From the NCBI GenBank assembly GCA_902517795.1, contig CABYDR010000003.1, positions 1-63,398 on the forward strand: a DNA stretch of 63,398 bases, given 5' to 3'. Below, one piece after another: positions 1 through 63,398 of the stretch (positions are counted from its first letter, which is position 1; every line of letters begins with the position of its first letter). A model generated the notes under the pieces. It did not search any database. It saw nothing but the letters and a program-made list of their open reading frames with translations, and was not told where the DNA came from. A program made the position numbers and the translations under genes. The DNA comes from an uncultured Woeseiaceae bacterium (lineage in GTDB: Bacteria; Pseudomonadota; Gammaproteobacteria; Steroidobacterales; Woeseiaceae).

Positions 1-1
1 G

Positions 2-688
2 CCAGATCGTATAACAATTCGTGATTGTCTAAGAAAATTACAGCAAGAATATCAGTTGAGAAATATTGAGTTAATTGAGGTGGCTTCTGGTTATCGTATC
101 CAAGTTAAGTCAGAAACATCAAAAAAGCTGGATAAATTATGGGAATGGAGGTCACCAAGATATTCACGTGCATTGTTCGAAACACTTGCTTTAATTGCAT
201 ATAAACAACCAATAACTAGAGGTGAAATTGAAATGGTGAGGGGTGTTTCCGTGAGCAGCAATATCATTAAATCACTAATGGAGAGAGAATGGATTTACAT
301 TACAGGACAAAGAGATGTGCCAGGTAGGCCTGAAATGTTTGGTACCACAAAAATCTTTCTTGACTATTTTGGTCTAAAGAATATTAAAGATCTTCCTCTA
401 CTTGAAGATCTTTCTGATTGGGACTCAGTCAGAGAAAAACTGGGGATTCCGGAAATTGAAGCTAAAAATATTAATGAAAATAGCAAACCAGAAATTAATC
501 CAATATTAAATAATCCACAAGAAGTCATTATTGAAGATGATGAAATTGATGAAAATGACGTTTCAATGAGGAGTGCGCTTGAAATATCCGATACAAACTT
601 TGATGATTTGATTGAAAGTGAGCATACAGATTTGCAAGATCCTTCAAATGATATCAGTGATGATGCAGATACAGTCAAAACAGAATAA
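2..688 (+). CDS. scpB: ScpB, segregation and condensation protein B (5' end cut by window)
   Basis: ScpB is the winged-helix partner of ScpA; together they bind the SMC ATPase and help condense and segregate the chromosome. The reading frame is open from base 2, so the N-terminus lies outside the window; the TTG at 56 is internal. The family signature is clear: an ALFETLALIAYKQPITRGEIE helix, then VRGVSVSSNIIKSL, then the wing with GRPEMFGTTKIFLDYF. After roughly residue 145 the protein runs into a low-complexity acidic tail rich in D, E, N and S that is not part of the conserved fold. The rluB start follows 18 bases later, a pairing common in gammaproteobacteria. Identification is firm; the tail's role is unknown. 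Confidence 0.93.
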   Translation, partial: PDRITIRDCLRKLQQEYQLRNIELIEVASGYRIQVKSETSKKLDKLWEWRSPRYSRALFETLALIAYKQPITRGEIEMVRGVSVSSNIIKSLMEREWIYITGQRDVPGRPEMFGTTKIFLDYFGLKNIKDLPLLEDLSDWDSVREKLGIPEIEAKNINENSKPEINPILNNPQEVIIEDDEIDENDVSMRSALEISDTNFDDLIESEHTDLQDPSNDISDDADTVKTE

Positions 689-706
689 ATCAAAAATCAT
701 TAATTT

Positions 707-1447
707 ATGAGGTTACAGAAATATCTCGCTTCCATGGGTTATGGATCCAGACGCAAAATTGAGGGCTGGATTCAAGACAAGCGTGTTAAAGTCAATGGAA
801 AATCTATTGAGTTAGGTTACAAAGTCAAAAAAAATGATAAAATTTCATTAGATGGCAAACAAGTCATTTCAACTAGAATAAATCAATCTCATAAACACAT
901 TATTTACAATAAGCCAGACGATGAGATATGCACCCGTGATGATAAGAAAAAAAGAAGAACCGTTTATGAATCTCTCCCAAAACTATACAAACAAAGGTGG
1001 ATTTCTGTTGGTCGACTCGATTTGACAACAACTGGATTGCTTATATTTACAACTGATGGAGATCTAGCAAACAAGTTAATGCATCCTTCATCTGGCATTA
1101 TCAGAGAATATATAGTTAGAATTTTTGGTAACCCAACAAGCGATGAAATTAATATATTAAAAAAAGGGGTCCGACTCGATGATGGCTTGGCTAGATTTAA
1201 TAGTATTAATCAAATTTCAAAGAAAAAAAAATTAAATTCTTGGTACAAAGTAGTCATCTCTGAGGGAAGAAATCATGAAATTAAAAGGATGTGGGATACA
1301 ATTGGTTACAGAGTAAACCGTCTGATGAGAGTAAGCTATGGTCCGATTGTTTTACCAAGAGCACTAAAAAAAGGAAAATTCAGTCATTTAAGTAATCAGA
1401 GCGTCCAAGATTTGTATGATTATATAAATGCTTTGGGTGAAATTTAA
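707..1447 (+). CDS. rluB: RluB-type 23S rRNA pseudouridine synthase
   Basis: Pseudouridine synthase of the RsuA/RluB/RluE/RluF family, which in the RluB branch modifies U2605 of 23S rRNA. Residues 1-50 form an S4 RNA-binding domain (MRLQKYLASMGYGSRRKIE). The catalytic aspartate is Asp105 in the VGRLDLTTTGLL motif, and a second family motif, EGRNHEIKRMW, lies near residue 185. At 246 aa it lacks the long basic C-terminal tail seen in many RluB proteins, so RluE or RsuA are alternatives; the position behind scpB favours RluB. Its stop codon overlaps the stop of the converging SDR gene by four bases. Confidence 0.9.
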   Translation: MRLQKYLASMGYGSRRKIEGWIQDKRVKVNGKSIELGYKVKKNDKISLDGKQVISTRINQSHKHIIYNKPDDEICTRDDKKKRRTVYESLPKLYKQRWISVGRLDLTTTGLLIFTTDGDLANKLMHPSSGIIREYIVRIFGNPTSDEINILKKGVRLDDGLARFNSINQISKKKKLNSWYKVVISEGRNHEIKRMWDTIGYRVNRLMRVSYGPIVLPRALKKGKFSHLSNQSVQDLYDYINALGEI

Positions 1448-2202
1448 TATTGGGCATCTAGGCTCATATAATTTGAGCCGATACTTTCATCGCTGAGAAA
1501 GTATAAGTATGGATGTAAAATATCCTCTGGATTTTTTAAATGATCTCTATCTTCTGCGGGGTAGGCCTGAAGCCTCATTTTTGTATTAACGGCTCCTGGA
1601 TTTATTGTGTTTACCCTCATTTTGATATGGTCATTTTCATGAGATAGCATTTGACTCAAAGCTTCAATTCCAAACTTTGAGACACCGTAAGCCCCCCAAA
1701 ATGGTTTTGCTATTTTTGAAACATTACTTGAGGTGAAAATTACAGATGGTGAATCCGATAACTTTAATACCCCAAACAATGCTTGAGTCAGAACGAATGG
1801 CGCTGTTAGATTTACATGCAATACTTTCTGCCAGACCTCAGGCTTATATTGCTCAATCGGTGTTTTGTCACCAAGAATACCAGCGCAGTGAACTAACCCA
1901 TCGAGTCTATTAAAGTTATCGTGAATATCTTCAGATAATTTAATGTAGGAATTTAGATCTGCAATTTCAAAATCTAAAAGGGCTATGGAAGGCTTTTGGC
2001 ATTCTTTGTCAGCTGCAATATCATCAGACAGTAATTCAAGTTTTTTTTTGTTTCTGCCATGTAAGATAATTTTGGCACCCAATTTTGCGGTTTTTTTTGC
2101 TAGTGCCTTTCCGATCCCGTCGGTTGCACCAGTAATGAGAATAATTTTGTTGTTTAGTTTAAAATTAATATTTGATGGTATTCTATGAATTGATTCTTTC
2201 AT
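1444..2202 (-). CDS. yciK: YciK-like short-chain dehydrogenase/reductase
   Basis: Classical short-chain dehydrogenase of 252 aa, NAD(P)-dependent, with unknown natural substrate. The Rossmann glycine motif TGATDGIG is at residues 24-31, NVNL-type motif (HVNLTAP) at about 129-135, the catalytic serine in FTSSN near 158, and YGVSK with Tyr172 and Lys176. The gene lies on the same strand as ubiG and a HAD phosphatase, matching the ubiG-mupP-yciK order known from Pseudomonas; that synteny, rather than substrate evidence, is why YciK is chosen. It starts with ATG at 2202, two bases after the stop codon of rmuC. Confidence 0.82.
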   Translation of the reverse strand: MKESIHRIPSNINFKLNNKIILITGATDGIGKALAKKTAKLGAKIILHGRNKKKLELLSDDIAADKECQKPSIALLDFEIADLNSYIKLSEDIHDNFNRLDGLVHCAGILGDKTPIEQYKPEVWQKVLHVNLTAPFVLTQALFGVLKLSDSPSVIFTSSNVSKIAKPFWGAYGVSKFGIEALSQMLSHENDHIKMRVNTINPGAVNTKMRLQAYPAEDRDHLKNPEDILHPYLYFLSDESIGSNYMSLDAQY

Positions 2203-2204
2203 TT

Positions 2205-3452
2205 TTATTCTTTGTTAGGCTTTCTCGTAGTTACATCAATTTGATTTAGTTTATTCAAGGTTTTTTTTGGGTTTGCACCAAGCTCTTTAAATTTTCGTGC
2301 ACCGGGAAGAACTCTGCTCTCAAGTGAGCTTATGGCTTTATTGTAATTTTCAACACTGCTGGATAGTTGGTTGCCAAGTTTATCTATATGATTTACAAAT
2401 GCAAACAACCTAGAATGAAGATCTTCCGCAAGCCTTCTAATTTCCTGAGCATTATCAGCAAGACTGTGTTGTCTCCACCCATAGTGAATCGCCTTGAGCA
2501 ATGCTATAAAACTTGTGGGAGTTGCAAGAATGACCTGATTAGATAAAGCAAATTCAATTAATTCATTATCTTCATTTAAAGCTGAGCTCAAAAATTGATC
2601 GCCAGGTATAAATAAGATTACGAAGTCTGGGCTATTTTCAAATTGATCCCAATAATTTTTAGCTGACAACTTTTTTATATGATCTTTTACATTTTGAGAA
2701 TGTTTTTTAAGGAACATTTTCTGTTTATTTGTATCTGATGTTTCCATCGCATCAAGATATGCTTTTGTTGATGTTTTGGCATCAACAACTAATTCCCGCT
2801 TATCAGGCATTTTTATAATCATGTCAGGTCTAATAGTTGCATCTTCAGATTTTGTATGGACCTGTTCACCATAATCACAATGCTCACTCATTCCAGCGAG
2901 TTCAACTAATCTTTTCAATGTAATTTCACCCCATCGACCCCGTACCTCTGGGCGTTTGAGTGCATTTACCAAATTATTTGTTTCATCAAATAAAGATTTA
3001 TTTGTCTTTTGCATTTCCTGTAATTGAGCTTTAATTCCGCCATAAGCTTGACTTCTGGATTGCTCAAGGTGTGAATTTTGAATTTGAATCTTATTAAGCT
3101 CTTTCTCAATTGGACTGATTAAACCTTGAATTGCACTCTCACGTTTTTTAAGTTCACTTTTAGAGATTTCTTGATGTTTACTTAAATTTTCTTCAGCTAA
3201 TCTAAGAAAATTTTCACTATTTTGTTTTAGCGATTTATTAGATATATCCTGAAATGCTTCTTTTAGTGGTGATGAAGCCGCATCAATTGCCTTATTTCTC
3301 TCGCTCTCTAGTTCATCTTGATGTTTAATTTTCAAGTTTAGAATTTGATTTTCTTCTCTAAGTGTTGAATTACTCCTGTTTTTGAGTAGGAGGGTGCAAA
3401 TTACACCAAGTATTAAACCGAAAACGAATATTGTTATATCTGAAAAAAACAT
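2205..3452 (-). CDS. rmuC: RmuC, DNA recombination limiting protein
   Basis: RmuC family protein of 415 aa, linked in E. coli to reduced recombination between inverted repeats; it has a nuclease-like fold but no proven reaction. A single N-terminal membrane helix spans about residues 5-23 (FVFGLILGVICTLLL). It is followed by a long coiled coil from about 30 to 165, then the conserved RmuC core with RGRWGEITLKRLVELAGM, IRPDMIIKMPDKRELVVDAK and FVILFIPGDQF. The C-terminus is polar and poorly conserved. It is inserted between the phosphatase gene and yciK, breaking the usual Pseudomonas order. The gaps on both sides are under ten bases, so co-transcription with ubiG is likely. Confidence 0.92.
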   Translation of the reverse strand: MFFSDITIFVFGLILGVICTLLLKNRSNSTLREENQILNLKIKHQDELESERNKAIDAASSPLKEAFQDISNKSLKQNSENFLRLAEENLSKHQEISKSELKKRESAIQGLISPIEKELNKIQIQNSHLEQSRSQAYGGIKAQLQEMQKTNKSLFDETNNLVNALKRPEVRGRWGEITLKRLVELAGMSEHCDYGEQVHTKSEDATIRPDMIIKMPDKRELVVDAKTSTKAYLDAMETSDTNKQKMFLKKHSQNVKDHIKKLSAKNYWDQFENSPDFVILFIPGDQFLSSALNEDNELIEFALSNQVILATPTSFIALLKAIHYGWRQHSLADNAQEIRRLAEDLHSRLFAFVNHIDKLGNQLSSSVENYNKAISSLESRVLPGARKFKELGANPKKTLNKLNQIDVTTRKPNKE

Positions 3453-3460
3453 TTAACTAT

Positions 3461-4129
3461 CTATAGTAATCCTTTTGTTATTATTTTGTTTAATGCTAAT
3501 GGAGAATTCGCTCTTATATCAGCATTCCATGATTTTGGATCATCTTCATCTTTAATATACCCATAATCTGCAGAAACGGTTTTCATATTGGCAAGCTTAC
3601 CTGCTTCAATATCTCTTTTTGCGTCACCCACGTACATAATATTAACTGGTTCGATATTCATTAATTTACTTGCAATTAATAAAGGCTTAGGACTTGGTTT
3701 TCTGTCTCTCAATGTATCACCACAAACCACAAAGGGGCAGTATAACTCTAAATAATTTAAAAGTTGTAATGTCATTCTAGTTGGCTTATTGGTTACGATC
3801 CCCCACATGAAATGATTATCTTCAAGAAAAACTAATAAGTCATCTAGATGAGGGAATATTACTGATTCATTTGAAAGATTCTTTTCATAAATATCCAAAA
3901 ATTGTGATTGAAGACGCTGTATTTCTTCATCATTTTCGCCTGGAAAAGCAAGATTAATTAAGCCAATTGAGCCATCAGATACATATTTTCTAAGGGTTTT
4001 ATCTGATATTGGATTATTTGTATGATTATTATCAAGAACGGTCTTTAGTGCGTAAATCATATCCGGAGCCGTATCAATGAGCGTTCCATCTAGATCAAAC
4101 AAAACAGCTTTATTGTGTTTTTTATTCAT
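3461..4129 (-). CDS. HAD-family phosphatase, MupP/Gph type
   Basis: HAD superfamily phosphatase of 222 aa. Motif I is LFDLDGTLIDT, with nucleophile Asp12 and acid/base Asp14; motif II is the threonine of IVTNKPTRMT; motif III/IV is KPSPKPLL followed by MYVGDAKRDIEAG. The family includes phosphoglycolate phosphatase (Gph, DNA-repair salvage) and N-acetylmuramate-6-phosphate phosphatase (MupP, cell-wall recycling). The neighbouring ubiG and yciK match the Pseudomonas mupP locus, which favours MupP. No amgK or murU is visible here to support the recycling route, so the substrate stays open. It overlaps the 3' end of ubiG by eight bases, indicating translational coupling. Confidence 0.85.
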   Translation of the reverse strand: MNKKHNKAVLFDLDGTLIDTAPDMIYALKTVLDNNHTNNPISDKTLRKYVSDGSIGLINLAFPGENDEEIQRLQSQFLDIYEKNLSNESVIFPHLDDLLVFLEDNHFMWGIVTNKPTRMTLQLLNYLELYCPFVVCGDTLRDRKPSPKPLLIASKLMNIEPVNIMYVGDAKRDIEAGKLANMKTVSADYGYIKDEDDPKSWNADIRANSPLALNKIITKGLL

Positions 4130-4832
4130 TACTTAATTTTTTAAAGCACATTATGTAGTTAACATCGAGGTTTCTTCCAAGTGAGTAGTTTTTTGTAAGG
4201 GGATTGTAGTGAATGCCTGTACTGTCGATTAATTCCAAGGATGTAGATCTTGACCAGTTATTAACTTCTGAAGGTTTAATAAATTTATCATATTGATGCG
4301 TACCTATTGGGAGTAGGTTTAGAAAATGCTCAGCACCAAGAATAGCAAAAATAAATGATTTTAAGTTTCTATTGATAGTTGAAAAAAACACTAAGCCGTT
4401 TGGTTTGAGTAAGTCAGAGCATGAATCAATTACCTTACTTGGATCAGGAACGTGTTCAAGCATTTCCATGCAGGTCACGACATCAAAAGATTTTGGTGAT
4501 CGCACTGCTAATTCTTCAACTGTTATATTTTTGTATTCTATATCTTTTCCTGATTCTTTCTTGTGTATATTTGCGACTCTTAGTACATCAGGTGCCATAT
4601 CAATTCCTGTAACACGTGCCCCAAAATCAATCATTGATTCAGATAAAATCCCGCCACCACAACCTATATCCGCAACATTGCAATTATTAAGATTGATATT
4701 TTTTAATATAAAATCAACCCGCAAAGGGTTAATTTCATGCAATGGTTTGAAATCACCATTCGGATCCCACCATCTCGAGGATAAACGATTAAATTTATCA
4801 ATCTCATTACTATCTACATTTATTTTATCCAT
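4122..4832 (-). CDS. ubiG: UbiG, ubiquinone biosynthesis O-methyltransferase
   Basis: SAM-dependent methyltransferase (236 aa) that carries out both O-methylations in ubiquinone synthesis. The N-terminal NEIDKFNRLSSRWWDPNG segment is typical of UbiG. The SAM-binding motif VADIGCGGGILSES begins near residue 53, and VVTCMEMLEHVPDP and a KPNGLVFFSTINRN strand follow. A membrane-associating segment (SFIFAILGAEHFLNLLP) is present, as in E. coli UbiG. It is the first gene of the minus-strand set ubiG-phosphatase-rmuC-yciK and is divergent from gyrA, with about 230 bases between the two starts. Confidence 0.95.
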   Translation of the reverse strand: MDKINVDSNEIDKFNRLSSRWWDPNGDFKPLHEINPLRVDFILKNINLNNCNVADIGCGGGILSESMIDFGARVTGIDMAPDVLRVANIHKKESGKDIEYKNITVEELAVRSPKSFDVVTCMEMLEHVPDPSKVIDSCSDLLKPNGLVFFSTINRNLKSFIFAILGAEHFLNLLPIGTHQYDKFIKPSEVNNWSRSTSLELIDSTGIHYNPLTKNYSLGRNLDVNYIMCFKKLSNE

Positions 4833-4870
4833 ATTAGATAATTACCTTAGAAACCATTTATAAGTATATG

Positions 4871-4898
4871 AAATATATATATTATATATTATATATTT
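4871..4898. repeat. short AT tandem tract in the ubiG/gyrA divergent region
   Basis: Almost pure A/T run made of near-tandem ATATATT units between the divergent ubiG and gyrA starts. It contains no GC pair for about 28 bases. It may act as a curved or UP-type promoter element, but no clean -35/-10 pair can be assigned with certainty beside it. Confidence 0.45.
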
Positions 4899-4965
4899 AT
4901 GTCTTAATAATTCAATATTTATGATGTCACTTCCATGTAGTTATGATACTATATTGTGTGTTGTT

Positions 4966-4998
4966 TAATCAGGTTTTTATCATAGATTAACCTGTTAA
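4966..4998. promoter_or_regulatory. inverted repeat in the gyrA leader
   Basis: The arms CAGGTT (4970-4975) and AACCTG (4989-4994) are perfectly complementary. They are extended outward by TTAA on both sides with one bulged base, around a 13-base A/T spacer. The element lies about 65 bases before the gyrA ATG. It could be an operator or an mRNA hairpin; there is no U-tract, so it is not a terminator. Confidence 0.4.
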
Positions 4999-5060
4999 AA
5001 CACCAGAAAAAACTTAGATGTTTGCCTATTAATATAAAAAAGTTTTTGAATTTTTTCATT

Positions 5061-7592
5061 ATGAAAGATCCAGCAAAAGAAATACTGTCAGTCAGTCTTG
5101 AAAAGGAAATGCAACAGTCCTACCTGGACTATGCCATGAGCGTAATTGTAGGAAGGGCGCTGCCTGATGTCAGAGATGGCCTAAAACCAGTTCATAGAAG
5201 AGTTTTATACGCTATGAAAGTTCTTGGAAATGACTATAACAAACCTTATAAAAAATCTGCCCGTGTTGTAGGAGATGTAATAGGTAAATACCATCCACAT
5301 GGCGACACTGCTGTATACGATACAATAGTGAGAATGGCTCAGTCATTCTCTATGAGATATATGATGGTTGATGGTCAGGGCAACTTTGGTTCAATTGACG
5401 GCGATTCACCTGCTGCAATGAGATACACAGAAGTACGAATGGCAAAAATTTCGCACGAAATACTTGCTGATCTAGACAAAGAAACTGTGGATTTTAACGA
5501 GAACTACGATGGCTCAGAATCTGAGCCATCTGTGATGCCAACAAAATTTCCAAATTTACTAATTAATGGCTCCTCTGGAATAGCAGTTGGGATGGCGACA
5601 AATATTCCACCTCATAATCTTTCAGAAGTTATCAATGCATGCTTGGCGATGATAGATAACCCTGCCATAGAAATAAAGCAGCTGATGGAGCATATTCCAG
5701 GACCAGATTTTCCAACAGCAGGAATAATAAATGGTGCACAGGGTATCCATGAGGCTTATGCCACAGGAAGAGGGCGTGTTCATATCAGAGGAAAAGTTGA
5801 TATTGAGCCAATAGGTAAAAAAAATAGAGAAGCAATAATCGTTAAAGAGTTACCTTATCAAGTCAATAAAGCACGATTAATTGAAAAAATTGCCGAATTA
5901 GTTAGAGATAAAAAAATTGAGGGTATCACTGAATTAAGAGATGAGTCAGATAAAGATGGAATGAGAATAGTGATTGAGCTTCGCCAGGGTGAGGTCGTTG
6001 ATGTTGTGTTAAATAATTTATACAAACAAACGTCTCTACAAACCGTTTTTGGAATCAATATGGTTGCTCTGCATGATGGTCAGCCCAAATTACTTAATTT
6101 GAAGCAAGTGCTCGAGGCATTTATTTCTCATCGACGTGAGGTAGTTACAAGAAGAACGATATATGATCTCAATAAAGCAAGAGATCGAGCACATATCCTG
6201 GAAGGTCAGGCTGTTGCTCTCTCAAATATTGATGCTGTAATTAAACTAATCAAATCATCACCAACACCTGTTGATGCAAGAGAAGCTCTACTCAAAAAAT
6301 CCTGGAAACCAGGAACAGTAAAGAAAATGCTGAAAAATTCTGGCAACACTGAAACTTCACCTAAAAATATAGCTGGGAGTTTTGGTATGTCACCAAAAGG
6401 TTACAAACTATCACCGGTCCAGGCACAAGCAATTCTTGATTTGAGACTTCATCGTTTAACCGGTCTCGAACAAGAGAAGATTATTGAGGAATACAAAAAA
6501 GTTCTCGAGTTGATCAATGAATTCACAAAAATTCTCTCGCACACTGAAGTGCTCATGGATGTAATAAAAAATGAATTACATGAAACTCTATCCGAATACG
6601 GTGACTCTAGATTAACTGAAATAAATAATGACTATACAGATCTGGTTGATGAGGACTTAATACCTGACGAGGAGGTTGTAGTGACGCTCTCCCATAGTGG
6701 TTACATTAAATCTCAATCGTCAGATACTTATCAAGCTCAAAAAAGAGGTGGGAGAGGTAAATCCTCCACAAAAATGAAGGATGAGGATTTCATAGATAAA
6801 ATTTGGGTAGCAAATACTCATGACACTCTTCTTTGTTTTTCAAGTAAAGGGAAACTGTACTGGTTGAAAGTTTATCAAGTGCCAATGGCCAGTAGAGGAG
6901 CGAGAGGCAAGCCAATTATCAATTTGTTGCCACTTGAGGATGGAGAGAAAATTAGTACCGTATTGCCAATAAGGGAGTTTGATGACGATTCTTTTGTTTT
7001 TATGGCCACCAGTGATGGAACTGTAAAAAAGACTCCCTTAAAATTATTTTCAAAACCAAGATCTTCTGGAATTATTGCTATCAACCTTAAAGATGATTAT
7101 TTGATTGATGCGGCAATAACAAATGGAAAAAAGGAAGTGCTCCTCGTAGCCAGTAATGGAAAAGCAATAAAATTTAATGAGAACGATGTAAGGGCGATGG
7201 GCAGGACTGCTCATGGGGTGAGAGGCATGAGGCTCAAAGATGACCATAAGGTGATAGCTTTATCTATAGTCAATGAAGATTTATTGCTAACAGCAACCGA
7301 GAATGGTTATGGAAAAAGAACATCAATAAAAGAATTTTCGACTCAAAGAAGAGGTGGTCAGGGTGTTATCGCAATTAAAACATCCGACAGAAATGGGCTA
7401 ACGATAGGGGCGATTCAAGTCTCTGATGATGATGAGATTATGCTGATTAGTTCTAATGGAGTTCTTATAAGAACTCCAGTTGACGGAATTTCGATAGTAG
7501 GAAGAAATACCCAAGGCGTTACCTTAATTAAGTTAGTCGACGAACAAAAATTAGTTGGGCTTGCAAAAATAATTTCTATTGATGAAGACTAA
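5061..7592 (+). CDS. gyrA: DNA gyrase subunit A
   Basis: Subunit A of DNA gyrase, which breaks and rejoins DNA during negative supercoiling. The ATG at 5061 is preferred over the TTG 39 bases upstream. It gives 843 aa in exact register with E. coli GyrA: Tyr122 is the active-site tyrosine in AAMRYTE, and the quinolone region reads [13 protein letters not shown] with Thr83 and Asp87. The winged-helix/tower domain occupies roughly residues 30-500. The C-terminal six-bladed beta-pinwheel carries the GyrA box QRRGGQG near residue 765. No strong Shine-Dalgarno precedes the start. serC follows 16 bases after the stop. Thr at position 83 is natural in some gammaproteobacteria such as Pseudomonas. 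Confidence 0.97.
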
Positions 7593-7608
7593 GTAAACCC
7601 AAGTTTAT

Positions 7609-8703
7609 ATGAGTATATCAAGCAAACTTGTTCATAATTTTTCAGCAGGACCGAGCGCTCTTCCAAAAAAAGTAATTGAAATTATTAAAACTGATTTTCC
7701 TAATTGGAATCAATCGGGTATGTCCATAATTGAAGTCAGTCATCGTAGTAAAGAATTTGTAGGCGTTGCACTTCAAGCAGAGAAGAACCTTAGAAAGCTT
7801 CTCAATATTCCTGACAATTATCATGTATTGTTTCTTCAAGGAGGAGCTTCATTGCAATTTTCGATGATACCCATGAACCTTTCAAAAAGTAATTCTAGTG
7901 TTGATTATGCAATTACAGGCTCTTGGGGGAAAATGGCCGTAGCAGAGGCGAAAAAATTTACGAAAGTTAATATCGTGTGCGATTCTTGCGCTTCAGGTTA
8001 CACCTCTATCATTAATGAGAAGGAGTGGATAAAGAGTGAAGAAGCTGATTATGTTCATATTACTTCAAATGAGACAATTGCAGGTGTCGAGTATCATTTT
8101 GATCCAGAAACGAATGGAGTACCACTGGTAACTGATGCCTCAAGCACTCTTTTATCACGATCTCTTGATGTTGATAGATATGGATTGATATATGCCGGTG
8201 CCCAGAAAAATATAGGCCCCGCTGGTTTGACTATTGTTATTATTAAGAACAGCCTAATAAAAAACAATAAAGCTAAAATTCCAGCATTACTTGATTATAG
8301 AAACTATCTAGAAAAACAGTCTATGTATAATACCCCGCCAGTTTTTTCATGGTATGTGGCTGGATTAGTATTTGAATATCTCATTAATCTGGGCGGTCTT
8401 GAAGTAGTCGAAAATATAAATATCAAAAAATCGAATCTACTTTATGATTTTATTGATAGGTCAGATTTATACTCAAATCCAGTTGAGAAAAGCTGTAGAT
8501 CAAGAATGAATGTTCCTTTTTTATTAAAAGATAAAGATCTAGAAAATACCTTTTTAATTGACTCTCTTAATGCGGGTTTAGCTAATCTCAAAGGTCACCG
8601 TTCTGTAGGGGGAATGAGGGCTTCGATATATAATGCAATTGAGGTGGAAGCTGTGCAGGATTTAATTTCTTTCATGAAAGATTTCGAACAAAAGTATGGA
8701 TAA
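7609..8703 (+). CDS. serC: phosphoserine aminotransferase
   Basis: PLP enzyme that converts 3-phosphohydroxypyruvate to phosphoserine with glutamate, and also acts in pyridoxal phosphate synthesis. At 364 aa it is of normal length. The N-terminal HNFSAGPSALP, the FLQGGASLQFSMIPMNL segment and the PLP lysine Lys200 in IYAGAQKNIGPAG are diagnostic. The C-terminal GHRSVGGMRASIYNA carries substrate-binding arginines. It lies between gyrA and a serA-like gene, six bases before the latter, so two consecutive steps of the serine pathway are probably co-expressed. Confidence 0.96.
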   Translation: MSISSKLVHNFSAGPSALPKKVIEIIKTDFPNWNQSGMSIIEVSHRSKEFVGVALQAEKNLRKLLNIPDNYHVLFLQGGASLQFSMIPMNLSKSNSSVDYAITGSWGKMAVAEAKKFTKVNIVCDSCASGYTSIINEKEWIKSEEADYVHITSNETIAGVEYHFDPETNGVPLVTDASSTLLSRSLDVDRYGLIYAGAQKNIGPAGLTIVIIKNSLIKNNKAKIPALLDYRNYLEKQSMYNTPPVFSWYVAGLVFEYLINLGGLEVVENINIKKSNLLYDFIDRSDLYSNPVEKSCRSRMNVPFLLKDKDLENTFLIDSLNAGLANLKGHRSVGGMRASIYNAIEVEAVQDLISFMKDFEQKYG

Positions 8704-8709
8704 AAGATA

Positions 8710-9879
8710 ATGTACAAAGTAAAAATTTTTAATAATATCGCAACTTCGGGTCTAGAAAGATTAGATTCAAATAAGTATCAAATAATAGATGATTTATCAA
8801 AATCCACATCAATTGTTCTTCGCTCACATAAACTCACAGAGGATAATATTCCTCTATCAATTGATGCTATTGGGCGCGCTGGTGCAGGTGTAAATAATAT
8901 CCCAGTTGATGCGATGAGCGATAGAGGTGTCCCTGTTTTTAATGCCCCTGGCGCTAATGCCAATGCTGTAAAGGAACTTACGATAGCTTCTTTACTAATT
9001 GCAGCAAGAAATATCTGTATAGCGAGAGATTATGTACGTTCATTGGATCCACAAAAAATTGATATAAAAAAATCTGTAGAAGCTGGAAAAAAACAATTTG
9101 CAGGAATTGAGCTTCCTGGACGAACATTAGGTGTAGTTGGTCTTGGGTCTATTGGAGTAAGTGTCGCCAACTCAGCACTTGCACTTGGTATGAAAGTTGT
9201 TGGTTTTGATCCAAAAGTCACAATCAATAATGCATGGAAGTTATCTTCAGGAGTTCAGAAGGTTGAATCACTGGAAGAAATATTTAAAAGATCAGATGCT
9301 GTAACAATCCATGTTCCTTTGATTGATGAGACTAAGGATCTGATAAACTCAAAAAGTATCAATCTGCTAAAAAAAGGGTCAATTTTAATTAACTTTTCAA
9401 GAGCAGGAATTGTGAACACAGAAGATATTTTACGGTCACTTGATAGTGATGGATTGAGCTGCTATGTCTGTGATTTTCCTGAACCAAGTATCATGTTTCA
9501 TGAGAAAATAATCGCACTTCCTCATCTTGGCGCATCTACTCATGAAGCTGAAGAAAACTGCGCCATAATGGTCATTGAAAATTTAAAAGACTACCTTGAG
9601 AATGGCAATATTAACTATTCAGTAAACTTTCCAGAGGCAAATATGCCAAGGAATAGTGCTTATCGACTTACAATTGCAAATAAAAACATACCAAACATGG
9701 TTGGACAGATTACAGCCATATTGGCAGCAGAAAATCTCAATATTGAGGATCTTCTGAATAAATCCTCAGGAAGTCTAGCCTACACAATAGTGGATGTTGA
9801 TAAAGAGATATCAAATGATGTTTTGGGTAAAATATCTGATATTGATGGTATTTTGAGGTTAAGATATCTTGGTATTTAA
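8710..9879 (+). CDS. serA: D-3-phosphoglycerate dehydrogenase, short ACT type
   Basis: NAD-dependent 2-hydroxyacid dehydrogenase that most likely oxidises 3-phosphoglycerate in the first step of serine synthesis. The Rossmann motif GVVGLGSIG is at residues 141-149. The catalytic triad is Arg231 (FSRAGIV), Glu258 (DFPEP) and His272 (LPHLGAST). Residues from about 318 form a C-terminal ACT domain (NMVGQITAILAAENLNIEDL), a likely serine-sensing site. At 389 aa it is the compact form without the intervening ASB domain. Its place directly after serC supports the assignment; in Pseudomonas serC is followed directly by pheA, so this gene is an insertion relative to that order. Confidence 0.88.
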   Translation: MYKVKIFNNIATSGLERLDSNKYQIIDDLSKSTSIVLRSHKLTEDNIPLSIDAIGRAGAGVNNIPVDAMSDRGVPVFNAPGANANAVKELTIASLLIAARNICIARDYVRSLDPQKIDIKKSVEAGKKQFAGIELPGRTLGVVGLGSIGVSVANSALALGMKVVGFDPKVTINNAWKLSSGVQKVESLEEIFKRSDAVTIHVPLIDETKDLINSKSINLLKKGSILINFSRAGIVNTEDILRSLDSDGLSCYVCDFPEPSIMFHEKIIALPHLGASTHEAEENCAIMVIENLKDYLENGNINYSVNFPEANMPRNSAYRLTIANKNIPNMVGQITAILAAENLNIEDLLNKSSGSLAYTIVDVDKEISNDVLGKISDIDGILRLRYLGI

Positions 9880-9950
9880 TTAAATTAATAATTTTATTAT
9901 CAAATACAATATGTTAGCTTTGCTTCTTTTACTGAAATCAAATTATAGAT

Positions 9951-11063
9951 ATGAGCAATAAAAAAGAAAACACAAAGCCTATAATCCTTCAAAAAACTAG
10001 GGATAAAATTGATTCAATTGATGAAAAAATACAAAAATTAATCAATGAAAGAGCTTCACTCGCAAAAAAAATTGGTTTAACAAAAGAAAAAAACGGATCA
10101 TCAACTGATTACTATAGACCTGAACGAGAAGCAGATGTTTTAAACTCAGTTCAAAAAAGAAATAAAGGACCTATTCATAATGAGGAAATGGTTCGTTTGT
10201 TTAGAGAGATTATGTCAGCTTGTCTTGCGCAACAAGAACCCTTAAAAATAGGTTTTCTAGGTCCTGAAGGCACGTTCACGCAAGCAGCGGTTTATAAACA
10301 TTTTGGTCATTCTGTAAAAGCGCTCCCATTTGGCGCCATAGATGAGGTGTTTCAAGAAGTGGAGAGCAATGTCGCTGATTTTGGTGTTGTCCCAATTGAA
10401 AACTCTACAGAAGGGACAGTGAATAATACTCTAGATATGTTTGTCTCATCACCGCTAAAGATTTGCGGTGAAGTAGAGCTAAAAATCAATCATCATCTAA
10501 TAGGAAAAATGGGCAATATTAGAAACATTCAGCGCATATGTGCTCATGAACAAGCCTTATCACAGTGTCGAGGCTGGATTAGAGAGCATCTCAGAGACGT
10601 TGAATTAGTTGGAGTAAGCAGCAATGCAGCTGGCGCAAGAAGAGCGAGAGATGAAGATGGAACAGCAGCTATTGGAAGTGAGATTGCAAGTGATATCTAT
10701 GATCTTAATATTCTTACAAAAAACATTGAAGATCGTCCAGACAATGCCACAAGATTCTTAGTTGTTGGCAGAAATGTAATTTCCAAGAGTGGCAATGATA
10801 AAACCTCAATCCTTATTTCAAATGATGATACAAAAACTGGGTCTGGAGTTCTCTATTCAATGCTAGAGCCATTCTCCCAGAATAAAATTAATATAACCAG
10901 AATAGAATCCAGGCCGTCTCATAAAAAAAATTGGGATTATGTATTTTTTCTTGATTTGGATGGCCATATAGATGACCCAGTATTAGCAAGTTCACTTAAA
11001 TCAGTCGAAAAAAATTGCTCATTATTTAGGGTGCTTGGGTCATACCCAAAAGCAATTGATTAA
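9951..11063 (+). CDS. pheA: bifunctional chorismate mutase/prephenate dehydratase (P-protein)
   Basis: Converts chorismate to prephenate and then to phenylpyruvate for phenylalanine synthesis. Residues 10-100 form an AroQ-type chorismate mutase helix bundle (RDKIDSIDEKIQKLINERA). Residues 103-285 form the dehydratase, with IGFLGPEGTFTQAA, VPIENSTEGTVNNTLD and the catalytic threonine of DNATRFLVV. Residues 293-365 form an ACT domain with the ESRPS phenylalanine-binding motif, so feedback inhibition by phenylalanine is expected. At 370 aa it has normal length. aroA follows 12 bases later. No prephenate dehydrogenase or hisC lies here, unlike in Pseudomonas. Confidence 0.96.
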   Translation: MSNKKENTKPIILQKTRDKIDSIDEKIQKLINERASLAKKIGLTKEKNGSSTDYYRPEREADVLNSVQKRNKGPIHNEEMVRLFREIMSACLAQQEPLKIGFLGPEGTFTQAAVYKHFGHSVKALPFGAIDEVFQEVESNVADFGVVPIENSTEGTVNNTLDMFVSSPLKICGEVELKINHHLIGKMGNIRNIQRICAHEQALSQCRGWIREHLRDVELVGVSSNAAGARRARDEDGTAAIGSEIASDIYDLNILTKNIEDRPDNATRFLVVGRNVISKSGNDKTSILISNDDTKTGSGVLYSMLEPFSQNKINITRIESRPSHKKNWDYVFFLDLDGHIDDPVLASSLKSVEKNCSLFRVLGSYPKAID

Positions 11064-11075
11064 AACAACTCAAGA

Positions 11076-12377
11076 ATGAATTTTTACATAGAACCATCAG
11101 AAAACCTATCAGGCGAAATAGAGATTCCTGGTGACAAATCTATATCTCATAGGGCCGTAATATTTGGCTCTTTGGCTAGCGGTGTCTCTGAATTTACAAA
11201 TTTTCTTTCTGGCGAAGATTGTCTTGCGACCTTAAGCGCATTTAAAAAAATGGGTGTCTACACTAATTTGAGTGATGATAAACTCATAATACATGGTGTT
11301 GGCATAAATGGTCTCAATAAAGCATCTGAGGCATTGTATCTAGGTAATTCAGGAACATCTGCTAGATTGTTGGTCGGTTTATTGGGAGTACAAAAATTTG
11401 AATCCACTATTGAGGGTGATAAGTCACTCAGCGGAAGACCAATGAATAGAGTGCTGGATCCACTTGGAAAAATGGGTGCTAATATCCAAAGCAAGAATGG
11501 AAAACTTCCCATTCATATCAAATCAGTAAATAAGGTATCAAGTATTAACTATTCACTGCCAGTAGCAAGCGCACAAGTTAAGTCCTCACTAATTCTTGCT
11601 TCGATATATGCTGATTCTCAATCTAAAATTAAAGAGAAATGGGTTACTAGAGATCATACTGAGAGGATGATGAAGTCAATGGGTTACCCGGTTTCAGTTA
11701 CCGATAAGATTATTTCAATGGAAGGCAAGGGAAAATTAAATCCAATTAAATTAAATATACCAGGAGATTTTTCTTCATCTGTATTTTTAATTGTTGCTTG
11801 TTTGATAACTCCTAATTCATCAATACTAATAAAAAATGTTGGTATTAATTCAACAAGAGTAGGTTTTCTTCATATTGCAAAGATGATGGGAGCGAACATT
11901 CATATACACAATAAAAGAATGGAGGGCTATGAATCCTTAGCTGATATTAATGTCAAAACATCATCACTTCAATCAATTCAAATTGAAGACAGTGATCTCG
12001 TTTCTCTATCAATTGATGAGTTTCCCGCTATATTTATTCTTGCTGCAAACGCAATTGGAACGAGTACATTCAAAGGCATTAAAGAATTGAGAGTCAAAGA
12101 GAGCGACAGAATATCCTCAATGGCAATAGGTTTAAAGAAGTTAGGGATAAATACAGTTGAGTTTGAAGATGGTATACAAATTGAAGGAGGAAGACTTGAT
12201 GGAGGTAATATTGAATGTTTTGGTGATCATAGGGTTGCTATGTCTTTCGCTGTTGCTGGCGCTTCAGCTAAGAATGCGATAAAAGTCAATAATGTTGAAT
12301 CTGTAGATACATCTTTTCCTTCTTTTTTAGATTGTATTAAAAAAATAGGTATTTGCGTTAACACCAACAAGGAATAA
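11076..12377 (+). CDS. aroA: 3-phosphoshikimate 1-carboxyvinyltransferase (EPSP synthase)
   Basis: Joins shikimate-3-phosphate and phosphoenolpyruvate in the sixth step of the shikimate pathway. Signature stretches are GDKSISHRAVIFGSLA near the N-terminus, YLGNSGTSARLLVGLL near residue 90, the RVKESDRI motif and the C-terminal CFGDHRVAMSFAVA. At 433 aa it is a free-standing enzyme, not the TyrA-AroA fusion found in Pseudomonas. It is translated in line with pheA, and its stop codon lies immediately before the inferred cmk start, consistent with coupling. Confidence 0.96.
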   Translation: MNFYIEPSENLSGEIEIPGDKSISHRAVIFGSLASGVSEFTNFLSGEDCLATLSAFKKMGVYTNLSDDKLIIHGVGINGLNKASEALYLGNSGTSARLLVGLLGVQKFESTIEGDKSLSGRPMNRVLDPLGKMGANIQSKNGKLPIHIKSVNKVSSINYSLPVASAQVKSSLILASIYADSQSKIKEKWVTRDHTERMMKSMGYPVSVTDKIISMEGKGKLNPIKLNIPGDFSSSVFLIVACLITPNSSILIKNVGINSTRVGFLHIAKMMGANIHIHNKRMEGYESLADINVKTSSLQSIQIEDSDLVSLSIDEFPAIFILAANAIGTSTFKGIKELRVKESDRISSMAIGLKKLGINTVEFEDGIQIEGGRLDGGNIECFGDHRVAMSFAVAGASAKNAIKVNNVESVDTSFPSFLDCIKKIGICVNTNKE

Positions 12378-12378
12378 T

Positions 12379-13062
12379 ATAATCAGTAAAAATACAATTC
12401 CAATCATTACAATCGATGGGCCAAGTGGGTCTGGGAAGGGAACTATTTCAAGAAAATTAGCTTCGATTCTATGTTGGAATATTCTTGATAGTGGCGCAAT
12501 CTATCGTGTAGTTGCTTTCTGTGCGAAAGAAAATAACCTTCATATGTCAGATGAATTGAATATTAGAAAGCTCATTAAAAATACGACCATAATATTTAAA
12601 CTGGATAGTTCGTATAAACAAAAAATAATCATAAATAGAAAAGATGCAAGTGAAGATATTAGATCAGAAGAGTGTGGTACCAATGCCTCAATAATTGCAA
12701 AACACGAAGGAATAAGAAACGATATGATCGCTCTTCAGAGGCATTTTTTAAAAAAACCAGGATTAATTGCTGATGGAAGAGATATGGGTACAGTGGTATT
12801 TTCTGACTCAAAAATGAAGGTATTCTTAACTGCTGATATAGATGTGCGTGCTAAAAGAAGATACAAAGAGTTGAAAGAAAAAGGTATAAATGTTAGCCTA
12901 GCGGCCGTTTTAAATGATATGAAGATACGTGATAAGCAGGACAAAGAACGTAAACATGGTCCTTTAACTATGGCCCATGATTCGATCTTAGTTGACTCAA
13001 CGAATAAATCGATTGATATAGTTGTTTCAGAGATACTCAAATATTACAAAAAAATGTATTAA
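12379..13062 (+). CDS. cmk: cytidylate kinase, non-canonical start codon
   Basis: Phosphorylates CMP and dCMP. The first ATG in frame (12544) would remove the ATP-binding P-loop GPSGSGKGT, which is encoded at about 12418-12444 in the same frame. The frame is open back to a TAG at 12346, but contains no ATG, GTG or TTG before the P-loop. An AAGGA Shine-Dalgarno at 12369-12373 lies at the right distance from ATA (12379) or ATC (12382). Starting there gives 227 aa, matching E. coli Cmk in length. Later family motifs are intact: LDSGAIYRVVA, GLIADGRDMGTVVF and DSTNKSI. A sequencing error at the start codon is the alternative. The gene call is firm, the exact start is not. Confidence 0.88.
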   Translation: MISKNTIPIITIDGPSGSGKGTISRKLASILCWNILDSGAIYRVVAFCAKENNLHMSDELNIRKLIKNTTIIFKLDSSYKQKIIINRKDASEDIRSEECGTNASIIAKHEGIRNDMIALQRHFLKKPGLIADGRDMGTVVFSDSKMKVFLTADIDVRAKRRYKELKEKGINVSLAAVLNDMKIRDKQDKERKHGPLTMAHDSILVDSTNKSIDIVVSEILKYYKKMY

Positions 13063-13117
13063 TTTAAAGCTAAGCATAAACCTGCCAAACAGGATATTTG
13101 GTAATTATTAATAACCG

Positions 13118-13147
13118 TTGCACTCAATGGATTCTATGCAGCATAAA
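13118..13147 (+). promoter_or_regulatory. possible rpsA promoter
   Basis: TTGCAC (13118-13123) and CATAAA (13142-13147) are separated by 18 bases and lie 34 bases before the rpsA ATG. Ribosomal protein S1 genes often have a private promoter inside the cmk-rpsA gap. The match to sigma-70 consensus is only moderate. Confidence 0.3.
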
Positions 13148-13180
13148 AGAGGTCATCTCAGGATCTCGGGACAGTAAATC

Positions 13181-14854
13181 ATGACAGAATCATTCGCTTC
13201 ATTATTCGAAGAAACCTTCGCAAGTCAAACCATCAAAACAGGCACGATCATTAAAGGCACTATTATTGCTATTGATAGTGAATTTGTAACTGTGAATGCA
13301 GGACTAAAATCAGAGGCTATTATCCCACTCTCTCAATTTGGGTCAGAAAAAAATGACATTAACATTGGTGAAGAGATAGAGGTATCTTTAGATTCATTTG
13401 AGGATGGATTTGGTGAAACGAAATTATCAAGAGAAAAAGCACTTAGGGCAAGAAGCTGGATAAATCTTCAAGAATCACATGATGAAGATAAAGTTATTAA
13501 CGGTTTTATTAGTGGACGAGTTAAAGGTGGCTTTACTGTTGAGATTGATGGTATTAGGGCTTTTCTTCCAGGTTCACTAGTTGATGTAAGACCAGTTCGA
13601 GATCCCTCGTATCTTGAAGGGAAGACAGTAGAACTCAAGGTTATTAAAGTAGATAAGCAGAGAAATAATGTTGTTGTATCCAGAAAAGCTGTTGTAGAGA
13701 CTGAGTATAGCGAAGAAAGAAGTCAGCTACTGGAAAATATAAAAGAAGGCTCAAAAGCTAAAGGGATCATCAAAAATTTAACTGATTATGGAGCTTTTGT
13801 TGATTTGGGTGGCATCGATGGCCTTCTTCATATAACAGATATGGCATGGAAGAGAGTTAAGCATCCATCAGAATTAGTCAACATCGGGGACGAAATAGAT
13901 GTTGTGGTACTCAAATATGAAAAAGACAAACAAAGAGTATCATTAGGAATGAAGCAACTTGGCAAAGATCCATGGCATGAAATACAAGATCGTTACCCGT
14001 TACAAAAGAAACTGAAAGGTAAAATTACAAATATTGCTGATTATGGATGTTTTGTTGAAATCGAAGAGGGTGTCGAGGGTCTGGTGCATGTTTCTGAGAT
14101 GGATTGGACGAATAAAAATGTCAATCCGTCAAAAATAGTTGTAGTTGGTCAGGAAGTTGAAGTGATGGTCCTTGAAATTGATGAAAGTAGAAGACGAATC
14201 TCACTTGGGATAAAACAATGCCAAACAAATCCATGGGCAGAGTTTTCATCAAAGGTAAGTAAGGGTGACCGTGTGTCAGGTCAGATTAAATCAATCACTG
14301 ACTTTGGTATATTTATTGGATTAGATGGAGGCATTGATGGTCTTGTTCATCTATCTGATATTTCATGGGATAACACCGATGAAGAGTCAATAAGAAATTA
14401 TAAAAAAGGACAAGACATAGAAGCAATCGTACTCGCAATAGATACAGATCGAGAGAGAATATCATTAGGAATCAAGCAATTAGATGATGATCCTTTTTCT
14501 AATTGGATAAGTGAAAATCCTAAAGGTTCTATTGTTAAAGTGAGAGTGTCTGAAATTGATAGCAAAAATGTAACTGTGAAAATTACAGAAGATATTAGTG
14601 GAATAATTCATATCTCAGAATTATCAGTTGAAAAAGTTGATGATGCCAGGTCATTCGTAAAAATTGATGAAGAGCTTGAAGCTAAAATTATTTCAATAGA
14701 TAAAAAAACAAGATCAATTTCACTTTCCATCAAAGCTAAGGAAGAGCAAGATGAAAAAATTGCATTAGATAGTTATCAATCAGACTCTTCTGCTATATCA
14801 TCAGGCTCAACAACATTGGGTGAGTTATTAAAAGAAAAAATGGAAGACAAATAA
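13181..14854 (+). CDS. rpsA: 30S ribosomal protein S1
   Basis: S1 holds mRNA on the 30S subunit and is needed for translation of mRNAs with weak Shine-Dalgarno sequences, which are common in this window. The 557 aa hold six S1/OB-fold repeats, beginning at about residues 20, 105, 190, 275, 362 and 448. Repeats 3-5 are the most alike ([56 protein letters not shown]). This is the normal gammaproteobacterial length and domain count. It follows cmk and precedes ihfB, the standard order. Confidence 0.97.
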
Positions 14855-14946
14855 TTATTTGTATGATCATCTAGAGTAGTTATAATTAAAATTAATACAT
14901 AAGATAAATGTATAGATAAATGGCTACTACAAGGTAAATATTGAAA

Positions 14947-15258
14947 ATGACAAAATCTGAAGTTATTGAAAAGATATCAATAAAGCAAACGCATCTTCCA
15001 GTAAAAGATGTTGAACTATCAATTAAGCACATCCTCACCCTGATGAGCGATACATTATCAAAAGGAGATAGAATCGAAATTCGAGGCTTCGGAAGCTTTT
15101 CGCTTCACTACAGGCCATCAAGAATTGGTAGAAATCCTAAAACTGGTGAATCTGTTTCCTTGTCAGAAAAATATGTCCCACATTTTAAACCTGGAAAAGA
15201 CCTCAAGCAAAAGGTTAATAAAAGTAGGGAGCATTCAATTCAAATTCAATCAAGTTAA
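14947..15258 (+). CDS. ihfB: integration host factor subunit beta
   Basis: DNA-bending HU/IHF family protein that pairs with IhfA. The sequence [11 protein letters not shown] is followed by the beta-arm region with [24 protein letters not shown] and the C-terminal [11 protein letters not shown], all diagnostic of the beta subunit. ATG 14947 aligns with E. coli IhfB, but a TTG at 14941 is better spaced from the AAGG at 14931-14934, so two extra residues are possible. A short polar tail of about ten residues extends beyond E. coli IhfB. The alpha subunit gene lies in the same window, about 10 kb downstream. Confidence 0.95.
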
Positions 15259-15321
15259 TAGTTATGCAAAAAATTTCAAAAACTTGGCAATCATCAGTAA
15301 AAACAATGAATTGATAACATC

Positions 15322-15618
15322 ATGATTGTGAGGTTCATAGGAATAGTCTCTATTGTTTGTGTTTTTATTCTGGTCATATGGTTTAATTTTCTCAATCCTG
15401 AAATTATCTCGATTAACTTTAATATTTTTCAATTTACATCTAAAGCAAGTATAGTTTTCTCACTTATATTTCTTTGTGGATGGTTTTTTGGTATCACCTG
15501 TTGCTCTTATTACATTTTCAGATTATTAAATGAAAAAAGAATTTTATCATCAAGATTAGCCTCATATAAGAATGAAATTACTTCATTACGAAAAAAACCA
15601 TTAGATAATGCCAACTGA
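15322..15618 (+). CDS. lapA: LapA-family inner membrane protein
   Basis: Small membrane protein (98 aa) of the LapA/DUF1049 family, which works with LapB in lipopolysaccharide assembly. Two hydrophobic segments are visible, at about residues 4-22 (FIGIVSIVCVFILVIWFNF) and 42-66 (SIVFSLIFLCGWFFGITCC). A short charged coiled coil at the C-terminus follows. The sequence is divergent, so the call rests partly on the position between ihfB and lapB. The last 11 bases overlap the start of lapB. Confidence 0.8.
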   Translation: MIVRFIGIVSIVCVFILVIWFNFLNPEIISINFNIFQFTSKASIVFSLIFLCGWFFGITCCSYYIFRLLNEKRILSSRLASYKNEITSLRKKPLDNAN

Positions 15619-16804
15619 ATCAACTTTTATACTAGCCTCTATTTTTATTATCCTTGCTGCAACTGGCTGGGCTCTTGGATATTTTGGAGAAAGAGATGAC
15701 CAGCCACCTTTAAATATTGACTATCTTAAGGGTCTCAATTTTTTGCTTAATGAACAGACTGATAAAGCAGTTGAGCATTTTTTAAAGATGGTAAGAGTAG
15801 ACAATACTACGATCGAAACCCATTTTGCTCTCGGTAATTTATTTAGAAAAAGAGGTGAAGTAAATAGAGCGATAAGAATTCACCAAAATATTATTGCTAG
15901 ACCTGATATATCATGTGAACAAAGAGATCAGGCTTTTTATTCTCTTGCCAAGGACTATCACCATGCTGGGCTTCTAGATAGAGCTGAGGTTCTCTTTAGG
16001 CGATTGTCAGTGGATTCACTCTTTCAAACACAATCACTATATTCTTTAACTGAAATTTATGAAATAGAAGGAGAATGGAAAAAGTGTATTAATTGTTCCG
16101 AAAAATTAGCAAAAGTTACAAGAAAATCCTTCGACCTCCAAATCTCACATTATCTTTGCGAGCTCGCAGAGATTGCAGTCACCAATGGTGATGTAAAAAA
16201 AAGCTTAGAATTTATTGGCTCTGCAAAAAAATTAAAAACCATGACCCGGAGAACAGATCTGGTTAAAGCAAAATGCGAGAAACTAAGAAAGAGGTATACA
16301 AATGCAATAAAAATATACAGGGATATAATCCAAAACAGCGCTTATTTAATTACTGAAGCGCTTCCAGAGCTTGTAGATCTGCATGAACAATTAATAAGTT
16401 TAGACGAACTCAATGAGTTTATTAATAAAATAAGACAAAGTAATCAAAAATTGTCCAGAGATATAGGATATACAGTCATAATTAATAATATATATGATGT
16501 ATCTTCGCTTAATGATTGTGTAAATAGTTATATAGAAAATGATAGTACCTTAAAGGAGTTTCTTGGTATCTCGCATGATAAAAAGGATAAGCTAAAGATA
16601 GAAACTATATCTTTAGACAGGATAAGGCTTAGCCTTTCTAAATTGGCCCGCTCAACATCAAGATATCAGTGTGAATCATGTGGCTTTTCAAGTCAGAAAC
16701 TACTTTGGCTGTGCCCAAGTTGCAAACAATGGGAGACACAGAGGCCTTTTTCGAATGTTCAGTTTGATTCAATACTTCAGAGGATGCCATTAATAAGTGA
16801 TTAG
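15608..16804 (+). CDS. lapB: LapB (YciM), lipopolysaccharide assembly protein B
   Basis: LapB is a membrane-anchored TPR protein that controls LpxC turnover by FtsH and so sets lipopolysaccharide output. The 398 aa begin with one membrane helix (about 6-24), followed by stacked TPR repeats (for example LKGLNFLLNEQTDKAVEHFLKMV, ALGNLFRKRGEVNRAIRIHQ, YSLAKDYHHAGLLDRAEVLF). The protein ends in a rubredoxin-like zinc or iron knuckle, CESCGF...LCPSCKQW, near residue 355-375. Both the TPR stack and the two CxxC pairs are hallmarks of the family. pyrF, a frequent downstream neighbour, is not present here. Confidence 0.93.
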   Translation: MPTESTFILASIFIILAATGWALGYFGERDDQPPLNIDYLKGLNFLLNEQTDKAVEHFLKMVRVDNTTIETHFALGNLFRKRGEVNRAIRIHQNIIARPDISCEQRDQAFYSLAKDYHHAGLLDRAEVLFRRLSVDSLFQTQSLYSLTEIYEIEGEWKKCINCSEKLAKVTRKSFDLQISHYLCELAEIAVTNGDVKKSLEFIGSAKKLKTMTRRTDLVKAKCEKLRKRYTNAIKIYRDIIQNSAYLITEALPELVDLHEQLISLDELNEFINKIRQSNQKLSRDIGYTVIINNIYDVSSLNDCVNSYIENDSTLKEFLGISHDKKDKLKIETISLDRIRLSLSKLARSTSRYQCESCGFSSQKLLWLCPSCKQWETQRPFSNVQFDSILQRMPLISD

Positions 16805-16817
16805 ATTATTGAGAAGA

Positions 16818-16893
16818 TGGCTCCCCGGGCCGGACTCGAACCAGCGACAAATTGATTAACAGTCAACTGCTCTACCAACTGAGCTACCGGGGA
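16818..16893 (-). tRNA. tRNA-Asn (anticodon GTT)
   Basis: Cloverleaf on the minus strand: the acceptor TCCCCGG pairs with CCGGGGA, the D-arm reads AGCTCAGTTGGTAGAGC, and the anticodon loop is CTGTTAA between GTTGA and TCAAT. The T-loop is TTCGAGT, the discriminator is G, and CCA is encoded at 16820-16818. It lies 3' of the aspC-type gene on the same strand and converges with lapB. Confidence 0.96.
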
Positions 16894-16974
16894 ATATATC
16901 TATAACTTGAGTGGAATTCTGATTCAGCAACTAATACAAGTCAAGCATTGAGAGAAATTATTAATAACATAAAT

Positions 16975-17268
16975 TTATTCAATTGCTTTAGTTATTCGAT
17001 CAGTTGCTTTTTTCAATTCAATCATTGAGCAAGCGTATGATAACCTAATATAACCTGGAGCACCAAAAGGTGTTCCTGGTACAACTACTACACCAGCTTT
17101 ATTAAGAATTAAAGCCGCAAGTTCGATATCATTTTTAAGATTATTTGATTGAATTGCTTTGTCTACTCTAGGAAATGCGTAGAAAGCTCCATCCGCATTA
17201 TTACACTCAAACCCTGGTATTTTATTTAGCGCTTTTATAATAAAGTCATTCCTTTTTTTTGTATTCAA
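16975..17268 (-). CDS. aspC: aspartate aminotransferase, C-terminal part (frameshifted)
   Basis: This frame encodes the last ~90 residues of the same aminotransferase whose first 302 residues are encoded at 17246-18154. It includes the small-domain sequence NADGAFYAFPRVD and the substrate-carboxylate arginine in GYIRLSYA. Read alone it has a TTG at 17268 but no Shine-Dalgarno and no independent function. Removing one A from the A8 tract at 17253-17260 joins both parts into a 392-residue enzyme of normal length. Either this is a sequencing or assembly error, or a real frameshift perhaps rescued by transcriptional slippage. Confidence 0.8.
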   Translation of the reverse strand: MNTKKRNDFIIKALNKIPGFECNNADGAFYAFPRVDKAIQSNNLKNDIELAALILNKAGVVVVPGTPFGAPGYIRLSYACSMIELKKATDRITKAIE

Positions 17269-18154
17269 TTACCATATTTTTAACACAATCTTGACTTCCA
17301 TTTATAGCTTCTGTGGCTGCAATCTGAGATATGCTAGATGGATTTGATGTTGACTGACTTTGCACTGTTTTCATTGATGTAATAATTTCTCTCGGGCCAC
17401 CAGCGTATCCTATTCTCCATCCAGTCATTGCGTAACATTTTGAAACACCATTTATTGCTACAACTCTTTTGTTGAGCTCAGGTACAACAGTACCGATGTT
17501 GTAAAATTTAGATTTTCCCCAATGAATTTTTTCATAAATATCATCGGAAGCAATAATTACATTTGGATAGTTAAGAAGAACATCTCCAATCTCAATTAAC
17601 TCTTTTTTTGTGTAACAGCTTCCTGTTGGGTTTGAGGGGCTATTTAAAAAAATTAATCTAGTTTTATTATTTAGTGAATCTTTAAGCATTTTGGGCGACA
17701 TTTTAAAATTACTTTCTATGCCTATGTCAATAAACCTAGGTGTAGCATCTGCAATTCTTACCATGTCTGGATATGAAACCCAATAAGGACTTGGGATTAT
17801 AGCTTCATCACCATGTTGAAGAAGCCCCATACAGAGATTAAATAATGTTTGCTTCGCACCACTTGAAACAATAATTTGATCATAATCATAGATTAGGTCG
17901 TTATCTTGTTTGAATTTATTTATAATTGCCTTTTTTAAAGTTAATGTGCCGTCAATGGCTGTATATTTTGTATGTCCATCTTTAATAGCTTTAATAGCAG
18001 CTTCTTTTATATGGAGGGGGGTGTCAAAGTCTGGCTCACCTGCACCAAGACTGATTATGTCCTTTCCTTCTTCTTTTAATTTTGCGGCAAGATTAAGAAC
18101 AGCACTTGTTGCTGAAGGTAATACTCTATTCATTCTTTCAGAAACTTGATGCAT
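17246..18154 (-). CDS. aspC: aspartate aminotransferase (class I PLP), N-terminal part, frameshifted
   Basis: Fold-type I aminotransferase of the Thermus/Rhizobium AspC group, which interconverts aspartate and oxaloacetate. Residues 1-300 show ISLGAGEPDFDTP, TKYTAIDGTLTLKKAI, NSPSNPTGS, the DDIYE motif and the PLP lysine Lys239 in NGVSKCYAMTGWRIGYAG. The frame then stops at a TGA just after an A8 run, before the C-terminal arginine needed to bind substrate. The missing part is present in the next frame (16975-17268). As written the product would be inactive. The start codon is only 22 bases from the divergent uvrB start. Confidence 0.88.
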   Translation of the reverse strand: MHQVSERMNRVLPSATSAVLNLAAKLKEEGKDIISLGAGEPDFDTPLHIKEAAIKAIKDGHTKYTAIDGTLTLKKAIINKFKQDNDLIYDYDQIIVSSGAKQTLFNLCMGLLQHGDEAIIPSPYWVSYPDMVRIADATPRFIDIGIESNFKMSPKMLKDSLNNKTRLIFLNSPSNPTGSCYTKKELIEIGDVLLNYPNVIIASDDIYEKIHWGKSKFYNIGTVVPELNKRVVAINGVSKCYAMTGWRIGYAGGPREIITSMKTVQSQSTSNPSSISQIAATEAINGSQDCVKNMVIEYKKKE

Positions 18155-18176
18155 TTTAACCCTTTAAATAATTATA

Positions 18177-20201
18177 ATGTTACGACAACAAAAAGCTCCA
18201 ACCAAGAGAAAAGATCATAAAAAATATTTTAATTTTGATTTGGTTTCAAAATATAAACCAGCTGGTGACCAGAATAAAGCTATAAAAGAATTATCTAATG
18301 GTTTACAAGAGGGCCTTTCTAGGCAGACACTGCTAGGTGTTACAGGTTCAGGCAAAACATTTACAATTGCAAATATAATTCAATCTACACAAAGACCAGC
18401 AATTATTCTTGCTCATAATAAAACTCTAGCTGCTCAACTTTATGGAGAAATGAAAGAATATTTCCCACACAATTCTGTTGAATATTTTGTATCTTATTAT
18501 GATTATTATCAGCCTGAAGCTTATGTTCCAAGCTCAGATACATTCATAGAAAAAGATGCTTCAATAAATCAGCATATTGAGCAGATGAGATTGTCTGCAA
18601 CTAAAGCAGTTATAGAAAGGTCCGATACAATTATTATTGCTACAGTTTCAGCAATATACGGCCTAGGTGATCCCGACGCATACTTCAGTATGGTGTTGCA
18701 CCTTTCTGTTAAAGAAAAAGTTAATCACAGAGAGATACTCAGGAAATTAGCAGAGATCCAATATTCTAGAAATGATATCAATTTTTCACAAGGAAATTTT
18801 AGAGTAAGGGGCGACATAATTGATATTTTTCCCGCTGAATCTGAATTAGAGGCTGTTCGTATTGAACTATTCGATGACGAAATTGAAAGTATTTATCAGT
18901 TTGATCCTCTCACTGGAGAAATAACAAAAAAACTACCAAGGGTTACAATTTTTCCTAAAACTCATTATGTAACACCTAAAGAAAAGTTATTAGGTGCATC
19001 AGAAAAAATAAGAATTGAATTACAGGAGCAATTAAAATTATTTAAATCACATAATAAGCTCCTTGAAGCTCAGAGGCTTGAACAGAGAACTTTACATGAC
19101 TTAGAAATGATAAGAGAGCTTGGTTATTGTCAGGGGATTGAGAATTACTCCAGATACTTATCTGGGAGAAATGAAGGAGAGCCTCCACCATGCTTGCTTG
19201 ATTATATTTCCGAAAATGCAATATTGTTTATCGACGAAAGTCATGTAACTGTCCCTCAAATTGGTGGAATGTTCAAAGGGGACAGATCCCGTAAAGAAAC
19301 TTTGGTTGAGTATGGATTTAGATTGAAATCAGCTCTTGATAATCGCCCACTAAGATTTGATGAATTTGAAAGTCTTGTACCAACAACTATATATGTGTCA
19401 GCAACGCCGGGAAAATACGAAGAAAATATGGCGGAAAAAGTTATAGAACAATTAGTCAGACCGACAGGTCTAGTTGATCCGGTAATAGAAGTTCGTGAAG
19501 CTCAAAACCAGGTGGAGGATGCTCTCTCTGAAATTAACGATCGCGTGAATCAGGGTGATAGAGTTCTTATTACAACTCTTACAAAAAAAATGGCAGAAGA
19601 TCTCACCGACTATCTCTTTGAATATGGTGTCAAAGTGAGATATTTGCATTCTGATATTGGTACAGTAGAGAGAACAGAGATAATAAGAGATCTCAGGTTA
19701 GGTGTATTCGATGTTTTGGTTGGAATTAATCTTTTGAGAGAAGGGCTTGATATGCCAGAGGTTTCTTTGGTAGCTATTTTTGATGCTGATAAGGAGGGAT
19801 TCCTAAGATCAGAAACATCACTAATACAAACAATCGGACGTGCAGCAAGAAATATCAATGGTAAGGTCATTCTTTATGGAGATAAAATTACTGGTTCAAT
19901 GATGCGCGCAATCAATGAAACAGAAAGACGAAGAAACTATCAAATAGATTTTAATAAGAGAAATAACATAATTCCAAGGTCAATAAAAAAAGGTGTTCCG
20001 GATATTCTCGATTCAAATTATGCATTACCGCTAAAAAAACAAAAATCTAAATATTTCAATCTAGAGATTTCTGAATTATTAAAGGAATCAAATAAATTAG
20101 AAAAAAAAATGTTAAAACATGCAAGAGATCTGGAATTTGAGGAAGCGGCAAATACTCGAGACGAGATAAAAAATATTAGAGAACATTTGAAAAAGTTATA
20201 A
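18177..20201 (+). CDS. uvrB: UvrB, excinuclease ABC subunit B
   Basis: Damage-verifying helicase-like subunit of nucleotide excision repair. Of its 674 aa, residues 54-61 form Walker A (GVTGSGKT). The beta-hairpin [12 protein letters not shown] follows near residue 105, DESH (motif II) near 352, and the helicase C-terminal motifs include [18 protein letters not shown] and QTIGRAARN. The C-terminal UVR motif ([19 protein letters not shown]) binds UvrC. The chosen ATG gives a basic N-terminal extension of about 20 residues; a TTG at 18240 is an alternative start. Its promoter must lie within the 5' part of the divergent aspC gene, since only 22 bases separate the two starts. Confidence 0.96.
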
Positions 20202-20279
20202 ATTTTAAGATATAAGAGTTGCTGATATTTTGATATTATTTTCAGTATTAAATAACTAAGAAATTAAAATATAAGAAAT

Positions 20280-20354
20280 GGGCGATTAGCTCAGGGGGAG
20301 AGCGCCACGTTGACATCGTGGAGGTCGGTGGTTCGAGACCACCATCGCCCACCA
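20280..20354 (+). tRNA. tRNA-Val (anticodon GAC)
   Basis: GGGCGAT pairs with ATCGCCC in the acceptor stem. The anticodon loop is TTGACAT between CCACG and CGTGG, the T-loop is TTCGAGA, the discriminator is A, and CCA is encoded. It stands between uvrB and infC on the same strand. Confidence 0.96.
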
Positions 20355-20451
20355 ATAAATTATTTATAGCTCTGAAATTAATGGATTAAACCTTGTTTAT
20401 CTAGTCTTTCATCTATAAAATTCGTTACCTAATTTATCTTATTAACATTGT

Positions 20452-20457
20452 GGGAGG
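20452..20457 (+). promoter_or_regulatory. Shine-Dalgarno that sets the infC AUC start
   Basis: GGGAGG is the strongest ribosome-binding sequence in the window. It lies eight bases before the ATC at 20466. No ATG precedes the conserved IF3 N-terminus, so this site fixes the unusual start. Confidence 0.75.
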
Positions 20458-20465
20458 ATAAAAGT

Positions 20466-20984
20466 ATCGCATCGACAAAAAGAGTAAGGCGGAATGAAGA
20501 ACTTAAGTGTGATGAAGTCAGAGTCATTGACTCAAAAGGAGAGCAAGCAGGTGTTATGCCTCTGATTGAAGCAATAAAAATGGCCAAAGATGAGGAGCTA
20601 GACTTAGTTGAAGTTTCACCAAATGCATCTCCCCCTGTATGTAGGATAATGGATTTCGGTAAGCATCTATTTTCATTAAATAAAAAAGGACAGATTGCCA
20701 AGAAAAAAACTAAGAGAACTCAAGTAAAAGAGATCAAATTTCGCCCCACAACTGATACAGGAGATTACAATATCAAGTTGCGTAAATTAAAAGAATTTCT
20801 TGAAAATGGAGATAAGGTAAAAGTCACGCTGAGATTCCGAGGAAGAGAAATGGTTCATCAAGAACTTGGCGTTCAGTTGATGGAGAGGGTTAAGGATGAT
20901 CTAGATGAGTATGGTACCATTGAGCAACATCCTGAAATGGAAGGTAGGCAGATGGTTATGATTTTGGGACCAAAGCGAAAATAA
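20466..20984 (+). CDS. infC: translation initiation factor IF-3, AUC start
   Basis: IF-3 keeps ribosomal subunits apart and rejects non-canonical start codons. The N-terminal domain (RVRRNEELKCDEVRVIDSKGEQ), the LVEVSPNASPPVCRIMDFGK linker region and the C-terminal VKEIKFRPTTDTGDY and VTLRFRGREMVHQELG are all present. The frame has no ATG; a strong GGGAGG lies eight bases before ATC 20466, giving 172 aa. This fits the known use of AUU/AUC starts in infC for autoregulation by IF-3. It heads the infC-rpmI-rplT-pheST-ihfA cluster, with rpmI 12 bases downstream. Confidence 0.94.
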   Translation: MASTKRVRRNEELKCDEVRVIDSKGEQAGVMPLIEAIKMAKDEELDLVEVSPNASPPVCRIMDFGKHLFSLNKKGQIAKKKTKRTQVKEIKFRPTTDTGDYNIKLRKLKEFLENGDKVKVTLRFRGREMVHQELGVQLMERVKDDLDEYGTIEQHPEMEGRQMVMILGPKRK

Positions 20985-20996
20985 AAAGGTAGAAAA

Positions 20997-21194
20997 ATGT
21001 CAAAAATGAAGACAAATCGTGGCGCAGCAAAAAGATTTAAAAAAACTGGAAAAGGCGGATTCAAAAGATCTCAATCTCATCTTAATCATATTTTGACTAA
21101 GAAAAAGTCAAAAAGAAAACGTCAATTGGGACTAACACAGCAAGTTTCTGAAGCAGATAAAAAAAGTGTTAAACGTATGCTTCCATACAGCTAA
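20997..21194 (+). CDS. rpmI: 50S ribosomal protein L35
   Basis: Basic 65-residue L35 with the conserved [33 protein letters not shown] pattern (seen in parts) and the C-terminal VKRMLPY. The AAAAGG ahead of the ATG is a good ribosome-binding site. In E. coli, L20 represses rpmI and rplT through a site upstream of rpmI; the same order here makes that regulation likely but it is not proven by sequence. Confidence 0.97.
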
Positions 21195-21208
21195 TTAGGA
21201 TATTAAAA

Positions 21209-21568
21209 ATGGCTAGAGTAAAAAATGGTGTTATAGCTAAAGCAAAACACAAGAAAATATTAAAAAAAGCAAAAGGCTACTATGGAGCTCGTAGTAAATT
21301 ATTTAAGACTGCAAAACAAGCAGTAATTAAGGCCGGCCAGTACGCCTATAGAGACCGCAGACAAAGAAAAAGACAATTCAGAGCATTATGGATAGCACGT
21401 ATAAATGCAGCATCAAGAACCCAGGGTTTATCTTACAGCAATCTAATCAATGGAATGAATAAAGCAAACATAACCATAGATAGAAAGGTATTAGCAGATA
21501 TTGCGGTTAACGACCCTCAAGCATTTCAGGCTATAGCGCAACAAGCAAAGTCAGCACTAACAGGATAA
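21209..21568 (+). CDS. rplT: 50S ribosomal protein L20
   Basis: L20 (119 aa) is essential for early 50S assembly and represses its own operon. Diagnostic features are the basic N-terminal extension ([28 protein letters not shown] region), [21 protein letters not shown], and [10 protein letters not shown]. It is of full length and lies 14 bases after rpmI. The 62 bases before pheS show no Phe-rich leader peptide or terminator, unlike E. coli pheM. Confidence 0.97.
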
Positions 21569-21630
21569 TGGTCAATCGCAAAATATGCTATAGTATTTGA
21601 TGTCTATTAGATAGTTTATGCAGTGATTTT

Positions 21631-22614
21631 GTGAATAAAGTAAAAGAAATCTTAGAGAAGTCATTAGAAAAAATAAGTAACGCTGCTTCAATCGAAGACA
21701 TCGAAAATATTAGAATTGATTTCATCGGCAAGAAAGGCCTATTCACAAATGAGCTTAAAAAGTTAAGACATTTGCCAGCCAATGATAGGCCTTTATTTGG
21801 TCAGGAAATAAACAAAGCTAAAAATGTTTTTCTAACAAATCTCTCATCTGCAAAAAATCAACTAGAAGGCAAACTATTAGTAGACTCGCTTAATGTAAAA
21901 CCTATTGACATATCACTTGCGGGATCTAATTCGTCCAAGGGGAGCAGACATCCAATATCTTTGGTTAGAAGTAAAATCGAGCAAATTTTTAAGAGTTCTG
22001 GATACAAGATTAAGATAGGCCCAGAAATTGAAGATGATTATCATAATTTCACTGCATTAAATGTTCCAGAGAATCATCCTGCAAGAGCGATGCATGATAC
22101 GTTTTATTTTGAGGGAAAAAAACTATTGAGAACGCATACTTCGCCAGTTCAAATTCGTTCCATGATAGCAGATGGTGCACCCATAAGAATTATTGCACCT
22201 GGAAAGTGCTATAGATGTGATTCTGATCAGACGCATACACCTATGTTTCATCAAGTTGAGGGACTAGTAATTGACGAGAATATTAGCTTTGCAAATTTGA
22301 AAGCTGTCCTTCATGAGTTTGTTGAAAGCTTTTTTGAAAGAGAGATAAAATTAAGATTTCGTCCGTCATACTTCCCGTTTACTGAACCATCCGCTGAGGT
22401 TGATATCCTCTGGGAGAATGATGAATGGTTAGAAATATTAGGATGCGGTATGGTCCATCCAAATGTCTTAACTAATTCGGGGATAGATCCAGAGAAATAC
22501 AGTGGCTATGCATTTGGTATGGGTGTTGAGAGACTTGCTATGCTTTATTATGGGGTGAGAGATCTCAGAACATTCTATGATAATGATGTAAATTTTCTTA
22601 AGCAATTCTCATAA
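21631..22614 (+). CDS. pheS: phenylalanine--tRNA ligase alpha subunit
   Basis: Catalytic alpha subunit of the alpha2-beta2 enzyme that charges tRNA-Phe. The N-terminal ~85 residues form the tRNA-binding coiled coil (MNKVKEILEKSLEKISNAA). The class II core shows HPISLVRSKIEQIF, GPEIEDDYHNFTALNVPENHPAR, HTSPVQIRSM, and FHQVEGLVID. Motif 3 appears as GMGVERLAMLYYGV. The start is GTG, because the nearest upstream ATG runs straight into a TGA. At 327 aa the length is normal. pheT follows 17 bases later. Confidence 0.97.
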   Translation: MNKVKEILEKSLEKISNAASIEDIENIRIDFIGKKGLFTNELKKLRHLPANDRPLFGQEINKAKNVFLTNLSSAKNQLEGKLLVDSLNVKPIDISLAGSNSSKGSRHPISLVRSKIEQIFKSSGYKIKIGPEIEDDYHNFTALNVPENHPARAMHDTFYFEGKKLLRTHTSPVQIRSMIADGAPIRIIAPGKCYRCDSDQTHTPMFHQVEGLVIDENISFANLKAVLHEFVESFFEREIKLRFRPSYFPFTEPSAEVDILWENDEWLEILGCGMVHPNVLTNSGIDPEKYSGYAFGMGVERLAMLYYGVRDLRTFYDNDVNFLKQFS

Positions 22615-22631
22615 AGTTAAGGTAAAAGTAA

Positions 22632-25013
22632 ATGAAATTTTCCGAATCATGGTTAAGAGAAATAATTGACTTAAACCTTAATTCCAGTGAACTTTCGCAT
22701 AAACTTACAATGATAGGCCATGAGCTTGATGAAATTTCAAATGATGGATTATCAATTGAGGGCATTATAATTGCTGAGATTGTTGCTTTTAAAAAGCACC
22801 CAAATGCTGATCGCTTAAGCCTGTGTAATGTAAATATAGGTTCCAATAGAACCATTGAAGTTGTATGCGGCGCACCTAATGTTCAGGTAGGTCTGAAAAC
22901 AGCTTTTGCAAGAGTTGGCCAAATCCTTCCAAATAAAATAAAAATCAAAAAATCTAAAATCCGAGGAGTTACTTCCAACGGAATGTTGTGTTCAGCATCA
23001 GAAATTGACCTAGGGCAAGAAGATGACGGTATACTCGAGCTTCCCGCTGACGCGCCAGTTGGGGTAGATCTCGGAGCATATCTTAACCTACCTGATAATA
23101 TCCTCAATTTAGATTTAACCCCGAATAGAGGTGATTGTTTTTCTCTGATAGGTTTGGCCCGTGATTTGAATACGGAACCTAAGAGTAAGTTAAATTATAA
23201 TTTTAGAATACAAAATAATATTACTTCAAAAGTAAAATGCAAAGTTAAAACACCTCATCCTGATATTTGCCCAAGATTTGCATCACAAGCAATCGAAGGT
23301 ATTGATAACAAATCCATAACACCAATACAATTGACTGAAAAACTTAGAAAATCTGGTATACGAGCAATCAATCCGGTCGTAGATATTACTAACTATGTGA
23401 TGCTTGAGTTGGGACAACCTCTTCATGCATATGATCTCGACAAGATTACTGGTGTTGTCAGTCCAAGATATGCAAAGAATAACGAGACACTGCAATTATT
23501 AGATGGAAATACAATCAAACTTAATAAAAATACGATTGTAGTATCAGATGAATCTGGCTCAATAGGGTTAGCTGGTATCATGGGCGGTAACTCAACATCC
23601 GTTTCTGATAAAACTACTTCAGTTTTTTTTGAAGCGGCTTTCTGGCCACCAAAATTCATGTCAGGAAAAGCGAGAGAATATGGTATGCAAACTGACGCAT
23701 CATTGAGATTTGAAAGAGGCGTAGATCCAGCGTTACAAGCTTTTGCTGTTGAAAGAGCTACACAACTTTTGCTGTCAATTACAGGTGGTAAGGCAGGGCC
23801 AGTTGATGACATAAAAAATAAAAAATATTTACCCAAAACAAAATCAATTAGATTGAGACAATCTCGTTTATATAAAATACTTGGTAAAAAAATACCCAAA
23901 TCTGAGGTTGAAAGAATCTTTAAAAAGCTAGGTTTTACAATAAATATTGAAAAAGATTCCTGGAAAATAATTGCTCCTTCATACCGATTTGATATTAATA
24001 TCGAAGATGACTTAATAGAAGAGATTGCTCGTATATATGGTTTTGAAAATATAGAGCGCGTAACAGAATCAATTACGATGCCAATTTCACCCATTGGCTG
24101 GTCTGAATTAAATAAAGATGCTGTTTGTGATCATCTATGCGTAAGAGGATATCATGAAGCTATAAATTACAGTTTTGTCAAAAAAGACATTGATAATCAA
24201 ATATCTGGGCAGGAATCAAAATTAGAACTATTAAATCCAATTTCAACTGAAATGGCAGTAATGAAATCTTCTCACCTAGCAGGCTTGCTCCAAACTCTTA
24301 AGAGGAATCTCTCAAGACAAAATAATAGAATCAGATTATTTGAAATAGGCAATGTATTTAGCGGGGATATAAAAAATCATAAGGAAGTCGAAAAAATTGC
24401 TGCAATTGCGATCGGACCCATTGAAGAGGAAAGTTGGAACTCAAGAAATAGTGACATTAGTTTTTTCGATTTAAAGGGAGATCTTGACTCATTATTATTG
24501 AATAATAATGAAAAAGACTTTTTTAGCTACGAAAGCAATAAGGATAATAAAAATTTTCATCCAAGCTATTCTGCGGTCATATATAGAAAGGATGAAATAA
24601 TAGGTGTAATTGGAATGCTAAATCCAATCCTTACTAGACATTTTGATATCGCTGAAGATGTTTATTTTTTTGAAATTGACTATAAAAAGGCATTCAAGAG
24701 GTCGTCAATAAATGCAAAATCTATTTCGAAATACCCGCAAATTAGACGAGATATATCCATTGTAGTGGATTCTCATATTATATCTTCAGAGTTAATTGAT
24801 GCAGTGAAAAAAATTAAACCATCAATTATCCAATCTGTGAATGTCTTTGATATATATGAAGGAAAAAACATAGAAGAAGGACGAAAAAGTATCGCTTTAG
24901 GCTTGATTTTGCAGGAAAAATCACGCACCCTAACAGATGATGAAGCAGATGATATTATCAAAATGACTTTAAAATTATTGCAAAATAAATATTCAGCTAA
25001 ATTGAGAGATTAA
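22632..25013 (+). CDS. pheT: phenylalanine--tRNA ligase beta subunit
   Basis: The 793-residue beta subunit carries tRNA binding and editing. In order it shows the N-terminal MKFSESWLREI, an OB-fold tRNA-binding domain at about 40-150 (HPNADRLSLCNVNIG, VCGAPNV), the B3/B4 editing domain at about 210-385 (INPVVDITNYVMLELGQPLHAYD), B5 at about 400-475, the catalytic-like core, and a C-terminal anticodon-binding FDX-ACB domain (FDIYEGKNIEEGRKSIAL) at about 700-793. ihfA starts three bases after the stop, so the two are almost certainly coupled. Confidence 0.97.
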   Translation: MKFSESWLREIIDLNLNSSELSHKLTMIGHELDEISNDGLSIEGIIIAEIVAFKKHPNADRLSLCNVNIGSNRTIEVVCGAPNVQVGLKTAFARVGQILPNKIKIKKSKIRGVTSNGMLCSASEIDLGQEDDGILELPADAPVGVDLGAYLNLPDNILNLDLTPNRGDCFSLIGLARDLNTEPKSKLNYNFRIQNNITSKVKCKVKTPHPDICPRFASQAIEGIDNKSITPIQLTEKLRKSGIRAINPVVDITNYVMLELGQPLHAYDLDKITGVVSPRYAKNNETLQLLDGNTIKLNKNTIVVSDESGSIGLAGIMGGNSTSVSDKTTSVFFEAAFWPPKFMSGKAREYGMQTDASLRFERGVDPALQAFAVERATQLLLSITGGKAGPVDDIKNKKYLPKTKSIRLRQSRLYKILGKKIPKSEVERIFKKLGFTINIEKDSWKIIAPSYRFDINIEDDLIEEIARIYGFENIERVTESITMPISPIGWSELNKDAVCDHLCVRGYHEAINYSFVKKDIDNQISGQESKLELLNPISTEMAVMKSSHLAGLLQTLKRNLSRQNNRIRLFEIGNVFSGDIKNHKEVEKIAAIAIGPIEEESWNSRNSDISFFDLKGDLDSLLLNNNEKDFFSYESNKDNKNFHPSYSAVIYRKDEIIGVIGMLNPILTRHFDIAEDVYFFEIDYKKAFKRSSINAKSISKYPQIRRDISIVVDSHIISSELIDAVKKIKPSIIQSVNVFDIYEGKNIEEGRKSIALGLILQEKSRTLTDDEADDIIKMTLKLLQNKYSAKLRD

Positions 25014-25016
25014 AAT

Positions 25017-25310
25017 ATGGCATTAACAAAGGCTGACATAGCCGAATCACTCTATGAGGAACTCGGGCTCAATAAAAGAGAAGCCCGTGAGCTAGTAGAA
25101 ATTTACTTTGATGAGCTAAAAGAAGCACTATCAAATGGAAAGCAAGTTAAATTATCTGGCTTTGGTAATTTTGATCTTAGGGATAAAAAAGAAAGACCTG
25201 GAAGAAATCCAAAGACAGGTGAGAGTATTCCAATCAGTGCTCGTAGGGTTGTAACTTTTAAACCAGGACAAAAGTTAAAAAATAAAGTTGAAGGTTATCT
25301 TGGAAGCTGA
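25017..25310 (+). CDS. ihfA: integration host factor subunit alpha
   Basis: HU/IHF family DNA-bending protein, 97 aa. [28 protein letters not shown] (in parts) and the arm sequence [45 protein letters not shown] identify the alpha subunit. Its position after pheT and before a MerR-type gene is the conserved gammaproteobacterial order. It overlaps the next gene by about 23 bases if that gene uses its first TTG. Confidence 0.97.
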
Positions 25311-25653
25311 GAGTAACAATCATTTACCCCCAATTCCAGGTAAAAGATATTTTACAATTGGTGAAACAAGTGAGTTGTGTGGGGTCAAAGCCCATGTTCT
25401 AAGATATTGGGAACAAGAATTTTCTCAGTTAAAACCAGTAAAGAGAAGAGGCAATCGTAGATATTATCAACGTAAAGATGTAATTCTTATTAGGCAGATT
25501 AGGGCGTTACTATACGATGAAGGGTTCACAATTGGTGGCGCCCGTCAAAAATTATCAAGCAATGAATCAAAATCTGATATTACCCAAAGTCAACAGATAA
25601 TCAAGCAGTTAAGAATAGAACTTGAAGAAGTTTCTAAGATCCTACGAAATTAA
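25288..25653 (+). CDS. MerR-family transcriptional regulator next to ihfA
   Basis: Small regulator of 121 aa with a MerR helix-turn-helix: [30 protein letters not shown] followed by the wing [34 protein letters not shown] (both shown in parts). A short coiled coil ends the protein; there is no effector-binding domain or metal-binding cysteine cluster, so it is a minimal form. No ATG is available. TTG at 25288 or 25300, both inside ihfA, are the possible starts, implying translational coupling. Its target genes are unknown. Confidence 0.85.
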
Positions 25654-25665
25654 TAATTCATATAT

Positions 25666-25742
25666 CGGGGCGTAGCGCAGTCTGGTAGCGCACCACAATG
25701 GGGTTGTGGGGGTCGTGAGTTCAAATCTCGCCGCCCCGACCA
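25666..25742 (+). tRNA. tRNA-Pro (anticodon GGG)
   Basis: CGGGGCG pairs with CGCCCCG in the acceptor stem. The anticodon loop is ATGGGGT between CCACA and TGTGG, the T-loop is TTCAAAT, the discriminator is A, and CCA is encoded. It closely resembles E. coli proL. It sits directly before the threonine dehydratase-like gene. Confidence 0.96.
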
Positions 25743-25768
25743 ACTGTTTCAATTAACAGGTGATTCTT

Positions 25769-26734
25769 GTGACAGCTACAATAACACATAGTGAAATAAG
25801 AAAACTCAACAAAATACTAGACAATTATATCTATAGAACTCCACTGATTAGATGCAGATATTTAGAAACTGACTTTTCCGAAAATACAAAGATTTACGCT
25901 AAATTAGAGTTTTTACAGAAAACTGGTACTTTTAAAATCAGAGGTGCTATAGCCTCAATAATAAATTTAAATCAACAGCAAAAAAATAATGGTGTTATTG
26001 CTGTTAGTGCAGGTAACCATGCCATAGCAGTTTCACATGCAGCAAAATTATTTGATACAAACTGCAAGGTAGTAATGCCAGAATGTTCAAATTCTTTTAG
26101 AGTGAGCTGTTGTAAAGGTCTTGGTGCCAAAGTTATTTTTGCTAAAAATTCTTCTGATGCATTTAATTTGGCTAACGAAATATCTGAATCTGAAAAACGA
26201 GAATTTATTCATCCATTTGAAGGTAAAGATATAATTAGTGGAACAGCTACATTAGGTCTTGAAATTTTTAATCAATGTATAGATATGGATTCTATTCTGA
26301 TTCCAATTGGTGGAGGTGGCTTGGCAGCAGGTGTTTCTCATGCTGTTAAACAGAGTAATAATAATATTCAGGTTTTTGGTGTTGAACCTGAAAATGCTAA
26401 CACCATGCAAATTAGTATCAAAAAAAATAAAGTTCAATCCGACATGAATATTCATACAATAGCAGATAGTCTTGCAGCGCCATTTTCTTTGCCGGTCTCA
26501 TTTGATTATTGCATTAACAATCTAGATGAAGTTGTAACCGTGAGAGACAGTCAAATGCTTGAGTGCATACAACTTATTTATAATCATATGAATCTTGCGG
26601 TTGAGCCTGCTTGTTCAATTACAACAGCCGCATTATTGGATCCACTTAGAGATAGACTTAATGGAAAAAAAATAGTTCTCATTATGTGTGGAAGTAATCT
26701 CAATTGGTCGACATACAAAAATTTTATTAAATAA
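25769..26734 (+). CDS. threonine dehydratase-like PLP enzyme (fold type II)
   Basis: Fold-type II PLP enzyme that probably deaminates threonine or serine. The PLP lysine is in TGTFKIRGA near residue 56, SAGNHAIAVSHAA follows, and the phosphate-binding loop is IPIGGGGLAAG near 185. It is 321-324 aa with no C-terminal ACT-like regulatory domain, so it is the short catabolic TdcB/serine racemase/ectoine-utilisation type rather than a standard biosynthetic IlvA of about 510 aa. Its place just before ilvD suggests it could supply 2-oxobutyrate for isoleucine, but this is inference. GTG 25769 has an ACAGG eight bases upstream and is preferred over GTG 25760. Confidence 0.82.
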   Translation: MTATITHSEIRKLNKILDNYIYRTPLIRCRYLETDFSENTKIYAKLEFLQKTGTFKIRGAIASIINLNQQQKNNGVIAVSAGNHAIAVSHAAKLFDTNCKVVMPECSNSFRVSCCKGLGAKVIFAKNSSDAFNLANEISESEKREFIHPFEGKDIISGTATLGLEIFNQCIDMDSILIPIGGGGLAAGVSHAVKQSNNNIQVFGVEPENANTMQISIKKNKVQSDMNIHTIADSLAAPFSLPVSFDYCINNLDEVVTVRDSQMLECIQLIYNHMNLAVEPACSITTAALLDPLRDRLNGKKIVLIMCGSNLNWSTYKNFIK

Positions 26735-26816
26735 AAAAATCGTTAATAATTTAATAAAAAAATAAATCTTTTTTATTGTAAAATTAATATTCAAGTTTTT
26801 ACTATTAGGTACTGTT

Positions 26817-28496
26817 ATGGTTAATAAGAATTTCAGAAAACATTCAAAAAAGATTGTAGACGGAGTTGAGCAAGCACCAAGCAGAGCTATGTTAAGAGCT
26901 GTTGGCTTTAGAACAAAAGACTTTAAAATTCCTCAGATTGGGATTGCTTCGACTTGGAGCATGATAACTCCATGTAATATGCATCTTAATGATCTAGCTC
27001 AGGAAGCTTCATCTGGCGTTGAAGAATCTGGTGCGAAAGGAATCATATTCAATACCATAACAGTGTCTGATGGAATCTCAATGGGAACTTCAGGAATGAG
27101 GTATTCATTGGTATCAAGAGAGATAATTGCAGATTCAATTGAGGCAGTTTCTGCGGCACAGGGTTTTGATGGATTAGTAACAATAGGTGGCTGCGATAAA
27201 AATATGCCAGCATGTGTAATGGCCATGGCGAGATTAAATCGACCCTCTGTGTTCGTGTATGGGGGTACAATAAAACCTGGACCTAATAAAACCGATATAG
27301 TCTCTGTTTTTGAAGCAGTTGGAGCTCTATCAAGTGGAAAAATTGATAATAATCAGTTTATTGAGGTTGAAAAAACAGCAATTCCTGGACCAGGAGCGTG
27401 TGGTGGAATGTACACTGCCAATACAATGGCATCAGCTATTGAGGCCCTGGGGCTAAGTTTAGCAAATAGCTCGGCACAAGAAGCTGTTTCAAATGAAAAA
27501 GTTCTTGACTGCCGTGAAGCAGGCAAGGCTGTTATGAATTTGATAAAAAAAGACATCAAACCTCTTGATATTTTATCAAAAGAGGCATTTGAAAATGCTA
27601 TTACTGTTGTGATTGCCCTTGGTGGATCAACTAATGCTGTGTTACATCTAATTGCAATGGCAAAAGAGGCAAATATTGATGTTTCATTAGATGATTTTTC
27701 TAGAATTGGTGCTAAGGTTCCTGTTTTGGCGGATTTAAAACCAAGTGGAAAATACTTAATGTCTGATTTAATAGCAATAGGAGGCATTCAACCGATTATG
27801 AAATCTCTGCTAAATAAAGGTTTATTGCATGGAAATTGCATGACAGTCACGGGAAAAACAATATCAGAGAATTTGGAACTAGTTCAAGGTTATCCTTCTG
27901 ACCAAAAAATTATTAGAGACTTTAGCAATCCAATAAAGAAATCTAGTCATTTAGAAATTCTATATGGAAATCTGGCTCCAGAGGGAGCAGTTGCAAAAAT
28001 CTCTGGTAAGGAGGGAACTTTATTTACGGGTAATGCAAAAGTCTTTGATTCAGAAGAGCTTGCAATGAAAGCCATATTGTCAGATCAAATTACAAAAGGC
28101 GATGTAATTATTATCAGATATGAGGGTCCTAAGGGTGGACCTGGTATGCGTGAAATGTTGAGTCCAACTGGAGCTATTATGGGCAAGGGGTTAGGATCTG
28201 ATGTTGCACTTATTACTGACGGAAGATTTTCGGGTGGAAGCCATGGCTTTGTTGTTGGTCATGTCTCTCCTGAGGCTATGGTTGGGGGCCCCCTTGCGTT
28301 AATTAAAGATGGAGATCAAATATCTATTGATGCTGAGAAGAAATCGATTGATATCCTTCTTGATGAGCTTGAGCTCATCGAAAGAAAAAAGAGATGGAAA
28401 AAACCAACTAAGGACGATGTTTCGGGTGTTTTAGCAAAATATCAATTATGCGTTTCTTCAGCATCAAATGGCGCTATAACGCTTCCTAAATCCTAG
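26817..28496 (+). CDS. ilvD: dihydroxy-acid dehydratase
   Basis: Iron-sulfur dehydratase that makes 2-oxo acids for valine, leucine and isoleucine synthesis. The 559 aa are typical of the shorter [2Fe-2S] type. Likely cluster ligands are Cys53 (MITPCNMHL), Cys126 (IGGCDKNMP) and Cys195 ([14 protein letters not shown]). The C-terminal half shows [14 protein letters not shown] and [23 protein letters not shown]. It stands on its own, between the dehydratase-like gene and a lysA-like gene, and is separate from the minus-strand ilvC-leu operon. The upstream 80 bases are nearly all A/T. Confidence 0.96.
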
Positions 28497-28528
28497 AGTT
28501 TGCTCGAAAACAATACAGGGAGAGAATT

Positions 28529-29653
28529 TTGTGGTGGATCAATAAAAAAGATGTTCTTTTAGATATCGCATCAAAGACATCCAACTGTATCGTATACAAT
28601 AAAAAATCCATTGAGAAATCAATCACAAAGCTTAAAGAGATCGAATCAATTGATCGATTGTTTTATGCAATGAAAGCCAATTTCAATCCCGAGATACTTC
28701 AAATTATTAATGAGTATGGTTTGGGATTTGAGTGTGTATCAACTGGAGAAATCAAACATCTTTATGAATCGATTCCCAATATAGATAAAAAAAAAATAAT
28801 CTATACTCCTAATTTTGCAGCGAGAGATGATTACATTTGGGCTATGAGTAATCAAATAATGGTGACGGTAGATAATCTATACCCGCTCATTAAATGGCCA
28901 GAAATTTTTAAAAACAAAGAAATCATGATAAGGATTGATCCTGGAAAAGGTGATGGTCATCATGATCACGTTATAACTGGAGGCAGTTTTTCAAAATTTG
29001 GTATTCCGTTATCGGATGTAGAGCAAATTATTGAGTTAAGCAAAAAATACAATATAAGCATAATTGGTTTGCATGTTCATAGCGGAAGTGGGATAAAAAA
29101 TATTTCAATTTGGCTCGATACGGCGAAAAAATTACTTGAATTATCAAAATTATTAAATGATGTAGAAATAATAAATCTCGGGGGTGGAATTCCAATAAAA
29201 GAAAAATTAGAAGAAAAAGAATTTGATTTGTGTACATTTGGTAAAAAGCTAAATAACTTAAAGACATCTTTTAAGAGCATTGAGATGTGGTTTGAGCCTG
29301 GGAGATATATCGTTGGAGAATCAGGCGTAATCACCACTCATGTTACACAGACTAAACAAAAAGACAATTATAAATATATAGGTATTGATATTGGTATGAA
29401 CGTGTTAATTAGGCCCGCTCTCTATGGCTCATATCATGAAATAGTTAATCTTACTAAATACAATCATAAACACACAAATCAGGTATCAATAGTGGGTCCT
29501 ATATGTGAGTCTGGTGACAAACTGGGTGAAAATAGAGCATTCCCAGACACTGATGAAGGTGATGTCATTCTAATTGCAAATGCAGGTGCATACGTGAGCT
29601 CTATGTCATCAGATTATAATCTTCGAGAAAAGCCTAAGGAATTAATAATATAA
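28529..29653 (+). CDS. lysA: diaminopimelate decarboxylase-like enzyme (LysA, LysAC-type)
   Basis: Fold-type III PLP decarboxylase that most likely makes lysine from meso-diaminopimelate. Lys49 in FYAMKANFNPE binds PLP; HVHSGSGI, NLGGGIP, EPGRYIVGESG and the GPICESGDKL motif follow in the expected order. The start is TTG 28529, six bases after GGGAG (28518-28522). The opening MWWINKKDVLLDIASKT and the RLFYAMKAN stretch resemble the decarboxylase half of the aspartokinase-DAP decarboxylase fusions of Xanthomonas-type bacteria, yet no kinase domain is present upstream. At 374 aa it is shorter than usual LysA (about 415). Another amino-acid decarboxylase specificity remains possible. Confidence 0.8.
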   Translation: MWWINKKDVLLDIASKTSNCIVYNKKSIEKSITKLKEIESIDRLFYAMKANFNPEILQIINEYGLGFECVSTGEIKHLYESIPNIDKKKIIYTPNFAARDDYIWAMSNQIMVTVDNLYPLIKWPEIFKNKEIMIRIDPGKGDGHHDHVITGGSFSKFGIPLSDVEQIIELSKKYNISIIGLHVHSGSGIKNISIWLDTAKKLLELSKLLNDVEIINLGGGIPIKEKLEEKEFDLCTFGKKLNNLKTSFKSIEMWFEPGRYIVGESGVITTHVTQTKQKDNYKYIGIDIGMNVLIRPALYGSYHEIVNLTKYNHKHTNQVSIVGPICESGDKLGENRAFPDTDEGDVILIANAGAYVSSMSSDYNLREKPKELII

Positions 29654-29662
29654 CAATTTAAT

Positions 29663-30721
29663 CTATTGTATTTTCATTAACAAATTAAGCAGAATATCAT
29701 TTTCATCTCTGGTGCCTATCGTGATTCGAGCAAATTCGCTCAAAGACGAGTATTTTAAAAATCCAATAATTATATTTGTATTCTTTAGAGTAGATTTAAG
29801 TTTATTTATATCATTGAATTTCACAAGCAAAAAATTTCCTTCACTTTGAAACACTTTATTCACAATAGTAAATTTATTTAACTCCTTGCTAACTCTTTCC
29901 TTCTCTTTTTTTATGAGATTAATTTGAGTTTTTGCATTATCAATGTTTTCAGGAGTTATTGAGTTTTTGATTAGCTCAATTGTTGGTGTAGCAAAACAGA
30001 AGGGAGGAAGAATTTTTTTTATAAATTCTGAAATCTCAGAATTTGCTATAATTGCCCCACATCTTACACCAGCAAGAGCATATGCTTTAGAGAGAGTTCT
30101 CAATATAATTAGATTTTCATAAGTATTTATCTTGGTTGTCATTGTTTTCAATTCGCTGAATTCAATATAAGCCTCATCTAAAACTACGATTGCCTTATTT
30201 TTAATACTTTTAAGAAGGTTCTCTATGTCAGTGTTTGATACGACCGCCCCTGTTGGGTTATTCGGTGAGGATATAAAGATTATCTTCGTTTTATCATTAA
30301 AGATTTTAGTTAATTTATTAACATCAAGACAGAAATCCTCACTTTCACATAAAGGCATTTCGTTTGTCTTTATAGAGTTTGCGTTTGCGAAAAATTTATA
30401 CATATCAAATGTTGGTGGTGATATGAGTATTTCATCTTTATATGGAATGCAAAATGTTCTCATAATTATATCGATTGCTTCCGTACTACCTCTGCTGATT
30501 GATATCTGATCATTACCGATATTATAAAATGTGGCTAATTCATTGATTAAATTCTGAGGTCTGGGGGACGGGTAACGATTGAGTGAATACTTATCTCTAT
30601 CTTTCCAGAGAGATTCTGGTGCTTCATTCGCATTTAGTCTAATGGCGCCAGATTCAGAAACAGGTACATTTATAGTTGGTAAATTCAATACCTCAGGCCT
30701 AACTAATTTTTTTATAGTCAT
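29663..30721 (-). CDS. hisC: histidinol-phosphate aminotransferase
   Basis: Class II-fold-I aminotransferase (352 aa) of the HisC family, acting on histidinol phosphate and often also on aromatic amino acids. Key features are IRLNANEAPESLW, NRYPSPRPQNLINEL, SRGSTEAIDIIMRTF, SSPNNPTGAVV, LDEAYIEFS and the PLP lysine Lys212 in RTLSKAYALAGVRCG. It is the last gene of the minus-strand branched-chain operon, 10 bases after leuB, and no other his gene lies here. That placement is unusual. Its stop is nine bases from the stop of the converging lysA-like gene, with no terminator between. Confidence 0.92.
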   Translation of the reverse strand: MTIKKLVRPEVLNLPTINVPVSESGAIRLNANEAPESLWKDRDKYSLNRYPSPRPQNLINELATFYNIGNDQISISRGSTEAIDIIMRTFCIPYKDEILISPPTFDMYKFFANANSIKTNEMPLCESEDFCLDVNKLTKIFNDKTKIIFISSPNNPTGAVVSNTDIENLLKSIKNKAIVVLDEAYIEFSELKTMTTKINTYENLIILRTLSKAYALAGVRCGAIIANSEISEFIKKILPPFCFATPTIELIKNSITPENIDNAKTQINLIKKEKERVSKELNKFTIVNKVFQSEGNFLLVKFNDINKLKSTLKNTNIIIGFLKYSSLSEFARITIGTRDENDILLNLLMKIQ

Positions 30722-30731
30722 ATACGAATAT

Positions 30732-31793
30732 TTAATTTATTTCATCGATGATAAGTTTTGTTATTTGCTCGGTACTTGAAACTTTATCATCTGCAGTAGC
30801 TATGTCTGCAGATCTTGTGCCATTTTCAATAACATTGTAAATAGCATTTTCAACATCAATTGCCTCTTCTTGGAGATTTAAGCTGTATCTTAATAACATC
30901 GCGATACTGGAGATCATTCCGCAGGGATTTGCAATTCCTTTTCCTGCAATATCTGGAGCAGAACCATGTATAGGCTCATATAGACCAACTTTATTATCAC
31001 CCAGTGAAGCTGATGGAAGCATACCAAGTGATCCAGACAGCATAGATACCTCATCGGTGAGTATATCTCCAAACATATTCTCTGTTACGATTACATCAAA
31101 ATCAGATGGTCTATTAATCAAATACATTGCTGCGGCATCAACTAGGATATGCTCGATATCTATGTGAGGATAGTCTTTTGCAATTATATTATCTGTTATG
31201 TTGCGCCAAAATCTTGATGTTTCAAGAACATTGGCTTTATCTACTGAACAAAGTTTATTCTTTCTTTTTGATGCAAGATCAGCAGCAATTTTAATGATTC
31301 TTTCTACCTCAAAATCATGATAAACACATAAATCACTGGCTTTATTTTCAGTTCTGTTTTTTTCGCCAAAATAAATACCTCCGGTCAGTTCTCTAATAAC
31401 AATAAGATCTACATCAATCAGTTTTTCTTCTTTTAGAGGTGATGCTTTAGCGAGTGATGGGTAAATAATAACGGGCCTTATATTCGCGAATACCCCAAGT
31501 GACCCCCTGATTCCTAAGAGACCTTGTTCTGGTCTTAATTTAGCGTTGGGGTTATCCCATTTTGGTCCACCAACTGCTCCAAGTACTACTGCATTTGAAT
31601 CTTTACAAGTGTCGATGGTCTCTTGAGGTAACGGTGAAGAGCAATTATCAATAGCTGAGCCACCAATAAGTTTTTCTTCAAATTTAAAATTATGATTGTA
31701 TTTATTTGCTATTAATTGAAGAATTTCTTTACCCGATCTTGCCACCTCAGGCCCAATTCCGTCACCTGGCAGAATTGTGATTAGGGCGTCCAT
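30732..31793 (-). CDS. leuB: 3-isopropylmalate dehydrogenase
   Basis: Oxidative decarboxylase of the third leucine step. The 353 aa start MDALITILPGDGIGPEVA, and show GAVGGPKWD, the LeuB-specific LRPEQGLLGIRGSLGVFANIRP with substrate-binding arginines, VRELTGGIYFG, and metal-binding aspartates in VTENMFGDILTDE and LYEPIHGSAPDIAGKG. An AGGAGA inside the 3' end of leuD lies seven bases before the ATG, and the two genes overlap by 13 bases. Confidence 0.97.
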   Translation of the reverse strand: MDALITILPGDGIGPEVARSGKEILQLIANKYNHNFKFEEKLIGGSAIDNCSSPLPQETIDTCKDSNAVVLGAVGGPKWDNPNAKLRPEQGLLGIRGSLGVFANIRPVIIYPSLAKASPLKEEKLIDVDLIVIRELTGGIYFGEKNRTENKASDLCVYHDFEVERIIKIAADLASKRKNKLCSVDKANVLETSRFWRNITDNIIAKDYPHIDIEHILVDAAAMYLINRPSDFDVIVTENMFGDILTDEVSMLSGSLGMLPSASLGDNKVGLYEPIHGSAPDIAGKGIANPCGMISSIAMLLRYSLNLQEEAIDVENAIYNVIENGTRSADIATADDKVSSTEQITKLIIDEIN

Positions 31794-32365
31794 AATCGTT
31801 TCTCCTCAAACTTTTCTATTAGATTAATGTTTCTTTTTAAATAACCAAGTTGATCGATACCTTCGATTAGACAATATTTTGAAAACTCATCAATCTCATA
31901 TTGAAATATTTCGTTGTTAGGCAATGTTAATTCTGACTTCTCAATGCAAATACTGAGATATGGGCGTGGAATATCCATTAGCATTGAGAGAATATCCTCA
32001 GTGACAACGATTGGTAAAAGACCATTCTTAAGAGAATTTCCTTTAAAAATGTCAGCAATTTTTGAGCTTATGACAACTTTAATCCCATAATCCAGTAAAG
32101 CCCATGGCGCATGTTCTCTTGAAGATCCGCAACCAAAATTATTTCCAGCAATAAGGATTTCAGAGCCTTCGTTATCATTTTTATTTAGAATAAAATTAGG
32201 ATCATCTGTACCATCTTCATTGTATCGCCAATCATGAAATAGATGTTTTCCAAGGCCTTTTTTTGAGGTAGTAGTAAGAAACCTAGCAGGAATTATTTGA
32301 TCCGTATCGACATCTTTACTTTTGAGCACAACTGCCTTGGATTTAATTTTTGTTAGTTTATTCAT
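31781..32365 (-). CDS. leuD: 3-isopropylmalate dehydratase small subunit
   Basis: Small subunit (194 aa) of isopropylmalate isomerase, partner of LeuC. The family motifs DVDTDQIIPARFLTTT, NFGCGSSREHAPWALLDYG and FKGNSLKNGLLPIV are intact. It begins two bases after the leuC stop and overlaps leuB, so leuC, leuD and leuB are coupled in translation. Confidence 0.97.
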   Translation of the reverse strand: MNKLTKIKSKAVVLKSKDVDTDQIIPARFLTTTSKKGLGKHLFHDWRYNEDGTDDPNFILNKNDNEGSEILIAGNNFGCGSSREHAPWALLDYGIKVVISSKIADIFKGNSLKNGLLPIVVTEDILSMLMDIPRPYLSICIEKSELTLPNNEIFQYEIDEFSKYCLIEGIDQLGYLKRNINLIEKFEEKRLWTP

Positions 32366-32367
32366 TT

Positions 32368-33774
32368 TTATAAGTATTTTCTGGGGTCAGCCACTTTGCC
32401 TTCAATTGCAGAGGCGGCAGCAGTTAGCGGGCTTGCGAGTATGGTTCGAGATCCTTTCCCTTGTCTGCCTTCAAAATTTCTATTACTTGTACTAACGCTT
32501 AATTTTCCGGAGTCAACTGTATCTCCATTCATACCTAAACACATAGAGCATCCAGATTCTCTCCATTCTGCTCCGGCTTCTTTAAATATTTTATTTAATC
32601 CTAGTCTTTCAGCATCAGCCTTAATTCTTTGTGACCCAGGTACTACAAGCATTTTAACATTGTTTGCAACTTTTCTATCTTTTAGGATATGAGCTGCAGC
32701 TTTTAAATCACTCAATCTCGAGTTTGTGCAACTGCCAATGAAGACAACGTCAACATCCTTATTTTGAAGTGATTTCCCAGGTGTAATTTCCATATAATCA
32801 ATTGCTTTATTGTGGGATGCATCACCATTAATTGGAATTGGATCATTTATGTTTACAACCATTCCAGGATTCGTACCATATGTCACCATTGGCTCGAGAT
32901 CTGCAGCGTTAATTTCGATATATTTATCGTATTTTGCATCAATATCACTTGACAGATTATTCCAATATTTTAACGCTAAATCCCAGTCATTTTCTTTAGG
33001 AGATCTGGGCTTGTCATATAAATAATTATAAGTAGTATCATCAGGAGCAATCATTCCTGCCTTTGCGCCTGCTTCGATTGACATGTTGCATATCGTCATA
33101 CGTTCTTCCATCGACATAGAAGATATTGTATTTCCGCGATACTCAATAACATGACCTGTCCCACCATCAACTCCAAGTTTACCTATGATAGCTAACACCA
33201 GATCTTTAGCAGTTACGCCATTATTAAGATTGCCATTGATTTCCACAGATAAGGTTTTCTGTTTACGCTGCAGTAAACATTGAGTTGCCAAGACATGACC
33301 AACCTCGGTAGTTCCGATACCAAAAGCTAGAGCACCGAATGCTCCATGAGTACTGGTATGACTGTCACCACAAACAATTGTCTTTCCTGGTTGGGTTAAT
33401 CCTAATTCGGGTCCAATTACGTGGACAATTCCTCTGTTGATGCTATCAAAGTCAAATAGTTCAATATTAAATTCCTTACAGTTAGAGATCATTTGTCTTA
33501 CCTGATTTGCAGCATCAGCACCTGCAACTTCAATATCTTTGAATTTGTTTACAGGTAGTGTGGGCGTAGAATGGTCCATTGTGCCAATAGTTGATCTAGT
33601 CTTTCTTACTTTAAGAGAATTTTCTCGTAACATTGTGAAAGCTTGAGGTGTAGTAACTTCATGAATAAGATGAAGATCAATGTATAAAATTGCTGGAGTG
33701 CTTTTAGTCTCTTGGAGGACGATATGGTCATTCCAAACTTTTTCAAAAAGCGTAAGTGGTGTTTTTTTGCTCAT
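32368..33774 (-). CDS. leuC: 3-isopropylmalate dehydratase large subunit
   Basis: Aconitase-family catalytic subunit (468 aa) with a [4Fe-4S] cluster. The cluster cysteines lie in FIGSCTNSRLSDL (near residue 346) and ESGCSMCLGMN (about 407 and 410). Other landmarks are the N-terminal TLFEKVWNDHIV, CGDSHTSTHGAFGALAFGIG and RNFEGRQGKGSRTILASP. It follows ilvE by nine bases in the ilvC-leuA-ilvE-leuCDB-hisC operon. Confidence 0.97.
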   Translation of the reverse strand: MSKKTPLTLFEKVWNDHIVLQETKSTPAILYIDLHLIHEVTTPQAFTMLRENSLKVRKTRSTIGTMDHSTPTLPVNKFKDIEVAGADAANQVRQMISNCKEFNIELFDFDSINRGIVHVIGPELGLTQPGKTIVCGDSHTSTHGAFGALAFGIGTTEVGHVLATQCLLQRKQKTLSVEINGNLNNGVTAKDLVLAIIGKLGVDGGTGHVIEYRGNTISSMSMEERMTICNMSIEAGAKAGMIAPDDTTYNYLYDKPRSPKENDWDLALKYWNNLSSDIDAKYDKYIEINAADLEPMVTYGTNPGMVVNINDPIPINGDASHNKAIDYMEITPGKSLQNKDVDVVFIGSCTNSRLSDLKAAAHILKDRKVANNVKMLVVPGSQRIKADAERLGLNKIFKEAGAEWRESGCSMCLGMNGDTVDSGKLSVSTSNRNFEGRQGKGSRTILASPLTAAASAIEGKVADPRKYL

Positions 33775-33783
33775 ATTAATTAT

Positions 33784-34707
33784 CTATATAGAGTCTAACC
33801 ATGAATACTTATCATCAGTTGAACCTGAGAACAATCCGAAAAATTTATCCTGAAGTTTTTTTGTAATTGGGCCTCTCTTTCCTTGACCTATAATAATTCT
33901 ATCTACCGATTTTATTGGCGTTATTTCTGCCGCCGTACCAGTAAAGAACATCTCATCAGCAAGATATAAAGATTCTCTATTTATTTCTTCTTCTTTTAAA
34001 TCGAACCCAACATCTTTTGATAGCTTAACAACCGTATCTCTTGTTATCCCTGTAAGTATTCCTGAAGAAGCTGGTGGTGTATAAATAACATCATCTTTAA
34101 CAATGAATAAGTTCTCTCCAGCGCCTTCAGATACTTTGCCGCTTGAGGAGAGCGCAATTCCCTCATCAAATCCAAGTCTTTTTGCTTCTGTGCTTATTAA
34201 GGTGCTAGAAAGATAGTTACCTCCAGCTTTAGCCATAGTAGGTATTGTATTTGGTGCAACTCTTTGCCAGCTTGATACACAAACTTCTACACCATTTTTA
34301 AGTGCATCTTCACCTAAGTAAGTTCCCCATTCCCATGCGGCTATTGATACATCCACCGGATGATCATCTTTAGGTGCAAGGCCAATTTCACCATATCCAC
34401 GAAATGCGATTGGACGAATGTAAGCCCCGTTATTTAATTCATTCTGTGTGATTATATCTTTGCATGCTTTTGTAAGATCAGCCCGAGAGTAGGGGATTTC
34501 CATGCGATAAATTTTTGCAGAATTATACAACCTAGAAACATGGTCTTGAAGTCTAAATATTTTTGGTCCATTCGGTGTTATATAGAGTCTAATTCCTTCA
34601 AATACAGAAGATCCATAGTGAAGCGCGTGAGAGAGTACATGAACTTTTGCATCCTCCCACTCAACTATTTGACCGTTATGCCAGATATAGTTTCCACCTT
34701 TGTACAT
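33784..34707 (-). CDS. ilvE: branched-chain amino acid aminotransferase
   Basis: Fold-type IV PLP aminotransferase (307 aa) for the last step of leucine, valine and isoleucine synthesis. VHVLSHALHYGSSVFEGIR opens the core, the PLP lysine is in MAKAGGNYLSSTLIS near 158, and the EGAGENLFIV and GTAAEITPI motifs follow. It starts 31 bases after the leuA stop. Having the transaminase between leuA and leuC is a less common arrangement and suggests one transcript for the whole leucine branch. Confidence 0.96.
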   Translation of the reverse strand: MYKGGNYIWHNGQIVEWEDAKVHVLSHALHYGSSVFEGIRLYITPNGPKIFRLQDHVSRLYNSAKIYRMEIPYSRADLTKACKDIITQNELNNGAYIRPIAFRGYGEIGLAPKDDHPVDVSIAAWEWGTYLGEDALKNGVEVCVSSWQRVAPNTIPTMAKAGGNYLSSTLISTEAKRLGFDEGIALSSSGKVSEGAGENLFIVKDDVIYTPPASSGILTGITRDTVVKLSKDVGFDLKEEEINRESLYLADEMFFTGTAAEITPIKSVDRIIIGQGKRGPITKKLQDKFFGLFSGSTDDKYSWLDSI

Positions 34708-34738
34708 AATATTTTCCTTGATTATCTATTTAATAAAT

Positions 34739-36307
34739 CTAAATTGGTGCTCTATGAATATTATTATTTTGGGGTGCTGATTTTATACCTTGTTTTTCAC
34801 GTCTTATAATTCTATTTATAACACCTAGGTAAGCTCTACTTCCTGCTTCAACTATATCAACACTTGTTCCTGAGCCTCTATATGATTGACCTTCATGTTC
34901 AACATTTACTGTTACTTCACCTTGTGCATCAGAACCTATTGTCGGGCTATGGAGATCAAACTTTTTAAGGGTCAGATTCACTTCTGTGATTTTTTTTATT
35001 GCGCTAAAGGCAGCTTCAACTGGACCAGAAGCGCTCATAGATTTTGAATAAACTGTACCTTTTTCATCGATAAGAGATACTTTTGCATTAGAAGGCTCTC
35101 CAGACAAGGAGTTGATCTCAAGTGATTTAAGTGTCCATGGTCCTCCAATTGAAGTATCAATATTCATAATCAATGCTTCTATGTCACCATCATAGATATC
35201 TTTTTTTGCATCTGCGAGATTTTTAAATTCTATAAATGCACTATTGATTTTATCGTCGTCAGCCTCGAAACCCAACTCTTCAACTCTCTTTCTGAAGGCA
35301 TGTCTTCCACTATGTTTTCCGAGCACAAGATTAGATTTACTGATACCGATGTCCTCTGGTTTCATTATTTCGTATGTAGAGCTGTGTTGAAGCATTCCAT
35401 GTTGATGAATCCCAGCTTCGTGTGCAAAAGCATTTTCACCGACGATTGCTTTATTTCGTGGTATTTGAATTCCTGTGACTGATGCAACCATTCTCGATGT
35501 TGGATAAAGTCTTTCTGATTTTATGTTGGTATCTAAATTAAAATGCTCTTTTCTTGTTTTTATTGCCATGACAATTTCTTCAAGTGAGCAATTTCCTGCT
35601 CTTTCTCCTATTCCGTTTATGGTGCATTCTATTTGTCTTGCGCCAGCTTTTACTGCAGCTAGACTATTTGCGACTGCCATTCCTAAGTCATCATGACAAT
35701 GCACACTCAAAGTAATTTTTTCTATATTTTTTACATTATTCTTTAAGTATCTGAATACACGATCAAATTCATCAGGAACAGTGTATCCAACTGTATCTGG
35801 TATATTGACTGTAGTTGCACCAGCCTCAATTGCTGCTGACACAACTTCAGCTAAGTATGAAAGCTCTGTTCTGGAGGCATCTTCTGGAGAGAATTCAATA
35901 TCATCACACAGGCTTTTTGCGAGAGATATTGATGAAACAGCATTTTTAATTATCTCTTCTTTCGCCATTTTTAGCTTGTATTCTCTGTGAATTGAACTAG
36001 TTGCGACAAAGACATGAATACGATGATTTTCAGAGCTTTTGACCGCATTGAATGCTTTATTTATATCATCTTCATTGCATCTAGCGAGGCCACATATGAT
36101 TGGCCCAAGATTTTGGTCTGCTATTTCTTTTACAGAGTTGAAATCTCCAGGCGAAGCCGCTGGAAAGCCAGCTTCAATTATATCAACATTCAGGTCGGTT
36201 AGAGCACGTGAAATCTTGAGTTTCTCACCAAGTGTCATACTGCAACCTGGTGCTTGCTCTCCATCTCTTAGTGTCGTATCAAAAATTTTTACATGACCAC
36301 TGTTCAT
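34739..36307 (-). CDS. leuA: 2-isopropylmalate synthase
   Basis: Commits 2-oxoisovalerate to leucine by condensing it with acetyl-CoA. The 522 aa hold an N-terminal TIM barrel with FDTTLRDGEQAPGCSM, SVHCHDDLGMAVANSLAAV and NGIGERAGN. A linker with HSGRHAFRKRVEELG comes next, then a C-terminal allosteric domain from about residue 390 ending in VEAGSRAYLGVINRI. Feedback inhibition by leucine is expected from that domain. It starts 12 bases after ilvC. Confidence 0.97.
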   Translation of the reverse strand: MNSGHVKIFDTTLRDGEQAPGCSMTLGEKLKISRALTDLNVDIIEAGFPAASPGDFNSVKEIADQNLGPIICGLARCNEDDINKAFNAVKSSENHRIHVFVATSSIHREYKLKMAKEEIIKNAVSSISLAKSLCDDIEFSPEDASRTELSYLAEVVSAAIEAGATTVNIPDTVGYTVPDEFDRVFRYLKNNVKNIEKITLSVHCHDDLGMAVANSLAAVKAGARQIECTINGIGERAGNCSLEEIVMAIKTRKEHFNLDTNIKSERLYPTSRMVASVTGIQIPRNKAIVGENAFAHEAGIHQHGMLQHSSTYEIMKPEDIGISKSNLVLGKHSGRHAFRKRVEELGFEADDDKINSAFIEFKNLADAKKDIYDGDIEALIMNIDTSIGGPWTLKSLEINSLSGEPSNAKVSLIDEKGTVYSKSMSASGPVEAAFSAIKKITEVNLTLKKFDLHSPTIGSDAQGEVTVNVEHEGQSYRGSGTSVDIVEAGSRAYLGVINRIIRREKQGIKSAPQNNNIHRAPI

Positions 36308-36319
36308 TTTAAATGCCTT

Positions 36320-37306
36320 TTATTTTTCAAGCCAATCCATTCTGCTTCTTAAGTCTGCACCGACTTTTTCGATGGGGTGTTCAAGATCATTATTCATCAT
36401 TCTCTTGAATTCAGGTTGACCGTCATCATTTTCATTTATCCAATTTTCTGCAAATTTACCTGTTTGAATATCCTCTAATATATCTTTCATTTTGTTTCTG
36501 GCATGCTCATCAATCACTCTCGGGCCACTTACAAGATCACCGTATGCAGCTGTGTCACTTATGAATTCATGCATTTTCTTTAACCCACCCTCATGCAGTA
36601 AATCAACAATTAATTTTAACTCGTGCATGCATTCATAATAAGCAACTTCAGGTTGGTATCCGGCATCAACTAATGTTTCATATCCAGCTACAACCAGCTC
36701 AGTGGCGCCTCCACAGAGAACAGCTTGTTCACCAAATAAATCTGTTTCTGTTTCTTCTGCAAATGTAGTTTCAATTACTCCTGCTCTGGTTCCACCAATA
36801 CCATGTGCATAAGCTAGGGCGAGATCAAGTGCTTTGCCACTTTTATCATGCTCTATAGCTACCAAGCAAGGAACACCATGACCTTCCTTATATTGTCTTC
36901 TGACAAGACCCCCGGGTCCTTTAGGAGCAATTAAAAAAACATCAAGATCATCTCTAGGCTTGATTCTTTTGTAGTGAATATTGAATCCATGTGCAAATAC
37001 AATCGCAGCATCTTTTTTGATAGATTGCTCTATATTTTTGTATATATTTTCTTGCGTCATGTCAGGAGTAAGAAACATTATGATGGATGCATCTTTGACC
37101 GCGTCATTTGGCTCTTTAACATCCAAACCATCCGATATAGCTTTATCCCAGCTAGCACCACTTCTCCTCAATCCAACAACAACATTGATACCGCTATCCT
37201 TAAGATTTAACGCATGAGCTCGACCTTGACTTCCATAACCTAGAATTACTATTTTTTTTTCTTCAAGTATTGATGGGCTTACATCTTGTTCAGAGTACAT
37301 TCTCAT
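36320..37306 (-). CDS. ilvC: ketol-acid reductoisomerase, class I
   Basis: Class I (short, 328 aa) reductoisomerase of the valine/isoleucine pathway. The nucleotide-binding motif is [16 protein letters not shown], and the specificity loop reads [11 protein letters not shown], which points to NADPH. Metal-binding residues lie in the [12 protein letters not shown] and [15 protein letters not shown] region. It is the first structural gene after an attenuator-like leader (leader peptide at 37406-37507 and terminator at 37341-37378), and an AAAGGA lies nine bases before its ATG. ilvB/ilvH (acetohydroxyacid synthase) are not in this window. Confidence 0.97.
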
Positions 37307-37340
37307 TTTTATGATCCTTTAATTTTTGTAATGAGTTTAT

Positions 37341-37378
37341 AAAAAAAAACCCCACATTCTTTTTTCTGAAAGCGGGGT
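37341..37378 (-). terminator. intrinsic terminator/attenuator in the ilvC leader
   Basis: Read on the minus strand, ACCCC (37378-37374) pairs with GGGGT (37353-37349). The inner stem TTC/GAA is interrupted by two mismatches, and a run of nine Ts follows (37349-37341). The terminator lies 27 bases after the leader peptide stop and 35 bases before the ilvC ATG. A terminator between promoter and first gene only makes sense as a conditional attenuator. Confidence 0.82.
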
Positions 37379-37405
37379 CAATAATATTTTTGTATAAGTA
37401 TTAAC

Positions 37406-37507
37406 TCAACCCGTTTTCCTTTTCACGAGTAATAATAGAGATAGGCAGATCAGATTGATATACTGATTTGCTAATATTACCGCTATTTGTTTTGTTAAAA
37501 TATTCAT
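37406..37507 (-). CDS. branched-chain-rich leader peptide of the ilvC-leu operon
   Basis: A 33-codon ORF, ATG at 37507 and TGA at 37408-37406, with 15 of 33 residues Ile, Leu or Val. The control block near the end reads Leu-Ser-Leu-Leu-Leu-Leu-Val (codons CTA TCT CTA TTA TTA CTC GTG, 37444-37424). It is followed by Lys-Arg-Lys-Thr-Gly and stop. An intrinsic terminator starts 27 bases later. GGGTT at 37412-37408 can pair with GACCC at 37379-37375, which would prevent terminator formation. This is the layout of classical ribosome-mediated attenuation, as in E. coli ilvGMEDA and leuABCD. No clear Shine-Dalgarno is visible. It is too short for standard gene callers. Confidence 0.8.
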   Translation of the reverse strand: MNILTKQIAVILANQYINLICLSLLLLVKRKTG

Positions 37508-37517
37508 AATATTGCTA

Positions 37518-37546
37518 ATGATGTTTTATTGAAAGATTGTTGTCAA
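37518..37546 (-). promoter_or_regulatory. probable promoter of the ilvC-leu operon
   Basis: On the minus strand a perfect TTGACA (37546-37541) is followed after 17 bases by CATCAT (37523-37518), a 4/6 match to the -10 box. Transcription would begin around 37511-37510, only a few bases before the leader peptide ATG. That fits the lack of a Shine-Dalgarno there and would make the leader message nearly leaderless. Confidence 0.5.
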
Positions 37547-37567
37547 CATCTTGTTGTTATGAAATAT

Positions 37568-37595
37568 AGCATACAGATGCTGTGTTTTAGCATCT
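37568..37595. promoter_or_regulatory. operator-like inverted repeats between ilvC leader and acyl-CoA dehydrogenase
   Basis: AGATGCT (37575-37581) and AGCATCT (37589-37595) form a perfect 7-base inverted repeat with a 7-base spacer. An overlapping AGCAT-N4-ATGCT lies at 37568-37581. Together with the leader and terminator, these account for most of the 387-base non-coding stretch between ilvC and the acyl-CoA dehydrogenase. The regulator is unknown. Confidence 0.45.
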
Positions 37596-37693
37596 AGAGA
37601 AAGTGCTAGAAAATTAATCATAAATTCGTCTAAAGGAAAATAAAGCTAGCTAATAATAGATAAAATTAATTACTAAAATGAGGATACCAGCCA

Positions 37694-38908
37694 ATGAATT
37701 TTGAATATACCAATAAAATCAATGCTTTAATTAATAAAATTAATGTATTTATGGATAAATTCATATATCCAAATGAGCAGGTTTATTTTGAAGCGATTGA
37801 GTCATCTAAATCACGCTGGAATATTCCATCAGTAATTGAAGAAATTAAAGTTGAGGCAAAAAAAGCAAATTTGTGGAATTTATTTCTTCCTGATAGTGAA
37901 TATGGTGCTGGGCTTTCTAATCTAGAATATGCGCCATTGGCTGAAGTAATGGGCAGAAGTTTTATAGCACCCGAGGCTTTTAATTGCTCTGCTCCAGATA
38001 CAGGCAATATGGAGGTATTTGTTAGATATGGTACGAAAGAGCAAAAAGAGAAATGGTTGGAACCGCTATTGAATGGAGAGATTAGATCTGCTTTCGCGAT
38101 GACTGAGCCAAATGTTGCATCATCAGATGCTACAAATATTGAATCTACAATAACGGCTGACGGAGATGATTATATTATTAATGGCCATAAATGGTGGACT
38201 TCAGGAGCGATGGACCCAAGATGCAAAGTAATAATATTCATGGGAAAAACTGATCTCAATGCTGACAGATATTCTCAACAATCAATGGTAATTGTTCCAG
38301 CTGATATTCCTGGGGTGAAAACTGTAAAACCATTGAGTGTATTTGGTTATGATGATGCCCCTCACGGTCATGCTGAGATAATATTTAAAGATGTCCGTGT
38401 ACCAAAAAAAAATATATTACTCGGTGAGGGTAGAGGTTTCGAGATCGCACAAGGCAGGCTCGGTCCGGGAAGAATACATCATTGTATGAGGTTGATTGGT
38501 CTAGCTGAAAGAGCATTCGAATTAATGTGCAAAAGAGCCAATCAGAGAGAAGCGTTCGGTAAAAAAATTTCTGAACAAGGTGTTGTAAGAGAAATGATTG
38601 CAAAATCACGAATTGAAATTGATCAGGCTCGACTTTTAACTCTAAAGGCTGCTGATATGATGGACAAGTACGGCAATAAAATTTCAAAAAAAGAAATCGC
38701 AATGATAAAGATAGTTGCACCCAATATGGCAACTAATGTGCTAGATAGAGCTATTCAAATTCATGGGGGGGCAGGAGTTAGCGGTGAGTTTCCCCTCGCT
38801 GCTGCTTGGGCAATGGCAAGAACACTAAGATTGGCAGACGGTCCTGATGAAGTCCATCTGGCTCAATTAGCAAAACTTGAACTTGGTACGCAACAAATAA
38901 AAAATTAA
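37694..38908 (+). CDS. acyl-CoA dehydrogenase family protein (ACAD10/11-like)
   Basis: FAD-dependent acyl-CoA dehydrogenase of 404 aa. The N-terminal helical domain contains [21 protein letters not shown]; the beta domain has [18 protein letters not shown] and the [10 protein letters not shown] segment. The C-terminal domain shows [15 protein letters not shown] and [34 protein letters not shown] (in parts). The GPDEVH ending and overall pattern resemble the ACAD10/11 group that handles branched or hydroxylated acyl chains. Substrate cannot be read from sequence. It is monocistronic by position; electrons would go to the EtfAB pair encoded 7 kb downstream. AGGA lies nine bases before the ATG. 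Confidence 0.9.
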
Positions 38909-39096
38909 TTCGAACTAGTGATATAAATTTTTTTTATGCTATCCTTACTTCAGTTAAAATAAAGATTTGTAAAGATATTAACTCAATAATCATTTTTAAC
39001 TTGATTTATAATTAAAAAAAAACATAATAATGTTCAAAGAAGATTGTGAATTCAAGGTAGTTAGAAATTAATTTAAAAAACTTTTAAGGAGTGCCC

Positions 39097-39888
39097 ATGA
39101 ATCGGTGCATAAAATATATTTTGACAATCAGGGTGATGCTAACAATTATGTTTAGTTCAATTTTTGTCAATGGGGGAGCATTTGCTCAAACAGTCGATGA
39201 TGTCTTAGTGGCAGATGCAAAAAGATTACAGCTTGCACAGGCATCTCAAGAGCGAATCAATGAGACTGTAGATGGTACAAGAACACTTACTGATCAATAT
39301 CGTGCAATTAACAAGGAAATTGATGGTTTAAAAGTCTACAACCGCCTTATGACAGCACAAGTTCAGGGTCAAGAAGCGACTCTTGAGGATATTAAAATTT
39401 CTATGGATCAAGTTGATGTAATCAACAGGCAAATTTTTCCACTGATGGAAAGAATGATTGATGGTCTTGACCAATCAATAGCGTTGGACATTCCGTTTCT
39501 TAAAGAAGAGCGTGTTGGCCGAATTGACGGATTAAAATCACTCATGTCTAGATCAGATGTCAGTGTCGCCGAAAAATTCAGGAAAGTGATGGAGGCTTAT
39601 CAAATAGAACTTGACTACGGGTCATCAGCAGAGTTTTATAAGCAATCTCTGGATCTCGGAAGTGACTATGGAGTGAGAGACTATAATATGCTTAGAGTAG
39701 GAAGAATTGGTCTTTATTTTCAATCAGATGATTCTTCAATTACTGGAATTTGGGATGTAGATCAAAATGCGTGGGTGGTTGATGATGAATATCGCTCAGA
39801 GATTAGGAAAGGTTTAAGAATGGCCAGGCAGCTTATAGCACCTGAGTTACTCTTGATTCCTGTTCAAGCAGCTAAGGAGGCTTCTTAA
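39097..39888 (+). CDS. DUF3450 periplasmic coiled-coil protein of TonB operon
   Basis: Secreted 263-residue protein of the DUF3450 family, regularly found at the head of TonB2/TtpC-type operons in marine gammaproteobacteria. A signal peptide covers about residues 1-30 with likely cleavage after GGAFA-QT. It is followed by a coiled coil (about 35-110: KRLQLAQASQERINETVDGT onward) and a compact C-terminal domain with GLYFQSDD and GIWDVDQNAWV. ATG 39097 is preferred to GTG 39091 because AAGGA at 39086-39090 is correctly spaced only for the ATG. Its biochemical role is unproven; a scaffold for the ExbB/TtpC complex is a reasonable guess. Confidence 0.88.
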   Translation: MNRCIKYILTIRVMLTIMFSSIFVNGGAFAQTVDDVLVADAKRLQLAQASQERINETVDGTRTLTDQYRAINKEIDGLKVYNRLMTAQVQGQEATLEDIKISMDQVDVINRQIFPLMERMIDGLDQSIALDIPFLKEERVGRIDGLKSLMSRSDVSVAEKFRKVMEAYQIELDYGSSAEFYKQSLDLGSDYGVRDYNMLRVGRIGLYFQSDDSSITGIWDVDQNAWVVDDEYRSEIRKGLRMARQLIAPELLLIPVQAAKEAS

Positions 39889-39889
39889 T

Positions 39890-41248
39890 ATGACTAGAAC
39901 TATATTTACATTATTGATGCTGGTATTTACATCCGGTCAGCTCAATGCACAAGAAGATGCTTCTTCAATGTCTGAGCTGTTAAGGCAGATTGAACAAGGA
40001 CAGGCCAGAGACTCTGTTGAGGCTCAAAACAGAGAAAAACGTTTTCAGGTAGCGAGAAATGAGCAACAAAGGCTTCTTAATAATTCTCGTGCTGAAAGAA
40101 AAAGAGAAGAAGATAAAAGTCAAAAGCTCGAAGATACTTTTGCAAAAAATCAACAATTAATCGTCGATGCAAGAGCAGCATTAGATAAGAGGCTTGGTGC
40201 TTTAAAGGAGCTTTTTGGAGTACTTCAAACAGTTTCTGGTGATGCTCAAACTCGATTTAATGGTTCTCTCACAAATATCCAGTACCCTAATCGTGAAGCC
40301 TTTTTGGTTGAGTTGGGTAGTAAGATGGCAAGTGCTAGCACACTCGCATCGATACAAGATATAGAGGGCTTATGGTACGAACTTCAAAGAGAAATCACAG
40401 AACAGGGTAAGATCGTTAAATACCAAACAGAATATGCAACCGCTGACGGTGAAAGAATTACATCTGATGTAGTAAGAGTTGGTGTTTTTAACTTAGTTTT
40501 TGAAGATGGATATCTGCAATACGATAGCACTACTGGTAATGTGACAGAACTACAACGTCAACCAGACCAATCACAATATACAAACTCTGCAGAAGATATA
40601 ATGGAAGAATCTAGTGGTTATGTTGGTTTCGGTTTAGATGTTACCAGAGGCGGTATATTAGCGTTGTTGGTTGAGTCTCCAACTATTACTGAAAGAATTA
40701 ATCAAGGTGGAATTGTTGGTTATTGTATAATTGCGCTCGGTCTTGTTGGTTTATTCATAGCAATATGGAGATGGTTATCTTTAAGTAAGGACAGCAAAAA
40801 GGTTACAGCACAATTATCAAGTCAAACTGCATCAAGTGATAATCCTCTAGGAAGGGTTCTGTCTGCATATGATGAAGCAAAAGGCGCAGATACAGAGACA
40901 GTCGAGCTTAAATTAAGTGAAGCTGCATTAAAAGAAATGCCCAACCTTACAAAAGGTTTGCTTTTTATTAAAGTGATTGCAGCGGTTGCTCCACTTATGG
41001 GTCTTCTTGGAACAGTAACCGGAATGATCAAAACATTCCAGGTAATTACTCTTTATGGTGCTGGTGATCCTAAGCTAATGGCTGGGGGTATTTCTCAAGC
41101 GCTTATGACAACAGTACTTGGACTTTGCGTTGCAATACCAATGGTACTTCTTCACACAGTTGTGAGTGGCCAGAGCAGAAAGATTATCAATATACTTCAA
41201 TCTCAGAGCGCTGGAATTGTTGCAAAACATTCTGAGGCTAATGATTAA
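39890..41248 (+). CDS. TtpC-like ExbB/MotA/TolQ proton channel protein with long periplasmic domain
   Basis: 452 aa. Signal peptide at 1-20 (cleavage near QLNA-QE), a long charged coiled coil at about 25-110, and a periplasmic domain with EIEG-like GLWYELQREITEQGKIVKYQ follow. A first membrane helix lies near residue 275 (GYCIIALGLVGLFIAIW). The MotA/TolQ/ExbB core comes last, with VIAAVAPLMGLLGTVTGMIKTFQVI and ALMTTVLGLCVAIPMVLLHTV. This build is that of Vibrio TtpC, the extra subunit of the TonB2 system that passes proton motive force to TonB. It begins one base after the DUF3450 stop and precedes a plain ExbB. Confidence 0.9.
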   Translation: MTRTIFTLLMLVFTSGQLNAQEDASSMSELLRQIEQGQARDSVEAQNREKRFQVARNEQQRLLNNSRAERKREEDKSQKLEDTFAKNQQLIVDARAALDKRLGALKELFGVLQTVSGDAQTRFNGSLTNIQYPNREAFLVELGSKMASASTLASIQDIEGLWYELQREITEQGKIVKYQTEYATADGERITSDVVRVGVFNLVFEDGYLQYDSTTGNVTELQRQPDQSQYTNSAEDIMEESSGYVGFGLDVTRGGILALLVESPTITERINQGGIVGYCIIALGLVGLFIAIWRWLSLSKDSKKVTAQLSSQTASSDNPLGRVLSAYDEAKGADTETVELKLSEAALKEMPNLTKGLLFIKVIAAVAPLMGLLGTVTGMIKTFQVITLYGAGDPKLMAGGISQALMTTVLGLCVAIPMVLLHTVVSGQSRKIINILQSQSAGIVAKHSEAND

Positions 41249-41276
41249 GCATCATAATTATATATAAGGAGTAATT

Positions 41277-41804
41277 ATGTATTGGTTAGCAGATTCTTGG
41301 GATGCAATAATAGACTTTCTTTATCTAGGTGGAAATGTTCTAAGATGGATTGCTATTACGATATTTTTGATGTGGGTACTTATAATCGAGAGATTACTGT
41401 TCTTCAGATCAACAATGTCTTTATTAGCCAGTGATATCAAGGATAAATGGGAAAAAAGAAGAGAGAGGAGATCATGGCATGCTCATCAAATTAGAGACGG
41501 GATGATCTCTCAGTTCTCTATGGCGACAAATGAGTTTATTCCAATGATACAAACCTTGGTTGCATTATGTCCACTACTTGGTCTGCTTGGAACTGTAACC
41601 GGCATGATCAAAGTATTTGAAGTTATGGCTGTCTCTGGATCAGGAAATGTGAGGGCCATGGCTGCGGGTGTATCGCAGGCAACTGTTCCAACAATGGCAG
41701 GAATGGTAGGAGCTTTATCAGGTGTTCTCCTCGTAACTATCTTGACAAGACGAGCTGCTCGAGAAGTTGAATTTCTTGAAGACTCTCTTACAATGGATCA
41801 TTAA
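41277..41804 (+). CDS. exbB: ExbB-type biopolymer transport proton channel protein
   Basis: 175-residue MotA/TolQ/ExbB protein. Three membrane helices are visible, at about 20-40 (VLRWIAITIFLMWVLIIERLLF), 93-118 (LVALCPLLGLLGTVTGMIKVF) and 130-155 (VSQATVPTMAGMVGALSGVLLV). It lacks the N-terminal extension of the preceding TtpC-like protein, so the operon encodes both a long and a short channel subunit, as in Vibrio TonB2 systems. AAGGAG lies before the ATG. Confidence 0.92.
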   Translation: MYWLADSWDAIIDFLYLGGNVLRWIAITIFLMWVLIIERLLFFRSTMSLLASDIKDKWEKRRERRSWHAHQIRDGMISQFSMATNEFIPMIQTLVALCPLLGLLGTVTGMIKVFEVMAVSGSGNVRAMAAGVSQATVPTMAGMVGALSGVLLVTILTRRAAREVEFLEDSLTMDH

Positions 41805-41819
41805 TAAAAGGATAAATAT

Positions 41820-42227
41820 ATGAGAAAAAATAATGCAATCAATCAAGAAGAGGAAGAAAATGAAATAAATCTAACACCCATGTTAGACGTCGTTTTCATT
41901 ATGCTTATATTTTTTATTGTTACAGCATCTTTTATTAAAGAATCAGGGATAGATGTGAATAGGCCTGATGCTCCAACATCTGAAAGAGTTGAAGATGCAA
42001 ATATCCTAGTAGCAATCAGTCCAAATGATGAAATATACATGGACAGAAGGTTAATTGATCCAAGAGCTGTCAGAGCGAATATAGAAAGAATGCATGCAGA
42101 AAATCCAAAAGGTTCTGTGGTTATCCAAGCCGACAAAAAATCTACCAATGAGATGTTAGTAATTGTGATGGATGCGGCAAGGCAAGCGGGTGTATTTAAT
42201 GTTTCAATTGCTGCAAATAACGAATAA
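41820..42227 (+). CDS. exbD: ExbD-type biopolymer transport protein
   Basis: 135 aa with one membrane helix at about 22-43. The essential proton-carrying aspartate is Asp23 in NLTPMLDVVFIMLIFFIV. The periplasmic domain contains VAISPNDEIYMDRRLID and VVIQADKKSTNEMLVIVMDAARQAG. Together with ExbB it forms the energising motor for TonB. Gaps to exbB and tonB are 15 and 14 bases. Confidence 0.95.
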   Translation: MRKNNAINQEEEENEINLTPMLDVVFIMLIFFIVTASFIKESGIDVNRPDAPTSERVEDANILVAISPNDEIYMDRRLIDPRAVRANIERMHAENPKGSVVIQADKKSTNEMLVIVMDAARQAGVFNVSIAANNE

Positions 42228-42241
42228 ATAGAGGAGCCCGA

Positions 42242-42847
42242 ATGTACAAAAGGTATATTTACTCAATAATCGTTGGAACCACAATAACAGTAGGCCTCTT
42301 ATTTGTAATGCAGTTGTTAATTGCCTCAGGTAAGAGCGCGCTTACTGAGCCAAGAGCGAGACATCTCTTGGAATTCGTTCGTGTTAGAAGGAATGAAAAT
42401 GTCAATACAGAAGATTTAACACCTGAGAAACCTCCAAAGCCACCTGAAGTACCTCAAGAGATGCCACCTCAAGATATGGATAGCATTGATCCAAACGCTC
42501 CAACAATTGCGATACCTCCACCAACTGTTAATAATAATCTAAATATCGGTGGACCAGGTGGAATGAACATAGCTGAGGGCGATTATCTTCCCATAGTTAG
42601 AGTCGCACCAATCTATCCTGCGCGTGCATTATCAAGAAATCTTGAAGGTTACTGTGATATGAATTTTACAGTTACACCAGCAGGAACAGTTATTGATCCA
42701 GTTGCAGAATTCTGTACCAGTTCTTTGTTTGAGAGATCGTCTGCAAGGGCAGTAACAAAGTTCAAGTACAAACCAAGAGTGGTTGATGGAATACCACAAA
42801 CAGTTACTGGTGTAAGAACCAGAATCACATTTAAAATTGAAGACTAG
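42242..42847 (+). CDS. tonB: TonB-family energy transducer (TonB2-like, short)
   Basis: 201 aa. An N-terminal membrane anchor lies at about 7-27 (YSIIVGTTITVGLLFVMQLL). A short proline-rich linker at about 61-100 (EKPPKPPEVPQEMPP) leads to a C-terminal TonB domain with VRVAPIYPARALSRNLEGY and GTVIDP. The linker is shorter than in E. coli TonB, as in TonB2 proteins. The C-terminal domain has two cysteines (GYCDM and AEFCTS) that could form a disulfide. It would couple the ExbB/ExbD/TtpC motor to outer-membrane receptors, none of which is encoded here. Confidence 0.92.
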   Translation: MYKRYIYSIIVGTTITVGLLFVMQLLIASGKSALTEPRARHLLEFVRVRRNENVNTEDLTPEKPPKPPEVPQEMPPQDMDSIDPNAPTIAIPPPTVNNNLNIGGPGGMNIAEGDYLPIVRVAPIYPARALSRNLEGYCDMNFTVTPAGTVIDPVAEFCTSSLFERSSARAVTKFKYKPRVVDGIPQTVTGVRTRITFKIED

Positions 42848-42885
42848 TGTAAACGTTCTATAACATTCTTAATGAGGATTTTGTA

Positions 42886-44400
42886 ATGAGGTTAATTAGA
42901 AATATTATAAAAAATACTATTTTATTATCTCTATCAATACTAATAGTGAGTCCAATGAGTGTCCTAGCTCAAGATATGTCATCTGCTCAGAGTGAGGCGG
43001 ATAGAGCAAGAGAAGAGAGAAATAAACGTGATGGGCAAAGAACCAAAAAATCTCAAGCAGTAAGTAAAAGTGTTTACGAAAAAATTACTAGAGCGCAAGA
43101 GATTATGGAGGCAGGTGACAATGAAGGAGCGTTGAAGATATTGACAGCTTTGAGAGCTAGTTCAAAACTGTCTGAGTACGAGCAGCAAAATGTTCTTAAC
43201 TACCTTGGCTTTGTCTACTACAATATGGAAGATTTTCCACGAGCAATGAGAGCCTATGAAGATATGCTCAGAATTCCATCCATTGAAGAACAAATGGCAA
43301 AAACCACAACATTTACGCTTGCTCAGTTGAATACAATGGAAGAAAACTATACAAAATCAATATCATTGATTGAGCAATATTTTAGACTTGAAGTAAACCC
43401 TCCGCCTTCAGCACATATTTTATACGCACAAAATCTCTATCAACTTGAACGATATAAAGAAATGGTTCCGCCAATTGAAACGGCGATGGTTAATGATCTC
43501 AGAAGACAAAAAGCAGCTAGGCAACTAGCATTAGAAAAAGCACAAGATGCTTTTAAAAAAGCCAGAGGCGAAGAAGAAATCCCTGCCGCTCGAGCAGAAC
43601 TTGAAAAAGCTACTAAAAGAGCAAATACAGAACCTCTAATCAAAGAAGATTGGTACGTCCTCTTAAACTTTGCTTATTTTCAACAAGAAAATTTCAGCAA
43701 AGTCAGAGACATTCAAAAAACATTATTGATCCATTACCCCAAAAAACGCTATTGGTTCTCATTAGCTGGTGCATATACTGAGCTTGGTGAAGATGAGAAG
43801 CTAATTTATGCATATGATGCAGCTCATACTCAAAAAATGTTAGAAAAGTCTGCTGAATTCGTAACAATGGCCCAACTCTACATGCAAGCTGAAGTACCAT
43901 ATAAAGCGGCTACTCTCTTAGAACAAGAAATTAAGAATGGCCGTGTTGATAAAAATGAAAAAAATTATCGTCTATTATCACAAGCTTTCACATTGGCATC
44001 TGAAGATGAAAAAGCACTACCTGCATTAAAAGAAGCAGCAAAACTCTCTGATGAAGGTGAAATGGATCTCAGATTAGGTAATGCCTACTTAAATCTTGCA
44101 ATGTATGGTGATTGTGTCAAATCAGTGAGAACAGGACTGAAAAAAGGTAAAATTAAAAGTCCAGATAATGCTCAAATATCACTGGGGATGTGTCTTTATA
44201 ATGAAAAAGAATATGATGACGCCATTGATGCTTTTAAAGCTGCGAGTAAAACCAATAGATCAAGAAGAATATCTGGTCAATGGATTTCTGTTATAGAGAG
44301 TGATATTGAGCGTAACAGACAAATTGAACTTGCAGAAGCAGCTGCAAAAAAACAACTAGAAGATCTTAAAAAGAGAAGAGAACAAGCCGCTAGAATATAA
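42886..44400 (+). CDS. secreted TPR repeat protein of TonB operon
   Basis: 504-residue periplasmic protein with a signal peptide at about 1-29 (cleavage near SVLAQ). A charged stretch follows, then several TPR units, for example QNVLNYLGFVYYNMEDFPRA, LGNAYLNLAMYGDCVKSVRT and LGMCLYNEKEYDDAIDAFKA. The C-terminus is a basic, helical KKQLEDLKKRREQ segment. A TPR protein after tonB is typical of TtpC-type operons, where it is thought to assist the transport complex. It is the last gene of the six-gene operon; the 75 bases after it show no strong terminator. Confidence 0.87.
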   Translation: MRLIRNIIKNTILLSLSILIVSPMSVLAQDMSSAQSEADRAREERNKRDGQRTKKSQAVSKSVYEKITRAQEIMEAGDNEGALKILTALRASSKLSEYEQQNVLNYLGFVYYNMEDFPRAMRAYEDMLRIPSIEEQMAKTTTFTLAQLNTMEENYTKSISLIEQYFRLEVNPPPSAHILYAQNLYQLERYKEMVPPIETAMVNDLRRQKAARQLALEKAQDAFKKARGEEEIPAARAELEKATKRANTEPLIKEDWYVLLNFAYFQQENFSKVRDIQKTLLIHYPKKRYWFSLAGAYTELGEDEKLIYAYDAAHTQKMLEKSAEFVTMAQLYMQAEVPYKAATLLEQEIKNGRVDKNEKNYRLLSQAFTLASEDEKALPALKEAAKLSDEGEMDLRLGNAYLNLAMYGDCVKSVRTGLKKGKIKSPDNAQISLGMCLYNEKEYDDAIDAFKAASKTNRSRRISGQWISVIESDIERNRQIELAEAAAKKQLEDLKKRREQAARI

Positions 44401-44475
44401 TAATTAGTTAGCTTCTCTAGTAATAATCAAAAAATTTAATCTACCTTATTAGATGATGAAAGGTAAACTATTAAT

Positions 44476-44796
44476 ATGGCAAAAATAATATACATTACAA
44501 AAAATCAAGAAAAGCACGAAGCAGAAGTCGATAATGGATATACTGTAATGGAAGGTGCGGTAAATAATGATATCGAAGGAATACCCGCTGAGTGTGGTGG
44601 TGCATGCGCGTGTGCAACTTGTCATGCCTATATAGATCATTCGTGGATAGACAAAATACCGGAAATGGATGATATGGAAGATAGCATGCTTGATGCCGCC
44701 TATGAAAGAAAGGATAACAGTAGATTGACCTGCCAAATTGAAGTTAATGATGATATGGATGGTCTTGTTGTTCATATCGCTGAAAACGAATACTAA
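44476..44796 (+). CDS. [2Fe-2S] ferredoxin, adrenodoxin type
   Basis: 106 aa, with ligands Cys40, Cys46, Cys49 and Cys86, spacing C-x5-C-x2-C-x36-C, which is the adrenodoxin/putidaredoxin pattern. An additional Cys44 sits inside the cluster loop (AECGGACACATCH). It is not next to isc genes, so it is more likely an electron donor to an oxygenase or P450 than the Isc ferredoxin; the partner reductase is not in the window. A peroxiredoxin gene follows 22 bases later. Confidence 0.92.
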   Translation: MAKIIYITKNQEKHEAEVDNGYTVMEGAVNNDIEGIPAECGGACACATCHAYIDHSWIDKIPEMDDMEDSMLDAAYERKDNSRLTCQIEVNDDMDGLVVHIAENEY

Positions 44797-44818
44797 ATAT
44801 AATAAGAGAAAGAAAAAG

Positions 44819-45301
44819 ATGAACATACAAATTGGAGATATGATGCCTGAGGGCACATTCAATATCATGAAAGATGATCAGCCATCAAAAATAGATTCTG
44901 AGAAATTATTTAGCAATAAGAATGTTCTAATATTTGCTGTACCTGGAGCATTTACACCAGGCTGTTCCATGAAACATCTGCCGGGATTTATTTCCAATCA
45001 AAATGAGATATATTCAAAAGGTATAGATCAAATTGCATGCTTAGCTGTTAATGATATTTATGTGATGAGCGCATGGGCAAAAAGTTACAATATTCCAGAT
45101 GAGATCTTGATGATAAGTGATGGCAATTGCGATTATACAAAAAAAATTGGCTTACAAGCCGATAGCACGGCTTTTGGCATGGGTATCAGAAGTAGACGAT
45201 ACGCACTAGTTGCAGATGATTCCACAATAACACAATTGTTTATTGACGAGCCCGGTAAAATTGAAATTAGTACTGCAGAATCTATACTCTCTAACCTCTA
45301 A
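44819..45301 (+). CDS. peroxiredoxin, Prx5/hybrid type
   Basis: 160-residue thioredoxin-fold peroxidase. ATG 44819 is preferred over the in-frame extension reaching back into the ferredoxin gene, because it starts the conserved N-terminus (IGDMMPEGTF). The peroxidatic cysteine is Cys49 in VPGAFTPGCSMKHLPGF; the usual threonine before it in TPTC is glycine here, as in other Prx5 proteins. IACLAVNDIYVMSAWAK and RYALVADDS complete the family pattern. No fused glutaredoxin domain is present. Its stop overlaps the converging etfA stop by four bases. Confidence 0.9.
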   Translation: MNIQIGDMMPEGTFNIMKDDQPSKIDSEKLFSNKNVLIFAVPGAFTPGCSMKHLPGFISNQNEIYSKGIDQIACLAVNDIYVMSAWAKSYNIPDEILMISDGNCDYTKKIGLQADSTAFGMGIRSRRYALVADDSTITQLFIDEPGKIEISTAESILSNL

Positions 45302-46248
45302 TTTTGATTTTTTATTTCTGCCTCTAACTCAGGTATAACATCAAATAAGTCTCCAACAAGACCGATATCTGCGATCTCAAATATTGGAGCTTCTTCATCT
45401 TTATTTATAGCAACGATTGTACCCGCATCTTTAATACCCGTTAAATGCTGAATAGCACCTGATATTCCAATAGCTAAATATAAGTCTGGCGCTATGATTT
45501 TTCCTGTTTGACCAACCTGCATTTCATTTGGTACATATCCAGCATCTACTGCGGCACGAGAGGCACCGGCTCCAGCATTCATGGTATCAGCAAGTTGATA
45601 TATAATTTCAAAATTTGCTTCACTTCCAAGAGCTCTTCCGCCTGAAACAACTTTTTTAGCCGTTTGTAGATCAGGTCTATCTGATTCACCAGTTTGCAGT
45701 GATTTAAATCTAGTATGAGTAGGAAGATCGATAGAAATTTCATGATTATGAATTTCAGCACTATTGTTTGCTTGTACATCTTGAAATGACGCTGTTCTGA
45801 TAGTTCCAACTATTTTTTTATCAGCTGATGTTTTAATAGAAACTATTGCATTACCCGCGTAAATAGGACGTTTAAATTCATAAGCATTTATTACTTCCAT
45901 AATATCACTGATTTGATTTACGTTTAAAAGAGCCGCAATCCTAGGCATCAAGTCTTTACCGAATGTAGTTGAGGGTCCAAATATATGGGTATACTCATCA
46001 CTCATAGATATGATCTGAGGGGCAATAACTGCTGCAATCATATTTTCATTAGCTTCGTTATCAATCAAAATTACCGAATTGATATGATCAATTTTTGATG
46101 CTGCTTTAGTAATATTCGCGCCGTCCTGTGCACAAATTACTATGTCAATATTGGCGCTTTCTATATCTTTAGCGCATGAAACACACTTCAATGTACTGCT
46201 GTTAATTTCATTACCATCATGTTCTGCAATAATTAAAATTTTGTTCAT
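45298..46248 (-). CDS. etfA: electron transfer flavoprotein alpha subunit
   Basis: 316 aa FAD-binding subunit that, with EtfB, passes electrons from acyl-CoA dehydrogenases to the quinone pool. The N-terminal half has IIAEHDGNEINSSTLKCV; the C-terminal FAD domain shows SGGRALGS, AAVDAGYVPNEMQVGQTGKIIAPDLY (in parts), GISGAIQHLTGI and AINKDEEAPIFEIADIGLVGD. It overlaps etfB by one base. The acyl-CoA dehydrogenase upstream is a natural partner. Confidence 0.96.
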   Translation of the reverse strand: MNKILIIAEHDGNEINSSTLKCVSCAKDIESANIDIVICAQDGANITKAASKIDHINSVILIDNEANENMIAAVIAPQIISMSDEYTHIFGPSTTFGKDLMPRIAALLNVNQISDIMEVINAYEFKRPIYAGNAIVSIKTSADKKIVGTIRTASFQDVQANNSAEIHNHEISIDLPTHTRFKSLQTGESDRPDLQTAKKVVSGGRALGSEANFEIIYQLADTMNAGAGASRAAVDAGYVPNEMQVGQTGKIIAPDLYLAIGISGAIQHLTGIKDAGTIVAINKDEEAPIFEIADIGLVGDLFDVIPELEAEIKNQN

Positions 46249-46997
46249 TATAATAATCCTTTATTTTTAAGCTCATTTACTAACTCTGGAACACTCTCTA
46301 CCATTATGCCTTTTTCTCTGTGAGGTGGAGATTCCGTTAGCGATGGTGCTAAATCTGATGTATTTGAATTGACAATTTCATCATAACTGACTTTATTAAG
46401 TGGTTTTTTCTTAGCTTTCATAATGTCAGGCAATTTTACGTATCGAGGTTCGTTTAGTCTCAAATCTGCAGTTATTACTGCAGGTAAATCTATTTCAATT
46501 GTCTCAAGACCAGAGTCTACTTCTCTGGTAACTGTTGCTGTATTTTCGTTGATATTTATTTCTGACGCGAATGTAGCTTGTGGTCGATCCCAAAGTGCGG
46601 CTAACATTTGACCAACTTGGTTGTTATCATTATCAATGGCTTGTTTTCCTAGTAAAACAATCATGGGTTGCTCATCCTTTACAAGCTCATGTAACACTTT
46701 GCTCAACGTTAAAGGGTAGAGCTCTTGAGATGATTCAACTAATATCGCTCTGTCAGCACCCATTGCTAAACCTGTTCTCAGTTGCTGTTGACAGTCATCG
46801 CTACCTATGGATACAACAATTATTTCATCAGCTAAACCTTTTTCTTTTATTCTTAGCGCCTCTTCAAGAGCAATTTCATCAAATGGATTTATACTCATTT
46901 TTACGCCATCTTTTTCTACGCCCGAATGATCACTTTTAACTCTTACGCGGACGTTATAGTCGATTACTCTCTTGAGCCCTACAATAATCTTTTTCAC
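46248..46997 (-). CDS. etfB: electron transfer flavoprotein beta subunit
   Basis: 249 aa, AMP-binding subunit of the electron transfer flavoprotein. Signature stretches are VGLKRVIDYNVRVRV, MSINPFDEIALEEALRIKEKG, RTGLAMGADRAILVE, and LGKQAIDNDNNQVGQMLAALWDRPQAT (in parts), with the final NEPRYVKLPDIMKAKKKP. It is first in the etfBA operon and divergent from sseA, with 93 bases between the start codons. Confidence 0.97.
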   Translation of the reverse strand: MKKIIVGLKRVIDYNVRVRVKSDHSGVEKDGVKMSINPFDEIALEEALRIKEKGLADEIIVVSIGSDDCQQQLRTGLAMGADRAILVESSQELYPLTLSKVLHELVKDEQPMIVLLGKQAIDNDNNQVGQMLAALWDRPQATFASEININENTATVTREVDSGLETIEIDLPAVITADLRLNEPRYVKLPDIMKAKKKPLNKVSYDEIVNSNTSDLAPSLTESPPHREKGIMVESVPELVNELKNKGLL

Positions 46998-47090
46998 TTT
47001 GAATCCTCTTATATCTATTTAAATTCTATCAATTATGAGAGTATACTTTGGTAGTTAATTTTAGACATTATTTATCGTATTTTTTTGAAT

Positions 47091-47939
47091 ATGCAACCTA
47101 AAAGTCCCATTATTTCAGTATCTGATTTGTATCAAAAAATTAATGATGCCAACATAAGAATCATTGATACGCGCTTTTCGTTATTTAATAAAAATGAGGG
47201 GAAAGCACTCTTCGATAAAAGTCATATTACCGGAGCTAACTACGCTGATCTAGATAAGGATTTAGCAGGAAATATTACTGAATCTTCAGGCAGGCACCCA
47301 CTACCAAACGTAAATACAATATCTGGGAAGTTAAGAGAATGGGGCATAAGTAAATTCACGCATGTAATTGTGTATGACCACAATAATGGGTCAATCGCAT
47401 CAAGATTATGGTGGCTGCTTAAATGGCTCGGCCATGAAAAAGTATCAGTTCTTGATGGTGGCTTCTTAGAATGGGAAAAAAGTAATTTCCCCATTGATAA
47501 TTCAATACCAAACTATGAACCAGGTAATTTTGTACCTGTATCGAAGGAAGATAAGACATGGAAAGCAGAGCTGATAAATAAATGGATAAAACAGTCAAAA
47601 AAGTTTTTTCTTATAGATGCCCGTGATGAGAATCGTTATAGAGGTATTGAAGAGCCTATTGATAAAAAAGCAGGTCATATACCAGGCGCCATAAATATTC
47701 CCTTTACTTTATTTCTCGAAGAAAATGGAGTATGGAAAAACCCAATTGAGATTCGAGCAATATGGAAAAAATATCAAGTCAATAGCAATGTTGAATGGGC
47801 TGTGATGTGTGGATCTGGTGTAACCGCCTGCCATTTGTCTATTTCTGCAGAGTTAGCTGGTCTATCATCACCAAAATTATATCCAGGCTCTTGGAGTGAA
47901 TGGATTTCTGACAACAATCGGCCAATAGTTAATGGGTGA
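47091..47939 (+). CDS. sseA: 3-mercaptopyruvate/thiosulfate sulfurtransferase
   Basis: Two-domain rhodanese of 282 aa. The inactive N-terminal rhodanese domain has IRIIDTRFSLF and LDGGFLEWEK; the C-terminal domain has FLIDARDENRYRG, AGHIPGAINIPF and the active cysteine Cys240 in MCGSGVTACHL. CGSGVTA is the loop of mercaptopyruvate sulfurtransferases such as E. coli SseA. ATG 47091 is preferred to the TTG six bases upstream. The last eight bases overlap the next gene, a CoA-transferase. Confidence 0.92.
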   Translation: MQPKSPIISVSDLYQKINDANIRIIDTRFSLFNKNEGKALFDKSHITGANYADLDKDLAGNITESSGRHPLPNVNTISGKLREWGISKFTHVIVYDHNNGSIASRLWWLLKWLGHEKVSVLDGGFLEWEKSNFPIDNSIPNYEPGNFVPVSKEDKTWKAELINKWIKQSKKFFLIDARDENRYRGIEEPIDKKAGHIPGAINIPFTLFLEENGVWKNPIEIRAIWKKYQVNSNVEWAVMCGSGVTACHLSISAELAGLSSPKLYPGSWSEWISDNNRPIVNG

Positions 47940-49137
47940 TAAAATTTTAAAACAAATAAGGATTATGGACTTAAGTCGAGTACTTGCTGGACCCTGGGCA
48001 ACACAGTTGTTGGCCGACTATGGTGCTGAAATAATTAAGATTGAGCATCCAGTTAATGGAGATAGTACGAGAAAATGGGGACCACCATGGAACAAAAATG
48101 ATGACCAAAAAAACGCATCTTATTTTTATTCTGCTAATCGAGGAAAATGCTCAATAACATGTGATCTAAAGTCTTCTGAAGGTCAATCAATCATAAAAGA
48201 TCTTGCAAAACATTGTGATGTGGTTGTAGAAAATTTTAAATATGGAACAATGGATAAATATGGATTATCAATTGAAGAGCTTCGCGAGCTAAATCCTAAT
48301 CTTATCTATTGCTCAATATCTGCATATGCAAACAATTCAAGCCTAAAAAATGAAGTAGGTTATGACGCTATGATTCAAGCATCGGCTGGACTTATGAGCG
48401 TAACAGGTGAAAGAAATGGAAAACCACAAAAAGTAGGTGTAGCTATAGCAGATATTATGACCGGTATGTATGCAGCAACAGCAATACTGGCTTCTTTGTA
48501 TCAAAGGTCTAAAACAGGCACAGTTCAAGATATTAATGTGCCATTATATGATTCTCAAGTTGCTTGGCTAGCAAATCAAAATATGAATTTTCTGATGTCA
48601 AATGAAGTTCCATTAAAAAATGGGAATGCACATCCAAATATTGCCCCTTATCAAACATTTAGTACAAGTGATGGCGATATTATGGTTGCTGTAGGCAGTG
48701 ATGATCAATTTCTAAAGTTTATGAGATGCATCGGTTGTGCTGATCAAAAAATAATTGATAACTTTAAATATAATGAACAACGTGTTGAAAAAATTGAAGA
48801 ATTAGATTTTATTATCTCAAAATTAATTATAAAAAAAACAACATCATATTGGTTGGATCAGTTAAAAGATAGCCAGATACCATGTGGACCAATAAATAAT
48901 ATTTCGGACGTATTTAAGTCAGATTATGCAAATGAGATGGGTTTTGTTTGTTATGGTGAGAATTCCACGGATAAACGTGTTCCTACTGTAAAAAATCCAG
49001 TTAAGTTTTCAAAACATGAGATTAGCTATAATCATGCATCACCCAATCATGGCGAACACAAATACGATATTCTAAGAAATCTTCTAGGGTACACTGAAGA
49101 ACAAGTTATTGAGCTTGAAAACAAAAAAGTTATATGA
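47932..49137 (+). CDS. family III CoA-transferase (CaiB/BaiF type)
   Basis: 401-residue CoA-transferase of the formyl-CoA/carnitine CoA-transferase family. It opens with IRIMDLSRVLAGPWATQLLADYGAEIIKIE, typical of the group (shown in parts). The catalytic aspartate is in GVAIADIMTGMYAA near residue 165. Other features are NRGKCSITCDLKS and the C-terminal CGPINNISDVF. The substrate acid cannot be named from sequence. It overlaps sseA at its start and is overlapped by the AddB-like gene at its end, so these functionally different genes probably share a transcript. Confidence 0.9.
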   Translation: MGDKILKQIRIMDLSRVLAGPWATQLLADYGAEIIKIEHPVNGDSTRKWGPPWNKNDDQKNASYFYSANRGKCSITCDLKSSEGQSIIKDLAKHCDVVVENFKYGTMDKYGLSIEELRELNPNLIYCSISAYANNSSLKNEVGYDAMIQASAGLMSVTGERNGKPQKVGVAIADIMTGMYAATAILASLYQRSKTGTVQDINVPLYDSQVAWLANQNMNFLMSNEVPLKNGNAHPNIAPYQTFSTSDGDIMVAVGSDDQFLKFMRCIGCADQKIIDNFKYNEQRVEKIEELDFIISKLIIKKTTSYWLDQLKDSQIPCGPINNISDVFKSDYANEMGFVCYGENSTDKRVPTVKNPVKFSKHEISYNHASPNHGEHKYDILRNLLGYTEEQVIELENKKVI

Positions 49138-51752
49138 GCTGTCAATTCTTTCCATACCATCAATTTATTGACCATACAAATAAGACAGATATTGTATTAA
49201 CTTCTTCTTCGCAATTGGCTGAAGATATTATTCAGCAGTATGCTTTACATAAGCTGTCTTCAAATATTTCTGTTTGGGATACTCCAAATGTTTATTCATG
49301 GCGAAATTGGTTAAAAGCTCTTCATTTTAATTCACATAGAGATGCGAACTTTACCCTCTTGAACCAGGGCTTGTCCGTCAATATTCTTCAGAACTTCATA
49401 GATGATGAAATTGATAATTCACTCATTAAATCTTCTTTGTTGGCCTCCAATTTTTATGAAAATTTAAACTTAATGTCGAAGCTTTGTATACCTCATTCTG
49501 AAATAGAAAAAACAGTATCAACTGATGACGAGAAACTTTTTAGCAAAGTAATAATCAATTATCAAAATCATCTAAATGATATGTCATGGCTTGACATGCC
49601 ATCTTTCAATAACTATGCATTAGAAAATATTAAGCTTTATTTAAGAAATCATGACAATAATACAAAGATTATTTTTGTTGGTTTTGATGATCCTTTTCCT
49701 ATAGAGAAACTATTCATTCAGAAAATAGCTGAGGTCTTTGATACTTTTATAGCAAAACGACAACCTCTAATTTCCAATTACGAAAAAGTTTCCTATGAAA
49801 GCAATGATTCTGAATTCAGAGCTGCAGGCGCTTGGGCAAGAAAAATATTGGAGCACGAAAAAAATAAAAAAATTGGGATTATCATTCATAAAAATGATGT
49901 CAATTTAAAAACAGAACGAATTATTAATGATGGATTTACACCTGGCTGGCAGTTAGGTAGTGATATGAATTCATCATTATGTAGATTTAAAGAGAGTTCA
50001 TGTTTGGGTTATTTTCCCTTTATAAAAAATACTTTAATGCTTCTCAAATGGCTTGATGAGCCGACCGATTCTATCGATATATGCTGCTTATTTATGTCGA
50101 GATATTTTCAAGATATGAGTAATTCCGGGAGTAATAAGCTTGATGATAAATTAAGACTGAAATATCAAAAAAAATGGACCATTACTGAATTCATCGAAGC
50201 ATTTAAATTAAATTGTGACCAAGAAGAAATTTTAATTATTGAAATCCTTGAATTGCTGCAACCTACCAAGCATGAGATAGAACATCATAAGAGGCCGAAA
50301 GAATGGTTAAGCTTCATAAACGACAAACTTAAAAAAGTCGAATGGCTGACATTAGATAATGAGTCTAATAGTGATAATTTTATTTTTAAAAAATGGATTC
50401 AACTTCTAAAAGATTGCGAACAATCATTAATATCTCATAAATCTATTACATATCGAAATTTTATAAAATTAATAGAAAGCACGGCTGAGAATACATACAT
50501 ACAAGTACATCCATCACATCAACAAGTTAAAATATTAGAATACAATGATGCAATTGATATGGAGTTTGATTATTTATGGTTATCAGGTCTTGATAATCAT
50601 TTATGGCCAAATAAGCATAAGCACTATAGTTTTTTTTCACGTGAATTACAGAATCAATATAATTTTCCTGAATCTACTCCCAATAAGAGTGCGGAGCATG
50701 AGAAAAAAATACTGAACACCTTAATGACTTCATCAAAAAATGTTGTTTTGAGTTATGCCCGTTCAAGAGATGAGATGCAACTCTCTTTTACTGATCTAGT
50801 AACAATAGATTTGGAAGAGAGCGATATCCATAATGACCCAGGAAATTTTTCTGAGTCTAATTTTGATATGGAAAACATTGTATTTCTCAAAGAAGATTTA
50901 CCAACAATCAATAATATTGAAAGATTAAAAGGTGGCGCATCAACAGTACAGCGATACAAGGAAGACCCTTTTTCAGGATTTGCTTTAGGTAGATTGAAAA
51001 TTGATGAAAAACGAAAACCTACATTCGGAATTGATCCTCTAAATCGTGGAACTATAGTTCACAACGCAATTGCCATTTTTTATGATGACTTACCCAGTCA
51101 AACAGATATGAAATCCAAGAGCACAGAGAAAATTCAAAATAAGCTGAATAAAGCCATTTCTGAAGCTTTTTGTCCCTATGTAACATCTAATGAAAACATA
51201 TTTGAGCAGATTTTTTTCGATATTGAAAAAAATAGAACTAAAAAAATACTAGAAAAACTGATTGATTTTGACCTTAACAAAGATAATTTTAAGCTTAAAT
51301 CAGTTGAAAAAAATGTTCAGTTAAAATATTCAAGTATTATTCTTGATCTTAAAATCGACAGAATTGAAGAATATGCAAATAAACAACTATGCATAATTGA
51401 TTTTAAGACCGGCAAAGTAAAAAAAATTCTTGATAAAAATAAGCAATTCAAAGAACTACAACTATTTGTCTATGCGGCTGCACTTGATGAGCCTGTTGAT
51501 TTAATTTCATATATCTATTTAAAAAAAGACAATGTAACTAATGAAACTCTTACTTCAAATTCGGATGTAAAAAAAGTCGACCCAGCTGATGATGCCATAA
51601 TGAATGGAGTCCAATATATATATTCGATTCTTGATGAAGCTATTAAGGGAAATATAGATATTAACTTAAAGACCCATATCAAAAACAATACAGGTCTTCG
51701 ACATTTACACGTAGTTTCAAGAATAAGGGATTTAATGCATGATCAAATATAA
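49134..51752 (+). CDS. AddB-like nuclease, probable DNA repair protein
   Basis: 872-residue relative of AddB/RexB, of the type found next to AddA-like helicases in many proteobacteria. The large N-terminal part is a degenerate UvrD-like helicase fold. The C-terminal PD-(D/E)XK nuclease shows STVQRYKEDPFSGFALGRLKI, RGTIVHNAIAIFYDDL, LDLKIDRIEEY, the catalytic IIDFKTGKVKK and a QLFVYAAAL motif. Iron-sulfur AddB proteins have a cysteine before the PF; here it is aspartate and no C-terminal cysteine cluster is seen, so an Fe-S cluster is probably absent. It overlaps the AddA-like gene by 14 bases. Confidence 0.85.
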   Translation: MSCQFFPYHQFIDHTNKTDIVLTSSSQLAEDIIQQYALHKLSSNISVWDTPNVYSWRNWLKALHFNSHRDANFTLLNQGLSVNILQNFIDDEIDNSLIKSSLLASNFYENLNLMSKLCIPHSEIEKTVSTDDEKLFSKVIINYQNHLNDMSWLDMPSFNNYALENIKLYLRNHDNNTKIIFVGFDDPFPIEKLFIQKIAEVFDTFIAKRQPLISNYEKVSYESNDSEFRAAGAWARKILEHEKNKKIGIIIHKNDVNLKTERIINDGFTPGWQLGSDMNSSLCRFKESSCLGYFPFIKNTLMLLKWLDEPTDSIDICCLFMSRYFQDMSNSGSNKLDDKLRLKYQKKWTITEFIEAFKLNCDQEEILIIEILELLQPTKHEIEHHKRPKEWLSFINDKLKKVEWLTLDNESNSDNFIFKKWIQLLKDCEQSLISHKSITYRNFIKLIESTAENTYIQVHPSHQQVKILEYNDAIDMEFDYLWLSGLDNHLWPNKHKHYSFFSRELQNQYNFPESTPNKSAEHEKKILNTLMTSSKNVVLSYARSRDEMQLSFTDLVTIDLEESDIHNDPGNFSESNFDMENIVFLKEDLPTINNIERLKGGASTVQRYKEDPFSGFALGRLKIDEKRKPTFGIDPLNRGTIVHNAIAIFYDDLPSQTDMKSKSTEKIQNKLNKAISEAFCPYVTSNENIFEQIFFDIEKNRTKKILEKLIDFDLNKDNFKLKSVEKNVQLKYSSIILDLKIDRIEEYANKQLCIIDFKTGKVKKILDKNKQFKELQLFVYAAALDEPVDLISYIYLKKDNVTNETLTSNSDVKKVDPADDAIMNGVQYIYSILDEAIKGNIDINLKTHIKNNTGLRHLHVVSRIRDLMHDQI

Positions 51753-54700
51753 TGATGAAGTAAATTTAGATATCAGCGCAAGAAATTGCGCGCTCGATAT
51801 ATCGAATTCATTCATCATGCAAGCACCTGCTGGTTCAGGTAAAACCGAATTATTGATACAAAGGTATTTAAAGCTTCTTTGTATTGCAAGCCAACCAGAA
51901 GAGATCATTGCTATTACATTTACTAATAAAGCAGCCAATGAAATAAAACAGAGAATTATAAGCGTTTTAAAAGATGCAAAAGAAGGCGTAAGGCCATCTG
52001 AGGAATACAAAATAACAACAATTGAGTACGCAAGAAAAGTATTAAAACGCAGTGAACAGCTAAACTGGAATCTAATAATTTCTAATCAAAGAATACGTAT
52101 TTTAACGATCGATGGACTTTGCTCAGAAATAATAAACAAATCTCCGTTAGCGGGTGGCTACAGAAGAAGAATAATTGATGATTTTGAGTTAAATAATGTC
52201 TATCGACAAGCTTCAATTTCTGCAATAAATACGCTTTCAGATCTGGATAAATATCGCTCCGATTCAATTAGAGTGCTCTCCCATTTGGATGGAGATATTG
52301 AGAAATACATTAGACTCATGTCGCACATGTTGGAATTGAGAGATCAATGGATTGAAATAATTGGTTCGGGTGTCAAAGTCAATCAAGAAGATTTGAATCA
52401 TCTAAAAACTTTATTAGAGGAGAATATTGGCAATGTAATAAATAATCATCTCAAAATGCTCTCTGAGATTTTCCCTGATAAGGAATTTAGGAGTCTTGAA
52501 AAAGCATTTGATTTTTTGATAAATAATCAAAAATCTTTAATCACCAAAGATCAAAAAATCTCACCGACCAAAAGAGATACATTTAATCAGAATATGTGGA
52601 AAGCGATCGCCAACTTGCTCACCACGAATGATGGTAAATGGAGAAAGAGGATTTCCATTAATGAGGGTATACCTGCCTCTCAAACAACCATAAAAAAAAC
52701 GATTATTAAAGCATTATCATGTCTAGAAAGAGATCATATACTTAGAGATTTATTACACTCAGCAAAAAAATTACCAGAATCTAAATACGATAAAGATCAA
52801 TGGGAAGTATTGCTTTCTCTTATGCGGCTACTTCCTATTGCTGTTGCTGAATTAAAGGCAATATTTAATTCCAGAAATATTTCTGATTACATAGAAATAG
52901 CTGATTCTGCTCTCTTTTCTTTATCTAATGAGAACGGACCTACTGATTTATCCTTAATGATAGATTATCAAATTAAACATATTCTTCTAGACGAAGCACA
53001 AGATACATCTCGGAGACAATTTAACCTGATTGAAAAACTTGTTGAAGGATGGGAAGAAATTGATGGAAGAACTTTGTTTCTTGTGGGAGATCCAATGCAA
53101 TCTATTTATCGATTCCGAAATGCTCGTGTTTCATTATTTTTATCAGTAGTCAAAGACGGTATTGGTAATCTTAGGCCAAAAAAACTCGAATTATCAGAGA
53201 ATTACAGGTCTGAAAAATTACTTGTTGAGAAATTTAATGAAGTTTTTACTAAGGTATTTCCAAATAAAACACATCTCCTATCAGGCGCTGTTAATTACTC
53301 TAAATCCACTGCAACCAAAATGAATGATAATGAAGGTCAATTTGAACTTCATACATTATTTAATCAAGATGAAAAAAATGAGTCTGTTTATATTAAAGAG
53401 CTAATACAAAAGAAACTAGAATGTACAGACAATGAAATTGTAATTCTTGTCAGGTCAAGAACTCATCTATTCCCAATATTAAAAGAATTAAAGTCAGCAG
53501 ATATAAAAGTTTCAGCAATTGAGATTGATCGACTCATAGATCTTCCTGAAATGATTGAGCCAATAGCAATCACAAGGGCATTAAGCAACAAATCTGACCG
53601 AGCTGCTTGGATTGGGCTCCTAAGATCACCTATGATTGGGTTAACTTGGAATGACATTTTAGCGCTAATAAAAAATACGAATGATGATATATGGAATATC
53701 ATAAATGACAATAACAATCTCAGGCATTTATCAGTAACAAGAAGAAAGATCATAATTAAATTTCGAGAAATTCTAAGAGAGAGTTTTCAAGCGAGTAACA
53801 GCAGATCTTTAAGAGACCGAGTGGAGAAAATATGGTTTCGAATGGACGGATTGGCACTCATTAAATCCTCAAATCAATTAAAAAATATTAGGTATTATCT
53901 TGATATTATTGAAGAAATTGAAAGTGATAGTAACTTGAAGGATGTATCAAGAATCGAGGATATTCTTGATTATTACCGTGTTTCAAATATGAGTGACAAT
54001 GATACAAGAGTGAAGGTAATGACCATTCATAAAGCAAAAGGGCTCGAATTCGATCATGTAATTATTCCTTTTTTAGCAAGAAAACCCCATCACAATGATA
54101 AGACACTCATCAACTGGATTGATTATAAAACAGATAAAAATGACCTCATCATAAGCCCAATTGGAACAGATGGTGAGGATCTCCTATACAACTATATAAA
54201 TGATTGCATCAAAGATGCTAACGAAAACGAAATCTTAAGACTCATTTATGTAGGATTTACACGGGCATGTAAATCATTAGACATTATTGGGAATGTAAAA
54301 TTAGTTGAAGAAAATGGTAGTAGAGTAATTAAAGCGCCATCAAAACAGTCATTTCTCTATAAGCTTTGGCCGGCATTCAATGAAAGTTTTGAGCGTAATA
54401 AAAATTTAAATAAATCCATACAAAATCAAAAGAAAGAAAAACAATACATAAAGCCTACCCTAAAAAGAATTAAATCTGATTATTGTATTAATGAAAAATA
54501 TCTTTGGTGTGACGAAAATGTTTTTTTCAAACAGGATGTTCCTTTAAGTGAAAATGATATTGAATTTTCATGGGCGACAGAAAACGCTATGCATTCTGGT
54601 TCAATTATTCATTGGTGGCTTCATAGATTTTCCTTGGAAAAAAGAATAATCCCAATAGCAAAAATTAATCACTATAAGTCAATTAACAATAAACTGATAA

Positions 54701-55089
54701 AGAGCTATTTTATCGACAAAGAACAAATTCCTGATGTTATAAAGAGGATTGATTCTACACTCTCAAATGTAATCCAAGACAAAAAAAATCATTGGATTTT
54801 CCTTGGTGATGGATACTCAGAAATACCTTTGACAGGACTCTATCAGGGGAGAGTTGAATCAATAATCATTGATAGGGTGAATATTGATGAAAATGGCAAT
54901 CATTGGGTAATAGATTATAAAACTGGTTCACATGATGGTAGTGATACTGAAGGATTTATTGAAAATGAGATCATTAGATACAAGCCGCAACTTGAAAAAT
55001 ATGAGTATATGTATAAGGGATATTCTGGCCAGGCACCTAAACTAGCCCTTTATTATCCCAACCTAAAGCAGTTGATTGAATTGAAATAG
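51739..55089 (+). CDS. AddA-like UvrD-family helicase-nuclease
   Basis: 1116-residue SF1A helicase with a C-terminal RecB-type nuclease. Walker A is APAGSGKTELL at residues 29-39; motif Ia is AITFTNKAANEIKQRI; motif II is LLDEAQDTS; motif III is LVGDPMQSIYRFRNARVSLF (in parts); motif IV is LSENYRS; motif V is VMTIHKAKGLEFDHVI; motif VI is LIYVGFTRA. The nuclease shows GRVESIIIDRV, HWVIDYKTG and a QLEKYEYMY motif. With the preceding AddB-like protein it should form an AddAB-type end-resection complex, replacing RecBCD. The stop lies five bases from that of converging gspN. Confidence 0.92.
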   Translation: MIKYNDEVNLDISARNCALDISNSFIMQAPAGSGKTELLIQRYLKLLCIASQPEEIIAITFTNKAANEIKQRIISVLKDAKEGVRPSEEYKITTIEYARKVLKRSEQLNWNLIISNQRIRILTIDGLCSEIINKSPLAGGYRRRIIDDFELNNVYRQASISAINTLSDLDKYRSDSIRVLSHLDGDIEKYIRLMSHMLELRDQWIEIIGSGVKVNQEDLNHLKTLLEENIGNVINNHLKMLSEIFPDKEFRSLEKAFDFLINNQKSLITKDQKISPTKRDTFNQNMWKAIANLLTTNDGKWRKRISINEGIPASQTTIKKTIIKALSCLERDHILRDLLHSAKKLPESKYDKDQWEVLLSLMRLLPIAVAELKAIFNSRNISDYIEIADSALFSLSNENGPTDLSLMIDYQIKHILLDEAQDTSRRQFNLIEKLVEGWEEIDGRTLFLVGDPMQSIYRFRNARVSLFLSVVKDGIGNLRPKKLELSENYRSEKLLVEKFNEVFTKVFPNKTHLLSGAVNYSKSTATKMNDNEGQFELHTLFNQDEKNESVYIKELIQKKLECTDNEIVILVRSRTHLFPILKELKSADIKVSAIEIDRLIDLPEMIEPIAITRALSNKSDRAAWIGLLRSPMIGLTWNDILALIKNTNDDIWNIINDNNNLRHLSVTRRKIIIKFREILRESFQASNSRSLRDRVEKIWFRMDGLALIKSSNQLKNIRYYLDIIEEIESDSNLKDVSRIEDILDYYRVSNMSDNDTRVKVMTIHKAKGLEFDHVIIPFLARKPHHNDKTLINWIDYKTDKNDLIISPIGTDGEDLLYNYINDCIKDANENEILRLIYVGFTRACKSLDIIGNVKLVEENGSRVIKAPSKQSFLYKLWPAFNESFERNKNLNKSIQNQKKEKQYIKPTLKRIKSDYCINEKYLWCDENVFFKQDVPLSENDIEFSWATENAMHSGSIIHWWLHRFSLEKRIIPIAKINHYKSINNKLIKSYFIDKEQIPDVIKRIDSTLSNVIQDKKNHWIFLGDGYSEIPLTGLYQGRVESIIIDRVNIDENGNHWVIDYKTGSHDGSDTEGFIENEIIRYKPQLEKYEYMYKGYSGQAPKLALYYPNLKQLIELK

Positions 55090-55094
55090 TCAGC

Positions 55095-55838
55095 TTAGAT
55101 TTCCCCCTCAAACCTGAATGATCTCTGACCATTTTCATTTACAGTGCCCAAAAAACTTAAAATAGTTCTTACCTGATTGCTCGTATTCTGTTTTGCAGAG
55201 ACAGTCCCATCAATAATATACTTTCCAGATAAAGTTAATGATATTGTTGCTGCAATATCAACTTCACCGGAAATTTCATCTATACTTCCATATATTTCGC
55301 CATTACGTTCAAATAAGTTAATTTTATAACTCCCCAAAATTCTATTGGATATTCCCTTCATTACTAAATTGTTTAATAGTATTTGTCCCTCAAGTTGATT
55401 GATGTCTTTATTATTTAGAGACAAGGACTTTATATTCATGACAATTTCAGTAGAAATACCAAGAAATGGTACAATTATTTCAAATATATCATTTGGAAAA
55501 TTACCTTTAATATCCGTTGCCCTTAAATTATTCATAGAGTCTAAAATGAGATTGAATTTTAACTGACCATTAAATGGATATGTTGATACATCAAAAGTTA
55601 GATTGCCTTTTAATAGTTCGCTTGGAACGATTTTCCATCTTGTCTGTCTGAGATAAATTTGATTGCTACTGATTTCACTTGCACTGCCTTTCCAGACTGT
55701 TCCATTTACACCGTTTACTTTAAGATTATTGTTATTTATTGAATTAATTGCTGTTGAAGCAGGAAACTGCAATATCAACATTAAGAATAATATGAAAAGT
55801 GATATGAGTAACTGTTTTTTTTGTATTCTTAATCTCAT
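55095..55838 (-). CDS. gspN: type II secretion system protein GspN
   Basis: 247-residue inner-membrane protein of the GspN family. One N-terminal membrane helix lies at about 8-30 (LLISLFILFLMLILQFPAS), followed by a beta-rich periplasmic domain containing VNGVNGTVWKGSASEI, a typical GspN segment. GspN is an accessory component and is absent from many type II systems. It overlaps gspM by four bases and ends the cluster. Confidence 0.87.
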   Translation of the reverse strand: MRLRIQKKQLLISLFILFLMLILQFPASTAINSINNNNLKVNGVNGTVWKGSASEISSNQIYLRQTRWKIVPSELLKGNLTFDVSTYPFNGQLKFNLILDSMNNLRATDIKGNFPNDIFEIIVPFLGISTEIVMNIKSLSLNNKDINQLEGQILLNNLVMKGISNRILGSYKINLFERNGEIYGSIDEISGEVDIAATISLTLSGKYIIDGTVSAKQNTSNQVRTILSFLGTVNENGQRSFRFEGEI

Positions 55839-56320
55839 ATTTCTATCAAGGTGATAGTTGCATTTACAAATCCAGGATTATTTGTCTGGGATTCGGATAT
55901 ATTTGCGCCATCTATGTCGATATTATATTGATTGCTAAATTGCACTAAACTTTGAATTAGAGCGTTAAACAACACGTTTTCTAGATCGAGTCTGATCTGA
56001 TTTTCACCAGATGGTTGGCTTCTTTGTAATGTTGATAGCATATTATTTTCTCTCAACACGCGATCTACAATAATAACCATTGACTCACTGTTTTGTTTGA
56101 TGATTGAATTATTAGATTCATTGGATCTGATTTTTTTTAAGTGCTTTATCTCAACAATTGACCATTCTAGTTCAGCGATTCTTTTTTTTAAATTTTGCTG
56201 CTTTTCTATAATGGGGTTAATTATATAAATAGGTGCGACTATTGTTATTAAGACTGTACAGAGAATTAATATCAGTATTTTTTCGCGTTTTTGGAGTTGC
56301 ATAAATCTATTCGTGATCAT
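55835..56320 (-). CDS. gspM: type II secretion system protein GspM
   Basis: 161 aa. A cytoplasmic N-terminus (FMQLQKREKI) is followed by one membrane helix at about 15-34, a periplasmic coiled coil (NLKKRIAELEWSIVEIKHLKK, in parts), and a small ferredoxin-like domain. The N-terminal LQKREKILIL and the position between gspL and gspN identify it; sequence conservation in GspM is otherwise low. It partners GspL in the inner-membrane platform. It overlaps both neighbours by four bases. Confidence 0.85.
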   Translation of the reverse strand: MITNRFMQLQKREKILILILCTVLITIVAPIYIINPIIEKQQNLKKRIAELEWSIVEIKHLKKIRSNESNNSIIKQNSESMVIIVDRVLRENNMLSTLQRSQPSGENQIRLDLENVLFNALIQSLVQFSNQYNIDIDGANISESQTNNPGFVNATITLIEI

Positions 56321-57540
56321 AGATTTACCTGTATTTGAATTCTACTCTCAACTTTACTGTCAGACTGATTGGTTGTTTGGATTATTGCGTTGAGAGAATT
56401 ATTGCTGTTTATATTGGTAATCAATGAATCCAGTGATGTCAAGGTTAATGTAAATACTCTCAAATTAAAACGATTATCATCAAAACTAATTGAAGATAGT
56501 TGAACATTATTCTCTTTTGCAACAGATTCGCTGATTAAATTTAATCCATTCAAAAAAATTGAATTGTTCATGTTTAATTGAGCACCATTCTTGATGGAAT
56601 TTACTATCCTTACGGGGTCATCAACATTAGGTGCACTATTATAGAAATACTTGTATTCATTTAGAAAATAAGCAGACAAATCTGCCTCATAATTAACTAG
56701 CTTATTTGTCGTAAGCACATTATTGATTATTAGTGATAATAGAAGAAAAATAGCAAGGGCAGCAGATTTCCTCCAAGGCTTAAAGACTTTTTCAAATTTG
56801 ATTTTGGGCTTGAAATCTCCTTGAAGAAGGTTTATCTGATCTTGTACGAAGTAATTTTTTATAAATTCCTGAAAAGCGCCTTTTGAAAGTATTTTAGTAT
56901 CTACACTTTTATAAGTATCGGCTAACCCCCTGATTTGCTTAATCAGTGAATCATTATTTTTGGATAGTGAAATTTGTAAATGATTAATATTATTACTTTC
57001 TAATACTTTTATAATAGCGGTTAGCTCCATAATATCCAATGTATATGGTTCTTTAAATCCACATCTGCCATGTGCTTTTGCATCTTCTATGATTAAGTTA
57101 ATTGTATCTTCAGTCATAGAGACGCATGAATTTTCTGATACAACAAAAGATGGACTGATATTAATTTCTTTAAGTTGATTTAAATAATTTTTGAAAAGTT
57201 TTCTATTAATAACATTTACGATTATTGATTCATCAATCTCGGATTTTTTAAATGCAAAATGACAATCATTTATATCACTTGCAATATCATCCTCGAGTGC
57301 GAAGGGGATAGCTTGTTTCAATTTTGCGTTAGATTTGATTGGCAGAGTTAAAGACTTGCTCAGTATTTCTTCACCAGGGAGCATAATAATTACAGTATTA
57401 TTTTTCAACTGATCTGGAATACCATTAAAATCTCCGTACTTGATTGAATCTTTTATCTCACCTTTTTCATTTGCTACGACATATTCACATCGACTTTCAT
57501 TATTATGAAATAATCTTATTATCGTGTAATTCTTTGTCAT
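56317..57540 (-). CDS. gspL: type II secretion system protein GspL
   Basis: 407 aa. The cytoplasmic part (about 1-250) has the actin-like GspL fold, with IIMLPGEEILSKSLTLPI and QAIPFALEDDIASDINDCHFAF (in parts). A membrane helix lies at about 256-273 (AALAIFLLLSLIINNVL), followed by a periplasmic ferredoxin-like domain. GspL recruits the secretion ATPase GspE to the membrane. GspE itself is not encoded in the window. It starts three bases after the gspK stop. Confidence 0.88.
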   Translation of the reverse strand: MTKNYTIIRLFHNNESRCEYVVANEKGEIKDSIKYGDFNGIPDQLKNNTVIIMLPGEEILSKSLTLPIKSNAKLKQAIPFALEDDIASDINDCHFAFKKSEIDESIIVNVINRKLFKNYLNQLKEINISPSFVVSENSCVSMTEDTINLIIEDAKAHGRCGFKEPYTLDIMELTAIIKVLESNNINHLQISLSKNNDSLIKQIRGLADTYKSVDTKILSKGAFQEFIKNYFVQDQINLLQGDFKPKIKFEKVFKPWRKSAALAIFLLLSLIINNVLTTNKLVNYEADLSAYFLNEYKYFYNSAPNVDDPVRIVNSIKNGAQLNMNNSIFLNGLNLISESVAKENNVQLSSISFDDNRFNLRVFTLTLTSLDSLITNINSNNSLNAIIQTTNQSDSKVESRIQIQVNL

Positions 57541-57543
57541 TAT

Positions 57544-58467
57544 CTAAATTGTCCCAAAACTTCTATAAACCGTTGAAGCAGAATTCTGCGATTTTCTCTT
57601 AATCATGCTGTACATTAAAATCGAAATATTATCTATATTTACCAGCAATTTCAGTTGAAAGTAATTTGTTTTGTTTGTCACATTGAGTAAATTATCAGAA
57701 TCAAGTAATGGTTTAAATGTAACTGCAATCTCATCATATCCAGTCCCGCGCCTTTCTTCTATCAGTCTTTTGACTTGAATGTCAGAAATACCATCATCAA
57801 GAGACTTAAGTATCAAAGGTGATGCCGTATTCACATTAATTTTTGAGTTTTCGGGGATTGAGGTCACATAAGGTTCCATTACCTTGTATATTTCTGTATT
57901 AATTGAACTTATAGATAGAAGCTCACTTATGGATATCATTTTTTGATTAGCGGTTCTATAGGCTGGATTTAACTTCATATAAATATCATCTTCTGCACCA
58001 TCGGGATAAGTTGTGTATTGATCGGAATCAATCCAGTCAATTATCGCATTTGCAATTATAGGATTAAGATCAAGATTTGAGAGCACACGCTCAAAAAATT
58101 TAAGTTGATTTTGATCTATCTCACCATTTTGTTTGACTAAATTATTGATGTTAAAGTTGCCCTGAAGATCATATATCTCTCCTTTAATCGATCCGCCATC
58201 AATTGGTAGATTTGGCAATTGCCTTGACCAGAATTCACCTAAATGGTCAGATTCTGAAATCTTGGCATCCTGAATCAACAGCTCTTTAACCCAGCTCTCT
58301 ACTCCTATTGCAACTTGAATTGCTTGATCTCTGTTTATATTCGATATGGTTTTTCTTGTATTTAATGTATTCTCCCACAGAAGATTAATGGTTATTAGGC
58401 TCACAATAGCGACGATCATCATTGCTGTTATCATTGCTACACCACTATTTTTTTTGTTTTTTAACAT
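57544..58467 (-). CDS. gspK: type II secretion minor pseudopilin GspK
   Basis: 307-residue minor pseudopilin that caps the pseudopilus tip. The prepilin peptidase site is KNSG-VAMITAMMIVA near residue 8; as in other GspK proteins the usual +5 glutamate is missing. The large helical domain follows, with FNINNLV, AIIDWIDSDQYTTYPDGAEDD (in parts) and the NVNTASPLILKSL helix-hairpin-helix-like segment. Its stop abuts the next gene with almost no spacing. Confidence 0.9.
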   Translation of the reverse strand: MLKNKKNSGVAMITAMMIVAIVSLITINLLWENTLNTRKTISNINRDQAIQVAIGVESWVKELLIQDAKISESDHLGEFWSRQLPNLPIDGGSIKGEIYDLQGNFNINNLVKQNGEIDQNQLKFFERVLSNLDLNPIIANAIIDWIDSDQYTTYPDGAEDDIYMKLNPAYRTANQKMISISELLSISSINTEIYKVMEPYVTSIPENSKINVNTASPLILKSLDDGISDIQVKRLIEERRGTGYDEIAVTFKPLLDSDNLLNVTNKTNYFQLKLLVNIDNISILMYSMIKRKSQNSASTVYRSFGTI

Positions 58468-59078
58468 TATGTATTAATTTCAATGGTACGCTCTATTTCA
58501 CCAATATCGCCAAAAGTTATAGAAATTCTAATTGCTTTTGGAAGGGCGCGTAATCCTTCTTCCTGTGTCATATCAATAGGAGGCCACTGATCAGTCCATT
58601 CATTATTATTTTTTAAGAATAACAATTGTAATTTATCAATTCCGTCAAATAACTCATTCTGTATTAACTCATTACTGTATGTTTTATCTAATACATTCCA
58701 GTGATATCTGATTAACTGAGAATCAATAAGATCATAAGCTACTCTTTGGATCGATCCTCTTTTCATGCCCAATCGATTTGGCCAGCCATGTCTTGAAAAT
58801 TCAATTAGATATCCATTAGCACGATTTGATGTTATAGCACCTATTTGTGTATTACCTATCTCACTCCTTATGGGTCTTTTTGCTAATTGGATGTAATCTT
58901 GATCAATTTGACTGAAACCCCTTTGCAATGATTGCATTCTAGTATTCAGTTTTTCAATTTTTTCAGAGGAAATGATAGTTTGATTTAAAGTGCCATACGC
59001 AAAGGCAGACAGAATAGAAAAAATAGAAATTGCAACAAGGACCTCAATGAGCGTGAAACCTTTTTCTGTATTATTCAT
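58467..59078 (-). CDS. gspJ: type II secretion minor pseudopilin GspJ
   Basis: 203 aa, with type IV prepilin leader TEKG-FTLIEVLVAISIFSILS. The periplasmic domain contains RGFSQIDQDYIQLAKRPI and RVAYDLIDSQLIRYHWNVLD, both typical of GspJ. It shares one base with gspK and overlaps gspI by eight bases, consistent with the tight minor-pseudopilin cluster. Confidence 0.92.
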   Translation of the reverse strand: MNNTEKGFTLIEVLVAISIFSILSAFAYGTLNQTIISSEKIEKLNTRMQSLQRGFSQIDQDYIQLAKRPIRSEIGNTQIGAITSNRANGYLIEFSRHGWPNRLGMKRGSIQRVAYDLIDSQLIRYHWNVLDKTYSNELIQNELFDGIDKLQLLFLKNNNEWTDQWPPIDMTQEEGLRALPKAIRISITFGDIGEIERTIEINT

Positions 59079-59508
59079 TTTCTATTTCATCACCATCAAA
59101 GATAAAACCAACAATTGATCTAGAGGGCAGATTATCACCAAGAAGTGAAACAGAAACATCCAATCGATAGAATTTATCAACAGTTGTTTTTGAGGTAATT
59201 GTTTCCCATTCCCAATCATAATTTGCAAATCTTAGCGTGCCTTTTCTTAAACCTACTGAGACTTTATTTTTAAATAAACGTTCCTCGGCCAATTGATTTT
59301 GAGCAATCCAATTTGAAAACATTCTTTTTTGAATTAACTCTGTCCTTATTATATCTTGTGTTGATACAGCAATTAGTGCGCCAAGAGAGACAGCTACGAC
59401 CGTCAACGCAACGAGAACCTCTATTAGTGTAAATCCAGAATGCTTTTTTTCTAAATTTAAAATGCGTGTAACCTCATTTTTATAATTCTTTGGTAGTGAT
59501 GGAGCCAT
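59071..59508 (-). CDS. gspI: type II secretion minor pseudopilin GspI
   Basis: 145 aa from ATG 59508, preferred over the TTG at 59523. The long basic leader precedes the cleavage site KKHSG-FTLIEVLVALTVVAVSLGAL. The mature domain has NWIAQNQLAEERL and the DWEWET segment expected for GspI. The start lies 28 bases inside the 3' end of gspH, a longer overlap than elsewhere in this cluster. Confidence 0.9.
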   Translation of the reverse strand: MAPSLPKNYKNEVTRILNLEKKHSGFTLIEVLVALTVVAVSLGALIAVSTQDIIRTELIQKRMFSNWIAQNQLAEERLFKNKVSVGLRKGTLRFANYDWEWETITSKTTVDKFYRLDVSVSLLGDNLPSRSIVGFIFDGDEIENE

Positions 59509-60022
59509 TAATTTTTGCTTCAATTATTAACTCAGCGTTTTCACCAGTTAATGTGATTAAAAATGGACTGATTTCTCCGCTTGAAAATAGAATAATATGG
59601 GGAAAAAGACTTTGTAATTTATTTTCTTTTTTACTCTTGATCTTAATTTCATTATTTTCAAGCTTAATCTCAAAATTAATCTCTTCTGAGAAATATCTCT
59701 CTCTGAAAATATGATCGTTTTCTCTTGTGTTCCATGTCTCTAAGAATGGATCAAAGTCCAAAAACCGATAACCCCTTTGCATGAACTCTACCCCAATTTC
59801 CCTACCTTGTAATACTGATTCATCACTTGCCATCTGAATTAATGATTGAAGTTTGCTGGATTCATTCTTCAATCTCTGGTCTGAAGGGGGGTTAAATAAT
59901 ATCAAGGACATCGCGGTGATAACAGCAATGATCGCTATAGTCACCAGTATTTCTATGAGTGTAAAGCCACGCTCGAGTTTATTGATACCGCTATAAATTT
60001 TTATTTGTAACTTCTTGTGCAT
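59480..60022 (-). CDS. gspH: type II secretion minor pseudopilin GspH
   Basis: 180 aa. Prepilin leader ERG-FTLIEILVTIAIIAVITAM near residue 18, then LQSLIQMASDESVLQGREIGVEF (in parts) and YRFLDFDP, which match GspH. It follows gspG by nine bases. Confidence 0.9.
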   Translation of the reverse strand: MHKKLQIKIYSGINKLERGFTLIEILVTIAIIAVITAMSLILFNPPSDQRLKNESSKLQSLIQMASDESVLQGREIGVEFMQRGYRFLDFDPFLETWNTRENDHIFRERYFSEEINFEIKLENNEIKIKSKKENKLQSLFPHIILFSSGEISPFLITLTGENAELIIEAKINGSITTKEL

Positions 60023-60031
60023 AAGAAGTGA

Positions 60032-60457
60032 TCAGTTCATCCAGTTACCAATATCAGCATCTTCTCCTTCACCACCCAGAACACCATCTCTGCCATACGT
60101 AAAAATATCAAATTCGCCATTAATTCCTGGATACATATATTGATATTTGTTTCCCCATGGATCATCAGGAACCCTGTCCAGATATGGACCTTTCCAGTTT
60201 CTTGCAGATTGACCTAAGGGTTTACTAACGAGTGCGTTAATGCCTTGCTCGGTGGCAGGATAATTAAAATTATCTAAACGATACATTCTCAAAGCGCTTT
60301 CAAGACTCCTTATGGTTTGCTTAGCAGCGGTGATTTGAGCATCTCCAACTCGACCGATAAAATTAGGAGCAACGATGGCTATTAACGTGCCAAGTATGAT
60401 CACAACCACCATAATTTCAATCAGTGTGAAGCCCTTATTTTTTTTGGATCTTTTCAT
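60032..60457 (-). CDS. gspG: type II secretion major pseudopilin GspG
   Basis: 141-residue major subunit of the pseudopilus. Leader NKG-FTLIEIMVVVIILGTLIAI near residue 8, then LESALRMYRLDNFNYPATEQGINALV (in parts) and a C-terminal calcium-binding loop with DPWGNKYQYMYPG and FDIFTYGRDG. It is first in the minus-strand gspGHIJKLMN cluster and divergent from fabD, with 136 bases between the starts. gspC, D, E and F are not in the window. Confidence 0.96.
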   Translation of the reverse strand: MKRSKKNKGFTLIEIMVVVIILGTLIAIVAPNFIGRVGDAQITAAKQTIRSLESALRMYRLDNFNYPATEQGINALVSKPLGQSARNWKGPYLDRVPDDPWGNKYQYMYPGINGEFDIFTYGRDGVLGGEGEDADIGNWMN

Positions 60458-60593
60458 TTAGCTTCCAATATTTAATTATCATTTAAAATAATATCCAAGA
60501 TAGACTCTCAAAGAAAGTACAGATGTATTAATTATGTTAAAATTTTATCTAAATCATATATACAAATTATTTCAAAATTATTTCAGAGGTTAA

Positions 60594-61541
60594 ATGGTGT
60601 TCGCTGCAATTTTTCCAGGACAAGGTTCACAATCGGTAGGTATGATGCAGGAGCTATACCAATCATCGTCAACAATTCAAAATATATACGAACAAGCATC
60701 ATCACTTCTTGGATATGATCTCTGGAAATTAACATCCTTAGATGACAACAATGAGTTAAGCAGCACTGTATACACGCAACCTGCAATGCTTGTTGCAGGC
60801 ATCGCTTCTTGGAATCATTATATTGATAATTTTGATATCAAACCTTCCTATATGGCAGGGCATAGTCTGGGTGAATATACAGCCCTTGTGTGTAGTGGTG
60901 CGATTGATTTTAACGATGCATTATCTATAGTAAAAACCAGAGCAGAGTTAATGCAAAATGCTGTTCCTGATGGTGATGGTGCAATGGCAGCAATTATTGG
61001 CCTTGAAGATAAAAAGGTAATTGAATTATGTGATCGGTATAAAGGCAATAATATTGTTGATGCAGTTAACTTTAATGCACCAGGTCAGGTTGTTATTGCA
61101 GGAGAAAAAAAAGGAATAGATAAAATTTTAGAGAATGCAAAAGATTTTGGCGCTAAAATGGCTTTACTTCTCAATGTCAGTGTCCCTTCACATTGCAGTT
61201 TGATGGATAGCGTGGCAAGCGAACTAAAAGAAAAACTAAATTCAATTAAGATTAATGAGACTAAAATACCGGTATTGAATAATTTAGAGGCATCAGTTTA
61301 CAAGAATGCATTGCACATATTAGATGGGCTATCTAATCAAGTTAGAAAACCAGTCAAATGGACGCAGACAATCCAATACCTTGTTGAACAGAATATTAAT
61401 ATTCACATAGAATTCGGGCCAGGCGGTGTCTTGACTGGACTAAACAAAAGAATTGACCGTTCTCTACAATCCATAAAATACGACTCTCCCGATTCTATGA
61501 AATTAATCAATAAAACATTTTGTGAGAAGGAAACGCTATGA
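60594..61541 (+). CDS. fabD: malonyl CoA-acyl carrier protein transacylase
   Basis: Moves malonyl groups from CoA to ACP for fatty acid synthesis. The 315 aa start FAAIFPGQGSQSVGMM; the nucleophile is Ser91 in MAGHSLGEYTAL and the catalytic histidine is in NVSVPSHCSLMD near residue 200. AGAGG lies four bases before the ATG. It overlaps fabG by four bases. fabH, plsX and rpmF, the common upstream neighbours, are replaced here by the divergent gsp cluster. Confidence 0.97.
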   Translation: MVFAAIFPGQGSQSVGMMQELYQSSSTIQNIYEQASSLLGYDLWKLTSLDDNNELSSTVYTQPAMLVAGIASWNHYIDNFDIKPSYMAGHSLGEYTALVCSGAIDFNDALSIVKTRAELMQNAVPDGDGAMAAIIGLEDKKVIELCDRYKGNNIVDAVNFNAPGQVVIAGEKKGIDKILENAKDFGAKMALLLNVSVPSHCSLMDSVASELKEKLNSIKINETKIPVLNNLEASVYKNALHILDGLSNQVRKPVKWTQTIQYLVEQNINIHIEFGPGGVLTGLNKRIDRSLQSIKYDSPDSMKLINKTFCEKETL

Positions 61542-62290
61542 GTATTTTTTCTAAAGATATCCTTAATGACAAGATAGCCATTGTGACAGGTGCATCCAGG
61601 GGCATTGGAAGTGATATTGCAATAGCACTATCTGAGTCAGGAGCTTATGTTGTGGGAACAGCTACCTCACAGACTGGCGCCGATAAAATAAAAGAGACTC
61701 TTCAGGATAAAGGTGAAGGTAGAGTGCTTGATGTAAATGATGCAAAAGAAATAACTGAATTAGTTGATGATGTAAACAAAAAACATAATGGTATCCATAT
61801 TCTTGTCAATAATGCCGGTATAACTAAAGATAATTTGTTAATAAGAATGAAAGATGATGAGTGGAATGATGTTTTAGATACAAACCTAAAAGGGACTTTT
61901 AAAATTTGCAAATCTACTATTAAAATTATGATGAAGCAAAGATATGGCAGGGTTATAAATATCAGCTCTGTTGTAGCCATATCTGGAAATCCAGGACAAA
62001 CAAATTATGCTGCAAGCAAAGCAGGTATTATCGGATTCACAAAATCCTTAGCAAAAGAGGTTGCATCACGCAATATTACGGTAAATTGCATTGCTCCAGG
62101 ATTTATTGCAACAGATATGACAGATCATCTTTCAGACGATATTCAATCATCTTTAATGAGTGGCATACCATTAAAAAGATTAGGTAAATTGAGAGAAATA
62201 AGCAATTCTGTCGTATTTTTAGTATCAGAAGGGGGATCCTACATTACCGGTGAGACAATCAATATTAATGGCGGTATGTTAATGAATTAG
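61538..62290 (+). CDS. fabG: 3-oxoacyl-ACP reductase
   Basis: NADPH-dependent short-chain reductase of the fatty acid cycle (250 aa). TGASRGIG lies at residues 17-24, NNAG near 91, and the catalytic residues are Ser144, Tyr157 and Lys161 (NISSVVAIS and NYAASKAG). The C-terminal GFIATDMT and ETININGGM are typical. It is translationally coupled to fabD; acpP follows after 146 bases. Confidence 0.96.
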   Translation: MSIFSKDILNDKIAIVTGASRGIGSDIAIALSESGAYVVGTATSQTGADKIKETLQDKGEGRVLDVNDAKEITELVDDVNKKHNGIHILVNNAGITKDNLLIRMKDDEWNDVLDTNLKGTFKICKSTIKIMMKQRYGRVINISSVVAISGNPGQTNYAASKAGIIGFTKSLAKEVASRNITVNCIAPGFIATDMTDHLSDDIQSSLMSGIPLKRLGKLREISNSVVFLVSEGGSYITGETININGGMLMN

Positions 62291-62319
62291 TAGAATGATT
62301 CGTAACTTTACCTTATAAT
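62291..62319 (+). promoter_or_regulatory. possible acpP promoter
   Basis: A perfect TATAAT (62314-62319) lies 17 bases after a weak -35 candidate TAGAAT (62291-62296) in the fabG-acpP gap. acpP commonly has its own strong promoter, which fits the position, but the -35 match is only 3 of 6. Confidence 0.35.
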
Positions 62320-62436
62320 CACGCACCATTAATAATTTGACTAGATAATAATAATTAATGATTTAAATTTTTGATCAATAGGAACTTCAGATAATGTAGT
62401 TTAGGTTTGATGATATTGATCCTTAAGGAGATAAAA

Positions 62437-62673
62437 ATGAGTAATATTGAACAGCAAGTCAAAAGTATTGTTGCAGAACAACTCGGTGTAAAAGAAGAAG
62501 AAGTTACAAATGAAGCATCTTTTGTAGATGATCTTGGAGCTGATTCTCTAGATACGGTTGAACTGGTGATGGCTCTTGAAGAGGAGTTTGATACTGAAAT
62601 TCCCGATGAAGAAGCAGAAAAAATAACTACAGTTCAACAAGCAATTGACTTTGTGAATTCAAAAAGTCAGTAA
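62437..62673 (+). CDS. acpP: acyl carrier protein
   Basis: 78-residue acidic carrier protein. The phosphopantetheine attachment serine is Ser37 in [19 protein letters not shown] (in parts). ATG 62437 follows AAGGAG (62425-62430) and matches the E. coli start (MS-IEQ-VK). The longer in-frame extension beginning at 62407 is not supported. An intrinsic terminator follows directly, and fabF, the usual next gene, is absent. Confidence 0.97.
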
Positions 62674-62696
62674 TACATAATCATTTCATAATATAT

Positions 62697-62726
62697 AAAA
62701 ACGTCTCTTCATGAGACGTTTTTTTT
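62697..62726 (+). terminator. intrinsic terminator after acpP
   Basis: ACGTCTC (62701-62707), a TTCAT loop, and GAGACGT (62713-62719), followed by a run of Ts to 62726, with As before the stem to pair with them. It is the cleanest rho-independent terminator in the window. Confidence 0.93.
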
Positions 62727-62785
62727 GAACAAAATCTTTTAACTTATTCGTCAATTACAAATTAATAAAATGATATGATGATTTT

Positions 62786-63398
62786 GTGAAACCTATTATC
62801 AATACAAGAATATTATTTTTTTTCATCGTAATTATTTCTTTGTGCCTGTATTTGCCATATTTAAACCTTCAGCAAAAAGTTGATATAGAGGGTGAATCAA
62901 TTCTTTTTGATATTAATCAGGGCGATAGTTTCGGAAAAACTCTGAATAATTTGAAGAATAAAAAAATAATTTCCAATACAAATTGGATATATCTGTATAT
63001 AAGACTATTTAATAAAAGCAATCAGATTAAAGCAGGTGAATATTTAATCTTAAAAGAAGATTCGTATCTAGATGTTATTGATCAATTTATCTCAGGAAAA
63101 GTTCATCTTCATCCATTTACAATTATTGAAGGATGGACGTTAACGGATTTGAATAACGCGATATTGAATTCATCATTTATAAAAAAAAGTAATAAATTGC
63201 TAGATCACAATAAGTTCACAGACAAATTTCATTTAGGCAGTTCAGAAATTACTTCTGAGGGATTATTTCTACCTGAGACTTACTTTATAGCCAAAGGAAC
63301 AACCCCAGAAATGTTGTATGATATGGCTCATAAAATGTTGATGGGGGAATTAAATAATCAATGGGATAATAGAGCTCCTAGCTTACCCTTAAAGTCAC
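62786..63398 (+). CDS. mltG: MltG (YceG) endolytic murein transglycosylase, 3' end cut by window
   Basis: The frame is open from GTG 62786 to the end of the window (204 codons); an in-frame TGA at 62771 excludes earlier starts. One membrane helix spans about residues 8-26 (RILFFFIVIISLCLYLPYL). A LysM-like region follows (GDSFGKTLNNLKNKKIIS, then IRLF and IKAGEY), then the YceG core with FTIIEGWTLTDL and EGLFLPETYFIAKGTTPEML, ending near NQWDNRAPSLPLK. MltG cuts nascent glycan strands at the inner membrane. In E. coli the order is acpP-fabF-pabC-mltG; here mltG follows acpP directly. The catalytic glutamate region lies beyond the window. Confidence 0.9.
   Translation, partial: MKPIINTRILFFFIVIISLCLYLPYLNLQQKVDIEGESILFDINQGDSFGKTLNNLKNKKIISNTNWIYLYIRLFNKSNQIKAGEYLILKEDSYLDVIDQFISGKVHLHPFTIIEGWTLTDLNNAILNSSFIKKSNKLLDHNKFTDKFHLGSSEITSEGLFLPETYFIAKGTTPEMLYDMAHKMLMGELNNQWDNRAPSLPLKS

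Follow-up and report, generated by a model that had tools for sequence, protein, structure and literature searches.

Attenuation of the leu and ilv operons is classical. In E. coli and Salmonella, the two operons have separate leaders, each with an ordinary 5' untranslated region (UTR) and a Shine-Dalgarno sequence. The leu and ilvGMEDA leaders of these bacteria encode peptides rich in the product amino acids, pit an antiterminator against a terminator, and use biased Leu codons, and the element described below shares all of these features. In a 2004 comparative study of proteobacterial attenuators by Vitreschak and others, ilv attenuators were reportedly also predicted in xanthomonads. According to the passages available from PMC1183508, the leu attenuator of S. 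typhimurium uses CUA Leu codons, attenuator codons are chosen for how sensitive their tRNA isoacceptor is, and CUA is the codon most suitable for leu in E. coli.

Leader peptides that are translated from leaderless RNAs have been published outside the Gammaproteobacteria. The available passages of PMC8079986 describe leaderless leader peptides for ilvL and leuL of S. lividans, and those of PMC5784534 describe one for the ilvB leader of C. diphtheriae. Like the peptide described here, these actinobacterial peptides are short and rich in Leu, Ile and Val, and they are found upstream of ilvB, leuA or leuS. They differ in phylum and operon and in that their start sites were mapped, whereas the start site here is predicted; in addition, LeuL1 of S. 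lividans is presented in those passages as being without a typical intrinsic terminator, unlike the element described here. In S. meliloti, the RNA of the trpL attenuator (rnTrpL), which controls a biosynthetic operon, begins with the trpL ATG according to the passages available from PMC7298713. S. meliloti is, however, an alphaproteobacterium and its attenuator belongs to trpE(G); the nearer comparison is with the trp leader of the lineage studied here. The starts of LeuL and TrpL of C. jejuni were also mapped, and in the available passages of PMC11955535 they are not called leaderless. In titles and abstracts from a literature mostly without subscription papers, we recognized no gammaproteobacterial leader-peptide attenuator of the leaderless kind, and that literature apparently holds nothing that joins Woeseia, attenuation and leader peptide.

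The locus analyzed in this study lies on the minus strand of a 63,398-nucleotide stretch of DNA (hereafter the window) from a reduced-genome genus allied to the Woeseiaceae (Gammaproteobacteria). In contrast to E. coli and Salmonella, one leader here heads both ilvC and the leucine genes, and the leader open reading frame (ORF) stands at or near the predicted 5' end of the RNA. The xanthomonad-like ilvC leaders that we examined (L090 and L104) likewise carry a Leu/Ile/Val block, and their hairpins upstream of ilvC are similar; L104 differs in that its ATG is some 34 nt past the likely -10 hexamer (judged by eye) and its leuA is 3 kb from ilvC. Leaderless attenuators have already been published for Actinobacteria and Sinorhizobium, and the near-leaderless build of two attenuators in one gammaproteobacterial family is part of what makes the present case of specialist interest.

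The leader element and the genes behind it

On the minus strand, a -35 hexamer TTGACA (37541–37546) is followed, after a spacer of 17 nt, by a -10 hexamer CATCAT (37518–37523), whose form in the family is mostly CATNAT. Ten nt past the -10 hexamer, with no Shine-Dalgarno sequence before it, begins the ORF of a leader peptide, MNILTKQIAVILANQYINLICLSLLLLVKRKTG (37406–37507; ATG at 37507, TGA at 37408–37406), which consists of 33 codons plus the stop codon and in which 15 of the 33 residues are Ile, Leu or Val. The codons for the amino acids that the operon produces are clustered in this short ORF as CTA TCT CTA TTA TTA CTC GTG (Leu-Ser-Leu-Leu-Leu-Leu-Val, 37424–37444). Four arms on the same strand define the hairpins. 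Arm 1, ACUCGU (37425–37430), is the partner of arm 2 when arm 3 is lacking and is a possible anti-antiterminator. Arm 2, ACGGGU (37409–37414), lies directly 5' of the leader stop codon. Arm 3, ACCCCGCUUUC (37368–37378), is common to the antiterminator and the terminator. Pairing of CGGG in arm 2 (37413–37410) with CCCG in arm 3 (37376–37373) forms the base of the antiterminator, and GUUAAUA (37405–37399) paired with UAUUGAC (37383–37377) forms its upper part (37377–37405). Arm 4, GAAUGUGGGGU (37349–37359), is the 3' arm of the terminator and leads into a tract of nine Ts (37341–37349), the first of which overlaps the stem and can pair. The intrinsic terminator thus placed between the leader ORF and the first structural gene has its arms at 37378–37368 and 37359–37349, and the whole leader region is bounded by ilvC (start 37306) and a divergent acyl-CoA dehydrogenase-like gene (start 37694). 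Direct reading confirmed what a preliminary description of this DNA had listed: a TTGACA/CATCAT promoter candidate on the minus strand, a 33-codon ORF with 15 Ile/Leu/Val residues and a Leu-Ser-Leu4-Val block, and an intrinsic terminator with nine Ts ahead of ilvC.

Seven minus-strand genes, which are at most 31 nt apart or overlap as in one operon, follow the terminator. They are ilvC (ketol-acid reductoisomerase, 36320–37306; NF004017, 523 bits with a cut-off of 336), leuA (2-isopropylmalate synthase, 34739–36307), ilvE (branched-chain aminotransferase, 33784–34707), leuC (32368–33774), leuD (31781–32365), leuB (30732–31793) and, as the last gene, one for a hisC-like aminotransferase (29663–30721; TIGR01141, 301 bits with a cut-off of 276.6). 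The five genes from leuA to leuB each matched NCBIfam models above the cut-off. From comparison of sequences, we consider it very probable that the leader is a ribosome-mediated transcription attenuator that responds mainly to charged Leu-tRNA and to a lesser degree to Ile and Val, and that controls ilvC-leuA-ilvE-leuCDB-hisC.

In the proposed mechanism, transcription would begin no more than a few bases away from the leader AUG, and the ribosome would initiate at the 5' end without a Shine-Dalgarno sequence. When leucine is ample, the ribosome would reach the stop codon and cover arm 2, arms 3 and 4 would form the terminator, and RNA polymerase would leave at the T tract. When charged Leu-tRNA is scarce, the ribosome would stall in the Leu block, typically 14–17 nt before arm 2; arm 2, left free, would pair with arm 3, the terminator would be blocked, and the operon would be read. 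Without a ribosome the leader is predicted to fold into the terminator, with off as the default state. Such an attenuator would supply a regulator for operons that have none in sequence annotation, and it would mean that a lineage with a reduced genome has kept a tuned amino-acid switch.

Conservation in the family and the order

The evidence for an attenuator from the window alone is modest. The terminator hairpin has a folding energy of -15.8 kcal/mol (z -4.45), which none of 200 shuffles equaled, and a terminator scan of 28000–40000 does not list this hairpin. The same interval contains 36 promoter-like sites, fewer than the 47.3 found in shuffles, the pattern of a promoter with a close ATG is expected by chance 0.65 times in the window, and the helix of arms 2 and 3 as it stands in the window is within chance (p 0.265 against shuffles). 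Values of this kind are compatible with a terminator that is constitutive or yields only a short RNA, a Leu-rich ORF that is a fortuitous hydrophobic frame, and an ilvC that is transcribed from another promoter. Given the modest statistics of the window, the case for attenuation rests on conservation in relatives. The joint retention of promoter, leader and terminator in the family, the covariation of antiterminator pairs and the bias of Leu codons to particular synonyms, for which the counts are given below, make this alternative very improbable.

The host genome measures 1.27 Mb and is scored 66% complete. Among the best 80 matches of a longer list, which may lack records very similar to the window, the IlvC proteins from named genomes that came nearest were those of Woeseiaceae and unclassified Gammaproteobacteria, with a top identity of 81% (genome AG-313-J15). 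Genomes of the host genus are 1.1–2.0 Mb in size and their ilvC loci have a GC content of 37–39%, while genomes of other genera in the family are 1.4–5.4 Mb in size and their ilvC loci have 51–63%. Upstream of ilvC, promoter, leader and terminator were read, as far as the sequence reaches, in five genomes of the same genus and at four loci from other genera, of which one reaches only from the terminator on, where its contig ends.

A covariance model (R1) was built from 35 family leaders, the alignment comprising 35 of 36 leaders because L022 has no match to the terminator pattern. R1 matched 87 of the 107 family genomes at E below 1e-6 (counted from the table) and 95 of them at E ≤ 0.01; the weak matches are mixed, and at least that of G001 is a different element, a trp leader. 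Relatives without the leader, which the preliminary description had named as grounds for giving up the idea, proved rare where genomes are nearly complete: 44 of these 45 family genomes had a match at E ≤ 0.01. Relatives without a match do exist, 12 of the 107 in all; 11 of these are below 90% complete, and in the two R1-negative genomes that were checked for ilvC (G025 and G035) this gene was also not found. The single R1 match in the host genome is the one in the window. Of the 30 best matches, 29 adjoin ilvC, and the 30th locus has no ilvC in its 1674 bases. A -35 hexamer of TTGACA or TTGACT at a spacing of 17 nt was present in 37 of 37 rows, one row being a duplicate. Two strong or outlying matches were also observed: in G018, a family member with a divergent IlvC, the match (C6, 9114–9236) lies 1.7 kb upstream of ilvC (at 10984), and G107 contains a second strong match (C145, 3013–3121).

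Throughout the order, R1 matched 81 of 147 genomes at E ≤ 0.001, family members included. Behind 20 matches, mostly outside the family, the gene was ilvC in eight cases and leuA in seven (L173, L174, L177, L178, L179, L185 and L187). Further matches preceded an ilvA-like gene followed by leuA (L175 and L176) or an ilvD-like gene (L180), both named by eye, and trpE (L191), and one (L192) has no relevant gene behind it and looks like a false match. Other families of the order have attenuators of the same kind that precede leuA, an ilvA-like gene plus leuA, or an ilvD-like gene in place of ilvC.

Terminator and antiterminator

The preliminary description had proposed an alignment across related genomes. 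That alignment shows that relatives keep the Leu-rich ORF, the terminator and the antiterminator, and that each of the two stems contains pairs whose bases have changed on either side. In 35 leaders, the terminator pairs form in 97.6% of cells and in at most 54.7% when slid by 1–3 columns; three pairs are changed on both sides, compared with 1.5 in shuffles. The antiterminator pairs form in 78.4% of cells and in at most 48.8% when slid. Their covariation score is 0.212 (0.138 in shuffles) and 35 cells are doubly changed (17.7 in shuffles), while two of the five covariation measures are not above shuffles, namely the pairs changed on both sides (7 vs. 5.9) and the pair types (18 vs. 17.5). The base of the antiterminator is nearly invariant and little informative, and the covariation sits in the upper part. 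Because the longer hairpin was specified from the fold of one relative, these counts lean towards its register; the upper helix of the window is in a register shifted by two. RNAalifold, applied to the alignment of arms 2 and 3, gave only four basal pairs, without covariation.

When arm 4 was removed, the minimum-energy fold of the window contained the upper helix GUUAAUA:UAUUGAC (z -2.74). After the same removal, the six-base core of arm 3 had three or more of its bases paired upstream in 34 of the 35 leaders from the family and in 20 of 22 leaders of other groups, with mean z values of -1.1 and -2.6, respectively, and with a partner other than arm 2 in some. In other groups of the order, the helix of arms 2 and 3 extends to as many as 13 perfect pairs. 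Leader by leader, it was better than shuffles (p ≤ 0.05) in 13 of 52, a set from which L050, L065, L075, L078, L080 and L084 were left out. Full leaders folded to the terminator in 34 of 34 cases (L006 and L037 were left out, and L022 was without the core), and the default state without a ribosome should therefore be off. When arm 3 was absent, arm 2 found a partner upstream in the leader in 31 of 34, and the position of this arm 1 varied. Across the family, then, there is an antiterminator that shares arm 3 with the terminator and is exclusive with it, although the helix of the window on its own is within chance. The competing GGGTT/GACCC pairing proposed in the preliminary description can be extended: it is the foot of what may be a longer antiterminator (CGGG:CCCG plus GUUAAUA:UAUUGAC).

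Control codons and their spacing

Leu accounts for 25% of leader residues in both the large-genome and the small-genome groups, and the codons used for it differ. With the ilvC genes of the same genomes as the expectation, large-genome leaders (31 rows, one of them a duplicate) contain 84 CTT (24.8 expected) and 50 CTG (107 expected), and 23 further loci, five of which repeat leaders already counted, contain 82 CTT (18.9 expected). The six small-genome leaders contain 13 CTA (4.3 expected) and 3 CTT (14.3 expected); in the window overall, 25% of Leu codons are CTT, which is common there, and 14% are CTA. Because three of these six leaders hardly differ from one another, the codon shift rests on few independent lines. 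As judged from these counts, the Leu codon bias fits the isoacceptor-sensitivity idea in the available passages of PMC1183508. The control codons seem to have changed with genome composition, from CTT in GC-rich relatives to CTA in the AT-rich genus, a change by which nature itself would put to the test the theory that, among synonymous codons, attenuators employ the one most sensitive to starvation.

Between the last Ile/Leu/Val codon and the CGGG of arm 2 there are 13 nt in the window, and 13–18 nt in 29 of the 34 leaders from the family and in 10 of 16 other-group leaders. In these counts L006 and L037 were left out, L008 has no CGGG in range, and three of the 16 other-group rows (value 4) stem from picking an earlier GCGGG. 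The stop codon follows arm 2 after 4–5 nt in 29 of the 34 leaders from the family, but after 19 nt in 10 of the 16 other-group leaders. As the distance between control codons and arm 2 is kept though the distance to the stop codon differs, arm 2 follows the control codons, not the stop. Judged by the ribosome footprint as generally known, the control codons are placed such that a stalled ribosome would free arm 2 and a ribosome at the stop codon would cover it.

Codon choice and spacing also bear on whether the ORF might encode a functional small hydrophobic peptide whose residues, rather than codons, are under selection. The products are indeed Leu/Ile/Val-rich peptides of 21–36 aa. Their N-terminal halves, however, look unrelated between genera, their length varies from 21 to 36 codons, the choice among synonymous Leu codons is biased (as in the 84 CTT against 24.8 expected), and arm 2 mostly stays at its distance from the control codons, so we rate selection on the peptide itself as highly unlikely to account for the ORF. 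By analogy with peTrpL of S. meliloti, as described in the available passages of PMC7298713, the peptide may have an additional function. The preliminary reading of the element as a ribosome-mediated attenuator thus draws support, by comparison, from family conservation, covariation, codon bias and spacing. Least probable of all is a ligand- or protein-binding leader (a riboswitch, a T-box or the site of a regulator protein) that drives the same terminator: such leaders are generally known to control amino-acid genes elsewhere, but within the window only three tRNAs reach the Rfam gathering score, with no leader family, T-box or riboswitch among them and with matches of the leader at E ≤ 10 far below the family thresholds, and the conserved stretch as aligned consists of the coding block and two hairpins.

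Near-leaderless starts of the ilvC and trp leaders

Transcription usually starts some 7 nt downstream of a -10 hexamer. All 54 non-redundant ilvC leaders that were scored in the family have 6–13 nt between the -10 hexamer and the ATG (6 nt in 4 leaders, 7 nt in 8, 8 nt in 35, 10 nt in 5, 12 nt in 1 and 13 nt in 1), so that the predicted 5' UTR is 0–6 nt long in the family and, from the 10 nt in the window, 3–4 nt long there. By this spacing, transcription would start at or near the leader AUG. For the count, L012 was scored at its in-frame ATG (8 nt; a GTG sits 2 nt past the -10 hexamer) and L006 at 13 nt, the duplicate L037 was dropped, and L172, from the same genome as L010, was missed by the pattern. 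None of the 54 leaders has a Shine-Dalgarno-like motif, compared with 34 of 36 ilvC starts. The 23 loci outside the first script, 18 of them with previously unseen leaders, all have TTGACA, a spacer of 17 nt and a gap of 7–8 nt. In L006, from a sister genome that is 99% complete (G004), the first ATG after the -10 hexamer gives MKKI, four residues, and then a stop; the second ATG overlaps this stop and opens a Leu-rich frame 24 nt past the -10 hexamer.

The trpE leader of the family is built alike. In 18 of 18 strong loci, TTGACN, 17–18 nt, NATACT and then 6–10 nt lead to the ATG of a Trp-rich frame, an example of whose peptide is MNARINNWWWQPVKEGAAG, and a terminator-like hairpin and a T tract are found downstream in those read. 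These 18 (L193–L210) were the strong ones among 22 loci, the other four being weaker and paralogue-like, and L191 and L194 are in the same genus. The script covered gaps of 4–11 nt, and TrpE was assigned by family match below the curated cut-off. With a freer promoter search, the best-scoring promoter of L194 was 64 nt upstream, in an equal score class, and another start was chosen for L197, L202 and L206. In the host genome, trpE had no match.

By eye, a close leader start was also recognized in two other families (L175 and L176; L179, L182, L185, L187 and L189), and UTRs of some 25–40 nt in L173, L181 and L188. The leaderless promoter pattern is not in excess genome-wide in the host (5 matches vs. 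3 when reversed), and we therefore make no claim that leaderless starts are general in the host genome. What the preliminary description took for an oddity, the near-leaderless start of the leader ORF, turned out to be a conserved trait of the ilvC leaders that the trp leaders share. We lean, with some reserve, to the view that Woeseiaceae and some sister families possess amino-acid attenuators built on leaderless leader peptides, with the ilvC-leu and trpE leaders both opening on the first base of the RNA or a few bases from it. If so, the sensor would be a ribosome that starts on a bare 5' AUG, attenuation would be tied to leaderless initiation and its control, the arrangement would be unlike the E. 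coli paradigm, and the leaderless state would have persisted through genome reduction. Two attenuators of near-leaderless build in one gammaproteobacterial family would also offer a testable system for the coupling of leaderless translation to transcription.

Extent of the operon and the place of hisC

A single leader over ilvC and the leucine genes had been regarded as unusual. It is usual in the family, if not universal: among 17 family loci spanning ilvC to leuB, leuA lies between them in 15 and ilvE in 11. In L118 and L119, ilvC and leuA are about 1.1 kb apart, and leuA is absent from the ilvC-ilvE interval in the same-genus loci L113 and L115 and in L039.

The gene hisC directly follows leuB in the window and in the five same-genus loci that reach that far (L039, L111, L113, L114 and L115), and in no family locus seen outside the small-genome genus. 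In G013 and G016, hisG, hisD and hisC follow leuB in a row, and in larger relatives the his gene set can sit some kb downstream. Among nine genomes of the small-genome genus, one of them 99% complete and one 93%, hisG was found in none, hisF above the cut-off in none (with one sub-cut-off match, in G002) and hisD in one (G007), while 14 named control genomes had hisG in 13, hisF in 14 and hisD in 13. In G015, a genome of another genus that is 96% complete, hisG and hisD were not found. Since hisG was found in none of the nine genomes of the genus, control of histidine synthesis by the leader is unlikely. HisC has probably been retained there as an aminotransferase with another role, such as one in aromatic amino acids. 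The gene hisC would come under the leader, as the preliminary description had it, in that it is the last gene of the operon; the adjacency is confined to the small-genome genus and carries no likely role in histidine control. The operon hisC is 33–41% identical to either the his-operon hisC or a paralogue in larger relatives. Retention of the operon hisC where hisG, hisF above the cut-off and, in all but one genome, hisD were not found may point to histidine auxotrophy and a re-used aminotransferase in the genus. Elsewhere on the minus strand of the window, 17165–18070 gives a weak match to the hisC-family aminotransferases that runs over several stop codons; an aminotransferase gene may have decayed or been truncated here, or the alignment may continue past the end of a 302-aa frame (17246–18154).

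Other candidate leaders

Histidine and acetolactate synthase loci were also inspected for leaders. Two of ten hisG loci have a frame with at least four His (51–58 aa); the His residues are scattered, and the frames were not taken as leaders. By eye, no leader was seen in the 330 nt upstream of 12 acetolactate synthase loci (L131–L142). In these loci, the gene for the large subunit of acetolactate synthase apparently diverges from a frame for the small subunit (MRHVISV-like, by eye), and a conserved TATTGCAATG-like element lies between the divergent frames of the two subunits.
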